This document shows, piece by piece, positions 1 to 43,318 of a stretch of 43,318 nt of DNA. The notes below the pieces were generated by a model that saw nothing but the letters and a program-made list of their open reading frames with translations, did not search any database and had not been told where the DNA came from. The translations under genes and the position numbers were made by a program. The stretch comes from Desulfocapsa sp. (GTDB lineage Bacteria; Desulfobacterota; Desulfobulbia; Desulfobulbales; Desulfocapsaceae). Where the stretch lies: contig JANTGG010000012.1 of assembly GCA_024763035.1 (NCBI GenBank), positions 1 to 43,318 on the forward strand, read 5' to 3'. Positions within the stretch are counted from its first letter, which is position 1. Every line of letters starts with the position of its first letter.

Positions 1-134
1 GCTTAAAAAAATACTGTTCAGTAAACAGTGCTGTGCAGCGAGCTAAAGGTAAGTTGAAGACCGGGAAGAAGAAGGGTAGCACTCTGGAGACAATCAGGCA
101 AAAAGTAATCAAAGGTGAAAAGCGGACTTGACCC
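1..134 (+). mobile_element. MITE family A, copy 1 (right part; cut by window start)
   Basis: The first 134 bases match the right-hand third of two longer elements at 10424-10787 and 21061-21422. All three share the internal stem ACTGTT-loop-AACAGT and end in the terminal repeat GTCAAAAGCGGACTTGACC. This copy has one change in the terminal repeat (GTGAAAAG instead of GTCAAAAG). The left part lies outside the window. No transposase is encoded, so the element must depend on a protein made elsewhere. Confidence 0.7.
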
Positions 135-181
135 TTTTTGCTTTTTTAAACTAGCGCCATTCGCACAGACCCCCGATTCTC

Positions 182-398
182 CACAAATCTTTGCTGACTA
201 CCAAATTGTAATAGCTGCTTGCAGGATATTGATTGACGTCGCAAGTCTGTTATCAGACTATTACTGTGTGCTTTTATTGGATGTTTGCGTGGTTTTTGAT
301 TGACAATCGTCGTAGGGGGGGTAGCCTCTCAAAAAAAAATTATACTGAAACAATGAACAATCGTGTTCTGTCCCCGATTGTTTCGATTGTTTTTTTTG
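182..398. repeat. Dispersed repeat C, copy 1 (~217 bp)
   Basis: This stretch matches 2080-2298 in the same orientation by eye, at roughly four bases in five. Shared blocks include CACAAATCTTTGCTGACTAC, a G-run followed by CTCTCAAAAAAAAATTATAC, and CTGTCCCCGATTGTTT. The two copies bracket the ATPase gene. I see no protein in it. It may be a non-autonomous mobile element or a duplicated regulatory block. Confidence 0.65.
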
Positions 399-410
399 GT
401 CCTCGCCCTG

Positions 411-1769
411 TCAGAGCTGATAGTTTTCCACAAAATATGTAATATAAGCCGGAATTTTTGTTCCCAGATAATACGGCATGTTCATTAATAAATAAGGAAC
501 CCCACCCGGAGTTTTTGCCTTTTCAATGCTAAATTCTCCAGCATATAAGCGTACGGCATAAGGATGCCCGGTGCGCTCTATAAATTGATGCAGGGATTTT
601 AATGTGCCAATTTTCCCTGATTTAATTTCAATGGGGATCAACTTGTCCTGACAAGTGTAGAGTAAATCAACCTCTGCAGATGCCTGCTTCTTTTCTCGTA
701 CCCAGAAATTCGGGTTTGTGTCATTTAGAGTGTTTAGGGAAATAAGTTCCTGTGTTATCAGGTGAGGAATAAGAGCCCCTTTGTAGAGTTTGTTTAAATC
801 ACGCATTGCCAACATATCTGCCTGAATTCCAAGGCTGTAATTAATTATTCCGGTATCCAGGAACTGTAACCGCGGAGCTTTTCTTTTGTTTGGTTTCATG
901 GGCGGTTGAAGGTCGGTGGAAGGATAAATCAAGCGTATGATCTTTGCGGCATCCAGATTTCTCATAGCCTCGCCCACTTCGCGAGAACGATAGTTTGAAT
1001 TGCCAAAATGCTGGAATTTTATCCGTTGATCCAGGTACAAGTGCGCAGTATTAATAATATGCTTAATCACTTTTCGTTCTGTAGCATTGGCGGCATATTT
1101 TTCGACATCATCCTTGTAGGTTCCCCAAATGCTTTCGTATACCACCGGTAAATCGGCAATATTCTTTTTTTTAAGATACCTCTGTACGATTTCCGGCATA
1201 CCGCCAACAATGGCATAGCGATTAAACAAATCTAATAAAATCGGGTGGGCAAATATATCTGTTGGAATTTTTTCCAGTTGATCCAGCGCTGTATCATGGC
1301 CGACGGCGTTGAGATATTCCTGGAAATTCAGCGGATGCATGTAAAGAAATTCCACCCGTCCAACAGGGAAACTTTTAACATCCTTCATCGAAAATTCTAA
1401 TAAAGAACCCGCTGCGATAACATTTAGTTCCGGCAATTCTTCATAAAAATATCTGAGTAAATGAATAGCTTTTGGCGATTCCTGAATCTCATCAATAAAG
1501 AGCAGGGTACTATTTTTTGCCTCAAAAGAGATATTGTTTGATAGGAAAAGTGCCTCTGCAATTGTGGTAATATCCTGAAAATTTTCAAAAAAAGAAATAT
1601 CGGAATCTTTTTCAAGGTTTAATAAAATGCTGTGCTGGTAGGTCTTGGCGAATTTTTTAACGGAGGTTGTTTTTCCTGTTTGCCGAGCACCACGGATAAT
1701 GAGGGGTTTTGACGCAGTATTTGCCTTCCAATTTTCTAATTGCTGCTCTATTTGCCTTTTGAATAGCAT
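411..1769 (-). CDS. AAA ATPase with DUF4143 (AAA_14 family)
   Basis: A P-loop ATPase of 452 residues. Walker A is GARQTGKTT at about residues 27-35, Walker B is LLFIDEIQ about 70 residues later, and the C-terminal half has the DUF4143 pattern ending in a nuclease-like VDLLY...PIEIKSG motif. Proteins of this family are common in accessory regions of anaerobes and their substrate is unknown. A GTG three codons upstream (1778) is possible, but GGAGG touches that GTG, whereas it lies 8 bases before the ATG at 1769, so I chose the ATG. The gene sits alone between two copies of repeat C, which suggests it travels as a cassette. Three direct repeats lie just upstream. Confidence 0.85.
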   Translation of the reverse strand: MLFKRQIEQQLENWKANTASKPLIIRGARQTGKTTSVKKFAKTYQHSILLNLEKDSDISFFENFQDITTIAEALFLSNNISFEAKNSTLLFIDEIQESPKAIHLLRYFYEELPELNVIAAGSLLEFSMKDVKSFPVGRVEFLYMHPLNFQEYLNAVGHDTALDQLEKIPTDIFAHPILLDLFNRYAIVGGMPEIVQRYLKKKNIADLPVVYESIWGTYKDDVEKYAANATERKVIKHIINTAHLYLDQRIKFQHFGNSNYRSREVGEAMRNLDAAKIIRLIYPSTDLQPPMKPNKRKAPRLQFLDTGIINYSLGIQADMLAMRDLNKLYKGALIPHLITQELISLNTLNDTNPNFWVREKKQASAEVDLLYTCQDKLIPIEIKSGKIGTLKSLHQFIERTGHPYAVRLYAGEFSIEKAKTPGGVPYLLMNMPYYLGTKIPAYITYFVENYQL

Positions 1770-1790
1770 TGCATGCACCTCCAGCTTGAA

Positions 1791-1871
1791 ATGTTACAAA
1801 GTAAGCGAGAAAATACCGCTTCTATGTAACAAAGTCAATGATCAAATGTCTGTATTATGTCACAGAGTAAG
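1791..1871. promoter_or_regulatory. Three direct repeats spaced exactly 33 bp upstream of the ATPase
   Basis: ATGTTACAAAGT (1791), ATGTAACAAAGT (1824) and ATGTCACAGAGT (1857) repeat at 33-bp intervals, about three helical turns. The first two also form arms of an inverted repeat (TGTTACA...TGTAACA with AAGCG...CGCTT inside, 1792-1831). Position and phasing suggest a regulator binding array for the ATPase gene. No protein that binds it is known. Confidence 0.4.
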
Positions 1872-2079
1872 TCAAACATGGTTGTAGTGTCCTGGACCTG
1901 TAAATAGTCTGAGGAATGAATCTTGTTTGATAAATCCCCAGGTGCTTTTTAAGTGACTGGGTCAATGATGTTTTCTGGGGTCACTATCCTTGCAATGCGT
2001 GCCATGTCTCCGAGCTACCTCCTCAATAGTTCCCTACCAATAATTAAGTATGATGCCCCAGATCTCTCTATTTTTTCTT

Positions 2080-2298
2080 CACAAATCTTTGCTGACTACC
2101 AAATAGTAATAGTTGCTTGCAGGATGTTGATTGACGTTACTAATTTGTTATCTGGCTGTTGCTGTGTGTAAATATTGGATATTTGCGCGGTTTTGATTGA
2201 CATTCGTCGTGGGGGGGGGAGTCTCTCAAAAAAAAATTATACTGAAATAATGAACAATCATGGTCTGTCCCCGATTGTTTTCCGATTGTTATTTTGTC
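2080..2298. repeat. Dispersed repeat C, copy 2
   Basis: Second copy of the ~217 bp repeat at 182-398, same orientation. It ends about 30 bp before MITE B1. Differences are mostly single-base changes with small indels, so the copies are not a recent duplication. Confidence 0.65.
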
Positions 2299-2330
2299 GG
2301 CCACCTCCTTGCTGGCCTGAAAAGATAAAA

Positions 2331-2440
2331 GGTCAAGTCCGCTTTTGATTCATTTCGTATTGTACATTAGGATCACGTTATGAATAATTGGTAAGAGCGA
2401 TTTGAAAAAAACAGCTACAAAGTCAAAAGCGGACTTGACC
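2331..2440 (+). mobile_element. MITE family B, copy 1 (110 bp)
   Basis: The element begins GGTCAAGTCCGCTTTTGA and ends TCAAAAGCGGACTTGACC, near-perfect terminal inverted repeats. The interior (CATTTCGTATTGTACATTAG ... ACAGCTACAAAG) matches the 151 bp element at 17070-17220 but lacks about 41 bp of it. The flanks also agree between copies (AAAAGATAAAA on the left, CTTTCCT on the right), so the true boundary may lie a few bases further out. There is no coding capacity. Confidence 0.75.
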
Positions 2441-2461
2441 TCTTTCCTGCCCCCTTTCCCA

Positions 2462-2584
2462 CTCACTCTGCTGCAACTGCTTGGCTATGATGCTGTTAGC
2501 TTAAAGTACGGCATGGGTGTGTCTACTCTGGCGGGTGAGGTGCAAAAGGGGTGGGTGGAGCTTGGGTATCCGGTGATGTCTTAA
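2462..2584 (+). pseudogene. 3' remnant of a rhodanese-domain gene
   Basis: About 40 codons directly right of MITE B1 read ...LLQLLGYDAVSLKYGMG... and end ...GYPVMS-stop. This resembles the last helix and strand of rhodanese-like sulfurtransferase domains (LLRLLGY-A-LK-GM, then GYPV). The catalytic cysteine loop and everything before it are missing, so the piece cannot be active. The coding frame stops making sense at the MITE, which suggests insertion or a MITE-mediated deletion removed the 5' part. The match is short and was made by eye. Confidence 0.45.
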
Positions 2585-2597
2585 AATCAATGACAGT

Positions 2598-3056
2598 TCA
2601 TGCTTGTTCTATGGATTTTTTTGATGGGAATGTACGCCATCCACCAACAGTCCCGAGAAAATATAATAAACCTATCAATAGAGGGACGATTGAGAAGACA
2701 ACAAAACGAGGGGCAACTTGTATGGATGAATCGATGATGCCAATTACAACCAGAAGCTCTGGGACAAGCAAAAGACCTCGCAGTATATAAAATCCGCTGA
2801 TCATAACAAGTATTGGTCTAAGCCATGGCAATGGCCGAATGCTCCCTGCACCAGACAGGGCATATATTCCACATACTGCAAGAATAGCTGCTATGGAAAA
2901 ACTCACAATGATGAGATTCCAAGGGTTTTCTGCCAGAGATTCTGGAGCGCCAAAATAGATACTTAAAGACGGGAAGAATCCTATTGTCATCTGGAACAAT
3001 GCCACAGCAAAACTGAGTACACCTGCTGCTACAAGAATATGTTTGAAATTTTTCAT
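2598..3056 (-). CDS. Small four-helix membrane protein
   Basis: A 152-residue protein with four clear hydrophobic segments at roughly residues 8-35, 47-70, 78-105 and 118-140. I do not recognise the family. It starts three bases after the stop codon of the MMPL exporter gene, so the two are almost certainly co-transcribed and translationally coupled. It may be an accessory subunit of that exporter, but no motif proves it. Confidence 0.7.
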   Translation of the reverse strand: MKNFKHILVAAGVLSFAVALFQMTIGFFPSLSIYFGAPESLAENPWNLIIVSFSIAAILAVCGIYALSGAGSIRPLPWLRPILVMISGFYILRGLLLVPELLVVIGIIDSSIQVAPRFVVFSIVPLLIGLLYFLGTVGGWRTFPSKKSIEQA

Positions 3057-3059
3057 TGG

Positions 3060-5465
3060 TCAGTTCTCTTTAAAGTCATTTTTTTCCACCTTCCTTGTTG
3101 GTACTGTTTCTTTCTTTTTATAGACAAGGGACAGAATAGCTGGAGCCAGTAAGAAATCTGTAACAAGAGCCACTAATATAGTTGAGGCAATAAGAATACC
3201 CGTGTTCTTGTTTACAGTTAAAACAGATAACATGTTGCAAAGAAAGCCTCCGGCAAGAACAAAGGAGGTTACCATCATCGCCCTGCCAACTGTTTTTAGG
3301 GTTTTTGCTGTTGCCTGGACAGGATCGCCCAGTTGATCAAAATGTTTTCCGAAGTGATGAAAAAAATGAATGGTATCATCGACTACAAGCCCGATTGTAA
3401 TACTGCCAATGAGGACGGTGCCAAGATCAAGCGGAATACCAAGCCATCCCATAAGTCCCATTATCATGAAAATGGGCAGCAGGTTCGGAACCATGCTGAG
3501 AAGACCCATGCGAAGTTTGCCCAGCATGAGTATCATTAGCAGAGAAATCAGGATCAGTGCTATTGTGTAACTTCTAGACATGGTGGTCATAACATTGTTG
3601 AGTATTTCCACAAAGAGTGTGTTTAGCCCTGTTGCCGTGACTGTGCAGTCGGGAAAACGTTTAGCTAATTCGGTTTCAATATCAGCAACAAGAATTTTAT
3701 ATTTTGATGTGTCTCTGTAAGGGACATGCATGGTAAATCTGCTTTTACTGAACTGCTGGTCAACCAGTTCATTCAGATCTTCAGAGCCGCTCAGTTGGAA
3801 AAGAAACAACTCCTGGGCGATGAGTTCTCTGTTTTCCGGTACACGGTACATATCCTGCTTGTTTTCGTGTAAAGCACGGTTTGTCTCCTTGAGCACAGTT
3901 ATCAGAGACAATACTTTACCGACAAAAAGGTCTTGACTTGTATAGTCTGAGAATTTCAGGACTGTCTGTTCCAGTGCTTCTATAAATCCAGGTTCATATA
4001 AGCCGTCAGCTTTTCCGGTGTCTATAACCACATCAAAAGAAACTGTTCCGCGCATTTTCTGATCAATCAGTTCGGTATCTTGTCTGACTACAGAGTCCTC
4101 AGGGAACCACTTCAGGGCGTTATGTTCAAAACGCAGTTGGCTTGCTCCCATTGCTGCAAGTACCGTGAGAACAATAAACAAAGCTATCATGTAGCCTTGA
4201 CGCTGGCAGCTGAGTTCGGCAAGGCGATCAAAAAAGAAATCAAGCTTCTTTAGTCTGGCGGGGTGAATCACTTTTTTCTTCACAGGGAAGATTGCCAGCA
4301 GAGCAGGTATGAGCAACACGGTATAAAGAAGAGCAAGAAAAACTGCCACGGGAGTGACAACTCCCAGGTCTGCAATCGGTGCTACCTTTGCGGCCATGAA
4401 AGATAATAAGCCTCCCGCTGTGGTAAGTGATGTCATCAATACTGGTAATCCTGCACTTTTCATGGCGAAAGCAATGGCATCTTCCCTGCGTCCTGTCTCT
4501 TGATATTTCGGATAAAACAAGGCCAGAATATGTACCGCATCGCTGATGCTGATTACGAGTAGAAAAGAAGGCAACACTGTTGTAATGCTGGTCATGGGAA
4601 TATGCATTGCTGCCATGATCCCGATTGCCGAGAGAAGAGAAATTGTAAAGATGATTATGGGGTAGAAAACGCCTGATATTCTGCGAAACAGGAACCCTAG
4701 AAAGATCATAAGCATAAGGAAAGTGGCAGGGATAATAGTTCCAAGATCCTTTTCCAGCGTAATGTTGAGATATTCGATGACAACGGGCATGCCGGAAATG
4801 GCGATTGAAAAATTCTCTGCATCATATTTTTCCAGAATCGCAGAAATGGTTGTTACCACCTCACGATTCTGAACATTACTCATGGGTTGACAGCTTCCTT
4901 CTTCAATGAGTATTTTATCCGTATCCGGGTTGCATGGCAGCGGTTTGATGATAATGGCCGTCATGGAAAGATCCTCGGAGAGGATGTAATTTGTATATAG
5001 ACTGTTGTTCTGTGCCCGTAGCTTCAATGTGTTCAGGTCGGCTGCATCCTGCGGCCATTTTTCCAGAAAATCCTCGACGATGAGTTCGTCTTTCTCTCCC
5101 CTGGTGTTTCTCACATTTATGAGGCTGGTTATCTTGTCCAGGTAGGGCACGTTTTGTTCCAAATCCTGATGTAGGCTTTGTAGTTTGTTCAAAAACTCCA
5201 TACTGAAGATATCAGGACTGCTTATGCCGATAACGATGAATTCATCCTTGCCGAACTGATTACGGAACTCGTTGTAGTCAACAAGTACTTTATCATCTGG
5301 CCGAAAAAATGATTCATTGCTGGTAGCCAGTTTTAGATGTGGAATTTGGGATACCAGAGCCAGAAAAACAATTCCTGCCAGTCCGAACGCCAGCCACTTG
5401 TTCCTGAATGACCATCGGGCAATTCTCTCAAACGTATTTTCACAATTATTTTTAAATGGTTTCAT
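3060..5465 (-). CDS. MMPL/RND-family exporter (COG1033 type)
   Basis: An 801-residue inner-membrane transporter with the duplicated RND plan: one helix near residues 25-45, a large periplasmic domain (about 46-235), five or six helices (about 240-400), a second periplasmic domain and a second helix bundle (about 620-780). Acidic residues sit in the transport helices (VISISDAVHILALF and VVDDTIHFFHHF), as expected for proton-driven RND proteins. This branch usually moves lipids or other hydrophobic compounds. The start has a good GAGAGGA site. It lies 186 bp after the UbiB-like kinase gene and three bases before a small membrane protein gene, so the tetR-led set is probably one operon. The substrate is unknown. 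Confidence 0.85.
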   Translation of the reverse strand: MKPFKNNCENTFERIARWSFRNKWLAFGLAGIVFLALVSQIPHLKLATSNESFFRPDDKVLVDYNEFRNQFGKDEFIVIGISSPDIFSMEFLNKLQSLHQDLEQNVPYLDKITSLINVRNTRGEKDELIVEDFLEKWPQDAADLNTLKLRAQNNSLYTNYILSEDLSMTAIIIKPLPCNPDTDKILIEEGSCQPMSNVQNREVVTTISAILEKYDAENFSIAISGMPVVIEYLNITLEKDLGTIIPATFLMLMIFLGFLFRRISGVFYPIIIFTISLLSAIGIMAAMHIPMTSITTVLPSFLLVISISDAVHILALFYPKYQETGRREDAIAFAMKSAGLPVLMTSLTTAGGLLSFMAAKVAPIADLGVVTPVAVFLALLYTVLLIPALLAIFPVKKKVIHPARLKKLDFFFDRLAELSCQRQGYMIALFIVLTVLAAMGASQLRFEHNALKWFPEDSVVRQDTELIDQKMRGTVSFDVVIDTGKADGLYEPGFIEALEQTVLKFSDYTSQDLFVGKVLSLITVLKETNRALHENKQDMYRVPENRELIAQELFLFQLSGSEDLNELVDQQFSKSRFTMHVPYRDTSKYKILVADIETELAKRFPDCTVTATGLNTLFVEILNNVMTTMSRSYTIALILISLLMILMLGKLRMGLLSMVPNLLPIFMIMGLMGWLGIPLDLGTVLIGSITIGLVVDDTIHFFHHFGKHFDQLGDPVQATAKTLKTVGRAMMVTSFVLAGGFLCNMLSVLTVNKNTGILIASTILVALVTDFLLAPAILSLVYKKKETVPTRKVEKNDFKEN

Positions 5466-5650
5466 TTTTTTATTCCTCTCTTTAATGTGGGCAGGGTCAT
5501 ATTAAAACAATAAGGCAGGCTGTCAAGGGGGAAGTGGGCGAGGTCACATTGCGTAAAGAGAAGGACTCTAGTGAAAAGGCTGTGATTCCAATGGAGCAGG
5601 GCGGAAGAAGAGGTTTGCGTCAGGGATTGCAGGAATTGGCTTTGGAAAAA

Positions 5651-6997
5651 TCAGGTAAATTGTTTCATTTCTGCCAGATACAGGGATGAATAATCAAAAT
5701 TGCACTGCAAACGATACATAAGAGAGCGGTGGCCAAGCAATGCCCTGTTGCTCCAGTTATAAAAGGGATCAGTGCGAGCAGAACCATTTTTGATGGATTC
5801 CTTCAACAAATCTGCCCCCTGGGCTGTATATTCTTCTTGGGAGAAATCAAACGGTCCTTTTTTCACTATCGGGGCAATCATCCAATGTGATTGCCGCAGA
5901 AACAGGTCAACCCAATCCGGATCAAGATCTTTGGGACTATCACACATGGCAATTCGGGCCAGATAAGGCATCAGTGTATCCATGTCTCCCCGAAACATGG
6001 CAATTTCACCGTCTACCTGTAGATTCCATCGCTCTTCACTAAACTGACGATAGCAACCAAAATCAATAAAACCTAACCTGCCGTCATCCATCAGGATAAA
6101 ATTTCCTGGATGAAGATCTGCATAAACGGTTTTCAAACAGAACCAGGAATGTACCAGCGAATGGGAGATGAGTTCAGCAAAATGATTTCTTTTGGCAAGT
6201 GAGGGCCTTGTGGCAAGAAAACTCTTCAGGTGTTTCCCTGGAAGGTGATCCATTGTTAGAATCCGTGTCGTGGTGAACTCCGGATAAAAATGGGGGACTA
6301 CAATTTTGCTTCCTGAAAAGAGCTTTCTGTTTTTTTCCATAAACGCTGCTTCTGAAAGGTAGTCAACTTCATTTAGAAAAACAGATTTGGCATCCTGAAC
6401 ATGGGCAATCAGGTATTGATAGTCTTTTTTGAAGCGCATGGCCTGAAGGAGGATACTCAGGCTTTTGATATCTGCTTCGATGGTTGCTGCAATATTTGGA
6501 TACTGGATTTTAACCGCAACTTCTTTGCCATTATGCAATTTGGCACGATGTACCTGCCCGAGCGATGCGGCGGCGAACGCATTCTTCTCAAAAGAAGCGA
6601 ATATTTCCTCAGGTTCCCGGCCGAGTTCATCAAGAAAGACTTCCCGAATGAGCGAGTAATGCATGGGGGGTGCTTCAAATTGGAGAGACTCAAAAATTTC
6701 GATCAGTTCCAGAGGCATGATCTGGGGCAGGTTGGCTATTAGCTGCCCAACCTTCATTATGGCCCCGCGAAGATACCCCATAGTGCCCAGCAACTGTAGA
6801 GCGGATTGCAGTTGAAAGTGACTGTAGAGATCTTTTTTCTTCTTATCTTCTACGAAATTCTTTTGAATTGCATATGAAAAATAACGGGCGGCGATTTTTG
6901 CATGACTGCTCCCCAGAGTCCAGGTACGAATAAAGGAACTTGAAGGAATCTTCCTGGTTTGTACCCTGTTTAGGATCGGCTCAGTAAGGCTATTCAT
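5651..6997 (-). CDS. ABC1/UbiB-family atypical kinase
   Basis: A 448-residue protein of the ABC1/ADCK/UbiB family. The family signatures are present: KVGQ (82-85, the KxGQ motif), the alanine-rich loop AAASLGQVH (142-150), VAVKIQYP with the ATP lysine near 163, the catalytic-loop motif YADLHPGNF and the metal motif IDFG. Family members support isoprenoid-quinone biosynthesis or lipid handling, with ATPase activity stimulated by membranes. The C-terminal hydrophobic helices of true UbiB are not obvious. Its start overlaps the end of tetR by 8 bp, so it is translated together with that repressor. Pairing with an MMPL exporter hints at lipid or quinone trafficking rather than ubiquinone synthesis as such. 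Confidence 0.88.
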   Translation of the reverse strand: MNSLTEPILNRVQTRKIPSSSFIRTWTLGSSHAKIAARYFSYAIQKNFVEDKKKKDLYSHFQLQSALQLLGTMGYLRGAIMKVGQLIANLPQIMPLELIEIFESLQFEAPPMHYSLIREVFLDELGREPEEIFASFEKNAFAAASLGQVHRAKLHNGKEVAVKIQYPNIAATIEADIKSLSILLQAMRFKKDYQYLIAHVQDAKSVFLNEVDYLSEAAFMEKNRKLFSGSKIVVPHFYPEFTTTRILTMDHLPGKHLKSFLATRPSLAKRNHFAELISHSLVHSWFCLKTVYADLHPGNFILMDDGRLGFIDFGCYRQFSEERWNLQVDGEIAMFRGDMDTLMPYLARIAMCDSPKDLDPDWVDLFLRQSHWMIAPIVKKGPFDFSQEEYTAQGADLLKESIKNGSARTDPFYNWSNRALLGHRSLMYRLQCNFDYSSLYLAEMKQFT

Positions 6998-7616
6998 TAC
7001 AGCAGAAACCCTCTGTCACCACAGTGTTTGAGGAGATGGTATTGGCAAATATCTGCATGGAATAATCAATCAGAGTGAGCGTTTCTGACTGTTTTGGCGT
7101 TTGGTCTTTTGACCAATGAGCCAGAATGCCGAGGTACAGTGACCAGTAGAGGGTAATAACGATTGAGTTGTATTCCATTTCGAAGCCGTGATTGGCAAGG
7201 ATTTTCCGAATCGTTTTCAGATGATTGCGTTTGGCTTCTTCACCGGCCGGACAAATGGATTCTTTTGAGAAGATAGACATACTGCTTTCAAGTACAGGGC
7301 CAATGTAATTACGATACGATTTTAACGCACGTAACTCAGAGGCGATAAATAGAAATAATTCTTCAACCAGCATTTCGTTTCCCGTCTTTCGGCGCAGAAA
7401 CATCTCTTGGCCAGATTCCATGGCCTGAGCCACAAGCGTCATGGCCAGGGTTTCTTTACTCTTGAAATAGTTGAAGAGTGTTCCCTTGGCAATACCGCAG
7501 GATGCTGATATATCCCGTGTGGTGGTCTTCTCAAAACCTTGTTTGGCAAAGAGTATTTCTGCTGCCTTAAGGATTGATTTTCTTGTTTTTTCTTTGGCTT
7601 CTTGTGTAATGCGCAT
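6990..7616 (-). CDS. TetR/AcrR-family transcriptional regulator
   Basis: A 208-residue regulator. The N-terminal TetR helix-turn-helix spans about residues 8-55 (ILKAAEILFAKQGFEKTTTRDISASCGIAKGTLFNYFKSKE). The remainder is a helical ligand-binding domain with no recognisable ligand motif. It is the first gene of the tetR-ubiB-MMPL-membrane protein set and overlaps the kinase gene by 8 bp. A perfect 12 bp palindrome 19 bp before its start is a likely autoregulatory operator. Confidence 0.9.
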   Translation of the reverse strand: MRITQEAKEKTRKSILKAAEILFAKQGFEKTTTRDISASCGIAKGTLFNYFKSKETLAMTLVAQAMESGQEMFLRRKTGNEMLVEELFLFIASELRALKSYRNYIGPVLESSMSIFSKESICPAGEEAKRNHLKTIRKILANHGFEMEYNSIVITLYWSLYLGILAHWSKDQTPKQSETLTLIDYSMQIFANTISSNTVVTEGFCCNE

Positions 7617-7634
7617 ATGGGTTGCCTTGTTTTG

Positions 7635-7646
7635 TGACCATGGTCA
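7635..7646. promoter_or_regulatory. Candidate TetR operator
   Basis: TGACCATGGTCA is a perfect palindrome 19 bp upstream of the tetR start. A second, weaker symmetric site, TTGTACATACAA, lies at 7658-7669 and overlaps a plausible leftward -10 element. Placement fits autorepression of the operon. The binding protein is inferred. Confidence 0.45.
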
Positions 7647-7732
7647 TATTAATCTATTGTACATACAACGCAGGAAAAAGCAATGGTGGCAGTTGGTTCC
7701 AGTTATTTCATATAAGCATATCAGCAGCACTG

Positions 7733-8539
7733 TTATTGGTTGTTTTTAGCTTCAACTTCAAGCCGAACCATGTCTACGTGAACATATCCTTCATTATCCA
7801 GAGGGAATTTTTCAACGTACGCAGCCACAATCCGGGAAATGAACTCTTCTCTACGATGGACAGGGACGCGATCTGTATAAGGCAGCCATGTTGTTCGTAC
7901 CCAGCCTGCCAAGCCATCTTTATCGCTATAGGACATGTTTTTTGGGAGAAGTTCAACCCTTATGGGAACAAGATTTGCGTCTTTCAGCCACTGTGTGTAC
8001 ATTTCAGGTTCATAGAAACCATATGGAAATTCAAAGTCTGAAAAATAGCGGTTCCATTTTGTTCCGATCGTAATAGTGTTCAAAACTGAGATTATCGCTT
8101 CAGCATTTCCTTTTCCACCCATTTGCAGGAAGACCCTGCCCTCGGCTTTTAAACTTTTTTGAATGCCTGATAGTACGGGTTTGTGATCTTTAATCCAATG
8201 TAGAGCTGCGTTTGAAAACACAATGTCGAATTGTTTTTCAAACAGTAAATGGCTTGCATCGACTAACTCAAATGACAAGTTTGGGTGGTTGCTTTGGGGA
8301 AAGTGTTTCTTTGCCAGGGCAACCATATCCGGTGAGCTATCCACACCAACCACATCACCTTCAGACAGCAGAGAAGCGATTTCAGCAGTTATCTTACCGT
8401 CTCCGCAGCCAATATCCAAAAGAGATTCGTTTCCTCTAAGCTGGAGTTTATCGATAAGCTCTCTTGCCCATACCTGTTGAGCCGAGGAGTGCTTTGCATA
8501 TTCTTTTGCATCCCAGCTGTATTGCTTTTTCTCTTTCAT
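7733..8539 (-). CDS. Class I SAM-dependent methyltransferase
   Basis: A 268-residue methyltransferase with motif I LDIGCGDGK (41-49), the acidic residue after strand 2 in VVGVDSSPDM, and a post-motif FSNAALHWI. The pattern resembles small-molecule methyltransferases of the trans-aconitate methyltransferase type, but the substrate cannot be told. The ATG at 8539 forms an ATGA overlap with the stop of the upstream hydrolase gene. I prefer it to the GTG at 8548 because of this coupling. The pair is divergent from a LysR regulator that probably controls it. Confidence 0.85.
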   Translation of the reverse strand: MKEKKQYSWDAKEYAKHSSAQQVWARELIDKLQLRGNESLLDIGCGDGKITAEIASLLSEGDVVGVDSSPDMVALAKKHFPQSNHPNLSFELVDASHLLFEKQFDIVFSNAALHWIKDHKPVLSGIQKSLKAEGRVFLQMGGKGNAEAIISVLNTITIGTKWNRYFSDFEFPYGFYEPEMYTQWLKDANLVPIRVELLPKNMSYSDKDGLAGWVRTTWLPYTDRVPVHRREEFISRIVAAYVEKFPLDNEGYVHVDMVRLEVEAKNNQ

Positions 8540-9078
8540 TGTACACACTCTTCTGTTGTCATTACTTGTGCGTATACAGCGCCGAGAGCCGCCATAAATG
8601 CCCCATGCACCTGGGGAGCATCGATTACCTGTTCCCCAAATTGCAGATTTCTTGTTGTGCAGGCGTCATGGGGTACTACACATTCAAAGCCCAGATCAAA
8701 GGCAGCTCTAACAGTTGCATCAACACACATATGACTCATCATACCGCAGAGGATCAACCGCTTGATTCCTTGGGTCACTAAAAATGCTTCCAACCCGGTC
8801 TCCCGGAAACTGTTTGGATAGTGCTTTATAATTACTGTTTCTGAGGCTAGAGGCGTCAGTGTTTTATGAATATTTATACCATTGGTATCTGGAAGCATGA
8901 ATGTTGCACCGGGTCGATTCGAAACATGTTGCAGATAAACAACCGGTAGTTCATTGTCTCGAAAATGAGACAGTAAAAGACTACCATTTTTTACTGCCTG
9001 CTCTGCGTTGAACAATTCCATTTTGCCGCCGGGAAAATAATCCATCTGGAAATCAATTAAGATAAGAGCTGTTTTCAT
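8536..9078 (-). CDS. Isochorismatase-family cysteine hydrolase
   Basis: A 180-residue hydrolase of the isochorismatase/nicotinamidase superfamily. The triad is visible: Asp9 (LILIDFQ), Lys85 (IIKHYPNSF) and Cys118 (CGMMSHMCVDATVR). The protein is close to the usual family length. The nicotinamidase metal site is not obvious, so the substrate is open (an amide, carbamate or isochorismate-like ether are all known in the superfamily). It is the first gene of a two-gene unit with a methyltransferase and has a strong GGAGGGT site before the ATG. Confidence 0.85.
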   Translation of the reverse strand: MKTALILIDFQMDYFPGGKMELFNAEQAVKNGSLLLSHFRDNELPVVYLQHVSNRPGATFMLPDTNGINIHKTLTPLASETVIIKHYPNSFRETGLEAFLVTQGIKRLILCGMMSHMCVDATVRAAFDLGFECVVPHDACTTRNLQFGEQVIDAPQVHGAFMAALGAVYAQVMTTEECVQ

Positions 9079-9209
9079 CGTACCCTCCTTGTGGGATCTG
9101 TTAGTGTAAATAGCTACTTAGTATGCAATAACAATTTACCTTCTATAAATCTCATAGTAATATCAGAGCATCTTCATCAGCTTTTCTGATGATCCACCAG
9201 GGGAATGTT
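9079..9209. promoter_or_regulatory. Divergent promoter region between hydrolase and LysR genes
   Basis: 131 bp separate the two divergent starts. An inverted repeat, CATCAG-CTTTT-CTGATG, lies at about 9175-9191, just before the LysR ribosome site. LysR regulators commonly bind such intergenic regions and control the divergent gene, so this is the likely control region. No clear -35/-10 pair stands out. Confidence 0.4.
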
Positions 9210-10097
9210 ATGGAAATCTATCAACTGCGATCATTTGTCACTGTTGCCCGGGAGAAACATCTTACCCGGGCAGCCGAAAAGCTAAATGTCAGCCAACCTG
9301 CGGTCAGTGCACATATAAAAGCTCTGGAAGAAGAGTTGGGGCTCTCTCTTTTTCATAGAACACCAACGGGCATGCAACTGACTGCGGCCGGTACTCCCCT
9401 GTATAAAAAGGCAAAAAAGATTTTGCAGCAGACAGACGAGTTCGTGCAACTGGGTGAAACCCTGGTGAACCTGCCCACCGGTACCGTTCGTATCGGACTT
9501 AACCGGGATGCAGAATTTCTCCGAATCCGTTCCCTTTACCAAATGCTGCACAACAACTATCCGGATCTTGAAATTCTTCTTCACCAGTCAATTTCAGGCA
9601 CTATTCTAAGATTAATCAGAAGTGATGAACTTGATTGCGGCTTTGTTTTGGGGCGTTGTGACGGGGAAGACATAAGACTATTGGATCTTGTTCAGTTCAA
9701 ATTAAGAGTGGTCGGTCCTGTTGCTTTGCGTGAAAAGATTGAAGGAGCAGATAAGCCTGAGTTGGCGAACCTTCCATGGATAGGACTTCCAACAGACTGT
9801 CCCTATAGCCGAATAATGGAACGTCATTTTCATGCCTTTGGTTATTACCCGCAAACTGAAGGTATTGCTGATGGACAGTCGGCCATTACCAGTATGATTG
9901 AATCAGGTGCAGGTCTTAATTTTATGGTGGAAGAAGAGGCTTTGCAGGCTGAGAAACAGGGTAGGGTGGCCATCTGGCCTGGAGAGAGCTTTTCCATTGG
10001 GCTTCACTTCGCCTATAGAGTAAAAGATGAGCACTCAATTCAGCTTCAGGTTGTGAGAACAGCAATCACCGCAATCTGGTATCAGACAGAAGCATAA
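9210..10097 (+). CDS. LysR-family transcriptional regulator
   Basis: A 295-residue LysR regulator. The winged helix-turn-helix is at residues 1-60 (MEIYQLRSFVTVAREKHLTR, then AAEKLNVSQPAVSAHIKALEEELG) and the substrate-binding domain follows from about residue 90. An ATG seven codons upstream (9189) is in frame, but AGGGG lies about 7 bases before the ATG at 9210 and the family normally begins MEIYQL, so I use 9210. It is divergent from the hydrolase-methyltransferase pair. The effector is unknown. Confidence 0.9.
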   Translation: MEIYQLRSFVTVAREKHLTRAAEKLNVSQPAVSAHIKALEEELGLSLFHRTPTGMQLTAAGTPLYKKAKKILQQTDEFVQLGETLVNLPTGTVRIGLNRDAEFLRIRSLYQMLHNNYPDLEILLHQSISGTILRLIRSDELDCGFVLGRCDGEDIRLLDLVQFKLRVVGPVALREKIEGADKPELANLPWIGLPTDCPYSRIMERHFHAFGYYPQTEGIADGQSAITSMIESGAGLNFMVEEEALQAEKQGRVAIWPGESFSIGLHFAYRVKDEHSIQLQVVRTAITAIWYQTEA

Positions 10098-10224
10098 TTC
10101 TTTTAGAGGGTTTGTTGATTTTACCTGACAAATATTATTTTGAGGAACATTATACATCGGGATTATCAACTGATGGACAGTGAAAGAATCGGCGAAAGAA
10201 TCGGAAAATATGATATGGATACTG

Positions 10225-10423
10225 GTTGGTGAAACGGGACTCCAGGAGTTTGTTCGACGGCTTACGTTTACAGTGCTTATAGGTAACGGTGATATGCACC
10301 TCAAAAATTGGTCTTTTACCTACACCGATGGAGTTACGCCGGAATTGTCTCCAGTTTATGATTTTGTCTCAACCGTCCCATATCTTCCTGGTGATCGCCT
10401 GGCACTGAACCTGGTGAGAAATA
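10225..10423 (+). pseudogene. HipA-like kinase toxin, internal fragment
   Basis: About 66 codons match the C-terminal catalytic part of HipA-family serine kinases: RRLTFTVLIGNGDMHLKNWS carries the catalytic Asp/Asn loop and SPVYDFVSTVPYLPGDRLAL the following metal-site region. The N-terminal lobe is absent upstream and the reading frame runs straight into the left end of MITE A2 at 10424. No HipA sequence resumes after the MITE and no HipB-like partner is visible. It is a dead remnant. Confidence 0.75.
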
Positions 10424-10787
10424 GGGTCAAGTCCGCTTTTGACTTTTATGGGGACCTGGTATAAAAATACCATGTCAAAATTTTTGCGAATTGAATACCC
10501 CGGAGCCTGATGTCAAACCATGTCTTATGTTGAGCTCAACATAAGACATGGTTGCACAAGGGTGGTCTCCTGGTCATACTGGCGGCATCACCCTCCAGGC
10601 AGAAGGCGGCATACCTCGATTTTTAGCAAAAAGTGAGCTGGAAGAGATTGTTTGGCTTAAAAAATTACTGTTCAGTAAACAGTGCTGTGCAGCGAGCGAA
10701 ATGTAAGTTGAAGACCGGGAAAAAGAAGGGGGCACTCTGGAGACAATCAGGCAAAAAGTAATTAAAGGTCAAAAGCGGACTTGACCC
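10424..10787 (+). mobile_element. MITE family A, copy 2 (364 bp)
   Basis: Complete element with terminal inverted repeats GGGTCAAGTCCGCTTTTGAC and GTCAAAAGCGGACTTGACCC. Symmetry extends a little further as AGAAAT on the left and ATTTCT on the right. Inside are three hairpins: TGGTAT-AAAA-ATACCA (10457-10472), a perfect 38 bp palindrome (10516-10553) and ACTGTT-CAGTA-AACAGT near 10667. It matches 21061-21422 over its length. It lies between a HipA fragment and an AEC-transporter fragment that point toward each other. No obvious target-site duplication is seen. Confidence 0.8.
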
Positions 10788-10822
10788 CATTTCTTGACCC
10801 CATTTCTCATGACCCCATTTCT
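10782..10822. repeat. Short tandem repeat TGACCCCATTTCT x3 at the MITE edge
   Basis: The 13-mer TGACCCCATTTCT occurs at 10782, 10795 and 10810. The first copy overlaps the right end of MITE A2, so the tandem block looks like repeated copies of the element tip. Slippage or repeated end insertion could create this. Confidence 0.7.
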
Positions 10823-10835
10823 CAGCACCCCCCCC

Positions 10836-10991
10836 TATTTTATACACAAGTAAGAGTGGCAGGCAGACGTAATATACCAGCTTATTGACTTGAGCAAAAA
10901 AATCGTTGTCCACCAGCCCGGCTCTGCGTACAACGTAGCCTATTCCTACGACAAGGAAGACTGGTAAAACTATTTCAACGACGTTCAGCAT
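10836..10991 (-). pseudogene. AEC (auxin-efflux-carrier) family transporter, 5' fragment
   Basis: The first 52 codons (MLNVVEIVLPVFLVVGIGYV ... NKLVYYVCLPLLLVYKIG) look like the N-terminus of an AEC-family permease, with two hydrophobic helices. Translation then enters the tandem repeat and MITE A2 and loses any resemblance. The rest of a ~300-residue permease is missing. A proper ATG is present at 10991, so truncation is at the 3' side. Confidence 0.7.
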
Positions 10992-11075
10992 TGCTTGGTA
11001 ACAGCTGTGGGTACATGTTGGTGAATGTGGAAATTATGAACGCGGATTGGGTTGTCCTCTGAGGCAGCAGACTGA

Positions 11076-12359
11076 TCATGGGGAATCACTGTGGTACTGA
11101 AACGCCTCCACCATTCTGGTGGTTCGGAATGCATTTTCAAAAACAGTCCTGATCACTGCAACCTCATTATAACGTGCCCTGGAAAGGTTTGTCACGGCGT
11201 CCAGCAGATCAGATTCTCGCTGCAACCCCTGCTTGTATTTGAGCTGGGTGATACGAAGATTTTCCTCAGCGTGGCGAATGTCCTCCTTCGCAACCTCCAC
11301 ATTCGCCATACTGACCCGGTAATCAATGAAGAGATTGGCAAGTTCGGTCAGAAGCGTGTTTTGTAACTCCTGAATGTCATATTGAAGTTCCCGGACAGTG
11401 AGCCTGGCCTTTGCTATGGAAGACTCTCTGGCAAAACCGTCAAAGATATTCATCGAAAGCACCATTTGAGCCCGTAACTCCTCATCACTGTTTTCTCCAT
11501 TGCCATTGATAAAATCATCATCATAGCGGGAATAACTGCCCACCAGGTCCAGCCGGGGATAATAGCTGCCCTGTTCAGCCTTTACCAGTACGGAGGCGGA
11601 CCTGGCAAGGCCGGTCAAAGCAAGAAGTTCAGAGCGTTGTGCGAGCATTTTCTCTTTGTACACTTCCTGCGGTTCAAGCTCAGGCAGGAGTGCAAACTCC
11701 TCAAAGCGCAACTCTTCCAGGGTGAGGGGACGGTTGATTTCCCGCCCCAGAAGCTGAATACTTTTATCCAATTCAGCCTGTCCTTTTTTCATAGTGATAT
11801 CGGCATTATCAAGATCGACCTTAATCTTCAGCAGCTCGTTTGTTCCGATGAGCCCTACCTGGAGTCGTCTCTGGCCATCCTTATAGAGCCGTTGCAGCGT
11901 TTTTAAACCATCCCGGGCCACCGTAAGATTTGCCCGTCGTTCATATACGCTGAGATAGCGTAAGGCTACATTGAGCTGGATATCCTGTTCGATGCCTCTG
12001 AGGCGATAGCTATCCACCTCCTGCAGAATCCGGGCTGATTCAATGGAATACCGATCTTTAAATCCAGCAAAGATATTCATGCTCGCAGTGGCATAGACGG
12101 AACTATTTTGACGATGTTCAAATCTGGCCGCCTCATCAAGGTTGTTGGCCTGGTAGCCGAGATGAAGCGTTGGATAGTAACCACTTTTTACACGTTCCAC
12201 TTCTTGTCCGCTTTTTTCAAGACTGGTCTGGTATCGCTTGATGATTTCCCGGTTTCGAGTGGCATTCTCCTGCATCTCGGCAAGGCCAAGGGCCAACGCA
12301 TGAGTAGCGGAAAACAGCAGCAGGAGGAGAATAGAAAAGATAGAATTATATTTTTTCAT
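11076..12359 (-). CDS. TolC-family outer-membrane efflux protein
   Basis: A 427-residue outer-membrane factor. It has a signal peptide (MKKYNSIFSILLLLLFSATH, cleavage probably after ALA) and the duplicated helical repeats of the TolC family (for example YYPTLHLGYQA and YYPRLDLVGSYSRYDD about 220 residues apart). I start at the ATG at 12359 because it gives the signal peptide; reading further upstream runs inside the pump gene in another frame. The gene overlaps the end of the RND pump gene by 14 bp. It completes a tripartite drug or metabolite efflux system. Confidence 0.88.
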   Translation of the reverse strand: MKKYNSIFSILLLLLFSATHALALGLAEMQENATRNREIIKRYQTSLEKSGQEVERVKSGYYPTLHLGYQANNLDEAARFEHRQNSSVYATASMNIFAGFKDRYSIESARILQEVDSYRLRGIEQDIQLNVALRYLSVYERRANLTVARDGLKTLQRLYKDGQRRLQVGLIGTNELLKIKVDLDNADITMKKGQAELDKSIQLLGREINRPLTLEELRFEEFALLPELEPQEVYKEKMLAQRSELLALTGLARSASVLVKAEQGSYYPRLDLVGSYSRYDDDFINGNGENSDEELRAQMVLSMNIFDGFARESSIAKARLTVRELQYDIQELQNTLLTELANLFIDYRVSMANVEVAKEDIRHAEENLRITQLKYKQGLQRESDLLDAVTNLSRARYNEVAVIRTVFENAFRTTRMVEAFQYHSDSP

Positions 12360-15300
12360 TGATACGACTCCTTTCGAAACGAATAACAAAGGCCAGCAGC
12401 GCCGGGATGACAAAAAGGGTAAACAGGGTGGAAAAGGCGAGCCCTCCCAAGAGGATGGACCCCAGCCCCCGATATAATTCTGATCCCGAACCGGTGGAAA
12501 GCACCAGAGGCAGCATGCCAAGTACAGATGTAGTGGCACTCATGAAAATGGGTCGGATTCTGGTGCGCACCGCATCGGAAATCCCTTCAATTCCCTGAAA
12601 TCCGTTATAGCGCACATTATTCAGTGACTGATGGACAATAAGGATGGCATTATTGACCACCGTTCCCACCAGAATGATAAAACCGAGCATGGCCAGGACA
12701 TCAAATCCCTGAGGGGCAACAAAAGAGTTCACCACCTGCAGCCCCATAAAACCACCGGCAGCGGCGAGCGGTAATGAAAACATAATGATCAGGGGATAGA
12801 GAAAATTTTCAAAAAGTGCCGCCATCAACAAATACGTTATCAGCAGTGCCAGCAATAGATTCCACTGCAGGGCCTCACGCGCCTCGGTGAGTTTATCCGC
12901 ATTGCCGCCAATGGTGATTTCGACCCCTTCCAGCTGCCCGCCCGCCTGTAAAGGAGCTACCGCCTCGTTGCTGATAATATCCATGGCAGTTTGCAGGGGG
13001 ATGTCTTCGGGAGGAGTTACCTGCAGGGTAATAGTGCGTTTTCGTTCAAGGTGGTTGATCTGCGGCATACCTTGACTGTAGACAATATCCGCCATATCCT
13101 CTATTCGTACAAGGCTTCCCTGACCATTGACAATAACCCCCTTCAAAAGATCTTCGGGGGAGGAAAAGGTGGTATGATTTCCGGTGAGTACCAGATCTTT
13201 CTGCTTGCTTCCTTCCGGCCGGTACTCATCAATCTTACGACCATCCATAAGGATATCAATATAGACCCCAAGATCGTTTTCTGTCATTCCGCTTGCTGCC
13301 AGTCGTTCTTTGTTTGGGACAATCTGGATTTCGGGATAACTGGTCTCAAGGGAAGGAATCGGACGTACCTGAGACGAAGGAATGTTGGCGCTGATGCTTC
13401 CAAAGAGTGCTCTGCTGGCCGCTACAATACGGGTAATATCTTCTCCTGCAACATTCACATCCACGGTGCGCCCTTCACCGATACCGTTTTCAAAGATTCC
13501 TGCCTGGAGGCTCACTCCGAAAACACCGGGAATGGACCCCATGATACGGTTAAAGAGGGGCATCATTTCAGACGCCCTGGTTTCGTGGGCAGAAATTCCA
13601 CCAAAAAGCGTAAAACGGTCTGCCCCGACAAAAAACATGTCCTTGATCATGGGAATTCCATCTTTACCATCTTCCTGAAAATAGGGTTCCGACTCTTCGT
13701 AAATGTAACTTCCCAACGCCTTCATCTTCTCCACCGAATATCCAGGTGGCGGAATGAGGATGTTAAGAATCAGATTCCTGTTTCCCTGGGGCAGATATTC
13801 AGCACTGGGAAGCAGCATGAAAATGATCCCGACGGCGAGTGCAGTAAAAGAGATCACTGCGGTGAGCCGGGTAAAAATGTTCTTCAGACACAAACCTGAG
13901 AGAAGCATAATAAGGCGGGTAAAAAAAGGCCCCGCGATACTCTTTTGCAAACTGTTTTTCTTCCTGGGCTTACTTCCTTTATAAAGGTGATACATCAGGG
14001 TAGGGATTACAGAAACAGAGACAAAAAGGCTGATAAGAATGGAAAAGGTTATGGCAATGGCTATATCACGAAAGAGTTGTCCCGCCTCTTCCTGCATAAA
14101 AATGATTGGCAGAAAGACAGCAACGGTGGTGGCGGTGGAGGCAAGAATTGCCCCCCAGACCTCTTTCGTGCCGTCCCATGCCGCATTGTAAATCACTTTT
14201 CCTTTTTTTCGATGACGATCAATGTTTTCCAGGACAACGATTGAGTTGTCAACAAGCATACCCACAGCAAAAGAGATACCTGCCAGGGAGACAACATTCA
14301 GGTTACGGCCAGTGATCCAGAGGAATATAAATGTGCCAATGGCAGAGATCGGTATGGCTGCGGCAGTGGTCAAGGTGGAGCGGACACTGCGAAGGAAGAG
14401 GAGCAGGACGCAGATAGCCAGCAAACCACCGATTGCCACATTCTGTTTCACAAGATCAATGGCAGTGTTGATATAGGGGCGCTGGTCATACACCCAGTCG
14501 ATATACAGCCCCTGCTCTGCCAGCAGAGTGTTGTTAATATGTTCCACCTCCTGTTCCAGCCTGTTCGTCATGCCCAGTACATTGCTTCCCGGTTCCTTGC
14601 GTACTCCGATAACCACAACCGGCTCACCACTGTGCAACACCGCGATATTTTCCTTGGCATAGCCATTGCTGACCTCCGCCACTTCCCGGAGATAGACCCT
14701 TTTTATTCCATCATCAAAAACAACAACATCCAACGCATCCTCCGGTTGTTGAAACTGACCCATGGTCCGGATGCGGTAGTTTTTCCGACCGATGCCAAGA
14801 ACTCCTGCTGAATTGGTCCGGTTGGCGTTTCGAATACTATTGATCACCTGATTAATGCTGATATTATGACTTGCCATCTTATCCATATCCAGGGTGATAT
14901 GGAGCTCGGAAAGAGTGCCGCCAAAAATAAAGAGCGAGCCCACACCTTTTACCCGCTCCAGATGCTGGCGTACGTTATCCTCAAAATAACTGCGGTAATG
15001 ATTTATGGATTCGGGATTGTCGGCCAGCGGTTTGAGCATCATCCAGATCACCGGAGAGGCATTGGCACCAGCGGATTCGATTATGGGGCGGGTAACATTT
15101 TCAGGGTAGTCTGCGACTTCATTGATCTTGTTGGACACTCGAAGAAGGGCGTCATCCAGTGAGGTCTTCAGTTCAAAGGAGAGGGTAATCTCCCCATAGC
15201 CGTTATAGCTTGCACTTTCCATTTTGGTCAGCCCCTGCAGACCTTTAAGTACTTCTTCCTGCTGTTCAATGATTTCTTTTTCAATTTCGTAAGGTGTTGC

Positions 15301-15459
15301 CCCTCCCCAGTTGGTTTTAACTGTAATCTGGGGTGTCTCAACATCGGGCGTGAGCTGCACCGGGAGCTTGTTCAATCCGATGATACCAAAGACCAGCAGC
15401 AGGATTACTCCAACGGTGACCGAGACAGGTTTCTCAAGTGAGTATTTGATAAGATCCAT
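12346..15459 (-). CDS. RND multidrug-type efflux pump (AcrB/HAE1 superfamily)
   Basis: A 1,037-residue inner-membrane RND permease of typical length. It begins with the family N-terminus (SLEKPVSVTVGVILLLVFGI, LPVQLTPDVETPQITV) and has two sets of six helices with two periplasmic porter domains. The TM4 acidic pair is GMLVDNSIVVLEN, so the second Asp of AcrB is Asn. The TM10 lysine position reads VVNNAILIVHQ, so Lys is Asn. The proton-relay network therefore differs from AcrB. The start codon overlaps the adaptor stop (TAATG). Substrates are unknown. Confidence 0.9.
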   Translation of the reverse strand: MDLIKYSLEKPVSVTVGVILLLVFGIIGLNKLPVQLTPDVETPQITVKTNWGGATPYEIEKEIIEQQEEVLKGLQGLTKMESASYNGYGEITLSFELKTSLDDALLRVSNKINEVADYPENVTRPIIESAGANASPVIWMMLKPLADNPESINHYRSYFEDNVRQHLERVKGVGSLFIFGGTLSELHITLDMDKMASHNISINQVINSIRNANRTNSAGVLGIGRKNYRIRTMGQFQQPEDALDVVVFDDGIKRVYLREVAEVSNGYAKENIAVLHSGEPVVVIGVRKEPGSNVLGMTNRLEQEVEHINNTLLAEQGLYIDWVYDQRPYINTAIDLVKQNVAIGGLLAICVLLLFLRSVRSTLTTAAAIPISAIGTFIFLWITGRNLNVVSLAGISFAVGMLVDNSIVVLENIDRHRKKGKVIYNAAWDGTKEVWGAILASTATTVAVFLPIIFMQEEAGQLFRDIAIAITFSILISLFVSVSVIPTLMYHLYKGSKPRKKNSLQKSIAGPFFTRLIMLLSGLCLKNIFTRLTAVISFTALAVGIIFMLLPSAEYLPQGNRNLILNILIPPPGYSVEKMKALGSYIYEESEPYFQEDGKDGIPMIKDMFFVGADRFTLFGGISAHETRASEMMPLFNRIMGSIPGVFGVSLQAGIFENGIGEGRTVDVNVAGEDITRIVAASRALFGSISANIPSSQVRPIPSLETSYPEIQIVPNKERLAASGMTENDLGVYIDILMDGRKIDEYRPEGSKQKDLVLTGNHTTFSSPEDLLKGVIVNGQGSLVRIEDMADIVYSQGMPQINHLERKRTITLQVTPPEDIPLQTAMDIISNEAVAPLQAGGQLEGVEITIGGNADKLTEAREALQWNLLLALLITYLLMAALFENFLYPLIIMFSLPLAAAGGFMGLQVVNSFVAPQGFDVLAMLGFIILVGTVVNNAILIVHQSLNNVRYNGFQGIEGISDAVRTRIRPIFMSATTSVLGMLPLVLSTGSGSELYRGLGSILLGGLAFSTLFTLFVIPALLAFVIRFERSRINEKI

Positions 15460-16511
15460 TATTGTTCTCCAGTCACCTGCACGGCCTGATCCGGACGGAG
15501 TCGTTCGTTTCCTTCAACCACGACCTTCATGCCAGCCATAACGGGTCCACTGGCAACCCCGATTTTGTCACCCAGGAAGGCGACGATATGGACGGGTAAA
15601 ATGGCAGCCTTGTTCTCTTTGATGGTGTAGACAAAGTCTTTTCCCTGAAATTTTATCAGAGCAGCGCGGGGAAGAATACAGAGCTCTTTTTCAATACCTG
15701 CAGGAAGGTGAACGGTGGCCGACATATTGGCTGCGATAATTTCCTGTGCCGGGATTCTGATTTTCACAAAAATGTTTTTTGTTTTGACGTCGGCAACGGG
15801 ATCGATATCCTCCACCACACCCTGCACTTCTTTCTCAAAGGCATTGAGGGTAACAGAGAGCTTTCGGCCTTTTTTCAGATATCGCAGCAGACCTTCCCCG
15901 ATGGGGGCACGGACAAAGAGATCGTTGCTGGAACCAATGGAAACCAGTTGTTTTCCCTGCTGTACCCAGGCTCCGCTGTCCACGTCTTTGGTGAGGATAA
16001 TTCCATCGAAGGGGGCACGTATCACACTGCGTTTCTTTTTAATGAGCAGTATGGCCAGTTCTTCCTGCCGGGCCTGTTTTTCAAGTTTTGCGTTTTGGTA
16101 CGTGAAGAGAGCATCATCATAGTCTTTCTCACTCACTCCGGATTCCTTATAAAGACTCTCCAGCCGTTTGAAATTTTTCCTGGTATTTTGCAGCAGCAGT
16201 TCGTTTTGGGCAATATGCGTCTTTTGTAATGCAATCTCATTATCCAGCATCTCTGTGTCCAGCTGAACAAGCACCTCATCCTCTTGAACATGCGCCCCCT
16301 GCCGGGCAAGCACTGTTCGGACAAGCCCCGTGACTTCAGTTGAGACTTCGCTTATACGATCATAATAGAGAATACCGATGACAGATTGCGTCTGCGATAC
16401 CTTTTGCATTTTCACTTCCGTTACAACAACCGAAGCTGGTGGTTGCTCCCGGGCATGAAGAGGGGTGACGAACAGAAACAGGAGAATAAAAAGAAGAACT
16501 ATAGATCGCAT
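15459..16511 (-). CDS. RND periplasmic adaptor (HlyD/MFP family)
   Basis: A 350-residue adaptor with an N-terminal signal peptide (MRSIVLLFILLFLFVTPLHA), a barrel-sandwich hybrid with a helical hairpin (LDTEMLDNEIALQKTHIAQN region through EKQARQEELA), the second lipoyl half (IRAPFDGIILTKDVDSGAWV) and a beta-barrel domain. No lipobox cysteine is present, so it is probably soluble in the periplasm or anchored by an uncleaved helix. A GAGG site lies 7 bases before the ATG, 11 bp after marR. It links the RND pump to the TolC-like protein encoded next to it. Confidence 0.88.
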   Translation of the reverse strand: MRSIVLLFILLFLFVTPLHAREQPPASVVVTEVKMQKVSQTQSVIGILYYDRISEVSTEVTGLVRTVLARQGAHVQEDEVLVQLDTEMLDNEIALQKTHIAQNELLLQNTRKNFKRLESLYKESGVSEKDYDDALFTYQNAKLEKQARQEELAILLIKKKRSVIRAPFDGIILTKDVDSGAWVQQGKQLVSIGSSNDLFVRAPIGEGLLRYLKKGRKLSVTLNAFEKEVQGVVEDIDPVADVKTKNIFVKIRIPAQEIIAANMSATVHLPAGIEKELCILPRAALIKFQGKDFVYTIKENKAAILPVHIVAFLGDKIGVASGPVMAGMKVVVEGNERLRPDQAVQVTGEQ

Positions 16512-16522
16512 GGAATACCTCT

Positions 16523-16987
16523 TTATGAATTGCTGCGTGAGCTGAAAAAATTGTCCGTAAGCAGATCAAGATTTCCCCGAATCCTGTCAAGAAACTCCAT
16601 GAGCAGATCCTGCTCATGGCTGGGAATCCCCTTTGTCAGATGCTCGGAAAAGGATTCAAATAAAACATACACCTTCTCCACCATCTCCTTTCCCTGTACT
16701 GTAAGCACAAGGAGCGTGGAGCGACGATCTGCCGGGTTCTGTTTGCGCCTGACCAGAGATTTTTTCTCAAGACGATCCAGGATCCTGGTTACGTTTGCAG
16801 CACTTTTTTCCACAATTTCACAGAGTTGATTCTGAGAAAGCGTGTCATCTTCGGGTATGTTTTTCAGAAGAACATACTGCTCCACCGTCAAGCCATACGG
16901 CTTGAGCACTCGTTCCGCATGGTTGGTCATTGCCTGAACCGTCAGATAAAGCAGACGACCTACAGATTTTTCATCACAGGATTTCAT
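16523..16987 (-). CDS. MarR-family transcriptional regulator
   Basis: A 154-residue MarR regulator. The winged helix covers about residues 30-100 (LSQNQLCEIVEKSAANVTRI then LDRLEKKSLVRRKQNPADRR with the wing), flanked by dimerisation helices. An in-frame ATG at 16999 lacks a ribosome site. GAGG lies 6 bases before the ATG at 16987, so I chose the latter. It is the first gene of the marR-adaptor-pump-TolC operon and probably represses it until a pump substrate binds. Confidence 0.9.
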   Translation of the reverse strand: MKSCDEKSVGRLLYLTVQAMTNHAERVLKPYGLTVEQYVLLKNIPEDDTLSQNQLCEIVEKSAANVTRILDRLEKKSLVRRKQNPADRRSTLLVLTVQGKEMVEKVYVLFESFSEHLTKGIPSHEQDLLMEFLDRIRGNLDLLTDNFFSSRSNS

Positions 16988-17007
16988 TAGTTGCCTCATT
17001 AATTATT

Positions 17008-17023
17008 AACTAGACATCTAATT
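17008..17023. promoter_or_regulatory. Candidate MarR operator
   Basis: AACTAGACATCTAATT is an imperfect palindrome (12 of 16 positions symmetric, core TAGA-N2-TCTA), 20 bp upstream of the marR start. Symmetric TAG...CTA sites of this size are typical of MarR operators. It fits autorepression of the efflux operon. Confidence 0.5.
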
Positions 17024-17069
17024 CCATGGAAAATACGCAGAGTCAAGAAAAAAGAAGAAAAAGATAAAA

Positions 17070-17220
17070 GGTCAAGTCCGCTTTTTACTCATTTCGTATT
17101 GTACATTAGGATCACGTTATGAATAATGGTAAGAGGATATTGAGAAAATAAGATTGGTCTAAGATAATTTGTAATAGCGATTTGAAAAAAACAGCTACAA
17201 AGTCAAAAGCGGACTTGACC
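17070..17220 (+). mobile_element. MITE family B, copy 2 (151 bp)
   Basis: Terminal inverted repeats GGTCAAGTCCGCTTTT and AAAAGCGGACTTGACC match copy 1 at 2331-2440. The interior is the same except for a ~41 bp segment (AGGATATTGAGAAAATAAGA onward) missing from copy 1. This is probably the more complete form. Its right end lies five bases before a CRISPR-repeat-like sequence. Confidence 0.75.
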
Positions 17221-17224
17221 CCTT

Positions 17225-17246
17225 TCCTCGGGGCGTGGATTGAAAC
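17225..17246 (+). CRISPR. Lone relic of a CRISPR repeat
   Basis: TCCTCGGGGCGTGGATTGAAAC has the GTGGATTGAAAC 3' end typical of type I-C and related CRISPR repeats, which otherwise begin with GTCGC or GTTGC plus a GC-rich stem. The 5' part is lost at the edge of MITE B2. No second repeat follows within the next 250 bp and no cas gene is in the window, so this is one surviving unit, not an array. The next ~35 bp could be a relic spacer. Confidence 0.4.
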
Positions 17247-17418
17247 CTCCACAATAGTCTTGCTGTTTTCCCGATACATAGTTGACGGTGACAACGGTAT
17301 TAGGAAGATATCCACTGACTATTTTCAACAAAGAGGTATTCTCGAACGTAGTAGTTTGCCCCTTTCCGTCCCTTAGAAGCCACTTTTTATAGTGAAAAGG
17401 ACCTTCGCTTGGTCCGAC

Positions 17419-17451
17419 CCCACAGTGCTCCGGTGGGCTCCGCACTGTGGG
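17419..17451. repeat. Inverted repeat downstream of the molybdopterin gene
   Basis: CCCACAGTGC (17419-17428) and GCACTGTGGG (17442-17451) form a perfect 10 bp stem with a 13-base loop. It lies 40 bp past the stop of the leftward molybdopterin gene. No T-run follows on either strand, so it is not a standard intrinsic terminator, although it could slow polymerase or protect the mRNA end. Otherwise 17247-17490 holds nothing recognisable. Confidence 0.5.
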
Positions 17452-17490
17452 CGATTGCCTTACCGATATTTGGCAGGGCGTCCAGTTTTG

Positions 17491-19545
17491 TTACTGTTTC
17501 CCTACCCGGCAGCGAAAACTGCGCATGGCAGGAGTGCCGGTGATGGGATTTCTTACGCTGTCATCGGTAAGCGTGTTGAAGTTACAGGCTGGGTCATAAT
17601 CCCCCCAGCCCCAGGCAATACGGACGGAGCCGGGGTGAACACAGTCTGATATTTTTGCCTGCATGGAGATTGTTCCCTGGGGTGAGCTGATGTTAAGCAG
17701 ATCACCGTTGTCGATTGCCATATTTTCGGCATCTTGCGGATGAATATCCACATTACAGCCTTTCCCTTCCAGGAGTAGGGAGGGGATGGTACGATACTGG
17801 GAGTTGGTAAAACGAATATTTCTCGCCCCGCTGATGCCGATCAGGGGATAGTCTTCTTTCTGAGCGTCGAAGCCGATTGGCTCTGACGGGTAGCCTGAGA
17901 GGTAGGGGACCGGGTCAAAGTTGTTATCGGAGAGCTTCTGGGAGAAAAATTCAAATTTACCTGATGGTGTGTCAAAGCCCTGCTCCTTGAATTTCTGATA
18001 CCTGATATCTTCTATGCGGATACCATTGCCATTCTCCCGCAGGTCGGAGACGGTTGTTCCCACAGGTTCGAGCTGAAAGTCGATGGCCTCCTCACCACTT
18101 TGCCAAGGGAATTCCTTCGTGAGGCCCAGGCGGCGTCCCAGCTCAAAGACGATCTTCCAGTCCGGCCAGGAATCAGCAATGGGTTCAATCACCTGATCCT
18201 GGAGAATAATCGGGTTGTTGCGAATGGCCGCCCGGTTGAGCTGCGTCTTTTCAAAACAGGAGGATGCCGGAAGGATCACGTCGGCAAGACGAGTGGTACG
18301 GTTCATAAACATATCGATTGCCACCAGAAAATCGACGCTGGCAAAGGCCCTGTGGGTTCGTTTGGAATCTGCCATGGTCACCACCGGGTTCCCGGCCTGG
18401 ACAACCACCATCTTCAGGGGATAGGGCCTCTTGTCAAGGATTGCGTCAACTACACAGGACTGCACCTGCCGACCCCAGGTGGTATTGAAGCTGTCAAAGA
18501 GCGGATAGGCAGAGGTGATGGGCTCGACTCCTTTGCTGGCTCCATTTTGTTCCTGGATGTTTCGGAGCTGAATGGGCTGGGGCAAGACGTCACCGCCACT
18601 CTGGTCGATATTGCCACACAGTCCACGCAGTAAGGCCACCGCACGTGTGGATTGAAATATATCCAGCTGCATATCAAGGCCGTTACCGTCAACGATGCAT
18701 GCCGGTTTCGTGGTGGCATACAGTCTGGCAACGGTACGGATGGTTTCTGCGTCCAGCCAGATACGTTCGGCTACCTCTTCCGGTGCAAAGCGGGAGGCAC
18801 TTTCGGCCAGTTCCTCAAAGCCGACTGTATGCTCTTGCACAAAGTCATGGTCATAGAGATCTTCTTCAATGATGGTATGGATCATGGCCATGGCAAGAAG
18901 TCCGTCATGACCAGGTTTGATCTGTAAAAAGGTATCGGCCTTTTTTGCAAGACGCGTGGCAATGGGATCAATAACGACGAGGTGGGCACCGTTTTCATGC
19001 CCCTTGCTGATGGCCTCAGCCATGCCCAAGGCGGTGTCTCCATCATGTTTCCCCCAGACAATGATACATTTGGCAAGTCCTGCTTCCGGGTATGCCATGA
19101 CACCATAGGTATAGGAATGCGCCATTTCCCTGGCCACGAAACAGACGGAGCCGTTGCCAATGGTATTGGGGGAGCCAAAGCAGTTCATCAACCGGTTGGC
19201 GTAATCCCATGGCGCACCCCAGTCAGCGGCCATGCCGCGCAGCCATGCGATGGATTCAGGGCCATTTTCTTCTTTGTACTGCTGAAATTTTGCGGCAATA
19301 AGATTAAGGGCCTCATCCCAGGAGGCCTCCTCCAGCTGACCTCCCTTTGTCCTTCGGATCAGTGGGGTCTTGATGCGTTTGTCGGAGTAGACAATTTCGG
19401 ACGCGGCACGCAACTTGGCACAGCTCAGACGTTTTTCCGGGTCTAAAATAGATTTGCGTTCAGCAGATATAAGCTTTCCATTTTTCACCTCTGCAATAAT
19501 AGGACAGCAGGAGGAGCAGAAACGGCAGACAGTATGTTTTTTCAT
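17491..19545 (-). CDS. Cytoplasmic molybdopterin (Mo/W-bisMGD) enzyme of the DMSO-reductase superfamily
   Basis: A 684-residue MopB protein. Cys7, Cys10, Cys14 and Cys42 form the N-terminal [4Fe-4S] site and GNGSVCFVARE places Cys135 as the probable metal ligand. The C-terminal domain (VDIHPQDAENMAIDNGDLLN ... HPGSVRIAWGWGDYDP) binds the second pterin. There is no twin-arginine signal, so the enzyme is cytoplasmic. Overall layout and phrases such as EFPWQSGEEAIDFQLEPVGT recall the acetylene-hydratase-like branch more than formate dehydrogenases or NapA, but the reaction is unknown. It lies 30 bp after a Trm112-type methyltransferase gene, and no redox partner subunit is adjacent. GGGA is 5 bases before the ATG. 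Confidence 0.85.
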   Translation of the reverse strand: MKKHTVCRFCSSCCPIIAEVKNGKLISAERKSILDPEKRLSCAKLRAASEIVYSDKRIKTPLIRRTKGGQLEEASWDEALNLIAAKFQQYKEENGPESIAWLRGMAADWGAPWDYANRLMNCFGSPNTIGNGSVCFVAREMAHSYTYGVMAYPEAGLAKCIIVWGKHDGDTALGMAEAISKGHENGAHLVVIDPIATRLAKKADTFLQIKPGHDGLLAMAMIHTIIEEDLYDHDFVQEHTVGFEELAESASRFAPEEVAERIWLDAETIRTVARLYATTKPACIVDGNGLDMQLDIFQSTRAVALLRGLCGNIDQSGGDVLPQPIQLRNIQEQNGASKGVEPITSAYPLFDSFNTTWGRQVQSCVVDAILDKRPYPLKMVVVQAGNPVVTMADSKRTHRAFASVDFLVAIDMFMNRTTRLADVILPASSCFEKTQLNRAAIRNNPIILQDQVIEPIADSWPDWKIVFELGRRLGLTKEFPWQSGEEAIDFQLEPVGTTVSDLRENGNGIRIEDIRYQKFKEQGFDTPSGKFEFFSQKLSDNNFDPVPYLSGYPSEPIGFDAQKEDYPLIGISGARNIRFTNSQYRTIPSLLLEGKGCNVDIHPQDAENMAIDNGDLLNISSPQGTISMQAKISDCVHPGSVRIAWGWGDYDPACNFNTLTDDSVRNPITGTPAMRSFRCRVGKQ

Positions 19546-19575
19546 TAATTTCCCATAACAGTTTTTACGACGCCA

Positions 19576-20517
19576 TCAACGTTTGCCCTTAAAATAACAG
19601 CTGCGGATCAGTTCAAAATGGTTACGATGGGTGCGGATTTTCCACCAGACATGGGATTTATCCTCTTCCCGCCAGGCGGGAGTGATCCCATGTGATCCTG
19701 TGGTGAAAATTTTCTGTACACTGTCCAGGCCGGAACCGCTAAACTCCCCTTCTTCTCTACCACCCAACCACTCTTCTGCTAGAGCCGCCTCTTCAGACCA
19801 GGAAAAAGGATCAGAGAGCAGGAACTGGGCACCCTGTTTTTTACAAACCCGGTTCATCTCCTGCAGGTGCAGCAGGGGGTGGGGAAGTTTGTCTATCAGG
19901 TTTAGAGAACTAGTGATGGATGCCGTATAGGTACGGAAGGGTAGATGCAGTGCATCGGCAACAATAAACTCCATATTGCTTTGCGGCCAACTCTCTGGCA
20001 GTTCGACTGTTTCACGGCGATGGATGTGTCCTTCATCTTTGAGCAGGATCTGGGTCTTTTTCTCCCGCATGAGATCCCTTGCTGTTCGAATAAATGCAGT
20101 TGAGTTATCAATGCCCACAGCAAAGTCACATTTCCCGGCAAGTTCAAAGGTGAAACGGCCCACTGCAGCACCCAGGTCGATTCCCAGGCCGGAAGCAGGT
20201 TGAATCTGTGCCGACCAGCGGGGATAGGCATCACTCCAGTCCGGATCGTTCAGGAGGTCTCCATAATGACTCCAAAGATAGGAGGCAACCACCTCCTCCT
20301 GTTCATACTTGTTTTGTTTCGGGCTTACCGGCTGTTTTCCTGTGGGTTCTAGAAAGGCGATACCTTCTTCAATGGGATATGCTGCATGGCAGTTGCTGCA
20401 GGAAAGTGTACCGTTGATGATGTCATTATTCTGTGCTTCTTCAACCTGACAGTCCAGCGGAATTTCAACAGGTAAACAGACAGGACAGATGAAGTATTTC
20501 AAGAGTTGTTCGTTCAT
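19576..20517 (-). CDS. Trm112-like zinc finger fused to a SAM methyltransferase
   Basis: A 313-residue protein. The N-terminus is a Trm112-like zinc ribbon (Cys11, Cys14, Cys40, Cys43; CPVCLP and CSNCHAAYPIEEGI). Residues from about 85 form a class I methyltransferase with motif I GIDLGAAVGRFTFELA and the acidic tip AVGIDNSTAF. In other organisms a separate Trm112 protein activates several methyltransferases; here activator and enzyme appear fused. It is the first gene of a two-gene unit with the molybdopterin enzyme and has no strong ribosome site. A maturation or substrate-linked role for the neighbour is only a guess. Confidence 0.75.
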   Translation of the reverse strand: MNEQLLKYFICPVCLPVEIPLDCQVEEAQNNDIINGTLSCSNCHAAYPIEEGIAFLEPTGKQPVSPKQNKYEQEEVVASYLWSHYGDLLNDPDWSDAYPRWSAQIQPASGLGIDLGAAVGRFTFELAGKCDFAVGIDNSTAFIRTARDLMREKKTQILLKDEGHIHRRETVELPESWPQSNMEFIVADALHLPFRTYTASITSSLNLIDKLPHPLLHLQEMNRVCKKQGAQFLLSDPFSWSEEAALAEEWLGGREEGEFSGSGLDSVQKIFTTGSHGITPAWREEDKSHVWWKIRTHRNHFELIRSCYFKGKR

Positions 20518-20550
20518 TTTGTATTGCTTTAAGATGAGAGGGGTGCTCCC

Positions 20551-20566
20551 ACAATGTAGTCATTGT
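20551..20566. promoter_or_regulatory. Inverted repeat upstream of the methyltransferase-molybdopterin unit
   Basis: ACAATG-TAGT-CATTGT is a perfect 6+6 palindrome 34 bp before the leftward start at 20517. It is suitably placed for an operator, but nothing identifies the regulator. Confidence 0.3.
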
Positions 20567-20766
20567 AGAGGCGTAGCATAAAAGTATTGGAAGTGGAAGG
20601 GAAAGCCATTATTTGGGAAAGGTCATCATAAAACAGACACCTTTATCTCCCTCGGGAAACAAGGTGGGGTCAAATCTTTATCCTTGACATGGTCGCTCTC
20701 CCTGCAACGTCAAACTTACTGGAAAATTGAATATTCTGATCTTCATGTTAAGAGAAAAGTCTACTT

Positions 20767-21003
20767 TTGGAAACCTTTATTTATTGGAGAGATTACCGTG
20801 GATTAACCAACCCAAGAATAGGCAAACTTATGGGGATTGACTACAGCACGGTAAGTCAAGGGCGTAAACGTCTACACCATCGGGTAGAAAAAGATACTGA
20901 TATTCTCGTTGCTGGTCAAAAAAACTATGTAAAAAACGTGCACTCAGTCCGATCAGTGAGTAATTTCACTGATCTCGACAAAAATCCTTTGCAGGAGGAC
21001 TGA
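20767..21003 (+). pseudogene. C-terminal remnant of a REP-associated tyrosine transposase (RAYT)
   Basis: About 50 codons (WRDYRGLTNPRIGKLMGIDY, then STVSQGRKRLHHRVEKDTD) match the DnaA-like helix-turn-helix tail found in many RAYT/IS200-like Y1 transposases. The HUH catalytic domain is missing: an in-frame TAA lies a few codons upstream and no Y1 motifs are seen. GGGGTCAAATCTTTATCC at about 20664, upstream, resembles sequences that often border RAYT genes. MITE A3 begins 58 bp downstream. Upstream, 20567-20766 holds no gene. Confidence 0.6.
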
Positions 21004-21060
21004 ATGCACATTAAGACATTGCTCAATTACGTCACAAATTACAAGGGTTTTGGAGAAATA

Positions 21061-21422
21061 GGGTCAAGTCCGCTTTTGACTTTTATGGGGGCCTGGTATA
21101 AAAATACCATGTCAAAATTTTTACGAATTGAATACCCCGGAGCTTGATGTCAAACCATTACTTATGTTGAGTTCAACATAAGTAATGGTTGCAAGGGTGG
21201 TCTTCTGGTCATACTGGCGGCATCACCCTCCAGGCAGAAGGCGGCATACGTCGATTTTCCGCAAAAGGTGAGCTGGAAGAGATTGTTTGGCTTAAAAAAT
21301 TACTGTTCAGTAAACAGTGCTGTGCAGCGAGCTAAAGGTAAGTTGAAGACCGGGAAGAAGAAGGGCAGCACTCTGGAGACAATCAGGCAAAAAGTAATCA
21401 AAGGTCAAAAGCGGACTTGCCC
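21061..21422 (+). mobile_element. MITE family A, copy 3 (362 bp)
   Basis: Same organisation as copy 2: left end GGGTCAAGTCCGCTTTTGAC, short hairpin TGGTAT-AAAA-ATACCA, 38 bp palindrome at 21153-21190, and the ACTGTT/AACAGT stem. The right terminal repeat has lost one A (GGACTTGCCC). The left flank GAGAAATA is also shared with copy 2. The palindrome differs from copy 2 by two compensating base pairs. The bases after the element up to 21620 show no clear gene; a short GRPRKKPAGN-stop tail is a possible gene remnant. Confidence 0.8.
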
Positions 21423-21672
21423 TCTTTTTGTACACGGTCGTCGTGTTAGTCCAGGAAAAGCAGGGCGACCAAGGAAAAAGCCTGCTGGAAATTAAATCGT
21501 GGTCCCCTATTTATACACTCAACAGAGTTAGCCAATTATTGCAAAATGCCCTTAGCGAGTGTGAAGATACATGGGGAAACGATACGAGAATAAAGGGGTC
21601 AGGGAAAAAGTAGAAAGTATTAAAAAAATAAGCCGTAACGACCATATCTGCTGATATACTGACAAAACAGAT

Positions 21673-21768
21673 AACACGCCTGAGTACGTGTTTAGTACCT
21701 TACAGATAATTTTCTTGTTTTTTTCGCAAGAAAATTTCTAATAAGGTACTTACACCCCTCAAGGGGGT
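21673..21768 (+). other. Three consecutive hairpins upstream of the FG-GAP gene
   Basis: Hairpin 1 is AACACG-N8-CGTGTT (21673-21692). Hairpin 2 spans 21694-21750, with AGTACCTTA pairing TAAGGTACT, then AGA with TCT, then AATTTTCTTG with CAAGAAAATT around a T-rich loop. Hairpin 3 is ACCCC-TCAAG-GGGGT (21754-21768). They lie one after another about 320 bp before the start at 22089. A structured leader RNA, a small RNA or the end of a mobile element would all fit. I match it to no known riboswitch. Confidence 0.45.
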
Positions 21769-22088
21769 ACTGAAAAGAGTGCCGGCTTACCGTTCATCAC
21801 CGGTGTTAGTATTCCTTAGAACCTCCCTGCACCAACCAACAATAGTGCAAATATTATTGACACCTACTTTCCTGTTTCATACACTCTTTCAAAGAGAAAA
21901 ACGTTGAACAAACAGGATTATTTCCCACATTAACGGCAACCCTCCGCCTTCATTTGAAGTATACAAAGCCATTCCCGACCAGGAGTTCAAAATTAACAGT
22001 ACCTTCAGGAATTGTCTGTCTTTTCAATTGCTCCTGCAACCATCACCTAAAATATTCCGCTGCCAATCCTCAACTAAACAAAGGATAC

Positions 22089-25000
22089 ATGAAAAACTCA
22101 ATACTTCTTATTTTACTTTTATTGTTGTGCTGCCTGTCAATACCCTATAGTGCTCATTCCACCAAGTTACCTCAGAGTGCAAATCAGGGATGGTGGCAGA
22201 ATGTGCAAAAACAGATTCAGCAGAATGAATACTCTATTCAATGGAGTAAAAAAAAACAGGCTTACTCCTCCCCTAATCGCAAACAGAATCTGCGGTTCAC
22301 CTACCACAACAATGGATTCAGTGTGGAGCCAAGAACTGTCAATATTCCCCTCTTTGACGTTGCAGATATGTCCATTTCAGAAAATGAGAAAAAATACAAA
22401 CGTCTCCAAAATTGGGAACTTCGTTTAACGTTTACCGGTTACGGCAGGGACAACGTCTTTTTCCCGTTTTCCAGCAGCAATTTCTCAGTCGACCGAAACC
22501 TGGCCTCCAGTGAGAACGATGATATAATTATCAGTTATGAAAACAATGACAAAGGTATGCGCCAGAACTTCATTGTCAAAAAGAAGCCTCTTGGGGATGA
22601 AACTCTGCAACTGCGGATTCATCCCCGCACAAAACTTGCTAAACAGGTGAGTGCTCACGGGATCCTTTTTACCCTCGCTGACGGTTCTGTCGCCATGAGA
22701 TATAATGACCTGCAGGTCTGGGACAGTGACGGAAAGAAGCTGGCAAGCTATTTCACCCTGCACCCTTCCGGTGATGTGCTCATTGAGGTTGATGATAGCA
22801 GGGCGCACTATCCGATAACCGTTGATCCGCTTTCAAATACTGCCGACTGGTCAATGGAATCCAACCATGAAAAAGCCCTTTTTGGATATTCTTCTTCCAT
22901 GGCAGGTGATGTGAACAATGATGGCTATGATGATATTATCATTGGAGCGTACAATTATGATAATGGCGATGCACCTAAGGGAAAGGCGTATGTCTATCAC
23001 GGTTCAAGCACAGGTTTGCCCCTTACTCCTGCATGGGTTACTCAAGGCGGGAGATTCTATGGTAACTCGGTATCCGCAGCCGGAGATGTCAATAATGATG
23101 GATTCGACGATGTCATTGTCGGTGCATACTGGGCTGATAACGATTTAGAACGGGACGGCAGTGCCTATGTGTATTTTGGTTCCAGTACTGGCCTGTCATC
23201 GTCACCCGACTGGACTGCCCATGGTAATAATTACCGTGACCAGTTTGGTTATTCTGTCTCCACCGCTGGTGATGTTAATAATGACGGCTTTGACGACATC
23301 ATCGTTGGGGCAGATCGCGCCGGAACCGATCTTTATGATGAGGGCGAGGCATATGTGTTTTATGGCTCTGCAACTGGTCCTGCTGCTGCCCCTGCATGGA
23401 CACGACGAGGCGGACCTGGACAGGCGAGTTTTGGCTGCTCCGTTTCCACGGCCGGAGATGTTAACGGTGACGGATATGCGGATGTTATCGTCGGCTCACA
23501 CAGTATTGATAATGGACATGCTGATGAAGGAAAAGTCTATGTTTTTCACGGATCTTCCGTCGGCCTCTCAACTACAGAAGCATGGGCGGTTGAAGGGAAT
23601 GCTACGCAAGCACATATCGGATATTCGGTTTCTTCCGCTGGAGATATTAATAATGATGGCTTTGATGATGTTGTCATTGGTGGCGGAAGTGAACTTGGTC
23701 CTGGTACCACATCCGGAATTGCCCAGGTTTACTACGGATCTTCCACAGGCCTATCCACTACAGCAGGCTGGTCGGTAGATGGTGAAGAGATTGGAGACTG
23801 TTTTGGAACCTCAGTGTCGACAGCCGGAGATCTGAATAATGATACCTTTGATGATATTATTGTCGGTGCCTATTTTCAGGGTCAAGAGAATAAAGGCAAA
23901 GCCTATGTTTATTATGGGTCAGTCTCAGGACTGTCAGCATCTCCTGCCTGGACTATGGAAGGGGATCAGGTAGACGGATTTCTTGGCATATCAGTTGCCG
24001 GTGGCGGAGATATCAATGGGGACGGCTACTCGGATATTATCGTTGGTGCATCTCATTATGATAATGGGGAAGAAAACGAAGGAAGGGTCTATGTTTATCT
24101 TGGTTCCGCTGCAGGTGTGGCCACAGTATCAGACTGGAACGCTGAAAGTGGACAGGCCGAAGCCAATATGGGAATTTCGGTCTTTACTGCCGGCGATGTC
24201 AACGGTGACGGTTTTTCCGATGTCATCGCTGGAGCCTATCGCTACGATAACGGGCAGTCGAATGAAGGGAGGGCTTTTGTCTATCATGGTTCTGCCAGTG
24301 GATTGTCTCTGACAGCTGACTGGATAGCGGAAAGCGATCAGCCTGGTTCCTATTTCGGCCATGCCGCTTCCACTGCCGGTGATGTGAACGGAGACGGCTA
24401 TTCCGATGTTATCGTCGCCGCAGACAATTTTGACACCGCGGCGCAAAGTACAAATCCCGGCAGGGTCTTTGTGTACCATGGATCGGAAAGTGGACTGTCC
24501 AGCCTCCCGGATTGGATTGCCGACGGGGAGCAGTTTAACGAGTATTTCGGCTCTGCTGTTGCTACGGCTGGAGATGTGAACGGTGATGGATTCTCAGACA
24601 TTGTCGTGGGCAGCTACTGCTATGATGATACTGGTGGAAATAACGAAGGGAAGGCCTCGGTTTTTCATGGTTCCGCTGCAGGTCTCTCAACCACAGCCGA
24701 TTGGGCGGTGGTGGGTGAGATGGAAGGAGCTCTTTATTCAAGCTCCGTTTCCACAGCCGGAGATGTAAACGGGGACGGTTTTTCAGACATTATTGTCGGA
24801 GCTCAGGGCCACAGTAACGAGGAAGATAATGAAGGGAAATCATATCTTTATCTCGGGTCAGATAGCGGCCTGGCTGTGAACGCCGCATGGAGCACAGAGA
24901 GTAATCAGGTAAACGCCAATTTTGGTAACTCTGTATCCACGGCCGGCGATGTCAATGGTGATGGCTATTCTGATGTTATTGTCGGCGCCTTTTTCTACAA

Positions 25001-27647
25001 CAATGGTGAAACTAATGAAGGAAGGGCCTTTGTCTATCACGGTTCCGCCAATGGTCTCTCAGTTGATGCCGACTGGATGGCAGAAAGCAATCAGGCTGGA
25101 GCGCTCTTTGGTGCAGGGGTTGCCCCGGCTGGAGATGTTAACGGAGATGGCTACGCAGATGTGATTATTGGTGCAGACGGCTACAGCAATGGCGAGGAGT
25201 ATGAAGGAATGGCTGCTCTCTATCTCGGCTCCGCAACCGGTCTTATGGCACAACCTCTTACCAGATTGGAAGGTGAACAGGCCGGAGCCCACTTCGGCAG
25301 GGAAGTGGCTCCTGCCGGAGATGTGAACGGGGATGGTTACTCTGATATCATTATCGGTGCCTATGATTATGATAATGGTGAAGAGAACGAAGGGGGTGTT
25401 TTTGTCTTTCACGGTGGATCTACGGGATTGTCTGATAACGCCGTCTGGACAGGAGAAAGCAATCAGGCAGATGCTTATCTCGGTTATTCCGTGTCCACCG
25501 CTGGAGATGTGAATGGTGATGGCTATTCCGATGTTGTTGTCGGCGCTTACAAGTATGACAATGGGGAAATAGATGAAGGACGGATTTTTGTCTTTCATGG
25601 CTCCGCTGACGGGGTCTCCGCAACCGCCGACTGGACAGCGGAAAACAACGAGGCTGAATCCCGATTTGGTTATTCTGTCTCCACTGCCGGAGATGTGAAT
25701 GGAGACGGCTATTCCGATATTCTCACCGGTGCATATTATTTTGCCAACGGTGAAGCCTATGAAGGCCGTGCGTATGCCTATTATGGTTCTTCTGCTGGCC
25801 TGCCCCCATCACCTGATTGGGTAGTGGAAAGCAATCAGGTGGAAGGGACTCTTGGCTATTCCGTTTCCACTGCCGGTGATGTGAATGGTGACGGGTATTC
25901 TGATGTTGTCGTCGGAGCCTATGCCTACAATGGTGGTGAAGGAGCAGCATTTGTCTACCATGGTTCAGATCTGGGCCTCTCTTCCACACCCAACTGGGAG
26001 GCGAACGGTCCCGAGCAGCTTGATAACTATTTTGGGATGTCTGTCTCCAGCGCTGGAGATGTGAACGGGGACGGCTATTCTGACGTTATTGTCGGGGCAC
26101 CCTACCTTGATATCAATGGTACCGACGAAGGAAAAGTGTTTGTTTATCATGGTTCGTCGTCAGGTCTTGGTGTGGATGCCGAATGGACGATTGATGGAGA
26201 ACAGGACAGTGCGTATCTTGGCAGATCCGTTGCGCTGGCCGGAGATGTCAATGGAGATGGTTATTCTGACATTATTACCAGTGCACATCTTTATGACCAT
26301 GACGAGGTGGACGAGGGAAGAGTTTATGCCTTTTACGGTTCAGAGAACGGCTTGTCGATGGCCGCAGACTGGATCTCTGAGAGTGATCACCAGGATGCCA
26401 GGTATGGTTTCTCCCTTTCCACAGCAGGAGATACCAATGGTGATGGCTACTCCGATATCATTATCGGGGCCTATAGATTCAGTGACGGTTTCAGTGGCAA
26501 CGGGGCGGCCTTTATCTTTCAGGGGAGTGGGGCCGGTCTTTCCGGGGCAGCCGATGAAAAGATATCCATCCCCCAGGACTGGGCCTATTTTGGCCTTTCT
26601 GTTTCCACGGCAGGAGATGTAAACGGAGACGGCTACTCAGATGTTATTGTCGGTGCGCCCTATTTTGACAACGATGAAAATGCAGAGGGCAGTGCTTTTA
26701 TTTACTATGGCAACGGTCTGCCGGGACTGCAGAATGGTCTGCAGCAGTATGAACCGGATGGTTTTGAAGTTATAGGGGCTGGCGGGCGCAGCGGCGTTGC
26801 TGGTGAAATCCGGTTGAGCCAGTTTGCCAAAAGTCCCTTCGGCAGAACAAAAGGAAAGATGGTGTATGAATTCCAGGAAAACGGTACCTCTTTCAGCCTG
26901 GGAAGCTCTCTTGTCAATTCTGTATCCTCTTCTGGTAAACAGCCTGTCTTTTCCAACCTTGGCACTGTGGGGATTGCTCTGCAGGCAAATATCAACGGAC
27001 TCGATGGAAGCAGTCATTACCGATGGCGCTGTCGTACTGAGTACGAGCAGGCGAGCAACCCGTTTCAGAAATATAGTCCCTGGCGCTATTATAACAGCTA
27101 CAATCCTAAACCTTTTGCTGGATTTATGGCCTTTCTCGATGCATACACCCTTACGTATACAGCGTCGGATAACGGCAGCATCTCCGGGACAGCCATGCAA
27201 AATCTCAATTCCGGGATGGACGGAACGACGGTTGAAGCGCTGCCTGCGGCCGGCTATCATTTTGTCCACTGGAGTGATGGCTCAAGCAGCAACCCGCGAA
27301 CGGATATCGATGTCAGCGGGTCCCTCAACCTCATCGCCTATTTCAGCAATATGTATGGCTTGAATGTTCACGTAAATGTTAGCGGGACAGGGATCGTCAG
27401 CAGTAATCCGGAGGGGATAAACAACTGCAGTGATAACTGTTCTGCAGACTATTTGACAAACAGCCCGGTAAGCCTGACAGCAACAGCAGACCCAGGCAGT
27501 GTTTTTACCGGCTGGTCAGGCGGCTGTTCAGGTACTGGAACCTGCACGGTTGTTATGGACCAGGATCTTGAGGTAACAGCACAGTTTGCGAAAAAATTCT
27601 CCTGGCTGCTATTTCTGCCGGCAATTCTGCATGGTGTCGATGAGTAA
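22089..27647 (+). CDS. Giant secreted FG-GAP (integrin-alpha-like) repeat protein
   Basis: A 1,852-residue exported protein. I start at the ATG at 22089, which has AAGGA just before it and a clean signal peptide (MKNSILLILLLLLCCLSIPY, then SAHS). Residues ~25-265 form a domain I do not recognise. Then come 21 repeats of about 62 residues, each with a calcium-loop motif like GDVNGDGYSDVIVGA followed by VYHGSxxGL and a DW/AW element (first GDV at about residue 273, last ending near 1545). A fibronectin-like stretch and two bacterial InlB-B-type repeats (YTASDNGSISGTA..., VNVSGTGIVSSNPEG...) follow. The tail ends KKFSWLLFLPAILHGVDE. FG-GAP repeats fold as seven-bladed propellers that bind calcium and ligands, so adhesion or surface assembly is likely. 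It stands alone without a secretion partner. Confidence 0.88.
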   Translation: MKNSILLILLLLLCCLSIPYSAHSTKLPQSANQGWWQNVQKQIQQNEYSIQWSKKKQAYSSPNRKQNLRFTYHNNGFSVEPRTVNIPLFDVADMSISENEKKYKRLQNWELRLTFTGYGRDNVFFPFSSSNFSVDRNLASSENDDIIISYENNDKGMRQNFIVKKKPLGDETLQLRIHPRTKLAKQVSAHGILFTLADGSVAMRYNDLQVWDSDGKKLASYFTLHPSGDVLIEVDDSRAHYPITVDPLSNTADWSMESNHEKALFGYSSSMAGDVNNDGYDDIIIGAYNYDNGDAPKGKAYVYHGSSTGLPLTPAWVTQGGRFYGNSVSAAGDVNNDGFDDVIVGAYWADNDLERDGSAYVYFGSSTGLSSSPDWTAHGNNYRDQFGYSVSTAGDVNNDGFDDIIVGADRAGTDLYDEGEAYVFYGSATGPAAAPAWTRRGGPGQASFGCSVSTAGDVNGDGYADVIVGSHSIDNGHADEGKVYVFHGSSVGLSTTEAWAVEGNATQAHIGYSVSSAGDINNDGFDDVVIGGGSELGPGTTSGIAQVYYGSSTGLSTTAGWSVDGEEIGDCFGTSVSTAGDLNNDTFDDIIVGAYFQGQENKGKAYVYYGSVSGLSASPAWTMEGDQVDGFLGISVAGGGDINGDGYSDIIVGASHYDNGEENEGRVYVYLGSAAGVATVSDWNAESGQAEANMGISVFTAGDVNGDGFSDVIAGAYRYDNGQSNEGRAFVYHGSASGLSLTADWIAESDQPGSYFGHAASTAGDVNGDGYSDVIVAADNFDTAAQSTNPGRVFVYHGSESGLSSLPDWIADGEQFNEYFGSAVATAGDVNGDGFSDIVVGSYCYDDTGGNNEGKASVFHGSAAGLSTTADWAVVGEMEGALYSSSVSTAGDVNGDGFSDIIVGAQGHSNEEDNEGKSYLYLGSDSGLAVNAAWSTESNQVNANFGNSVSTAGDVNGDGYSDVIVGAFFYNNGETNEGRAFVYHGSANGLSVDADWMAESNQAGALFGAGVAPAGDVNGDGYADVIIGADGYSNGEEYEGMAALYLGSATGLMAQPLTRLEGEQAGAHFGREVAPAGDVNGDGYSDIIIGAYDYDNGEENEGGVFVFHGGSTGLSDNAVWTGESNQADAYLGYSVSTAGDVNGDGYSDVVVGAYKYDNGEIDEGRIFVFHGSADGVSATADWTAENNEAESRFGYSVSTAGDVNGDGYSDILTGAYYFANGEAYEGRAYAYYGSSAGLPPSPDWVVESNQVEGTLGYSVSTAGDVNGDGYSDVVVGAYAYNGGEGAAFVYHGSDLGLSSTPNWEANGPEQLDNYFGMSVSSAGDVNGDGYSDVIVGAPYLDINGTDEGKVFVYHGSSSGLGVDAEWTIDGEQDSAYLGRSVALAGDVNGDGYSDIITSAHLYDHDEVDEGRVYAFYGSENGLSMAADWISESDHQDARYGFSLSTAGDTNGDGYSDIIIGAYRFSDGFSGNGAAFIFQGSGAGLSGAADEKISIPQDWAYFGLSVSTAGDVNGDGYSDVIVGAPYFDNDENAEGSAFIYYGNGLPGLQNGLQQYEPDGFEVIGAGGRSGVAGEIRLSQFAKSPFGRTKGKMVYEFQENGTSFSLGSSLVNSVSSSGKQPVFSNLGTVGIALQANINGLDGSSHYRWRCRTEYEQASNPFQKYSPWRYYNSYNPKPFAGFMAFLDAYTLTYTASDNGSISGTAMQNLNSGMDGTTVEALPAAGYHFVHWSDGSSSNPRTDIDVSGSLNLIAYFSNMYGLNVHVNVSGTGIVSSNPEGINNCSDNCSADYLTNSPVSLTATADPGSVFTGWSGGCSGTGTCTVVMDQDLEVTAQFAKKFSWLLFLPAILHGVDE
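22881..26715 (+). repeat. Tandem array of 21 FG-GAP-coding units (~186 bp each)
   Basis: The coding DNA repeats with a period close to 186 bp and conserved cores encoding GDVNGDGYSD. Most units keep the DxDxDG calcium loop; unit 6 reads GDLNNDTFDD and lost the glycine. Later units (about 12-21) are more alike than the first six, which suggests expansion by unequal recombination toward the 3' side. Confidence 0.8.
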
Positions 27648-27762
27648 GGAATGACATAGTCAGTGGATCGGAAAAAATCCAGACAGAAAGAACTTTTTGA
27701 TATGCAATCAGTAATCAAGGGGGAATTGCTGGTCCTTGAAAAAATACATTATGCAGGCGAAT

Positions 27763-27965
27763 CCATGAGAAACAGTACTGTTTCTCCCGTTGATACTTTC
27801 CCTCTTTTTGTCAGCTCCTCAGGCTGAAACGCTGCAGGAAGCCTGTGTTGAAAAAGTGTTTTCGGAAGGGTTTTTTCAGTGCAGCCCTGTTGCAAGACGG
27901 CAGTTTATGGGTCTGGGGACGGGGCAGCAATGGGCGACTCGGAGATGGTGAAAACTGGAGTGTAA
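27763..27965 (+). pseudogene. Decayed RCC1-repeat protein gene, 5' fragment
   Basis: Reading across two single-base frameshifts gives a start (MRNS), a signal-peptide core (LFLPLILSLFLSAPQA), a short linker (ETLQEACVEKVFSEGFF) and then one RCC1 repeat (LLQDGSLWVWGRGSNGRLGD). One shift is near 27777 and the other at the T6 run near 27866. The match ends at a repeat-like segment beginning AAACTAGCGCCATTC, which also occurs at 148-162. No further RCC1 blades follow. The remaining bases up to 28092 show nothing. Confidence 0.5.
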
Positions 27966-28092
27966 TACCCATAAACTAGCGCCATTCTGGTCTGTCCCCC
28001 ATTTTCTAGGCACCGGATCTGGCTACGCGTTAAATGACTTGTTCTCTTTTTGATATTTTTCCTTGTTATTATGGTCCTTGTCCCACCAACTA

Positions 28093-28392
28093 TCAGGCAG
28101 TAGTAGTTTGCAAAGGGATAATTTCATCCTTGATTTTCACCATTTTTTGTCTGGCAATTTTAAGGTCGTAACTGGTTTGCAGGTTCATCCAAAACTGTGC
28201 GGTGGTATTGAAGTATCTAGCTAACCTGAGTGCAGTATCAATGCTGACACCCCGCTTTTGTCTTACCACATCATTAATTCTTGGTGCTGGAATGCGCAGA
28301 GCAATTGCCAGGGCATTCACACTCATATTTAAAGGTTCAAGGTATTCTTCTTTGATGATTTCTCCAGGGTGGATTGGTCGCATATTATTCAT
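28093..28392 (-). CDS. higA: HigA-family antitoxin
   Basis: A 99-residue helix-turn-helix protein of the HigA/VapI family (MRPIHPGEIIKEEYLEPLNM, RINDVVRQKRGVSIDTALRL, FWMNLQTSYDL). It normally binds and neutralises HigB and represses the pair. A strong AGGAGG site lies 8 bases before the ATG. The higB gene lies directly upstream in the expected HigB-then-HigA order, but is broken by a stop codon. The antitoxin is intact and may act as an orphan regulator or protect against a related toxin elsewhere. Confidence 0.88.
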   Translation of the reverse strand: MNNMRPIHPGEIIKEEYLEPLNMSVNALAIALRIPAPRINDVVRQKRGVSIDTALRLARYFNTTAQFWMNLQTSYDLKIARQKMVKIKDEIIPLQTTTA

Positions 28393-28404
28393 TATCTGTT
28401 CCTC

Positions 28405-28680
28405 CTAGTGGTAATCGGTGATTTCTACATCGCAAGGCTCACCAGACCATACAAAGCATATACGCCATTGTTTGTTGATTCTTATACTGTGCTGTCCTTG
28501 CCTGTCTCCCTCTAGCTTTTCAAGCCTGTTACCTGGTGGGGATCGTAAATCTAGCAGTTCGGCTACACTGTCAAGTATTTGGAGTTTACGTTCTGCTTGT
28601 TCCTGAAAAGCTCTGAATTGCTTCGGGCTTTTTCCTTCTTAAAGGGCTTGTGTGTGCTTGCATTTGAAATTCTTTATCAT
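28405..28680 (-). pseudogene. higB: HigB-family toxin with an internal stop codon
   Basis: The 91-codon frame starts MIKNFKCKHTQAL, hits TAA at codon 14 (28639-28641), then continues EGKSPKQFRAFQEQAERKLQ ... PPGNRLEKLEGDRQGQHSIR INKQWRICFVW and ends with TAG just before the higA ribosome site. Length and motifs match RelE/HigB mRNA interferases, including the conserved SIRIN-QWRICF core. Position 14 is normally a hydrophobic residue in this family. No ATG, GTG or TTG follows soon enough to rescue translation. This looks like a toxin inactivated by one nonsense codon. Confidence 0.75.
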
Positions 28681-28689
28681 AAACAAAAG

Positions 28690-28716
28690 AGTATAACGGA
28701 GCGCGTTAAATGTCAA
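28690..28716 (-). promoter_or_regulatory. Promoter and candidate HigA operator for higBA
   Basis: On the minus strand TTGACA is followed 15 bases later by TATACT, slightly short of ideal spacing, and the higB start follows about 9 bp downstream of the -10. Between the two boxes lies the inverted repeat TAACG-CGCTC-CGTTA (28694-28708), well placed for repression by HigA. Confidence 0.5.
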
Positions 28717-28927
28717 GAGTTGTGTGTTTTATTGGGGAGAGAACGATTTTGTCAGAGCCTGAGCGTCGATCTTTTTCTTCTTCGCCCATTTGCTGAACTT
28801 TTTCGTCATTAAATGATACATACCTTGCTATAACACGTGGTGCTATGCAGTCAATGGGCTACCTGTCGAAAACAGGATTAAAGAGAGAATCGGGAATAGA
28901 CCGCGATTCTCCATAACATCAGGGAAT

Positions 28928-29062
28928 TTACGCATGTTCTTTATATGACTTGAGAACCGAATTAATTTCTGACTGATACCCTTTTCCCTGTTTACGAAAG
29001 AGCTCAAACACATCATCATCTGTTCGAATTGAAATAGCAGTTTTCCCTGCTGGGTCAAGCAC
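28928..29062 (-). pseudogene. BrnA/DUF4415-like antitoxin, C-terminal fragment
   Basis: About 45 codons read KVLDPAGKTAISIRTDDDVF, ELFRKQGKGYQSEINSVLKS YKEHA-stop. This is the ribbon-helix-helix tail typical of BrnA-type antitoxins (AISIR-D-DV-FR-QGKGYQ-INSVL). There is no ATG; the frame is closed by the TAG that also ends the ABC transporter gene, so only a GTG at 29062 could start it. No BrnT-like toxin is seen. It is probably a remnant, although a very short functional antitoxin is not excluded. Confidence 0.5.
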
Positions 29063-29086
29063 CTTTGCCCCATAGCTCTCACAACT

Positions 29087-31666
29087 CTATTCCAGCTGTT
29101 CCACCCCTTTAACCAGATTGTAAAACGCACCTTTTTTTGAAATGAGCTCGGTAAACGAGCCCTCTTCCAGCAGAGCCCCGTTTTTGAGAAGGAGAATTCG
29201 GTCGTAGGCAGCGGAATTTTCCAGACGATGCATCACCGCGACAATGGTCTTGCCTTCTGTCTGCTGTGCCTCGAGTACATCGTGAATCCGCCGTTGGGAG
29301 ACATTGTCCAGGCTGGCTGTTGCCTCATCAAGAAAGATAATCGGGGTATCCCGCAGAAATGCCCGGGCAATGGCAAGTTTTTGTTTCTGCCCGCCGGACA
29401 GTCTATCCCCCTGGCTGCCCACATGAAAGTCCAGCCCCACATTGAGTACATCGTCGAGGATATCTTTTGCCAGCAGACTGTAGAGCAGGTTGGACAGCTC
29501 CTCACCCATGGGCTTGCGTGTCTTCATTACTCCAAACAGGATGTTTTCCAATAGAGGGCGACTGTACAGGTATTGGTTTGGACAAAACGGCATAAAGGGA
29601 CTGCTGATATCCTCTTTTTCACATTCAAAACATGATTTTTTGTCACCGTCACCGTCACCGTCACTGTCACTGTCGTCGTCATGATGGCAGGAGTTCATCT
29701 TCAGGTGGGCAACATTTTTGAGAAAGAGTTTCCGGGCACGGATAATCTTCTCTTCAAAGTCGGGTTCCACCTCTGCGACCTTGTGAAATCCTGGAATAAA
29801 ACGCAGGGCAAGCTGATAGAGGAGGTAGCGGTCTTTGCTGTTGTCGGGAATCTCCCCTTTGCTTTCATCGAGTAGTCGCTGATATTCTTTGAACTCCTCC
29901 GGTCTCATGGGAGTGTAGCGGAAGAAGAAGTCGTCGTTACGGCACTCTTCAAGCAGACTCACTGACTCAAGGGTTAGGGTATACCCGAGCTGCAGCAATG
30001 GTCTGACAAGGTCCGTAGTTTGCAGAATATTGATGAAAGACTGCAGTCCCGGCAGGTTTTCGATGTCGAAGAGACCGGTGGGACAGTCACCGAAAATCAG
30101 GTTGTCACGAATGGATGAATAGCGGAGGAAATGTTCCATGTCGTAGAACTCCACCACGTGGGCAAATTCTTCATGGAGTTGAGGGGCCAGATCGTGACGG
30201 ATTGTCAGCAGTTTCTCCTTGAAGGGAGCACAGCATTCTTTGTCCAGAATGGCCTGAAAACCGAAGCGGATGATATCTTCTTCAAGACCGGTATCATAGA
30301 TGGCATTGAGCTGCCTGCCAAGATCCGGCATCTCCTGTTTTCTACCAAGGGCAAGAGCTTTCACACCATAAAGCAGGTTCTCCCGGATTGTACCGGTGAA
30401 GATAAAGGGGTTCTGAGATATCAGAGTGATATTGCTGCTGATATCCGCTTTGCAGAGTTGTGAGATGGGGTGGTCGTCATACTGTATGCTTCCTGAAGAA
30501 AGGGAATAGAGCTGATCCATGCAGAGAATCAGGGTGGATTTCCCTGATCCGGAAAATCCGACAACGGCAATTCGTTCGCCGGAGGAAATTGAGGTGCTGA
30601 TCCGATCAAGCAGCTTTACTCTGCCGCCAACGGTGAAGGTGGCATTGGTCAGGGTGATGGCACCGCTGAAATCCGTCACACTGCCGGATTCGGGCAGGAG
30701 AGGATATTCCGGTTCAAGATCAAAAATCTCCATGATCTGTCTGTATTTCACCTGGGCATCCTGCAATGCCTGATAATATTCGAGAATCTCTTTCCAGGGG
30801 TCATAGACTTTTTCATGGGCTGAGAGAAAGGCTACCAGTGCCCCCAGGGTGAAGTTTCCGTTAATGGCAAAATATCCGCCCACCAGAAAGAGGAGAAATG
30901 GGCCGAAGGACTGAAAGAGGTTGTTGGAAAATTTAATGCCGTATTTGACAATAAACAGTCGTTTCAGCAGGCTGTACAGTCCGCTGATGTGGGGTCTGAT
31001 GCGTTCTTCTTCCAGTGGAAAGCTGGCGTGGGAATGGATTTCATGGATACCGCTGATTGCCTCGTTGACCACATTTGCCATGGCACGCATGGTCTTGATC
31101 CGTTTTTTGTTGAGCCGGTTATAGCGTTTCTGCAGCATGGGAATTAATATAATTTCAAACGGATAGAGGGCGATGGTCAGCAGGGCGAGGGGCGGACTGA
31201 GGATAAACATATAGCCCAGGAAGACAACAAAGGTAAGGAGGCTGGTCAGCGGGATAGCCAGGGCACCACCGAGAAAATACCCTATGGAGTTGAGCTCTGA
31301 GGTCATGGCAGAGATAACGGTACCCGGCTGCATACCCCGATAATATTGGAGGGGCAGCTGCAGAATGTGCTGATACAGGTGGGTACGCAGTTCCACCAGA
31401 ATTTTCTGGCCGATGACCATCTGCAGGACGTTTATGGCATACTTGGTTATTCCTGCGAGCAGCACCGAGGCGAGGTAGAATCCGCAGTAGAGAAAGAGCA
31501 GGTGCGTATCCCGGAGGTTGATGGCATCGTTGACAATGCGTTTCTGCATCTCCAGCGGTACAACACGGAAAAACAGACTCACTACAATGATCAGAAGCAG
31601 GAAGAGCTGCAGACCGCGATATCTGTGAAGGATCCAGAAAAAAAGCGGACGTTTGGTAATACGCAT
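29087..31666 (-). CDS. ABC exporter (fused membrane and ATPase domains) with a large insertion in the ATPase domain
   Basis: An 859-residue type IV ABC exporter half-transporter. Six membrane helices lie within about residues 18-300. The ATPase domain has Walker A GFSGSGKST (370-378), Q-loop Gln418, signature LSGGQ (756-760), Walker B IIFLDEA (776-782) and H-loop His813. Between Q-loop and signature, where about 60 residues are usual, there are about 335, so roughly 260 extra. The insert repeats a Q-loop-like phrase: FTGTIRENLLYG (423-434), RYSSIRDNLIFG (515-526) and YSRPLLENILFG (701-712), and contains an Asp/Ser/Gly run (663-675) beside SCFECEKED. AGGAGGAG precedes the ATG. The substrate is unknown. 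Confidence 0.88.
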   Translation of the reverse strand: MRITKRPLFFWILHRYRGLQLFLLLIIVVSLFFRVVPLEMQKRIVNDAINLRDTHLLFLYCGFYLASVLLAGITKYAINVLQMVIGQKILVELRTHLYQHILQLPLQYYRGMQPGTVISAMTSELNSIGYFLGGALAIPLTSLLTFVVFLGYMFILSPPLALLTIALYPFEIILIPMLQKRYNRLNKKRIKTMRAMANVVNEAISGIHEIHSHASFPLEEERIRPHISGLYSLLKRLFIVKYGIKFSNNLFQSFGPFLLFLVGGYFAINGNFTLGALVAFLSAHEKVYDPWKEILEYYQALQDAQVKYRQIMEIFDLEPEYPLLPESGSVTDFSGAITLTNATFTVGGRVKLLDRISTSISSGERIAVVGFSGSGKSTLILCMDQLYSLSSGSIQYDDHPISQLCKADISSNITLISQNPFIFTGTIRENLLYGVKALALGRKQEMPDLGRQLNAIYDTGLEEDIIRFGFQAILDKECCAPFKEKLLTIRHDLAPQLHEEFAHVVEFYDMEHFLRYSSIRDNLIFGDCPTGLFDIENLPGLQSFINILQTTDLVRPLLQLGYTLTLESVSLLEECRNDDFFFRYTPMRPEEFKEYQRLLDESKGEIPDNSKDRYLLYQLALRFIPGFHKVAEVEPDFEEKIIRARKLFLKNVAHLKMNSCHHDDDSDSDGDGDGDKKSCFECEKEDISSPFMPFCPNQYLYSRPLLENILFGVMKTRKPMGEELSNLLYSLLAKDILDDVLNVGLDFHVGSQGDRLSGGQKQKLAIARAFLRDTPIIFLDEATASLDNVSQRRIHDVLEAQQTEGKTIVAVMHRLENSAAYDRILLLKNGALLEEGSFTELISKKGAFYNLVKGVEQLE
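29643..29681. repeat. In-frame hexanucleotide/trinucleotide repeat in the ABC gene
   Basis: On the plus strand GTCACC repeats three times, then GTCACT twice, then GTC triplets. It encodes the alternating Asp-Gly/Asp-Ser run of the ATPase insertion. Changes in copy number by slippage would keep the frame and only alter the acidic run length. Confidence 0.75.
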
Positions 31667-31863
31667 AGACTCCTCCTGAGAGAGTCCACAATCATGGTGC
31701 TCTCCTCTGATCTGCTTTTTGATGGTTCGTCAGCAGAGTGGACACACAGTGTGCCCGGCAAAAAAAGAACGGAAATTATCCTGTTGCTGGTTTTCTTTCC
31801 TTTCTCGCTGGAAGGAAGAAAAAAACCGGAAGCCCGGACAAGGTCAGGACTCCCGGCAGAAAA

Positions 31864-33033
31864 TCAGGAGAGTGCCCGCTCCTTCACCCGTATCAGATAC
31901 AGGGCAAGCGGTCGGTAGAGGAGGTGTGCCCATTTGGCAAACGGGACCTCCAGAACCAGCATGGGGACAGCTATCATCATGTGGATAACGTAGATGTAAT
32001 ACGTGGACAGCGGCATACCCAGCAGTCGGGTAAAGTGAATCAGAATCCCGGTGAAGGTGGTCAGCCAGAGCAGGATCAGAAAGGCCCAGTCCGAAGAATG
32101 TGAGTATTTATAGACTGTCTTGGTCTTCTGCAGACGTCCGATAATGGCATAGGTGGTGCCGTATAAAATAGCGAAGGTTCCGTAATATCCCAGCAGCCTC
32201 ACCGGATGCCAGAAGGAGAGGATCTCATCACGCTGAAACCAGCGTAAAAAGACGACAACCAGGATAAAGATGGTGGAGTAGCCGGTCATAATCAGCAGAT
32301 GTATCAGCCACTGCATATCCTGACTTTTACTTTTGCAGTCTTTGAATCGTTTCTGGGTTGCGAAGTTAACCAGCAGGGTTTTCAGCTCATCGATATAGAG
32401 ACTCACGGGAATGCCGTTCCATTTTTTCCCTTCCGGAGCAGCAGGGGTATCATCCTCCGCATTTGTTTCCCGGGTATACTGGTCAGGGTCACCAAGCACA
32501 GCCCTTGCCATACGTCGGGCATTGGAGAGCAGGAATCCGGAGAGGATGAGCAGCATAATCAGGTCAAGGATCTCTATGACATGGCTGGAGGCAAATTCGT
32601 TCAATGCCACCCGGTCGGTGACAATGGGACCGTGAAAGAGGTAAAAACCTGTTCCAACAAGCCCAGCCACAAAGAGAATGGCACAAATCTCAAAGACTTT
32701 AGATGTGTAGAACAGGTGTGAAATCCCTGTCCAGTCGTAGCGTGCCGTGAGATAGCGCCGCAGCCCCATCATCACCTCACCGGGGTTGGCATCCCGCGGG
32801 CAGGTCTCGGAGCAGTCTCCACAGTAATAACAGAGCCATGGTTCCGGTGCGTGGAGCAGCTTTTCTTCGGCTCCAATCTGCAGGTAACGGATTACCTTGC
32901 GCGGAAAGGGGGTATCTTCTGAGGACAGGGTACAGACTGCTGTGCAGTTCCCGCAGTTGAAGCAGGTGGCTGCGTCCTCTACACCATATTTGTTCAGTTG
33001 GACAAGGAGACCGGGGTCAACGGAAGTGGCCAT
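31864..33033 (-). CDS. QmoC/HdrC-HdrE-like membrane iron-sulfur cytochrome b subunit
   Basis: A 389-residue protein. Two [4Fe-4S] motifs lie near the N-terminus (Cys24/27/30/34 and Cys68/71/74/78), as in HdrC. About six membrane helices with several histidines follow, as in NarI/HdrE-type cytochromes b. This fusion is the QmoC plan: electrons pass between the cytoplasmic Hdr-like flavoproteins and membrane quinone. I use the ATG at 33033, which has GGAGA 6 bases upstream; an in-frame TTG at 33072 has no site. It is the last gene of the operon. The 31667-31863 gap before the ABC gene shows no gene. Confidence 0.85.
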   Translation of the reverse strand: MATSVDPGLLVQLNKYGVEDAATCFNCGNCTAVCTLSSEDTPFPRKVIRYLQIGAEEKLLHAPEPWLCYYCGDCSETCPRDANPGEVMMGLRRYLTARYDWTGISHLFYTSKVFEICAILFVAGLVGTGFYLFHGPIVTDRVALNEFASSHVIEILDLIMLLILSGFLLSNARRMARAVLGDPDQYTRETNAEDDTPAAPEGKKWNGIPVSLYIDELKTLLVNFATQKRFKDCKSKSQDMQWLIHLLIMTGYSTIFILVVVFLRWFQRDEILSFWHPVRLLGYYGTFAILYGTTYAIIGRLQKTKTVYKYSHSSDWAFLILLWLTTFTGILIHFTRLLGMPLSTYYIYVIHMMIAVPMLVLEVPFAKWAHLLYRPLALYLIRVKERALS

Positions 33034-33094
33034 GATTTTCTCCAGAATTGTAGTATGTTTCCCGCCGGACAATGCGGCTGTTTACTGCTTACGA

Positions 33095-33382
33095 TCAGCA
33101 GGTCAGTTCATATTTGAAATAATCACCGTCTTTTGCCCCTTCGCCGACAATACCGTACCGTTTCAGGGTGGATATATATTGAAGAACCTGTTCCGTTTCC
33201 ATGGACACAGCCTCCGCAATCTCCGGAATGGTTTTGGGGGCAGGTGTCAGGGCTTCACGGATACCCTTGATGACACCACTCTGTTCTTTCACAGCAGCCC
33301 GTGCTTTAGCGATGGTTTCCGAACGTTCCTGACGAAGAACCTTCATTGCACTGCTGTTGGCTTTCTTTTCTTTTTCACTCAT
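33095..33382 (-). CDS. Small winged-helix-like protein in the Hdr/Qmo operon
   Basis: A 95-residue protein with a charged helical N-terminus and a C-terminal half resembling a winged helix (KTIPEIAEAVSMETEQVLQY ISTLKRYGIVGEG). It has no cofactor motif. It lies 18 bp after the large HdrA-like gene and before qmoC, so it is part of the same transcript. It may help assemble or regulate the complex; the function is unknown. Confidence 0.75.
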   Translation of the reverse strand: MSEKEKKANSSAMKVLRQERSETIAKARAAVKEQSGVIKGIREALTPAPKTIPEIAEAVSMETEQVLQYISTLKRYGIVGEGAKDGDYFKYELTC

Positions 33383-33400
33383 CTCGTTCCCCGGATATTT

Positions 33401-35251
33401 TCAAAATTTAACAATGGCATCAACCATATCTTCGTATTCCTGCAGGGACCAGCCCTGGACATCAATGGCATTTTCAGGACAGACTGCGACACACATGCCG
33501 CAGCCGGTACAGAGTGCCGGGTTGACTTCTGCCAGATTTCCGTTCATGGTAATGGCCTTTTCCGGACATTCTTCAATACATTTTCCACTGCCTTTGCATT
33601 TGTCGGTTTCGACGGCGGCAACAAAGGGATCGAGTTCCACATAGCCTTTACCAAGGAGGGCAACAGTTTTTGCTGCTGCAGCCTGGGCGGCGTTGCACAC
33701 CTCATTGATATCCATGGGTGCCTGACTGGTGCCGGCAAGGAAAATACCGCCGTTTGCCATCTCCACCGGACGCAGTTTGGGGTGCACTTCCTGGAGGAAT
33801 TTATCCGATCCCACCGGCAGCTTCATCATCTCCACCAGGCTGGTGATGGGAGCAGCCTGCATGCCGGTTGCGAGGACAACCAGGTCAACACCGACCTCTA
33901 TCTCTTCGTTAAAGGTCAGTTTGTCCCTGACGCGTACTGTGAGCGGATACTCACCGGATTCTCTTGTGATCACCGGAGATTCGTCCGGCTCATAGCGAAA
34001 GAAGAGCACATTCTTTTCCGAGGCTCTGTCGTAATAGTCCTCCTGGTTATGTCCGTAGGTTCGGATATCCCGGTAGAAATCCAGCACCTGGGTGTCGGGA
34101 TACCGGTCACGGATCTCCAGTGCCGCCTGCAGGGTGGCAGTGCAGCAGGTTCTGGAACAGTATTCGTTCAGGTAATCGTCTTCGTCTGCCTCATGGATGC
34201 CGGGGATCTGACGACTGCCGACACAGTGGATCATGGCGACCCTGCGTACGGTCCGGTTGTTGATTCGCAGGGTTCCTGAATCCTGTGGTGAGTCTGCCAT
34301 GTCCCGAATCAGTTGACGGAGAGTGATGACTTCTTCATTGTCACCGTAACCAAATTCTCCCCGGGAAGGTTCATACAGTTCAAAGCCGGTGGCAAAGATG
34401 ATGACACCAGTGGTCAGCGATTCCTCACTTGCCTCAGTCGGTGTCTGTCCGGGATAGTAACCGGCAAATGGGTGAAAATATTTTTCGCGGATATCTCCGG
34501 GAACAGCATCTGCCGGCGGTTTTTTGCTGACTGTGAGAGTAAAGTTACCGATATAGCCTTCAAACCCAGTGATTTCGGAGCATGGATAGATGGTGATGAG
34601 AGGCGATTTCATAACGGTATCGGCCAGGTAGGCGATCAGGTCGCCCGCTTTTTCACTGGTGGGAAAGACCCGGTCGAGTTTTGACGCATTGCCGCCGAGA
34701 AAGGGGGTCTTTTCTATGAGAGCCACTTCAATGCCGCTGGCGGCAAGATCAACGGCTGCGCGCAATCCGGCAATACCTCCGCCGATGATTGTTGCATGAT
34801 TGGCTGCATCCACCCGAATGGCTTCCAGAGGTTTCAGACCCCGTGCTTTGGCAATGGCGGCTGCGACCAGGGTGACGGCCTTGGATGTCGCCGGATCTCC
34901 ATGGTGTACCCAGGAATCCTGTTCGCGGATATTGGCATGTTCATAGAGATACGGGTTCATGTCCGCACGGCTGATAGCGCCACGAAAGGTCAGCTCATGG
35001 AGACTGGGGGCGCAGGAGGCGACAACCACCCTGTTAATGCTCCCCTCTTTGATGTCTTTCTGGATCAGTTCCTGACCCGGATCCGAGCACATGAACATGT
35101 CGGTGTGCGACACCTCAACACCGGGGATATCCTTCACCGCTTCGGCGACTTTTTTCACATCCACATGGTCAGATATATTGCCTCCGCAGTGACAAATATA
35201 GACGCCGACCCTGGGCTCTGCAGTTTCCTGTTTTTTTATTTCATCAGACAT
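33401..35251 (-). CDS. HdrA/QmoB-like flavin and iron-sulfur protein (616 aa)
   Basis: A cytoplasmic flavoprotein of the HdrA family. Order: N-terminal cysteine motif VYICHCGG (18-24), FAD-binding GGGIAG (157-162), the HdrA cysteine cluster NEYCSRTCC, and a C-terminal ferredoxin pair. The first ferredoxin motif reads C552-x2-Ser555-x2-C558-x3-C562, so its second Cys is Ser; the second motif (C581/584/587/591) is complete. QmoB of sulfate reducers ends in an MvhD domain. This protein lacks it, and a separate MvhD-like gene lies upstream in the operon. The role is probably electron transfer or bifurcation between a sulfur-carrier partner and the membrane subunit. Confidence 0.82.
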   Translation of the reverse strand: MSDEIKKQETAEPRVGVYICHCGGNISDHVDVKKVAEAVKDIPGVEVSHTDMFMCSDPGQELIQKDIKEGSINRVVVASCAPSLHELTFRGAISRADMNPYLYEHANIREQDSWVHHGDPATSKAVTLVAAAIAKARGLKPLEAIRVDAANHATIIGGGIAGLRAAVDLAASGIEVALIEKTPFLGGNASKLDRVFPTSEKAGDLIAYLADTVMKSPLITIYPCSEITGFEGYIGNFTLTVSKKPPADAVPGDIREKYFHPFAGYYPGQTPTEASEESLTTGVIIFATGFELYEPSRGEFGYGDNEEVITLRQLIRDMADSPQDSGTLRINNRTVRRVAMIHCVGSRQIPGIHEADEDDYLNEYCSRTCCTATLQAALEIRDRYPDTQVLDFYRDIRTYGHNQEDYYDRASEKNVLFFRYEPDESPVITRESGEYPLTVRVRDKLTFNEEIEVGVDLVVLATGMQAAPITSLVEMMKLPVGSDKFLQEVHPKLRPVEMANGGIFLAGTSQAPMDINEVCNAAQAAAAKTVALLGKGYVELDPFVAAVETDKCKGSGKCIEECPEKAITMNGNLAEVNPALCTGCGMCVAVCPENAIDVQGWSLQEYEDMVDAIVKF

Positions 35252-35332
35252 TCCTGTATCTCCGTTTTCACCCGTTGTAAGATCCGCCTGTAAAGCAGAG
35301 CCGTTTTCGGATTCTTTCCCGATGGTATACGA

Positions 35333-36637
35333 TCAAGCAGTTGAACCGTTTAGTGCCTTGAGATAATTTGCTGCCTCCATGGCAGCGGCACCGGCCTCGG
35401 TGATGGTATCTACGATATCCTTTGGACCCGATGCCACTCCGGCGGTAAAGACTCCTTCGAGGTCTGTGACCGTGGGTGCAATCTTGGGTATTGCAGGTTT
35501 TATGAATCCGTCCTGACCGCAGCCCACCGAACAGATGCCCTCCGGGTTCCATTGGGGAACCATCCCCAGTGAAAGAATCACCAGATCATGATCCCGTTCC
35601 ATCACACCGCCGCTTCCCTCCTGGTCTTCGTAACGAAGCATGACCTTCTGGTCATCCGCCTGGGAAATCTGAGCGACCTTGGCTTTGACAAATTCAATGC
35701 CCATGGCTTTTGCATTCTGGTAAAACTGTTCATACCCTTTACCGAAGGCACGAATATCCATGTAATAGATAGTGATATCGGCAAGGGGCAGTGCACCCGA
35801 GAGAAGCATCGCCTGTTTGATGGCATACATGCAGCAGACCCGTGAACAGTAAGGGATACCAAGACTCTTGTCCCGTGATCCTGCACACTGCACGTAGGCG
35901 ATGGAATCAGGTTCCCGACCGTCCGAGGGACGCAGTACCCTGTTGTACGGGCCATGGGGAGCAAGCAGACGTTCCATCTGCATGGAGCTGACCACGTTCT
36001 GCAGCCTGCCAAGCCCGTATTGCGGTTTCTGGTCCAGAGGCGAAAGTTCAAAGCCTGTGGCAAGGACTGCGGTGGATGCTGTGAGGGTGATTGCCTCAGG
36101 TTTCATGAAATAGTCCACGGCATCAGTGGGACAGACCTTGGCACACTTTCCGCATAAAGCGCAATTTTCGGCATCGAGCAGGGCAATCTGCGGGATGGCA
36201 TTGGAAAAGGGGATATAGATGGCCTTGCGCATGTTAAAACCGCCCTGCTCGTCATCGGGAACATAGACCGGGCAGTCATATTCACATTTACGGCAGCCGA
36301 TACATTTGTCCGGATCAACATAACGGGGCTTCTGGGTCAGTTGGGCAACGACCCTGTCCGGTGATTCCCGTTTGAGATTGTCCAGGGTACAGTAAGTAAA
36401 CAGGGTGATGTTGTCATGATGGGCAGCCGACGACATCTTGGGTGTAGTGATACAGCTGGCACAGTCCAGAGTCGGAAAAACCTTGGACAGCCGGATCATC
36501 TTACCGCCGATAGTTGCGTCCTTGTCCACCACGGCCACTGTATACCCCTGGTCGCCGAGGTCGAGTGCGGACTGCAGTCCGGCAATGCCGCCGCCGATGA
36601 CAATGGCATCAAATTGAAAGTCACGCTTGGATTTCAT
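35333..36637 (-). CDS. HdrA/QmoA-like flavin and iron-sulfur protein (434 aa)
   Basis: A flavoprotein with FAD-binding GGGIAG (15-20), the HdrA/QmoA hallmark TLDCASCITTPKM (Cys59, Cys62), and two ferredoxin motifs (Cys112/115/118/122 and Cys159/162/165/169). A further cysteine motif, IPYCSRVCC, lies near residue 270. It is about QmoA length but keeps two ferredoxin clusters inserted in the flavin fold, as in HdrA. GGGAG is 7 bases before the ATG. It probably dimerises or pairs with the 616-residue paralogue encoded next. Confidence 0.85.
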   Translation of the reverse strand: MKSKRDFQFDAIVIGGGIAGLQSALDLGDQGYTVAVVDKDATIGGKMIRLSKVFPTLDCASCITTPKMSSAAHHDNITLFTYCTLDNLKRESPDRVVAQLTQKPRYVDPDKCIGCRKCEYDCPVYVPDDEQGGFNMRKAIYIPFSNAIPQIALLDAENCALCGKCAKVCPTDAVDYFMKPEAITLTASTAVLATGFELSPLDQKPQYGLGRLQNVVSSMQMERLLAPHGPYNRVLRPSDGREPDSIAYVQCAGSRDKSLGIPYCSRVCCMYAIKQAMLLSGALPLADITIYYMDIRAFGKGYEQFYQNAKAMGIEFVKAKVAQISQADDQKVMLRYEDQEGSGGVMERDHDLVILSLGMVPQWNPEGICSVGCGQDGFIKPAIPKIAPTVTDLEGVFTAGVASGPKDIVDTITEAGAAAMEAANYLKALNGSTA

Positions 36638-36745
36638 GGGATTCTCCCTTCCTCATTGCATCTGTTGCTCACGTTCATACGTGTCACTGTATGAGTAGCT
36701 ATGTTTTTTCTAATCAATTCCGTCCAGTTCTGATTTGCGACATCT

Positions 36746-37171
36746 TTATGCCTCTGCGGCATCCTTGAAGACCGGAGGGCCAAGCTCTTTGATCAGGGCA
36801 TTCATATCGTTGACTTCCTTTAGAAACGGCCGGTTGCACACCGTACAGATGGCAGTCAGCCGCAGGCGGCGCAGGTCAATATCCTGGGCCTTCATCAGCT
36901 GGAATACGTTGTCTATTCGTTTGGCAAAAGCGTGATACGCCCCCTCATACGGGCACTCTTCGCCGCAGGACATGACGATGATTCCGCTTATTCCCTTTCT
37001 GAAACAGTCCATGTAAAAGTGCTCCGGAAAGAGTACTGGTGCCCTTACACGCAGGATGTAGGTGTTCGCGGGGTAGCTGGAATGCGCCTGTCCCACTGAG
37101 TTTGCTCCGGGATAGGCACAGGATTCGGTTGCCAGGATGAGTATTTTTCCCTCGTTTGCGTCAGTTGCCAT
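36746..37171 (-). CDS. MvhD/FlpD-like hydrogenase-type iron-sulfur subunit
   Basis: A 141-residue protein of the MvhD/FlpD family, which carries a [2Fe-2S] cluster and hands electrons to HdrA. Conserved cysteines: Cys18 (ESCAYPG), Cys56, Cys69 and Cys73 (SCGEECPYEG), and Cys109 and Cys112 (ICTVCNRPF). In QmoB this domain is fused to the C-terminus of the HdrA-like protein; here it is separate. AAAGG lies 8 bases before the ATG. Upstream, 37172-37409 has no convincing gene. Confidence 0.85.
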   Translation of the reverse strand: MATDANEGKILILATESCAYPGANSVGQAHSSYPANTYILRVRAPVLFPEHFYMDCFRKGISGIIVMSCGEECPYEGAYHAFAKRIDNVFQLMKAQDIDLRRLRLTAICTVCNRPFLKEVNDMNALIKELGPPVFKDAAEA

Positions 37172-37409
37172 GGTCAGGTACCTTTATCAGTAAACAGAAG
37201 TCTGAAGGCAGAATTGTTCGTATATGCGGCAGGGGGGAAGCCGCAATACGCCTTTGACAGACAAGTCTGCTTACGTTTGTTGTTGTGCTCACTGCACCGG
37301 TGCTATGGGGAACCGGTAATCGACCATGACGCATGCAGGTACATGGCCGATTTCTTCGTTTGCTGCAGCTGAAGCCGGAATCTCCGGTTTAGCTGTTCTT
37401 TCCGGAGCC

Positions 37410-37658
37410 CTATTTCTTACGGGTGATATAATGCTTGTCGTATCCGTCAGCTTCCACGTAGCCCAGATAGTCATGACCGACCTTGTTGGCCCAAGCCTTC
37501 AGGTCGATGCGGGTTCCTTCGTCGTTTGAGTAAATCTCCAGTTCTTCACCTACCTTGACTTTGCCGATGCCTTTCTTGGCTTCGAGCAGGGGGCCGGGAC
37601 AGGCAGAGCCACGGGAATCGATGGTGCTTGCTGCGCTAACGTTGCTTAAATCGGACAT
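37410..37658 (-). CDS. TusA-like sulfur carrier protein
   Basis: An 82-residue protein of the TusA/SirA fold. The persulfide-carrying Cys20 lies in GSACPGPLLEAKKGI, the CPxP motif with Gly at x. TusA proteins carry sulfane sulfur between proteins and, in sulfur oxidisers and disproportionators, deliver it to Hdr- or Dsr-type systems. AAGGAG lies 6 bases before the ATG. In this operon it probably receives or donates sulfur with the DsrE-like protein. The closest functional class is uncertain. Confidence 0.88.
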   Translation of the reverse strand: MSDLSNVSAASTIDSRGSACPGPLLEAKKGIGKVKVGEELEIYSNDEGTRIDLKAWANKVGHDYLGYVEADGYDKHYITRKK

Positions 37659-37751
37659 GTTGATCTCCTTAGTGAATGTATTTTTTATTCGTGAGTTATG
37701 ATGATAATACCTTTACTGACTACCATCAAAGCACAGTTACTCTGGATTGGA

Positions 37752-37827
37752 TGTAGGAGCTCGCCCTTGCGAGCGATTCAAGGTGTTGCCAGACCTGTAA
37801 AATCGCTCGCAGGGGCGAGCTCCCACA
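37752..37827. repeat. REP pair (BIME-like) between dsrE-like and tusA-like genes
   Basis: Left unit 37752-37778 begins TGTAGGAGCTCGCC and right unit 37801-37827 is its inverse; the two agree at 25 of 27 positions. Each unit has its own small stem (CTCGC-N4-GCGAG). Another copy lies at 43287-43313. This is the arrangement of REP/BIME elements mobilised by RAYT transposases. Lying inside the operon, it could modulate mRNA stability. Confidence 0.7.
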
Positions 37828-37881
37828 GTCCATTTTGTATTTACCTGAGCTTCAATGGTAATCACGATACCTTGTGTTTAA

Positions 37882-38253
37882 TTACCAGCCGATGACCTGG
37901 TCTGCCTCCAGGAACATGTCGTTCACAACTGTTCCTGTCAGTGCCTCAACACCATCCACCAGCATGGACTGCTCCACCTTGCGGGATTTGATGCAGGGCA
38001 GACAGCACATGATTCTGCCGCCGTTTTCAATAAAGTCGCTTATCAGCCGATCCAGCGGTAAACGATCCAGGGAATGAACGGTCTCGCCAACCCCTTTATA
38101 GACCAGTCTGGTTGCCTCACCAAAGACCATGATCGTTACGTCCTGTTCCATGGACACGCCAATGTTGGCAACGGCAAAACAGGTGAGGACTTTTTCGGCT
38201 CTTTCCGGTCCGTCATGCAGGACATACACTAATTTTTTGTCTTCATCGGACAT
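37882..38253 (-). CDS. DsrE-family sulfur-trafficking protein
   Basis: A 123-residue DsrE/DsrF-like protein with the fold markers VYVLHDGPERAEKVLTCFAV, VTIMVFGEAT and a conserved cysteine group at IMCCLPC (Cys83, Cys84, Cys87). DsrE-type proteins bind persulfide on such a cysteine and exchange it with TusA. AAGGAG lies 7 bases before the ATG. It lies upstream of the tusA-like gene in the same operon. It is longer than a minimal DsrE subunit, and no DsrF or DsrH partner is present. Confidence 0.8.
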   Translation of the reverse strand: MSDEDKKLVYVLHDGPERAEKVLTCFAVANIGVSMEQDVTIMVFGEATRLVYKGVGETVHSLDRLPLDRLISDFIENGGRIMCCLPCIKSRKVEQSMLVDGVEALTGTVVNDMFLEADQVIGW

Positions 38254-38264
38254 ACTTTTTCTCC

Positions 38265-38426
38265 TTAATAGGCAATCTTTCTTACCGGCAGCAGGGCCGG
38301 AACATAATAAAACAGGCTGACCTGTTCCTCTTTATCCACAATGGCACCCCTCTCCGGAATCTCCACCCGATACAGTGTCCGGGAGATTCTTTTGAATAAC
38401 GATCCGGTGATGGACAGGGTCTTCAT
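38265..38426 (-). CDS. Possible small protein (53 aa) overlapping the operon's first gene
   Basis: The frame reads MKTLSITGSLFKRISRTLYR, VEIPERGAIVDKEEQVSLFY and ends in a hydrophobic VPALLPV segment. AGGA lies 5 bases before the ATG and its stop codon touches the ribosome site of the DsrE-like gene, a tight operon arrangement. It overlaps the end of the 94-residue gene by about 95 bases in another frame, which is unusual. Either both are translated, or one frame is the true end after a frameshift or sequence error. Confidence 0.4.
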   Translation of the reverse strand: MKTLSITGSLFKRISRTLYRVEIPERGAIVDKEEQVSLFYYVPALLPVRKIAY

Positions 38427-38616
38427 ACTGATCCTGCTCAACAATTGTATATTCCGAAGAGGGCAGCACTTTGAATAATTCTTCAGGCATCTGAGCTCCG
38501 CCGTAGATAAATTCAATTGACTCACCACATGTTGTTTCCCTGAACGCCTGACTCACCTTGAGCAGTGTAAAGGGATCCAGCACACCATGAAGTTTAAATT
38601 GCCGCCGTATTTTCAT
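38332..38616 (-). CDS. First gene of the sulfur operon: small TusA/SirA-resembling protein
   Basis: A 94-residue protein: KLHGVLDPFTLLKVSQAFRE, then GGAQMPEELFKVLPSSEYTI, ending EGCHCG. The order strand-helix(LDPFTLLKVSQAF)-strand-helix resembles the TusA/SirA fold, but the CPxP cysteine is replaced by DPF and other cysteines are present (CGESIEF; tail CHC). The reading frame continues up to 38658 with TTG, but that codon lies inside the sigma-54 promoter, so the ATG at 38616 is the likely start, about 30 bases after the predicted transcript start. The tail overlaps another reading frame. Family assignment is tentative. Confidence 0.55.
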   Translation of the reverse strand: MKIRRQFKLHGVLDPFTLLKVSQAFRETTCGESIEFIYGGAQMPEELFKVLPSSEYTIVEQDQYEDPVHHRIVIQKNLPDTVSGGDSGEGCHCG

Positions 38617-38653
38617 CGAGGTCCACAGTTGTTTGAACAGTTGCGGGTTGTTA

Positions 38654-38670
38654 AGCAACCATCGTGCCAG
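38654..38670 (-). promoter_or_regulatory. Sigma-54 (-24/-12) promoter of the sulfur/Hdr-Qmo operon
   Basis: The minus strand reads CTGGCACGATGGTTGCT, which fits the sigma-54 consensus YTGGCACGRNNNTTGCW at every defined base, with the GG and GC elements correctly spaced. It points toward the operon and lies about 40 bp before its first ATG. A sigma-54 activator gene is divergent and adjacent. Confidence 0.85.
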
Positions 38671-38797
38671 ATGATAGCATGATTACTTGTGATGAGTAGA
38701 AATGTTGTTAATGTATGTAGATTCAAAGGGATGCGTTATTGTAAAATGGGGTGAAGAAAAACTGACTAAGAAAAAAAGACACATTTCAGAATAAAAG

Positions 38798-38844
38798 TGT
38801 TAAAGTGTTAATGCTAAGATTTTAACACTATGTAAACTTTAACA
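38798..38844. promoter_or_regulatory. Candidate enhancer (UAS) for the sigma-54 activator
   Basis: Four TGTTAA half-sites lie here: 38798 and 38806 on the plus strand, and inverted as TTAACA at 38822 and 38839. They make nested inverted repeats, AGTGTTAA-N10-TTAACACT (38804-38829) and TGTTAAAG...CTTTAACA (38798-38844). They lie about 130-175 bp upstream of the -24 element, normal for enhancer-binding proteins, and 13-59 bp before the activator's own start, which suggests autoregulation too. Confidence 0.65.
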
Positions 38845-38856
38845 GTGAGTTAAACA

Positions 38857-40230
38857 ATGCTTGAACAGGAACTGAATCAATATTGGAAGACTGTGGTCGA
38901 TACCATTCAGGAAGGGGTGATGATTGTTGCCCCGGGAGGTATTATTGTTTTCGCCAATCTGGCCTTTCTGGAATTGACAGGCTACGAACTGGATGAACTT
39001 GTCGGTCAGCCCTGTTCGCGCCTGAACTGCACCGCCTGCCGCAATGAACGGAAGAGAGAACAGAGTCACTGGTGTCGTCTGTTTCGACATGGTGAAATCA
39101 AAAAACAGCGCTGTGTACTGGTTCGCAGGGATGGGAGCAGGGTGCATATATTCAAGAATGCCAGTGTTCTCCGTGACAGGGATGGCGAGGTTATCGGCGC
39201 GGTGGAGACCATGACCGATATCACAGAAGTCCTGGAGAAGGAAACAAAAATCGAGGCCTTTAAACGGGAATTGACGGCACAGGACACCTTCCACGGCATG
39301 GTGGGGCATTCTGCTCCCATGCAGCGGGTCTATAATATGATCGGGAACGCAGCGGAGTCTGATGCCCCGGTGATTATTTACGGTGAGTCCGGTACAGGAA
39401 AAGAACTGGCAGCCCAGGCAGTGCACGATATCTCCAGTCGCCGTGATTATCCCTATGTGAAGGTCAACTGTGCCGCATTAAATCCGTCCCTGGTGGAAAG
39501 TGAGCTGTTCGGGCATGTAAAGGGTGCCTTTACCAGTGCCATTCAGAACAGAAAAGGCAGATTTGAGGCGGCAGACCGGGGCAGTATCTTTCTCGATGAA
39601 ATAGGAGACCTGCCGCTGGAAACACAGGTGAAACTCCTGCGGGTCCTTGAGGAAAAGACCATCCGCCGTGTTGGTGATAACAAAGCCATCCCCGTTGATG
39701 TGCGTATTATTTCAGCTACCAATAAGGATGTTGTGGCGATGGTGAAGGAGGGGACTTTTCGTGAAGATTTCTTTTATAGAATCAATGTGATCCCCCTGGA
39801 AATCCTGCCGGTACGGGAGCGTGCAGAAGACATTTCTCTCCTTGCCGAATCATTTTTCAGAAAAATGCAGCTGAAGATGGATAAGGATATACGTGGTATC
39901 AGCAGTGAGGCGATGGATCTGCTTATTCACTACAGCTGGCCGGGTAATGTGCGTGAACTGAGAAGTACCTTTGAGTACGCCTTTGTGACCTGCCAGGGAC
40001 ATACCATTATACCCGAGGACCTGCCGGGCACCATTGTCCGGTCAAAATCTCAAACAGCCGGTCCTCCTCCCCCAATGCCGGTTGATAAAAATGAACGGCA
40101 GAAGCAGGAGCTGGTCAAGGCCTTGCAGGAAACAGGCGGCAACCAGACACGGGCTGCAGAAATTCTGGGAGTATCCCGGGTAACGGTATGGAACAGAATG
40201 AAACGTTTTGGTATTTCACCTGAGGGCTAA
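38857..40230 (+). CDS. Sigma-54 activator: PAS domain, AAA+, Fis-type HTH
   Basis: A 457-residue NtrC-class enhancer-binding protein without a receiver domain. PAS sensor at residues ~8-125, AAA+ domain ~146-390 with Walker A GESGTGKE (176-183), Walker B IFLDEIGD (244-251) and arginine-finger region, and a Fis-like HTH at ~413-455 (GGNQTRAAEILGVSRVTVWN). The sigma-54 contact loop reads GAFTSA (223-228) instead of GAFTGA. The PAS domain has an inserted cysteine loop (Cys53, Cys58, Cys61, Cys73), which could bind an iron-sulfur cluster or form disulfides, so a redox or sulfur signal is plausible. It is divergent from the sulfur operon and almost certainly its activator. Confidence 0.9.
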   Translation: MLEQELNQYWKTVVDTIQEGVMIVAPGGIIVFANLAFLELTGYELDELVGQPCSRLNCTACRNERKREQSHWCRLFRHGEIKKQRCVLVRRDGSRVHIFKNASVLRDRDGEVIGAVETMTDITEVLEKETKIEAFKRELTAQDTFHGMVGHSAPMQRVYNMIGNAAESDAPVIIYGESGTGKELAAQAVHDISSRRDYPYVKVNCAALNPSLVESELFGHVKGAFTSAIQNRKGRFEAADRGSIFLDEIGDLPLETQVKLLRVLEEKTIRRVGDNKAIPVDVRIISATNKDVVAMVKEGTFREDFFYRINVIPLEILPVRERAEDISLLAESFFRKMQLKMDKDIRGISSEAMDLLIHYSWPGNVRELRSTFEYAFVTCQGHTIIPEDLPGTIVRSKSQTAGPPPPMPVDKNERQKQELVKALQETGGNQTRAAEILGVSRVTVWNRMKRFGISPEG

Positions 40231-40519
40231 GCTGCCATTCTTTGCAGACAGTTGCAGTGGTACCAGTGTTCCGTTTGTGTCGGGGCAGGGTGAGAAACTC
40301 CCATGGCTAAAGCTTCCCCCTCTCCTTTTTTATATGCTCCCTGCAACAAGTGGAATGGCTGGTTCAAGCAAGCCGGAGCAACAGCAAAATTGAACTGCTG
40401 AGCATTGTCGAAAGTGGACAAAGGTGAGGTCGTGCTTATGATACCTTCTCGCAGGATATTGAAATGGAGCTGTCGATTTTTGGCATGCCATGTGGTGAAG
40501 ATATGGGGGGTGATTGTAA
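40231..40519. other. Non-coding gap
   Basis: These 289 bases hold no convincing gene, RNA or repeat on either strand. The bases just before 40520 include a GGGGGTGA ribosome site for the EcsC-like gene. Confidence 0.5.
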
Positions 40520-41302
40520 ATGGATATAACAGCAAATGATCTTGATGATCTGAAATATGCCAGGTCCTTACTGGAATCTCCGGGACTTGCCATAAAAATA
40601 ACACAGATGCTGGGAGCTCCCATAGAAAAGGGTTTTTCCCTTCTTCCTGCAGGGTGGGCTGATGTGGTGTCGGCAACCACCGGCAAGGCGTTGCAGGCGG
40701 CACTGCGTTCGGCAATTCTGACCATGAATCAGCAAAAGGAAGGGGGCAAATCGGCCAACGGTCTGCATAAACTTATGGCTGCAGGATCCGGGGCAGTAGG
40801 CGGATTTTGCGGGCTGCCCGCCCTTGCCATAGAACTTCCCTTTTCCACCACTATTATGATGCGATCCATTGCTGATATTGCACGAAGCGAGGGGCATTCC
40901 CTTGCTCAGCCCCTTGTGAAAATTGCCTGCCTGCAGATTTTTTCATTAGGCGGCCCGGGGGCAGATGATGATGCTGCTGATATCGGATATTTTACCATCC
41001 GTTCGGGGCTTGCCAAATCTGTGTCCGATGCTGCACAGCACCTTGCTCAAAAGGGTAGTGTTGAGATGAGTTCTCCTGCTCTTATCAGGTTGATTGCCCA
41101 GGTGTCATCCCGGTTTGGTGTGCAGGTTTCGGAAAAAGTTGCTGCCCAGGCAATTCCTGTAATCGGGGCAGCCGGCGGGGCTGCCATCAATTCTTTATTT
41201 ATTGATCATTTTCAGAACATGGCACGGGGACATTTCATTGTCCTGCGGCTGGAAGAAAAATACGGTGCACTGTTTGTGCAACAGATCTATGAATCCCTGT
41301 AA
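40520..41302 (+). CDS. EcsC-family protein
   Basis: A 260-residue protein with the EcsC family layout: an N-terminal helical part, then glycine- and alanine-rich hydrophobic segments (AAGSGAVGGFCGLPALAIEL, FSTTIMMRSIADIA) and the C-terminal AAGGAAINSLFIDHFQNMAR GHF motif. EcsC of Bacillus is linked to an ABC transporter of unknown role. The family is probably membrane-associated. It starts a rightward run with a metallopeptidase, a nitroreductase and PdxH; spacing to the next gene is short, so they may be one transcript. Confidence 0.8.
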   Translation: MDITANDLDDLKYARSLLESPGLAIKITQMLGAPIEKGFSLLPAGWADVVSATTGKALQAALRSAILTMNQQKEGGKSANGLHKLMAAGSGAVGGFCGLPALAIELPFSTTIMMRSIADIARSEGHSLAQPLVKIACLQIFSLGGPGADDDAADIGYFTIRSGLAKSVSDAAQHLAQKGSVEMSSPALIRLIAQVSSRFGVQVSEKVAAQAIPVIGAAGGAAINSLFIDHFQNMARGHFIVLRLEEKYGALFVQQIYESL

Positions 41303-41320
41303 GATGTTGTGTGGCAGGGG

Positions 41321-42025
41321 ATGAAGAACGTGCGGGCAAAAGAAATCTGTGTGGATGGTCTGCCGGTTCTTGTGTGGTGGAAGCGTATCAAAAATGTGAA
41401 TCTTTCTGTAAAGGCCGTTGATGGACAGGTTCGGATTTCTGTTCCCTGGAAAACGTCAGAAAGCCGGGTGCGGCAGTTGCTTTTGAGTCGTCTGGACTGG
41501 ATAGAACAGCAGCGCCAACGTATGCAAAAATTGCCCAAACCCGTAGTTCTTCATGGTGATGACGGAGAGGTGCATCAGTTTTTTGGAGTGTTGTATCCCC
41601 TGACTGTAGTGTATGATGGCGGCAGGCATCACGTCGAATTTAATGAACAAAAAGGTATCGTCTTGTATGTGCGCAGCGGAACCGCACGCCACCGGCGGCT
41701 GCAGGTGATTGATGACTGGTATCGGGCTGAGCTTTCTGCCAGGATACCTGCCCTTATCAAACGCTGGGAGGTCCTTATGAACGTGCAGGTCAATGAGTGG
41801 CGAATAAAGAAGATGAAAACACGATGGGGAACGTGTAATATCAGCAGTCGACGTGTCTGGCTGAATCTGGAGCTTGCCAGACAGCCGGAAATCTGTCTGG
41901 AGTATATTATTGTTCACGAAATGGTGCATTTGCTGGAGCGTGGTCATACCCGCAAATTTTATGATCATCTGAACAGACTGCTTCCCCGATGGCGGGAAGT
42001 TGATGCCCTGTTGCAACCCTGTTGA
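41321..42025 (+). CDS. YgjP/DUF45-type zinc metallopeptidase
   Basis: A protein of about 234 residues with the YgjP-like (DUF45, WLM-related) layout. The zinc motif is VHEMVHLLERGHTRKFYDHL (HExxH plus a third His), preceded by the family motif MKTRWGTCNISSRRVWLNLE. The start is uncertain: GTG at 41309 has no ribosome site, ATG at 41321 directly follows AGGGG, and GTG at 41330 has AGGGG at a good distance. It starts within 30 bp of the EcsC gene end and ends 6 bp before the nitroreductase gene. The substrate is unknown. Confidence 0.82.
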   Translation: MKNVRAKEICVDGLPVLVWWKRIKNVNLSVKAVDGQVRISVPWKTSESRVRQLLLSRLDWIEQQRQRMQKLPKPVVLHGDDGEVHQFFGVLYPLTVVYDGGRHHVEFNEQKGIVLYVRSGTARHRRLQVIDDWYRAELSARIPALIKRWEVLMNVQVNEWRIKKMKTRWGTCNISSRRVWLNLELARQPEICLEYIIVHEMVHLLERGHTRKFYDHLNRLLPRWREVDALLQPC

Positions 42026-42031
42026 GGAAGT

Positions 42032-42583
42032 ATGTTTATTGATCTGTTGAGAAAGAGAAGGTCTGTCCGCAGTTTTTCAGAGAAAAATGTGGAGCAGGAA
42101 AAAATCGATACACTCATAGAGGCGATGCTTCGCTCCCCCTCTTCCAGAAGTCTGAATCCCTGGGAGTTTGTGGTGGTTCGTGATAAACAGATTCTGCAGG
42201 ACCTGTCCACAGCAAAGCCGCATGGGGCAGCTTTTGTAAAGAATGCTTCGGTGGCAGTGGTTATTTGTGCAAAGCCGGAGAGGTGTGATGTGTGGGTGGA
42301 GGACTGTTCCATTGCCTCCATCATCCTTCATCTGACTGCTGCTGATCTCGGGCTTGGCAGTTGTTGGGCACAGATTCGTAAACGTGACTACGACGAGAAC
42401 AGCAGTGCCGAATCCCGGGTGGCGGAAATCCTTGGGTTGGGTGCGCACATGACGGTTCTTTCCATAATTGCTGTCGGCTATCCGGCGACGGAGAGCCCGG
42501 GGCATCCGGAATCTGCCCTTCCGTGGGATCATGTCAGTTTTGAACAGTACGGCCAAAAGGAGCAGGCAGGTGGATATCAGTAA
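42032..42583 (+). CDS. Nitroreductase-family flavoprotein
   Basis: A 183-residue FMN-dependent oxidoreductase of the nitroreductase family. It has the N-terminal RKRRSVRSF phosphate-binding stretch, the [15 protein letters not shown] segment and the GLGSCWAQ region of the flavin fold. Small members of this family in anaerobes reduce quinones, nitro compounds or flavins; the substrate cannot be read here. GAGGAAGT precedes the ATG. It overlaps the next gene, pdxH, by 14 bp. Confidence 0.85.
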
Positions 42584-43205
42584 TTTTCGTCGGGAATATT
42601 TAAAGAGCGGGCTGGAGCATGGTGATCTTTGTGACGATCCGCTGGAGCAGTTTGTCAACTGGTTTGATCAGGCGCGAAAAACAGATATCCCTGATCCAAA
42701 CGCCATGATTCTGGCCACCGTTGCCGAAGACGGACAACCCAGTCAGCGCACTGTTCTGTTAAAGTATTATGACGAACAGGGTTTTGTGTTTTTTACCAAT
42801 CAAAAAAGCCGGAAGGCAAAAGAAATTGCCGGAAACCCGAAAGTCAATCTGCACTTTGTGTGGTTGGAACTGGAACGTCAGATCAGCATTGCCGGAACGG
42901 CTGCCCCCATCACCACCGCCGAGTCAGCCCGTTACTTTATGACCCGTCCCCGTGATTCGCAGATTGCCGCCTGGGTTTCCAATCAGTCACACAAAATATC
43001 ATCCAGGCAGCTCTTGCTCCAGTCTTTTCAGGAGATGAAAAAGAAGTTTGCAAACGGCGATGTTCCATTGCCGTCATTCTGGGGCGGATATCGGGTGCAG
43101 CCGCTTTCCATTGAATTCTGGCAGGGGCGTGAAAATCGCCTGCATGACCGGTTTCTCTACAGTCGGAAAGAGAATGGGTGGGACGTTGAGCGTCTGGCTC
43201 CCTGA
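42570..43205 (+). CDS. pdxH: Pyridoxamine 5'-phosphate oxidase
   Basis: A 211-residue PdxH, the FMN enzyme that oxidises pyridoxine or pyridoxamine 5'-phosphate to pyridoxal 5'-phosphate. Family signatures: [52 protein letters not shown] and the C-terminal [20 protein letters not shown]. The frame is open further upstream (to 42468), but AAGGAG lies 7 bases before the GTG at 42570 and this gives the usual length. PdxH normally uses O2, so its presence in an apparently anaerobic lineage suggests microaerobic exposure. Confidence 0.92.
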
Positions 43206-43286
43206 GATGTTTCTCCATGAGTAAACCATTTTCCCCCATAATATTTCATGATTTTAACTGAAGCTCAGGTAAGTGCAAAATGAAAC

Positions 43287-43313
43287 TGTAGGAACTCGCC
43301 CCTGCGAGCGATT
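43287..43313 (+). repeat. REP unit at the window end
   Basis: TGTAGGAACTCGCCCCTGCG and the following GAGCGATT match the units of the REP pair at 37752-37827, with one change (GAA for GAG). The window ends before a possible inverted partner. Confidence 0.65.
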
Positions 43314-43318
43314 TCCCA

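Follow-up and report, generated by a model that had tools for sequence, protein, structure and literature searches.

A sigma-54-type promoter and divergent activator accompany a sulfur-carrier and Hdr/Qmo-like operon in Desulfocapsa, a candidate link between sulfane sulfur and menaquinone

Gene content of the operon

Within a 43,318-nt stretch of Desulfocapsa sp. DNA (hereafter the window), eight leftward genes are preceded by a perfect -24/-12 site, and a gene for a PAS–AAA+–Fis activator diverges from them. The initial annotation had described a leftward sulfur-carrier/Hdr/Qmo gene set with a sigma-54 site and a divergent activator. This arrangement was confirmed by a check of the window's open reading frames, which bore out all ORF coordinates, and by Pfam and NCBIfam profile searches, which were used to assign the operon proteins to families.

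The first gene (38332–38616, minus strand, as for all eight) encodes a TusA-like protein of 94 residues, here TusL, whose Pfam TusA match (0.001) is under the cut-off and which has no conserved cysteine at the TusA (CPxP) position in an alignment of its copies. Its start is most likely the ATG at 38616, since the TTG at 38658 falls inside the promoter. There follow a DsrE-family protein (37882–38253, 123 residues, DsrE match 5e-13), a TusA sulfur carrier (37410–37658, 82 residues, 8e-18) and an MvhD/FlpD subunit (36746–37171, 141 residues, 3e-19). Two flavoproteins come next: HdrA1 (35333–36637, 434 residues), of the HdrA/QmoA type with FAD and Fe-S, assigned by profiles and a tree, and HdrA2 (33401–35251, 616 residues), of the HdrA type with a C-terminal ferredoxin domain. 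Neither reaches the cut-offs of two HdrA models (NF040770, 457 and 519.5 bits against 1100; NF041778, 354.2 and 403.7 bits against 1400, for HdrA1 and HdrA2, respectively). A small protein (33095–33382, 95 residues) lies between HdrA2 and the terminal module, a QmoC-like protein with an HdrC-type Fe-S domain and a membrane part (31864–33072, 402 residues). The small protein is called winged-helix-like by resemblance, since its one match, to PF25212 (0.0049), is sub-threshold. Its identity and that of TusL are tentative, drawn from weak family matches and motifs read by eye.

The promoter and its activator

The promoter, TGGCACGATGGTTGCT (38669–38654, minus strand), is the sole perfect match to TGGCACN5TTGCW in the window. 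With one mismatch allowed the window holds three matches against a chance mean of 2.3, so that a consensus match alone proves little. The related pattern TGGCAYN5TTGCT occurs 15 times in the organism's own genome and never in the reversed control (13 versus 2 and 12 versus 3 in two relatives); a second match in the window is at 14655.

The cross-phylum sample was drawn from the best 80 loci among the matches listed and so favours close relatives. The close group was defined by an HdrA1 identity of at least 65%, plus L054–L056, and the groups were fixed after the data had been seen. L048 was counted with the distant loci, where the tree also has it; the distant group includes L049 and L070 (titled Deltaproteobacteria), records named only 'bacterium', and archaeal records. 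The promoter count excludes L016 (a copy of L022), L099 (no HdrA1 match) and four plus nine loci that have no usable upstream sequence. A strong site (a score of at least 19.5 of 20.5, a threshold fixed after the data had been seen) lies upstream of 27 of the 31 testable close-group (Desulfobacterota-type) loci and of none of the 39 more distant ones (Fisher 1.7e-15, for groups and a threshold set after the data were seen and for loci that are not independent by descent). Strong sites recurred in 17 of 20 further genomes, a repeat sample that excludes six presumed repeats of earlier loci and two loci with no usable upstream sequence, and that stands apart from the carrier L138, which is at a contig start. 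Background tiles held such a site in 12 of 2139 cases, and 7 of the 51 testable loci in the two samples had none. One locus, L157, scored 19, narrowly under the threshold.

The activator (38857–40230, plus strand, 457 residues) lies next to the operon, in divergent orientation, in 23 of the 31 close-group loci and in 12 of the 20 further genomes, and is co-directional in two more of the 31; it is missing beside 14 of the 51 testable loci, four of which are near a contig end. The cysteine-bearing PAS domain previously noted in it holds up, with five cysteines (C53, C58, C61, C73 and C86, numbered by eye) present and conserved among copies. This five-cysteine PAS is also found in activators that do not adjoin the cluster (L025, L034, L045), and neither co-directional activator (L038, L045) fits the pattern. 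Between promoter and activator gene, inverted TGTTAA/TTAACA half-sites (38796–38844) mark a probable activator-binding region. The window has a single TGTTAAN{8,11}TTAACA arrangement (38806–38827), 100 shuffles gave none, and conservation of the half-sites, on which the initial annotation had called for a check, is borne out by TGTTAA in 21 of 24 intergenic regions beside the activator (maximum of 10 in 200 shuffles).

These counts bear on whether the -24/-12 match and the activator are a chance pairing while a sigma-70 promoter drives the operon. The near-chance one-mismatch count and the 15 consensus matches in the genome can be read that way. Against it stand the difference between the genome count and its reversed control, the sites of the close group, repeated in the further genomes and absent from the distant loci, and a count of only three sigma-70-like sites over 9.5 kb, where shuffled sequence gives a mean of 8.1. 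We rejected a chance match and regard this explanation as barely credible. Gene order, promoter and activator are usually kept together in the close group.

Distribution of the core and its relation to known systems

The core, comprising TusA, MvhD, HdrA1, HdrA2, the winged-helix-like protein and the terminal module, is whole in 58 of the best 80 loci; in many of the remaining 22 a contig end truncates the cluster. Cultured carriers among the loci are Desulfosarcina cetonica and Desulfamplus magnetovallimortis. Among the matches listed it also occurs outside Desulfobacterota, in Acidobacteriota, Chloroflexota, Planctomycetota and Elusimicrobiota. TusA is present in 69 of the best 80 loci. DsrE lies no more than 7 kb away in just 29 of them, most of which belong to the close group; the window DsrE used as a query against the genome-contig collection found no relative. 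L092–L095 and L097 have no TusA, and in L018 promoter, activator and Hdr genes are present while TusA and DsrE are absent from the cluster. Where the ORF caller gave copies, TusA C20 is kept in 33 of 33 aligned sequences and DsrE C84 and C87 in 26 of 26; some missing rows of these alignments, and some 'none' labels in the HdrA1 tree, are artefacts of that caller. The winged-helix-like gene lies near HdrA1 in 67 of the best 80 loci while the upstream regulator gene differs by group. We therefore rejected a regulatory role for its product, and a structural one appears more likely.

An ortholog at 1e-100 was found in only 5 of 95 relatives, which marks the operon as an accessory cassette, and 30 of 395 genomes of the phylum, its own included, carry the cluster. 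Relatives of TusA and DsrE function in tRNA thiolation, and the carriers could in principle serve biosynthesis (tRNA thiolation, Moco, Fe-S or Se) in a cluster outside energy metabolism; elsewhere in the organism's genome there is a single TusA-family match, on C165, and the reading frame concerned matches DsrE as well. Such an accessory distribution and a switched promoter are, however, ill-suited to housekeeping, and we consider this reading improbable.

Three features had not been foreseen by the initial annotation: a multi-phylum core that has a different regulator gene (ArsR) upstream in roughly half the distant loci, exchange of the quinone end, and the accessory distribution. In one branch HdrC and HdrB replace QmoC, which means that not all members share the link to quinone; the CCG-type cysteine set of this HdrB is kept in 21–22 of 22 copies. 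An ArsR gene lies upstream in 19 of the 39 distant loci among the matches listed. The one scanned copy scored 76 bits with the BigR model NF040642 (cut-off 155), and the only model whose cut-off it cleared was the general one for ArsR/SmtB metalloregulators (77.6 versus 55), so this neighbour could be a metal sensor. In Acinetobacter, FisR (sigma-54) and the ArsR-type BigR both control sulfide/persulfide genes (PMC7315123). The divergent activator, -24/-12 promoter and upstream repeats described here share the FisR layout, with ArsR as the other class; the likeness is one of gene layout, and the target there is sqr–pdo and here an Hdr/Qmo-type operon.

Resemblance to Qmo raises the question of a second Qmo serving APS reductase, with TusA and DsrE incidental. 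QmoABC is the quinone-interacting oxidoreductase of sulfate reducers, of types I and II, and type II qmoAB is described as nearer hdrA, with its role unclear (Neukirchen 2023, PMC10504309). Both systems have two HdrA-type flavoproteins and an HdrC-like/membrane subunit; here, though, MvhD is a separate gene and the neighbours are TusA and DsrE instead of AprAB, with no Apr protein among the scanned ORFs neighbouring the operon. QmoB bears a C-terminal MvhD domain, whereas HdrA2 has no FlpD match. A canonical QmoABC sits elsewhere in the same genome beside aprBA (on C53), and its QmoC scores 420.9 bits with the equivalog model NF038018 (cut-off 300) against 194.7 for the operon protein. In the HdrA1 tree canonical QmoA falls outside, although its branch is very long and its placement unsure, and the cluster occurs in genomes that have no dsrA. 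We rejected a QmoABC duplicate for APS, which seems very improbable.

Hdr-like proteins are also encoded alongside TusA and DsrE carriers in sHdr–LbpA sulfur oxidation, as in Hyphomicrobium (PMC6067878) and a Thermomicrobium cluster of this type (PMC6776052). The present operon differs in its paired HdrA, its MvhD and its QmoC-like end. An HdrB-type CCG subunit is absent in the window and present in the one branch of relatives noted above, and no lipoate-binding protein was found among the operon proteins by Pfam/NCBIfam. With the YTD cluster (YeeE–TusA–DsrEFH type II; PMC13293266, PMC12998232) the operon shares TusA, a DsrE-family carrier and occurrence in Desulfobacterota, but it has one DsrE-family protein and an Hdr/Qmo module instead of YeeE. 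We rejected membership: no YeeE is in the operon, and no YeeE/YedE (PF04143) match was found in its own genome (92% complete). Of 54 carrier genomes, 31 have YeeE/YedE somewhere.

A proposed route between sulfane sulfur and menaquinone

We propose, with a probability of roughly 0.55, that the operon encodes a persulfide-carrier/Hdr complex that exchanges electrons with menaquinone and is induced by reactive sulfur. From the gene content we infer a redox complex of HdrA1, HdrA2, MvhD and the QmoC-like subunit, probably with the winged-helix-like protein as a structural part. Its partner would be the TusA persulfide carrier, joined by DsrE in the window's group and acting where AprAB does for QmoABC. 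The carriers would present sulfane sulfur, on TusA C20 and DsrE C84/C87, to the flavin and Fe-S modules, and the QmoC-like subunit would pass electrons to or from menaquinone; in relatives that have no QmoC, the exchange would be with the CCG-motif HdrB. Counted in favour are a CoA-disulfide-reductase/rhodanese-type protein and a PF13686 DsrE2 that recur near 7 and 13 loci, respectively (clustering, one representative of each scanned). We count against the proposed persulfide reaction that the QmoC version has no HdrB/CCG site. Transcription would stay off until the activator, predicted to bind the TGTTAA/TTAACA repeats, opens sigma-54 RNA polymerase at the -24/-12 site; the activator's five-cysteine PAS domain is the probable sensor of reactive sulfur or of the redox state. 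The dedicated, signal-controlled sulfane-sulfur-to-quinone route suggested initially finds partial support, with a conserved sigma-54 unit in the close group and a quinone link drawn from family membership.

The preferred direction is oxidative, from sulfide or protein-bound sulfane sulfur to menaquinone. In the reverse direction the complex would reduce carrier persulfide to sulfide with menaquinol and a low-potential donor, by flavin confurcation, and would serve sulfur respiration or the removal of reactive sulfur. HdrA and MvhD participate in confurcation in known systems, and the CoA-disulfide-reductase/rhodanese-type neighbours of 7 loci also fit this version. The many carriers outside the close group that have no dsrA would also suit sulfur reduction or detoxification. 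Menaquinol by itself, however, has a potential too weak to reduce a persulfide, and no gene for a second donor was recognised in the operon by Pfam/NCBIfam. We consider the reductive version possible but unlikely.

The organism's own genome has dsrA. In a survey of 50 of the 80 genome-contig loci plus G000 and G033, the 29 carrier genomes that lie beyond the close group, for which completeness is not given, included 23 with no dsrA above cut-off; with YeeE (the same genomes plus G003 and G015), both were absent in 17 of these 29. Dsr and the YTD cluster thus seem not to be required, and the earlier suggestion of sulfur disproportionation as the purpose is weakened by these counts and by the lack of a YeeE match in the window's genome. 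More broadly, and at somewhat less than even odds, the operon may represent a distinct multi-phylum sulfane-sulfur:quinone oxidoreductase, made up of TusA, often DsrE, HdrA1, HdrA2, MvhD and an exchangeable QmoC/HdrCB end, able to function in the absence of DsrAB and with rewired control (cysteine-PAS sigma-54 activator in Desulfobacterota, BigR-like ArsR gene in many other bacteria).

The locus points to a little-described coupling between loosely bound sulfur and the respiratory chain, through a recurring set in which sulfur carriers stand beside a quinone-type module and regulator classes elsewhere known to answer persulfides. It would also give sulfate reducers a sigma-54 regulon for which an inducer is predicted. 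For sulfur-disproportionating and sulfur-oxidising anaerobes with a reductive Dsr, it offers a testable candidate for how zero-valent sulfur may pass to or from the electron chain, and the candidate extends to phyla that have no Dsr.

Composition and cysteines of the operon

One operon occupies positions 38616 to 31864 of the window, reading leftward (minus strand), and encodes in order a TusA-like protein, DsrE, TusA, MvhD, two HdrA-type flavoproteins (HdrA1 and HdrA2), a winged-helix-like protein of 95 residues and a QmoC-like subunit. The TusA cysteine motif is missing from the first of these, the TusA-like protein. Among copies taken from the ORF caller, the cysteine of the genuine TusA is kept in 33/33 aligned sequences and the CxxC pair of DsrE in 26/26, and the eight HdrC-type cysteines of the QmoC-like subunit are retained in all 49 rows whose best match is QmoC. 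Other loci carry HdrC and HdrB as the terminal module (HdrCB branch), in which a CCG-type cysteine set is kept in 21–22 of 22.

A long, near-perfect palindrome, REP/MITE-like in appearance, lies between tusA and dsrE inside the operon (37745-37840; RNA fold of -62.1 kcal/mol, z -10.95), with a second, partial copy at 43292-43311. This palindrome may lower the expression of those genes that follow dsrE. About 60 bp separate tusA and dsrE in one relative (L015).

The operon is distinct from the canonical QmoABC of the same genome, which adjoins aprBA on another contig (C53), and in the HdrA1 tree the canonical QmoA is placed outside every HdrA1 row, its long branch making the position unsure. 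A second HdrA pair with MvhD is found elsewhere in the genome (L021, G000:C84, 51-3540), with HdrA proteins about 36-37% identical; the first HdrA of this pair contains an in-frame TGA, where selenocysteine is possible.

Sigma-54 promoter and activator

A perfect -24/-12 site is located at 38669-38654 on the operon (minus) strand. Upstream of this site, at a distance of 188 bases, is the start of a divergently oriented PAS–AAA+–Fis activator. Overlapping TGTTAA/TTAACA inverted repeats lie between the two, adjoining the activator start. In a first survey, HdrA1 was found at 1e-100 in 6/96 genomes including its own, hence in 5/95 relatives, one of which ends at a contig edge. In the four uncut relatives the divergent activator is 68-75% identical, and a -24/-12 site, matching perfectly in two of them and with one or two mismatches in the others, keeps almost the same spacing to the start of the activator.

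We then compared the best 80 loci from a contig scan, of which 58 carry TusA, MvhD, HdrA1, HdrA2, the winged-helix-like protein and a terminal module together. Some of the other 22 are truncated at contig ends, and L092-L095 and L097 have no TusA. DsrE lies within 7 kb in 29/80, chiefly in the close group (Desulfobacterota-type loci with HdrA1 identity of 65% or more, plus L054-L056). The initial annotation had proposed a sigma-54 promoter, and this is mostly kept in the close group: a strong site (score at least 19.5 of 20.5) is present in 27/31 testable close-group loci versus 0/39 others in this sample, the background being 12/2139 tiles. Both promoter and activator recur in a later survey of the phylum (30/395 genomes at 1e-130, own included), where the 20 further testable loci gave a site in 17 and a divergent activator in 12. 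A strong site is missing from four loci of the first set (L025, L028, L042, L047) and three of the second (L150, L153, L157); the activator is not close by in 6/31 and 8/20, respectively, four of these being near a contig end. At two Desulfobacula-titled loci (L045 and L038), co-directional activators replace the divergent one and the -24/-12 site is retained. The suggested half-site, TGTTAA, occurs in 21/24 divergent intergenic regions versus a maximum of 10 in 200 shuffles.

The PAS cysteines, C-x4-C-x2-C…C…C, are present in all 21 divergent activators of the first set whose PAS domain could be read (19 by pattern, L034 and L040 by alignment) and in 16/16 second-set activator frames, four of them repeats. 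The same pattern is found in activators unconnected to the cluster, and is absent from the two co-directional activators.

About half of the distant loci have another regulator gene: among the best 80, an ArsR-family gene is upstream in 19/39 testable distant loci versus 0/31 close-group loci. Every member of the ArsR ORF cluster (22/22) has at least one cysteine, and the ArsR proteins of L062, L063, L071 and L098 place one just ahead of the HTH and a second close to the C-terminus, a layout like that of SqrR/BigR. The single ArsR copy scanned stays below the cut-off for BigR, and the general ArsR/SmtB model is the only one whose threshold it reaches. In Acinetobacter, genes for sulfide and persulfide metabolism are controlled both by the sigma-54 regulator FisR and by BigR; this FisR is without the cysteines reported for Cupriavidus (PMC7315123). 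Among the CC-licensed PMC papers covered, in main texts and with few subscription papers, PMC13293266 included, we found no description of the gene set or its sigma-54 control; the main text on the D. vulgaris sigma-54 regulome (PMC4641369) has no match for tusA, dsrE, sirA, hdrA or heterodisulfide.

Genomic surroundings and possible exchange

Within the flanks available, L015, L022, L017 and L018 have no gene in common with the window apart from the operon and activator; in L042 the downstream ABC transporter is shared as well. The cluster in two genomes of the same genus as the window belongs to a different branch, with HdrC+HdrB in place of QmoC, and the window copy groups with other genera. 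The differing flanks and the different branch within the genus fit horizontal exchange of the cluster. The GC content differs mildly (0.52 in the operon, 0.47 around it).

The ABC exporter-like protein (29087-31666, minus strand) is directly downstream of the operon in the same orientation and contains a long cysteine-bearing insert; in L042 a copy with 72-73% identity comes after the cluster, the other matches in the 15 genomes searched being 40-57%. Further away, 21954-27647 (plus strand) encodes a 1897-residue protein with many FG-GAP-like repeats, a family named by eye. By clustering, with one representative scanned for each, DsrE2 (PF13686) is near the cluster in 13 loci, all distant (L068 14871-15428 and 12 others), and CoA-disulfide-reductase/rhodanese-type genes in 7 (L089 4874-6529 and 6 others), two of them in the close group.

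Proposed role in sulfur metabolism

No YeeE/YedE match was found in the 92%-complete assembly and thus, as far as this assembly shows, the genome has no YTD cluster (YeeE–TusA–DsrEFH type II). Among carriers, dsrA exceeds the cut-off in 26/52 genomes examined (20/23 in the close group, own included, and 6/29 others) and in 0/14 controls, and YeeE in 31/54. Neither is over the cut-off in 17/29 carriers of unstated completeness outside the close group, and therefore Dsr and YeeE seem dispensable for the cluster.

At the level of sequence, the composition, the promoter, the repeats, the cysteines and their joint conservation are established. We propose that TusA, and DsrE, would present sulfane sulfur to HdrA1, HdrA2 and MvhD, with electrons passing to or from menaquinone via the QmoC-like subunit. 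In the HdrCB branch, the CCG-type cysteine set suggests a thiol/disulfide end in place of the quinone end. Our tentative preference, from redox potentials, is for the oxidative direction of the reaction.
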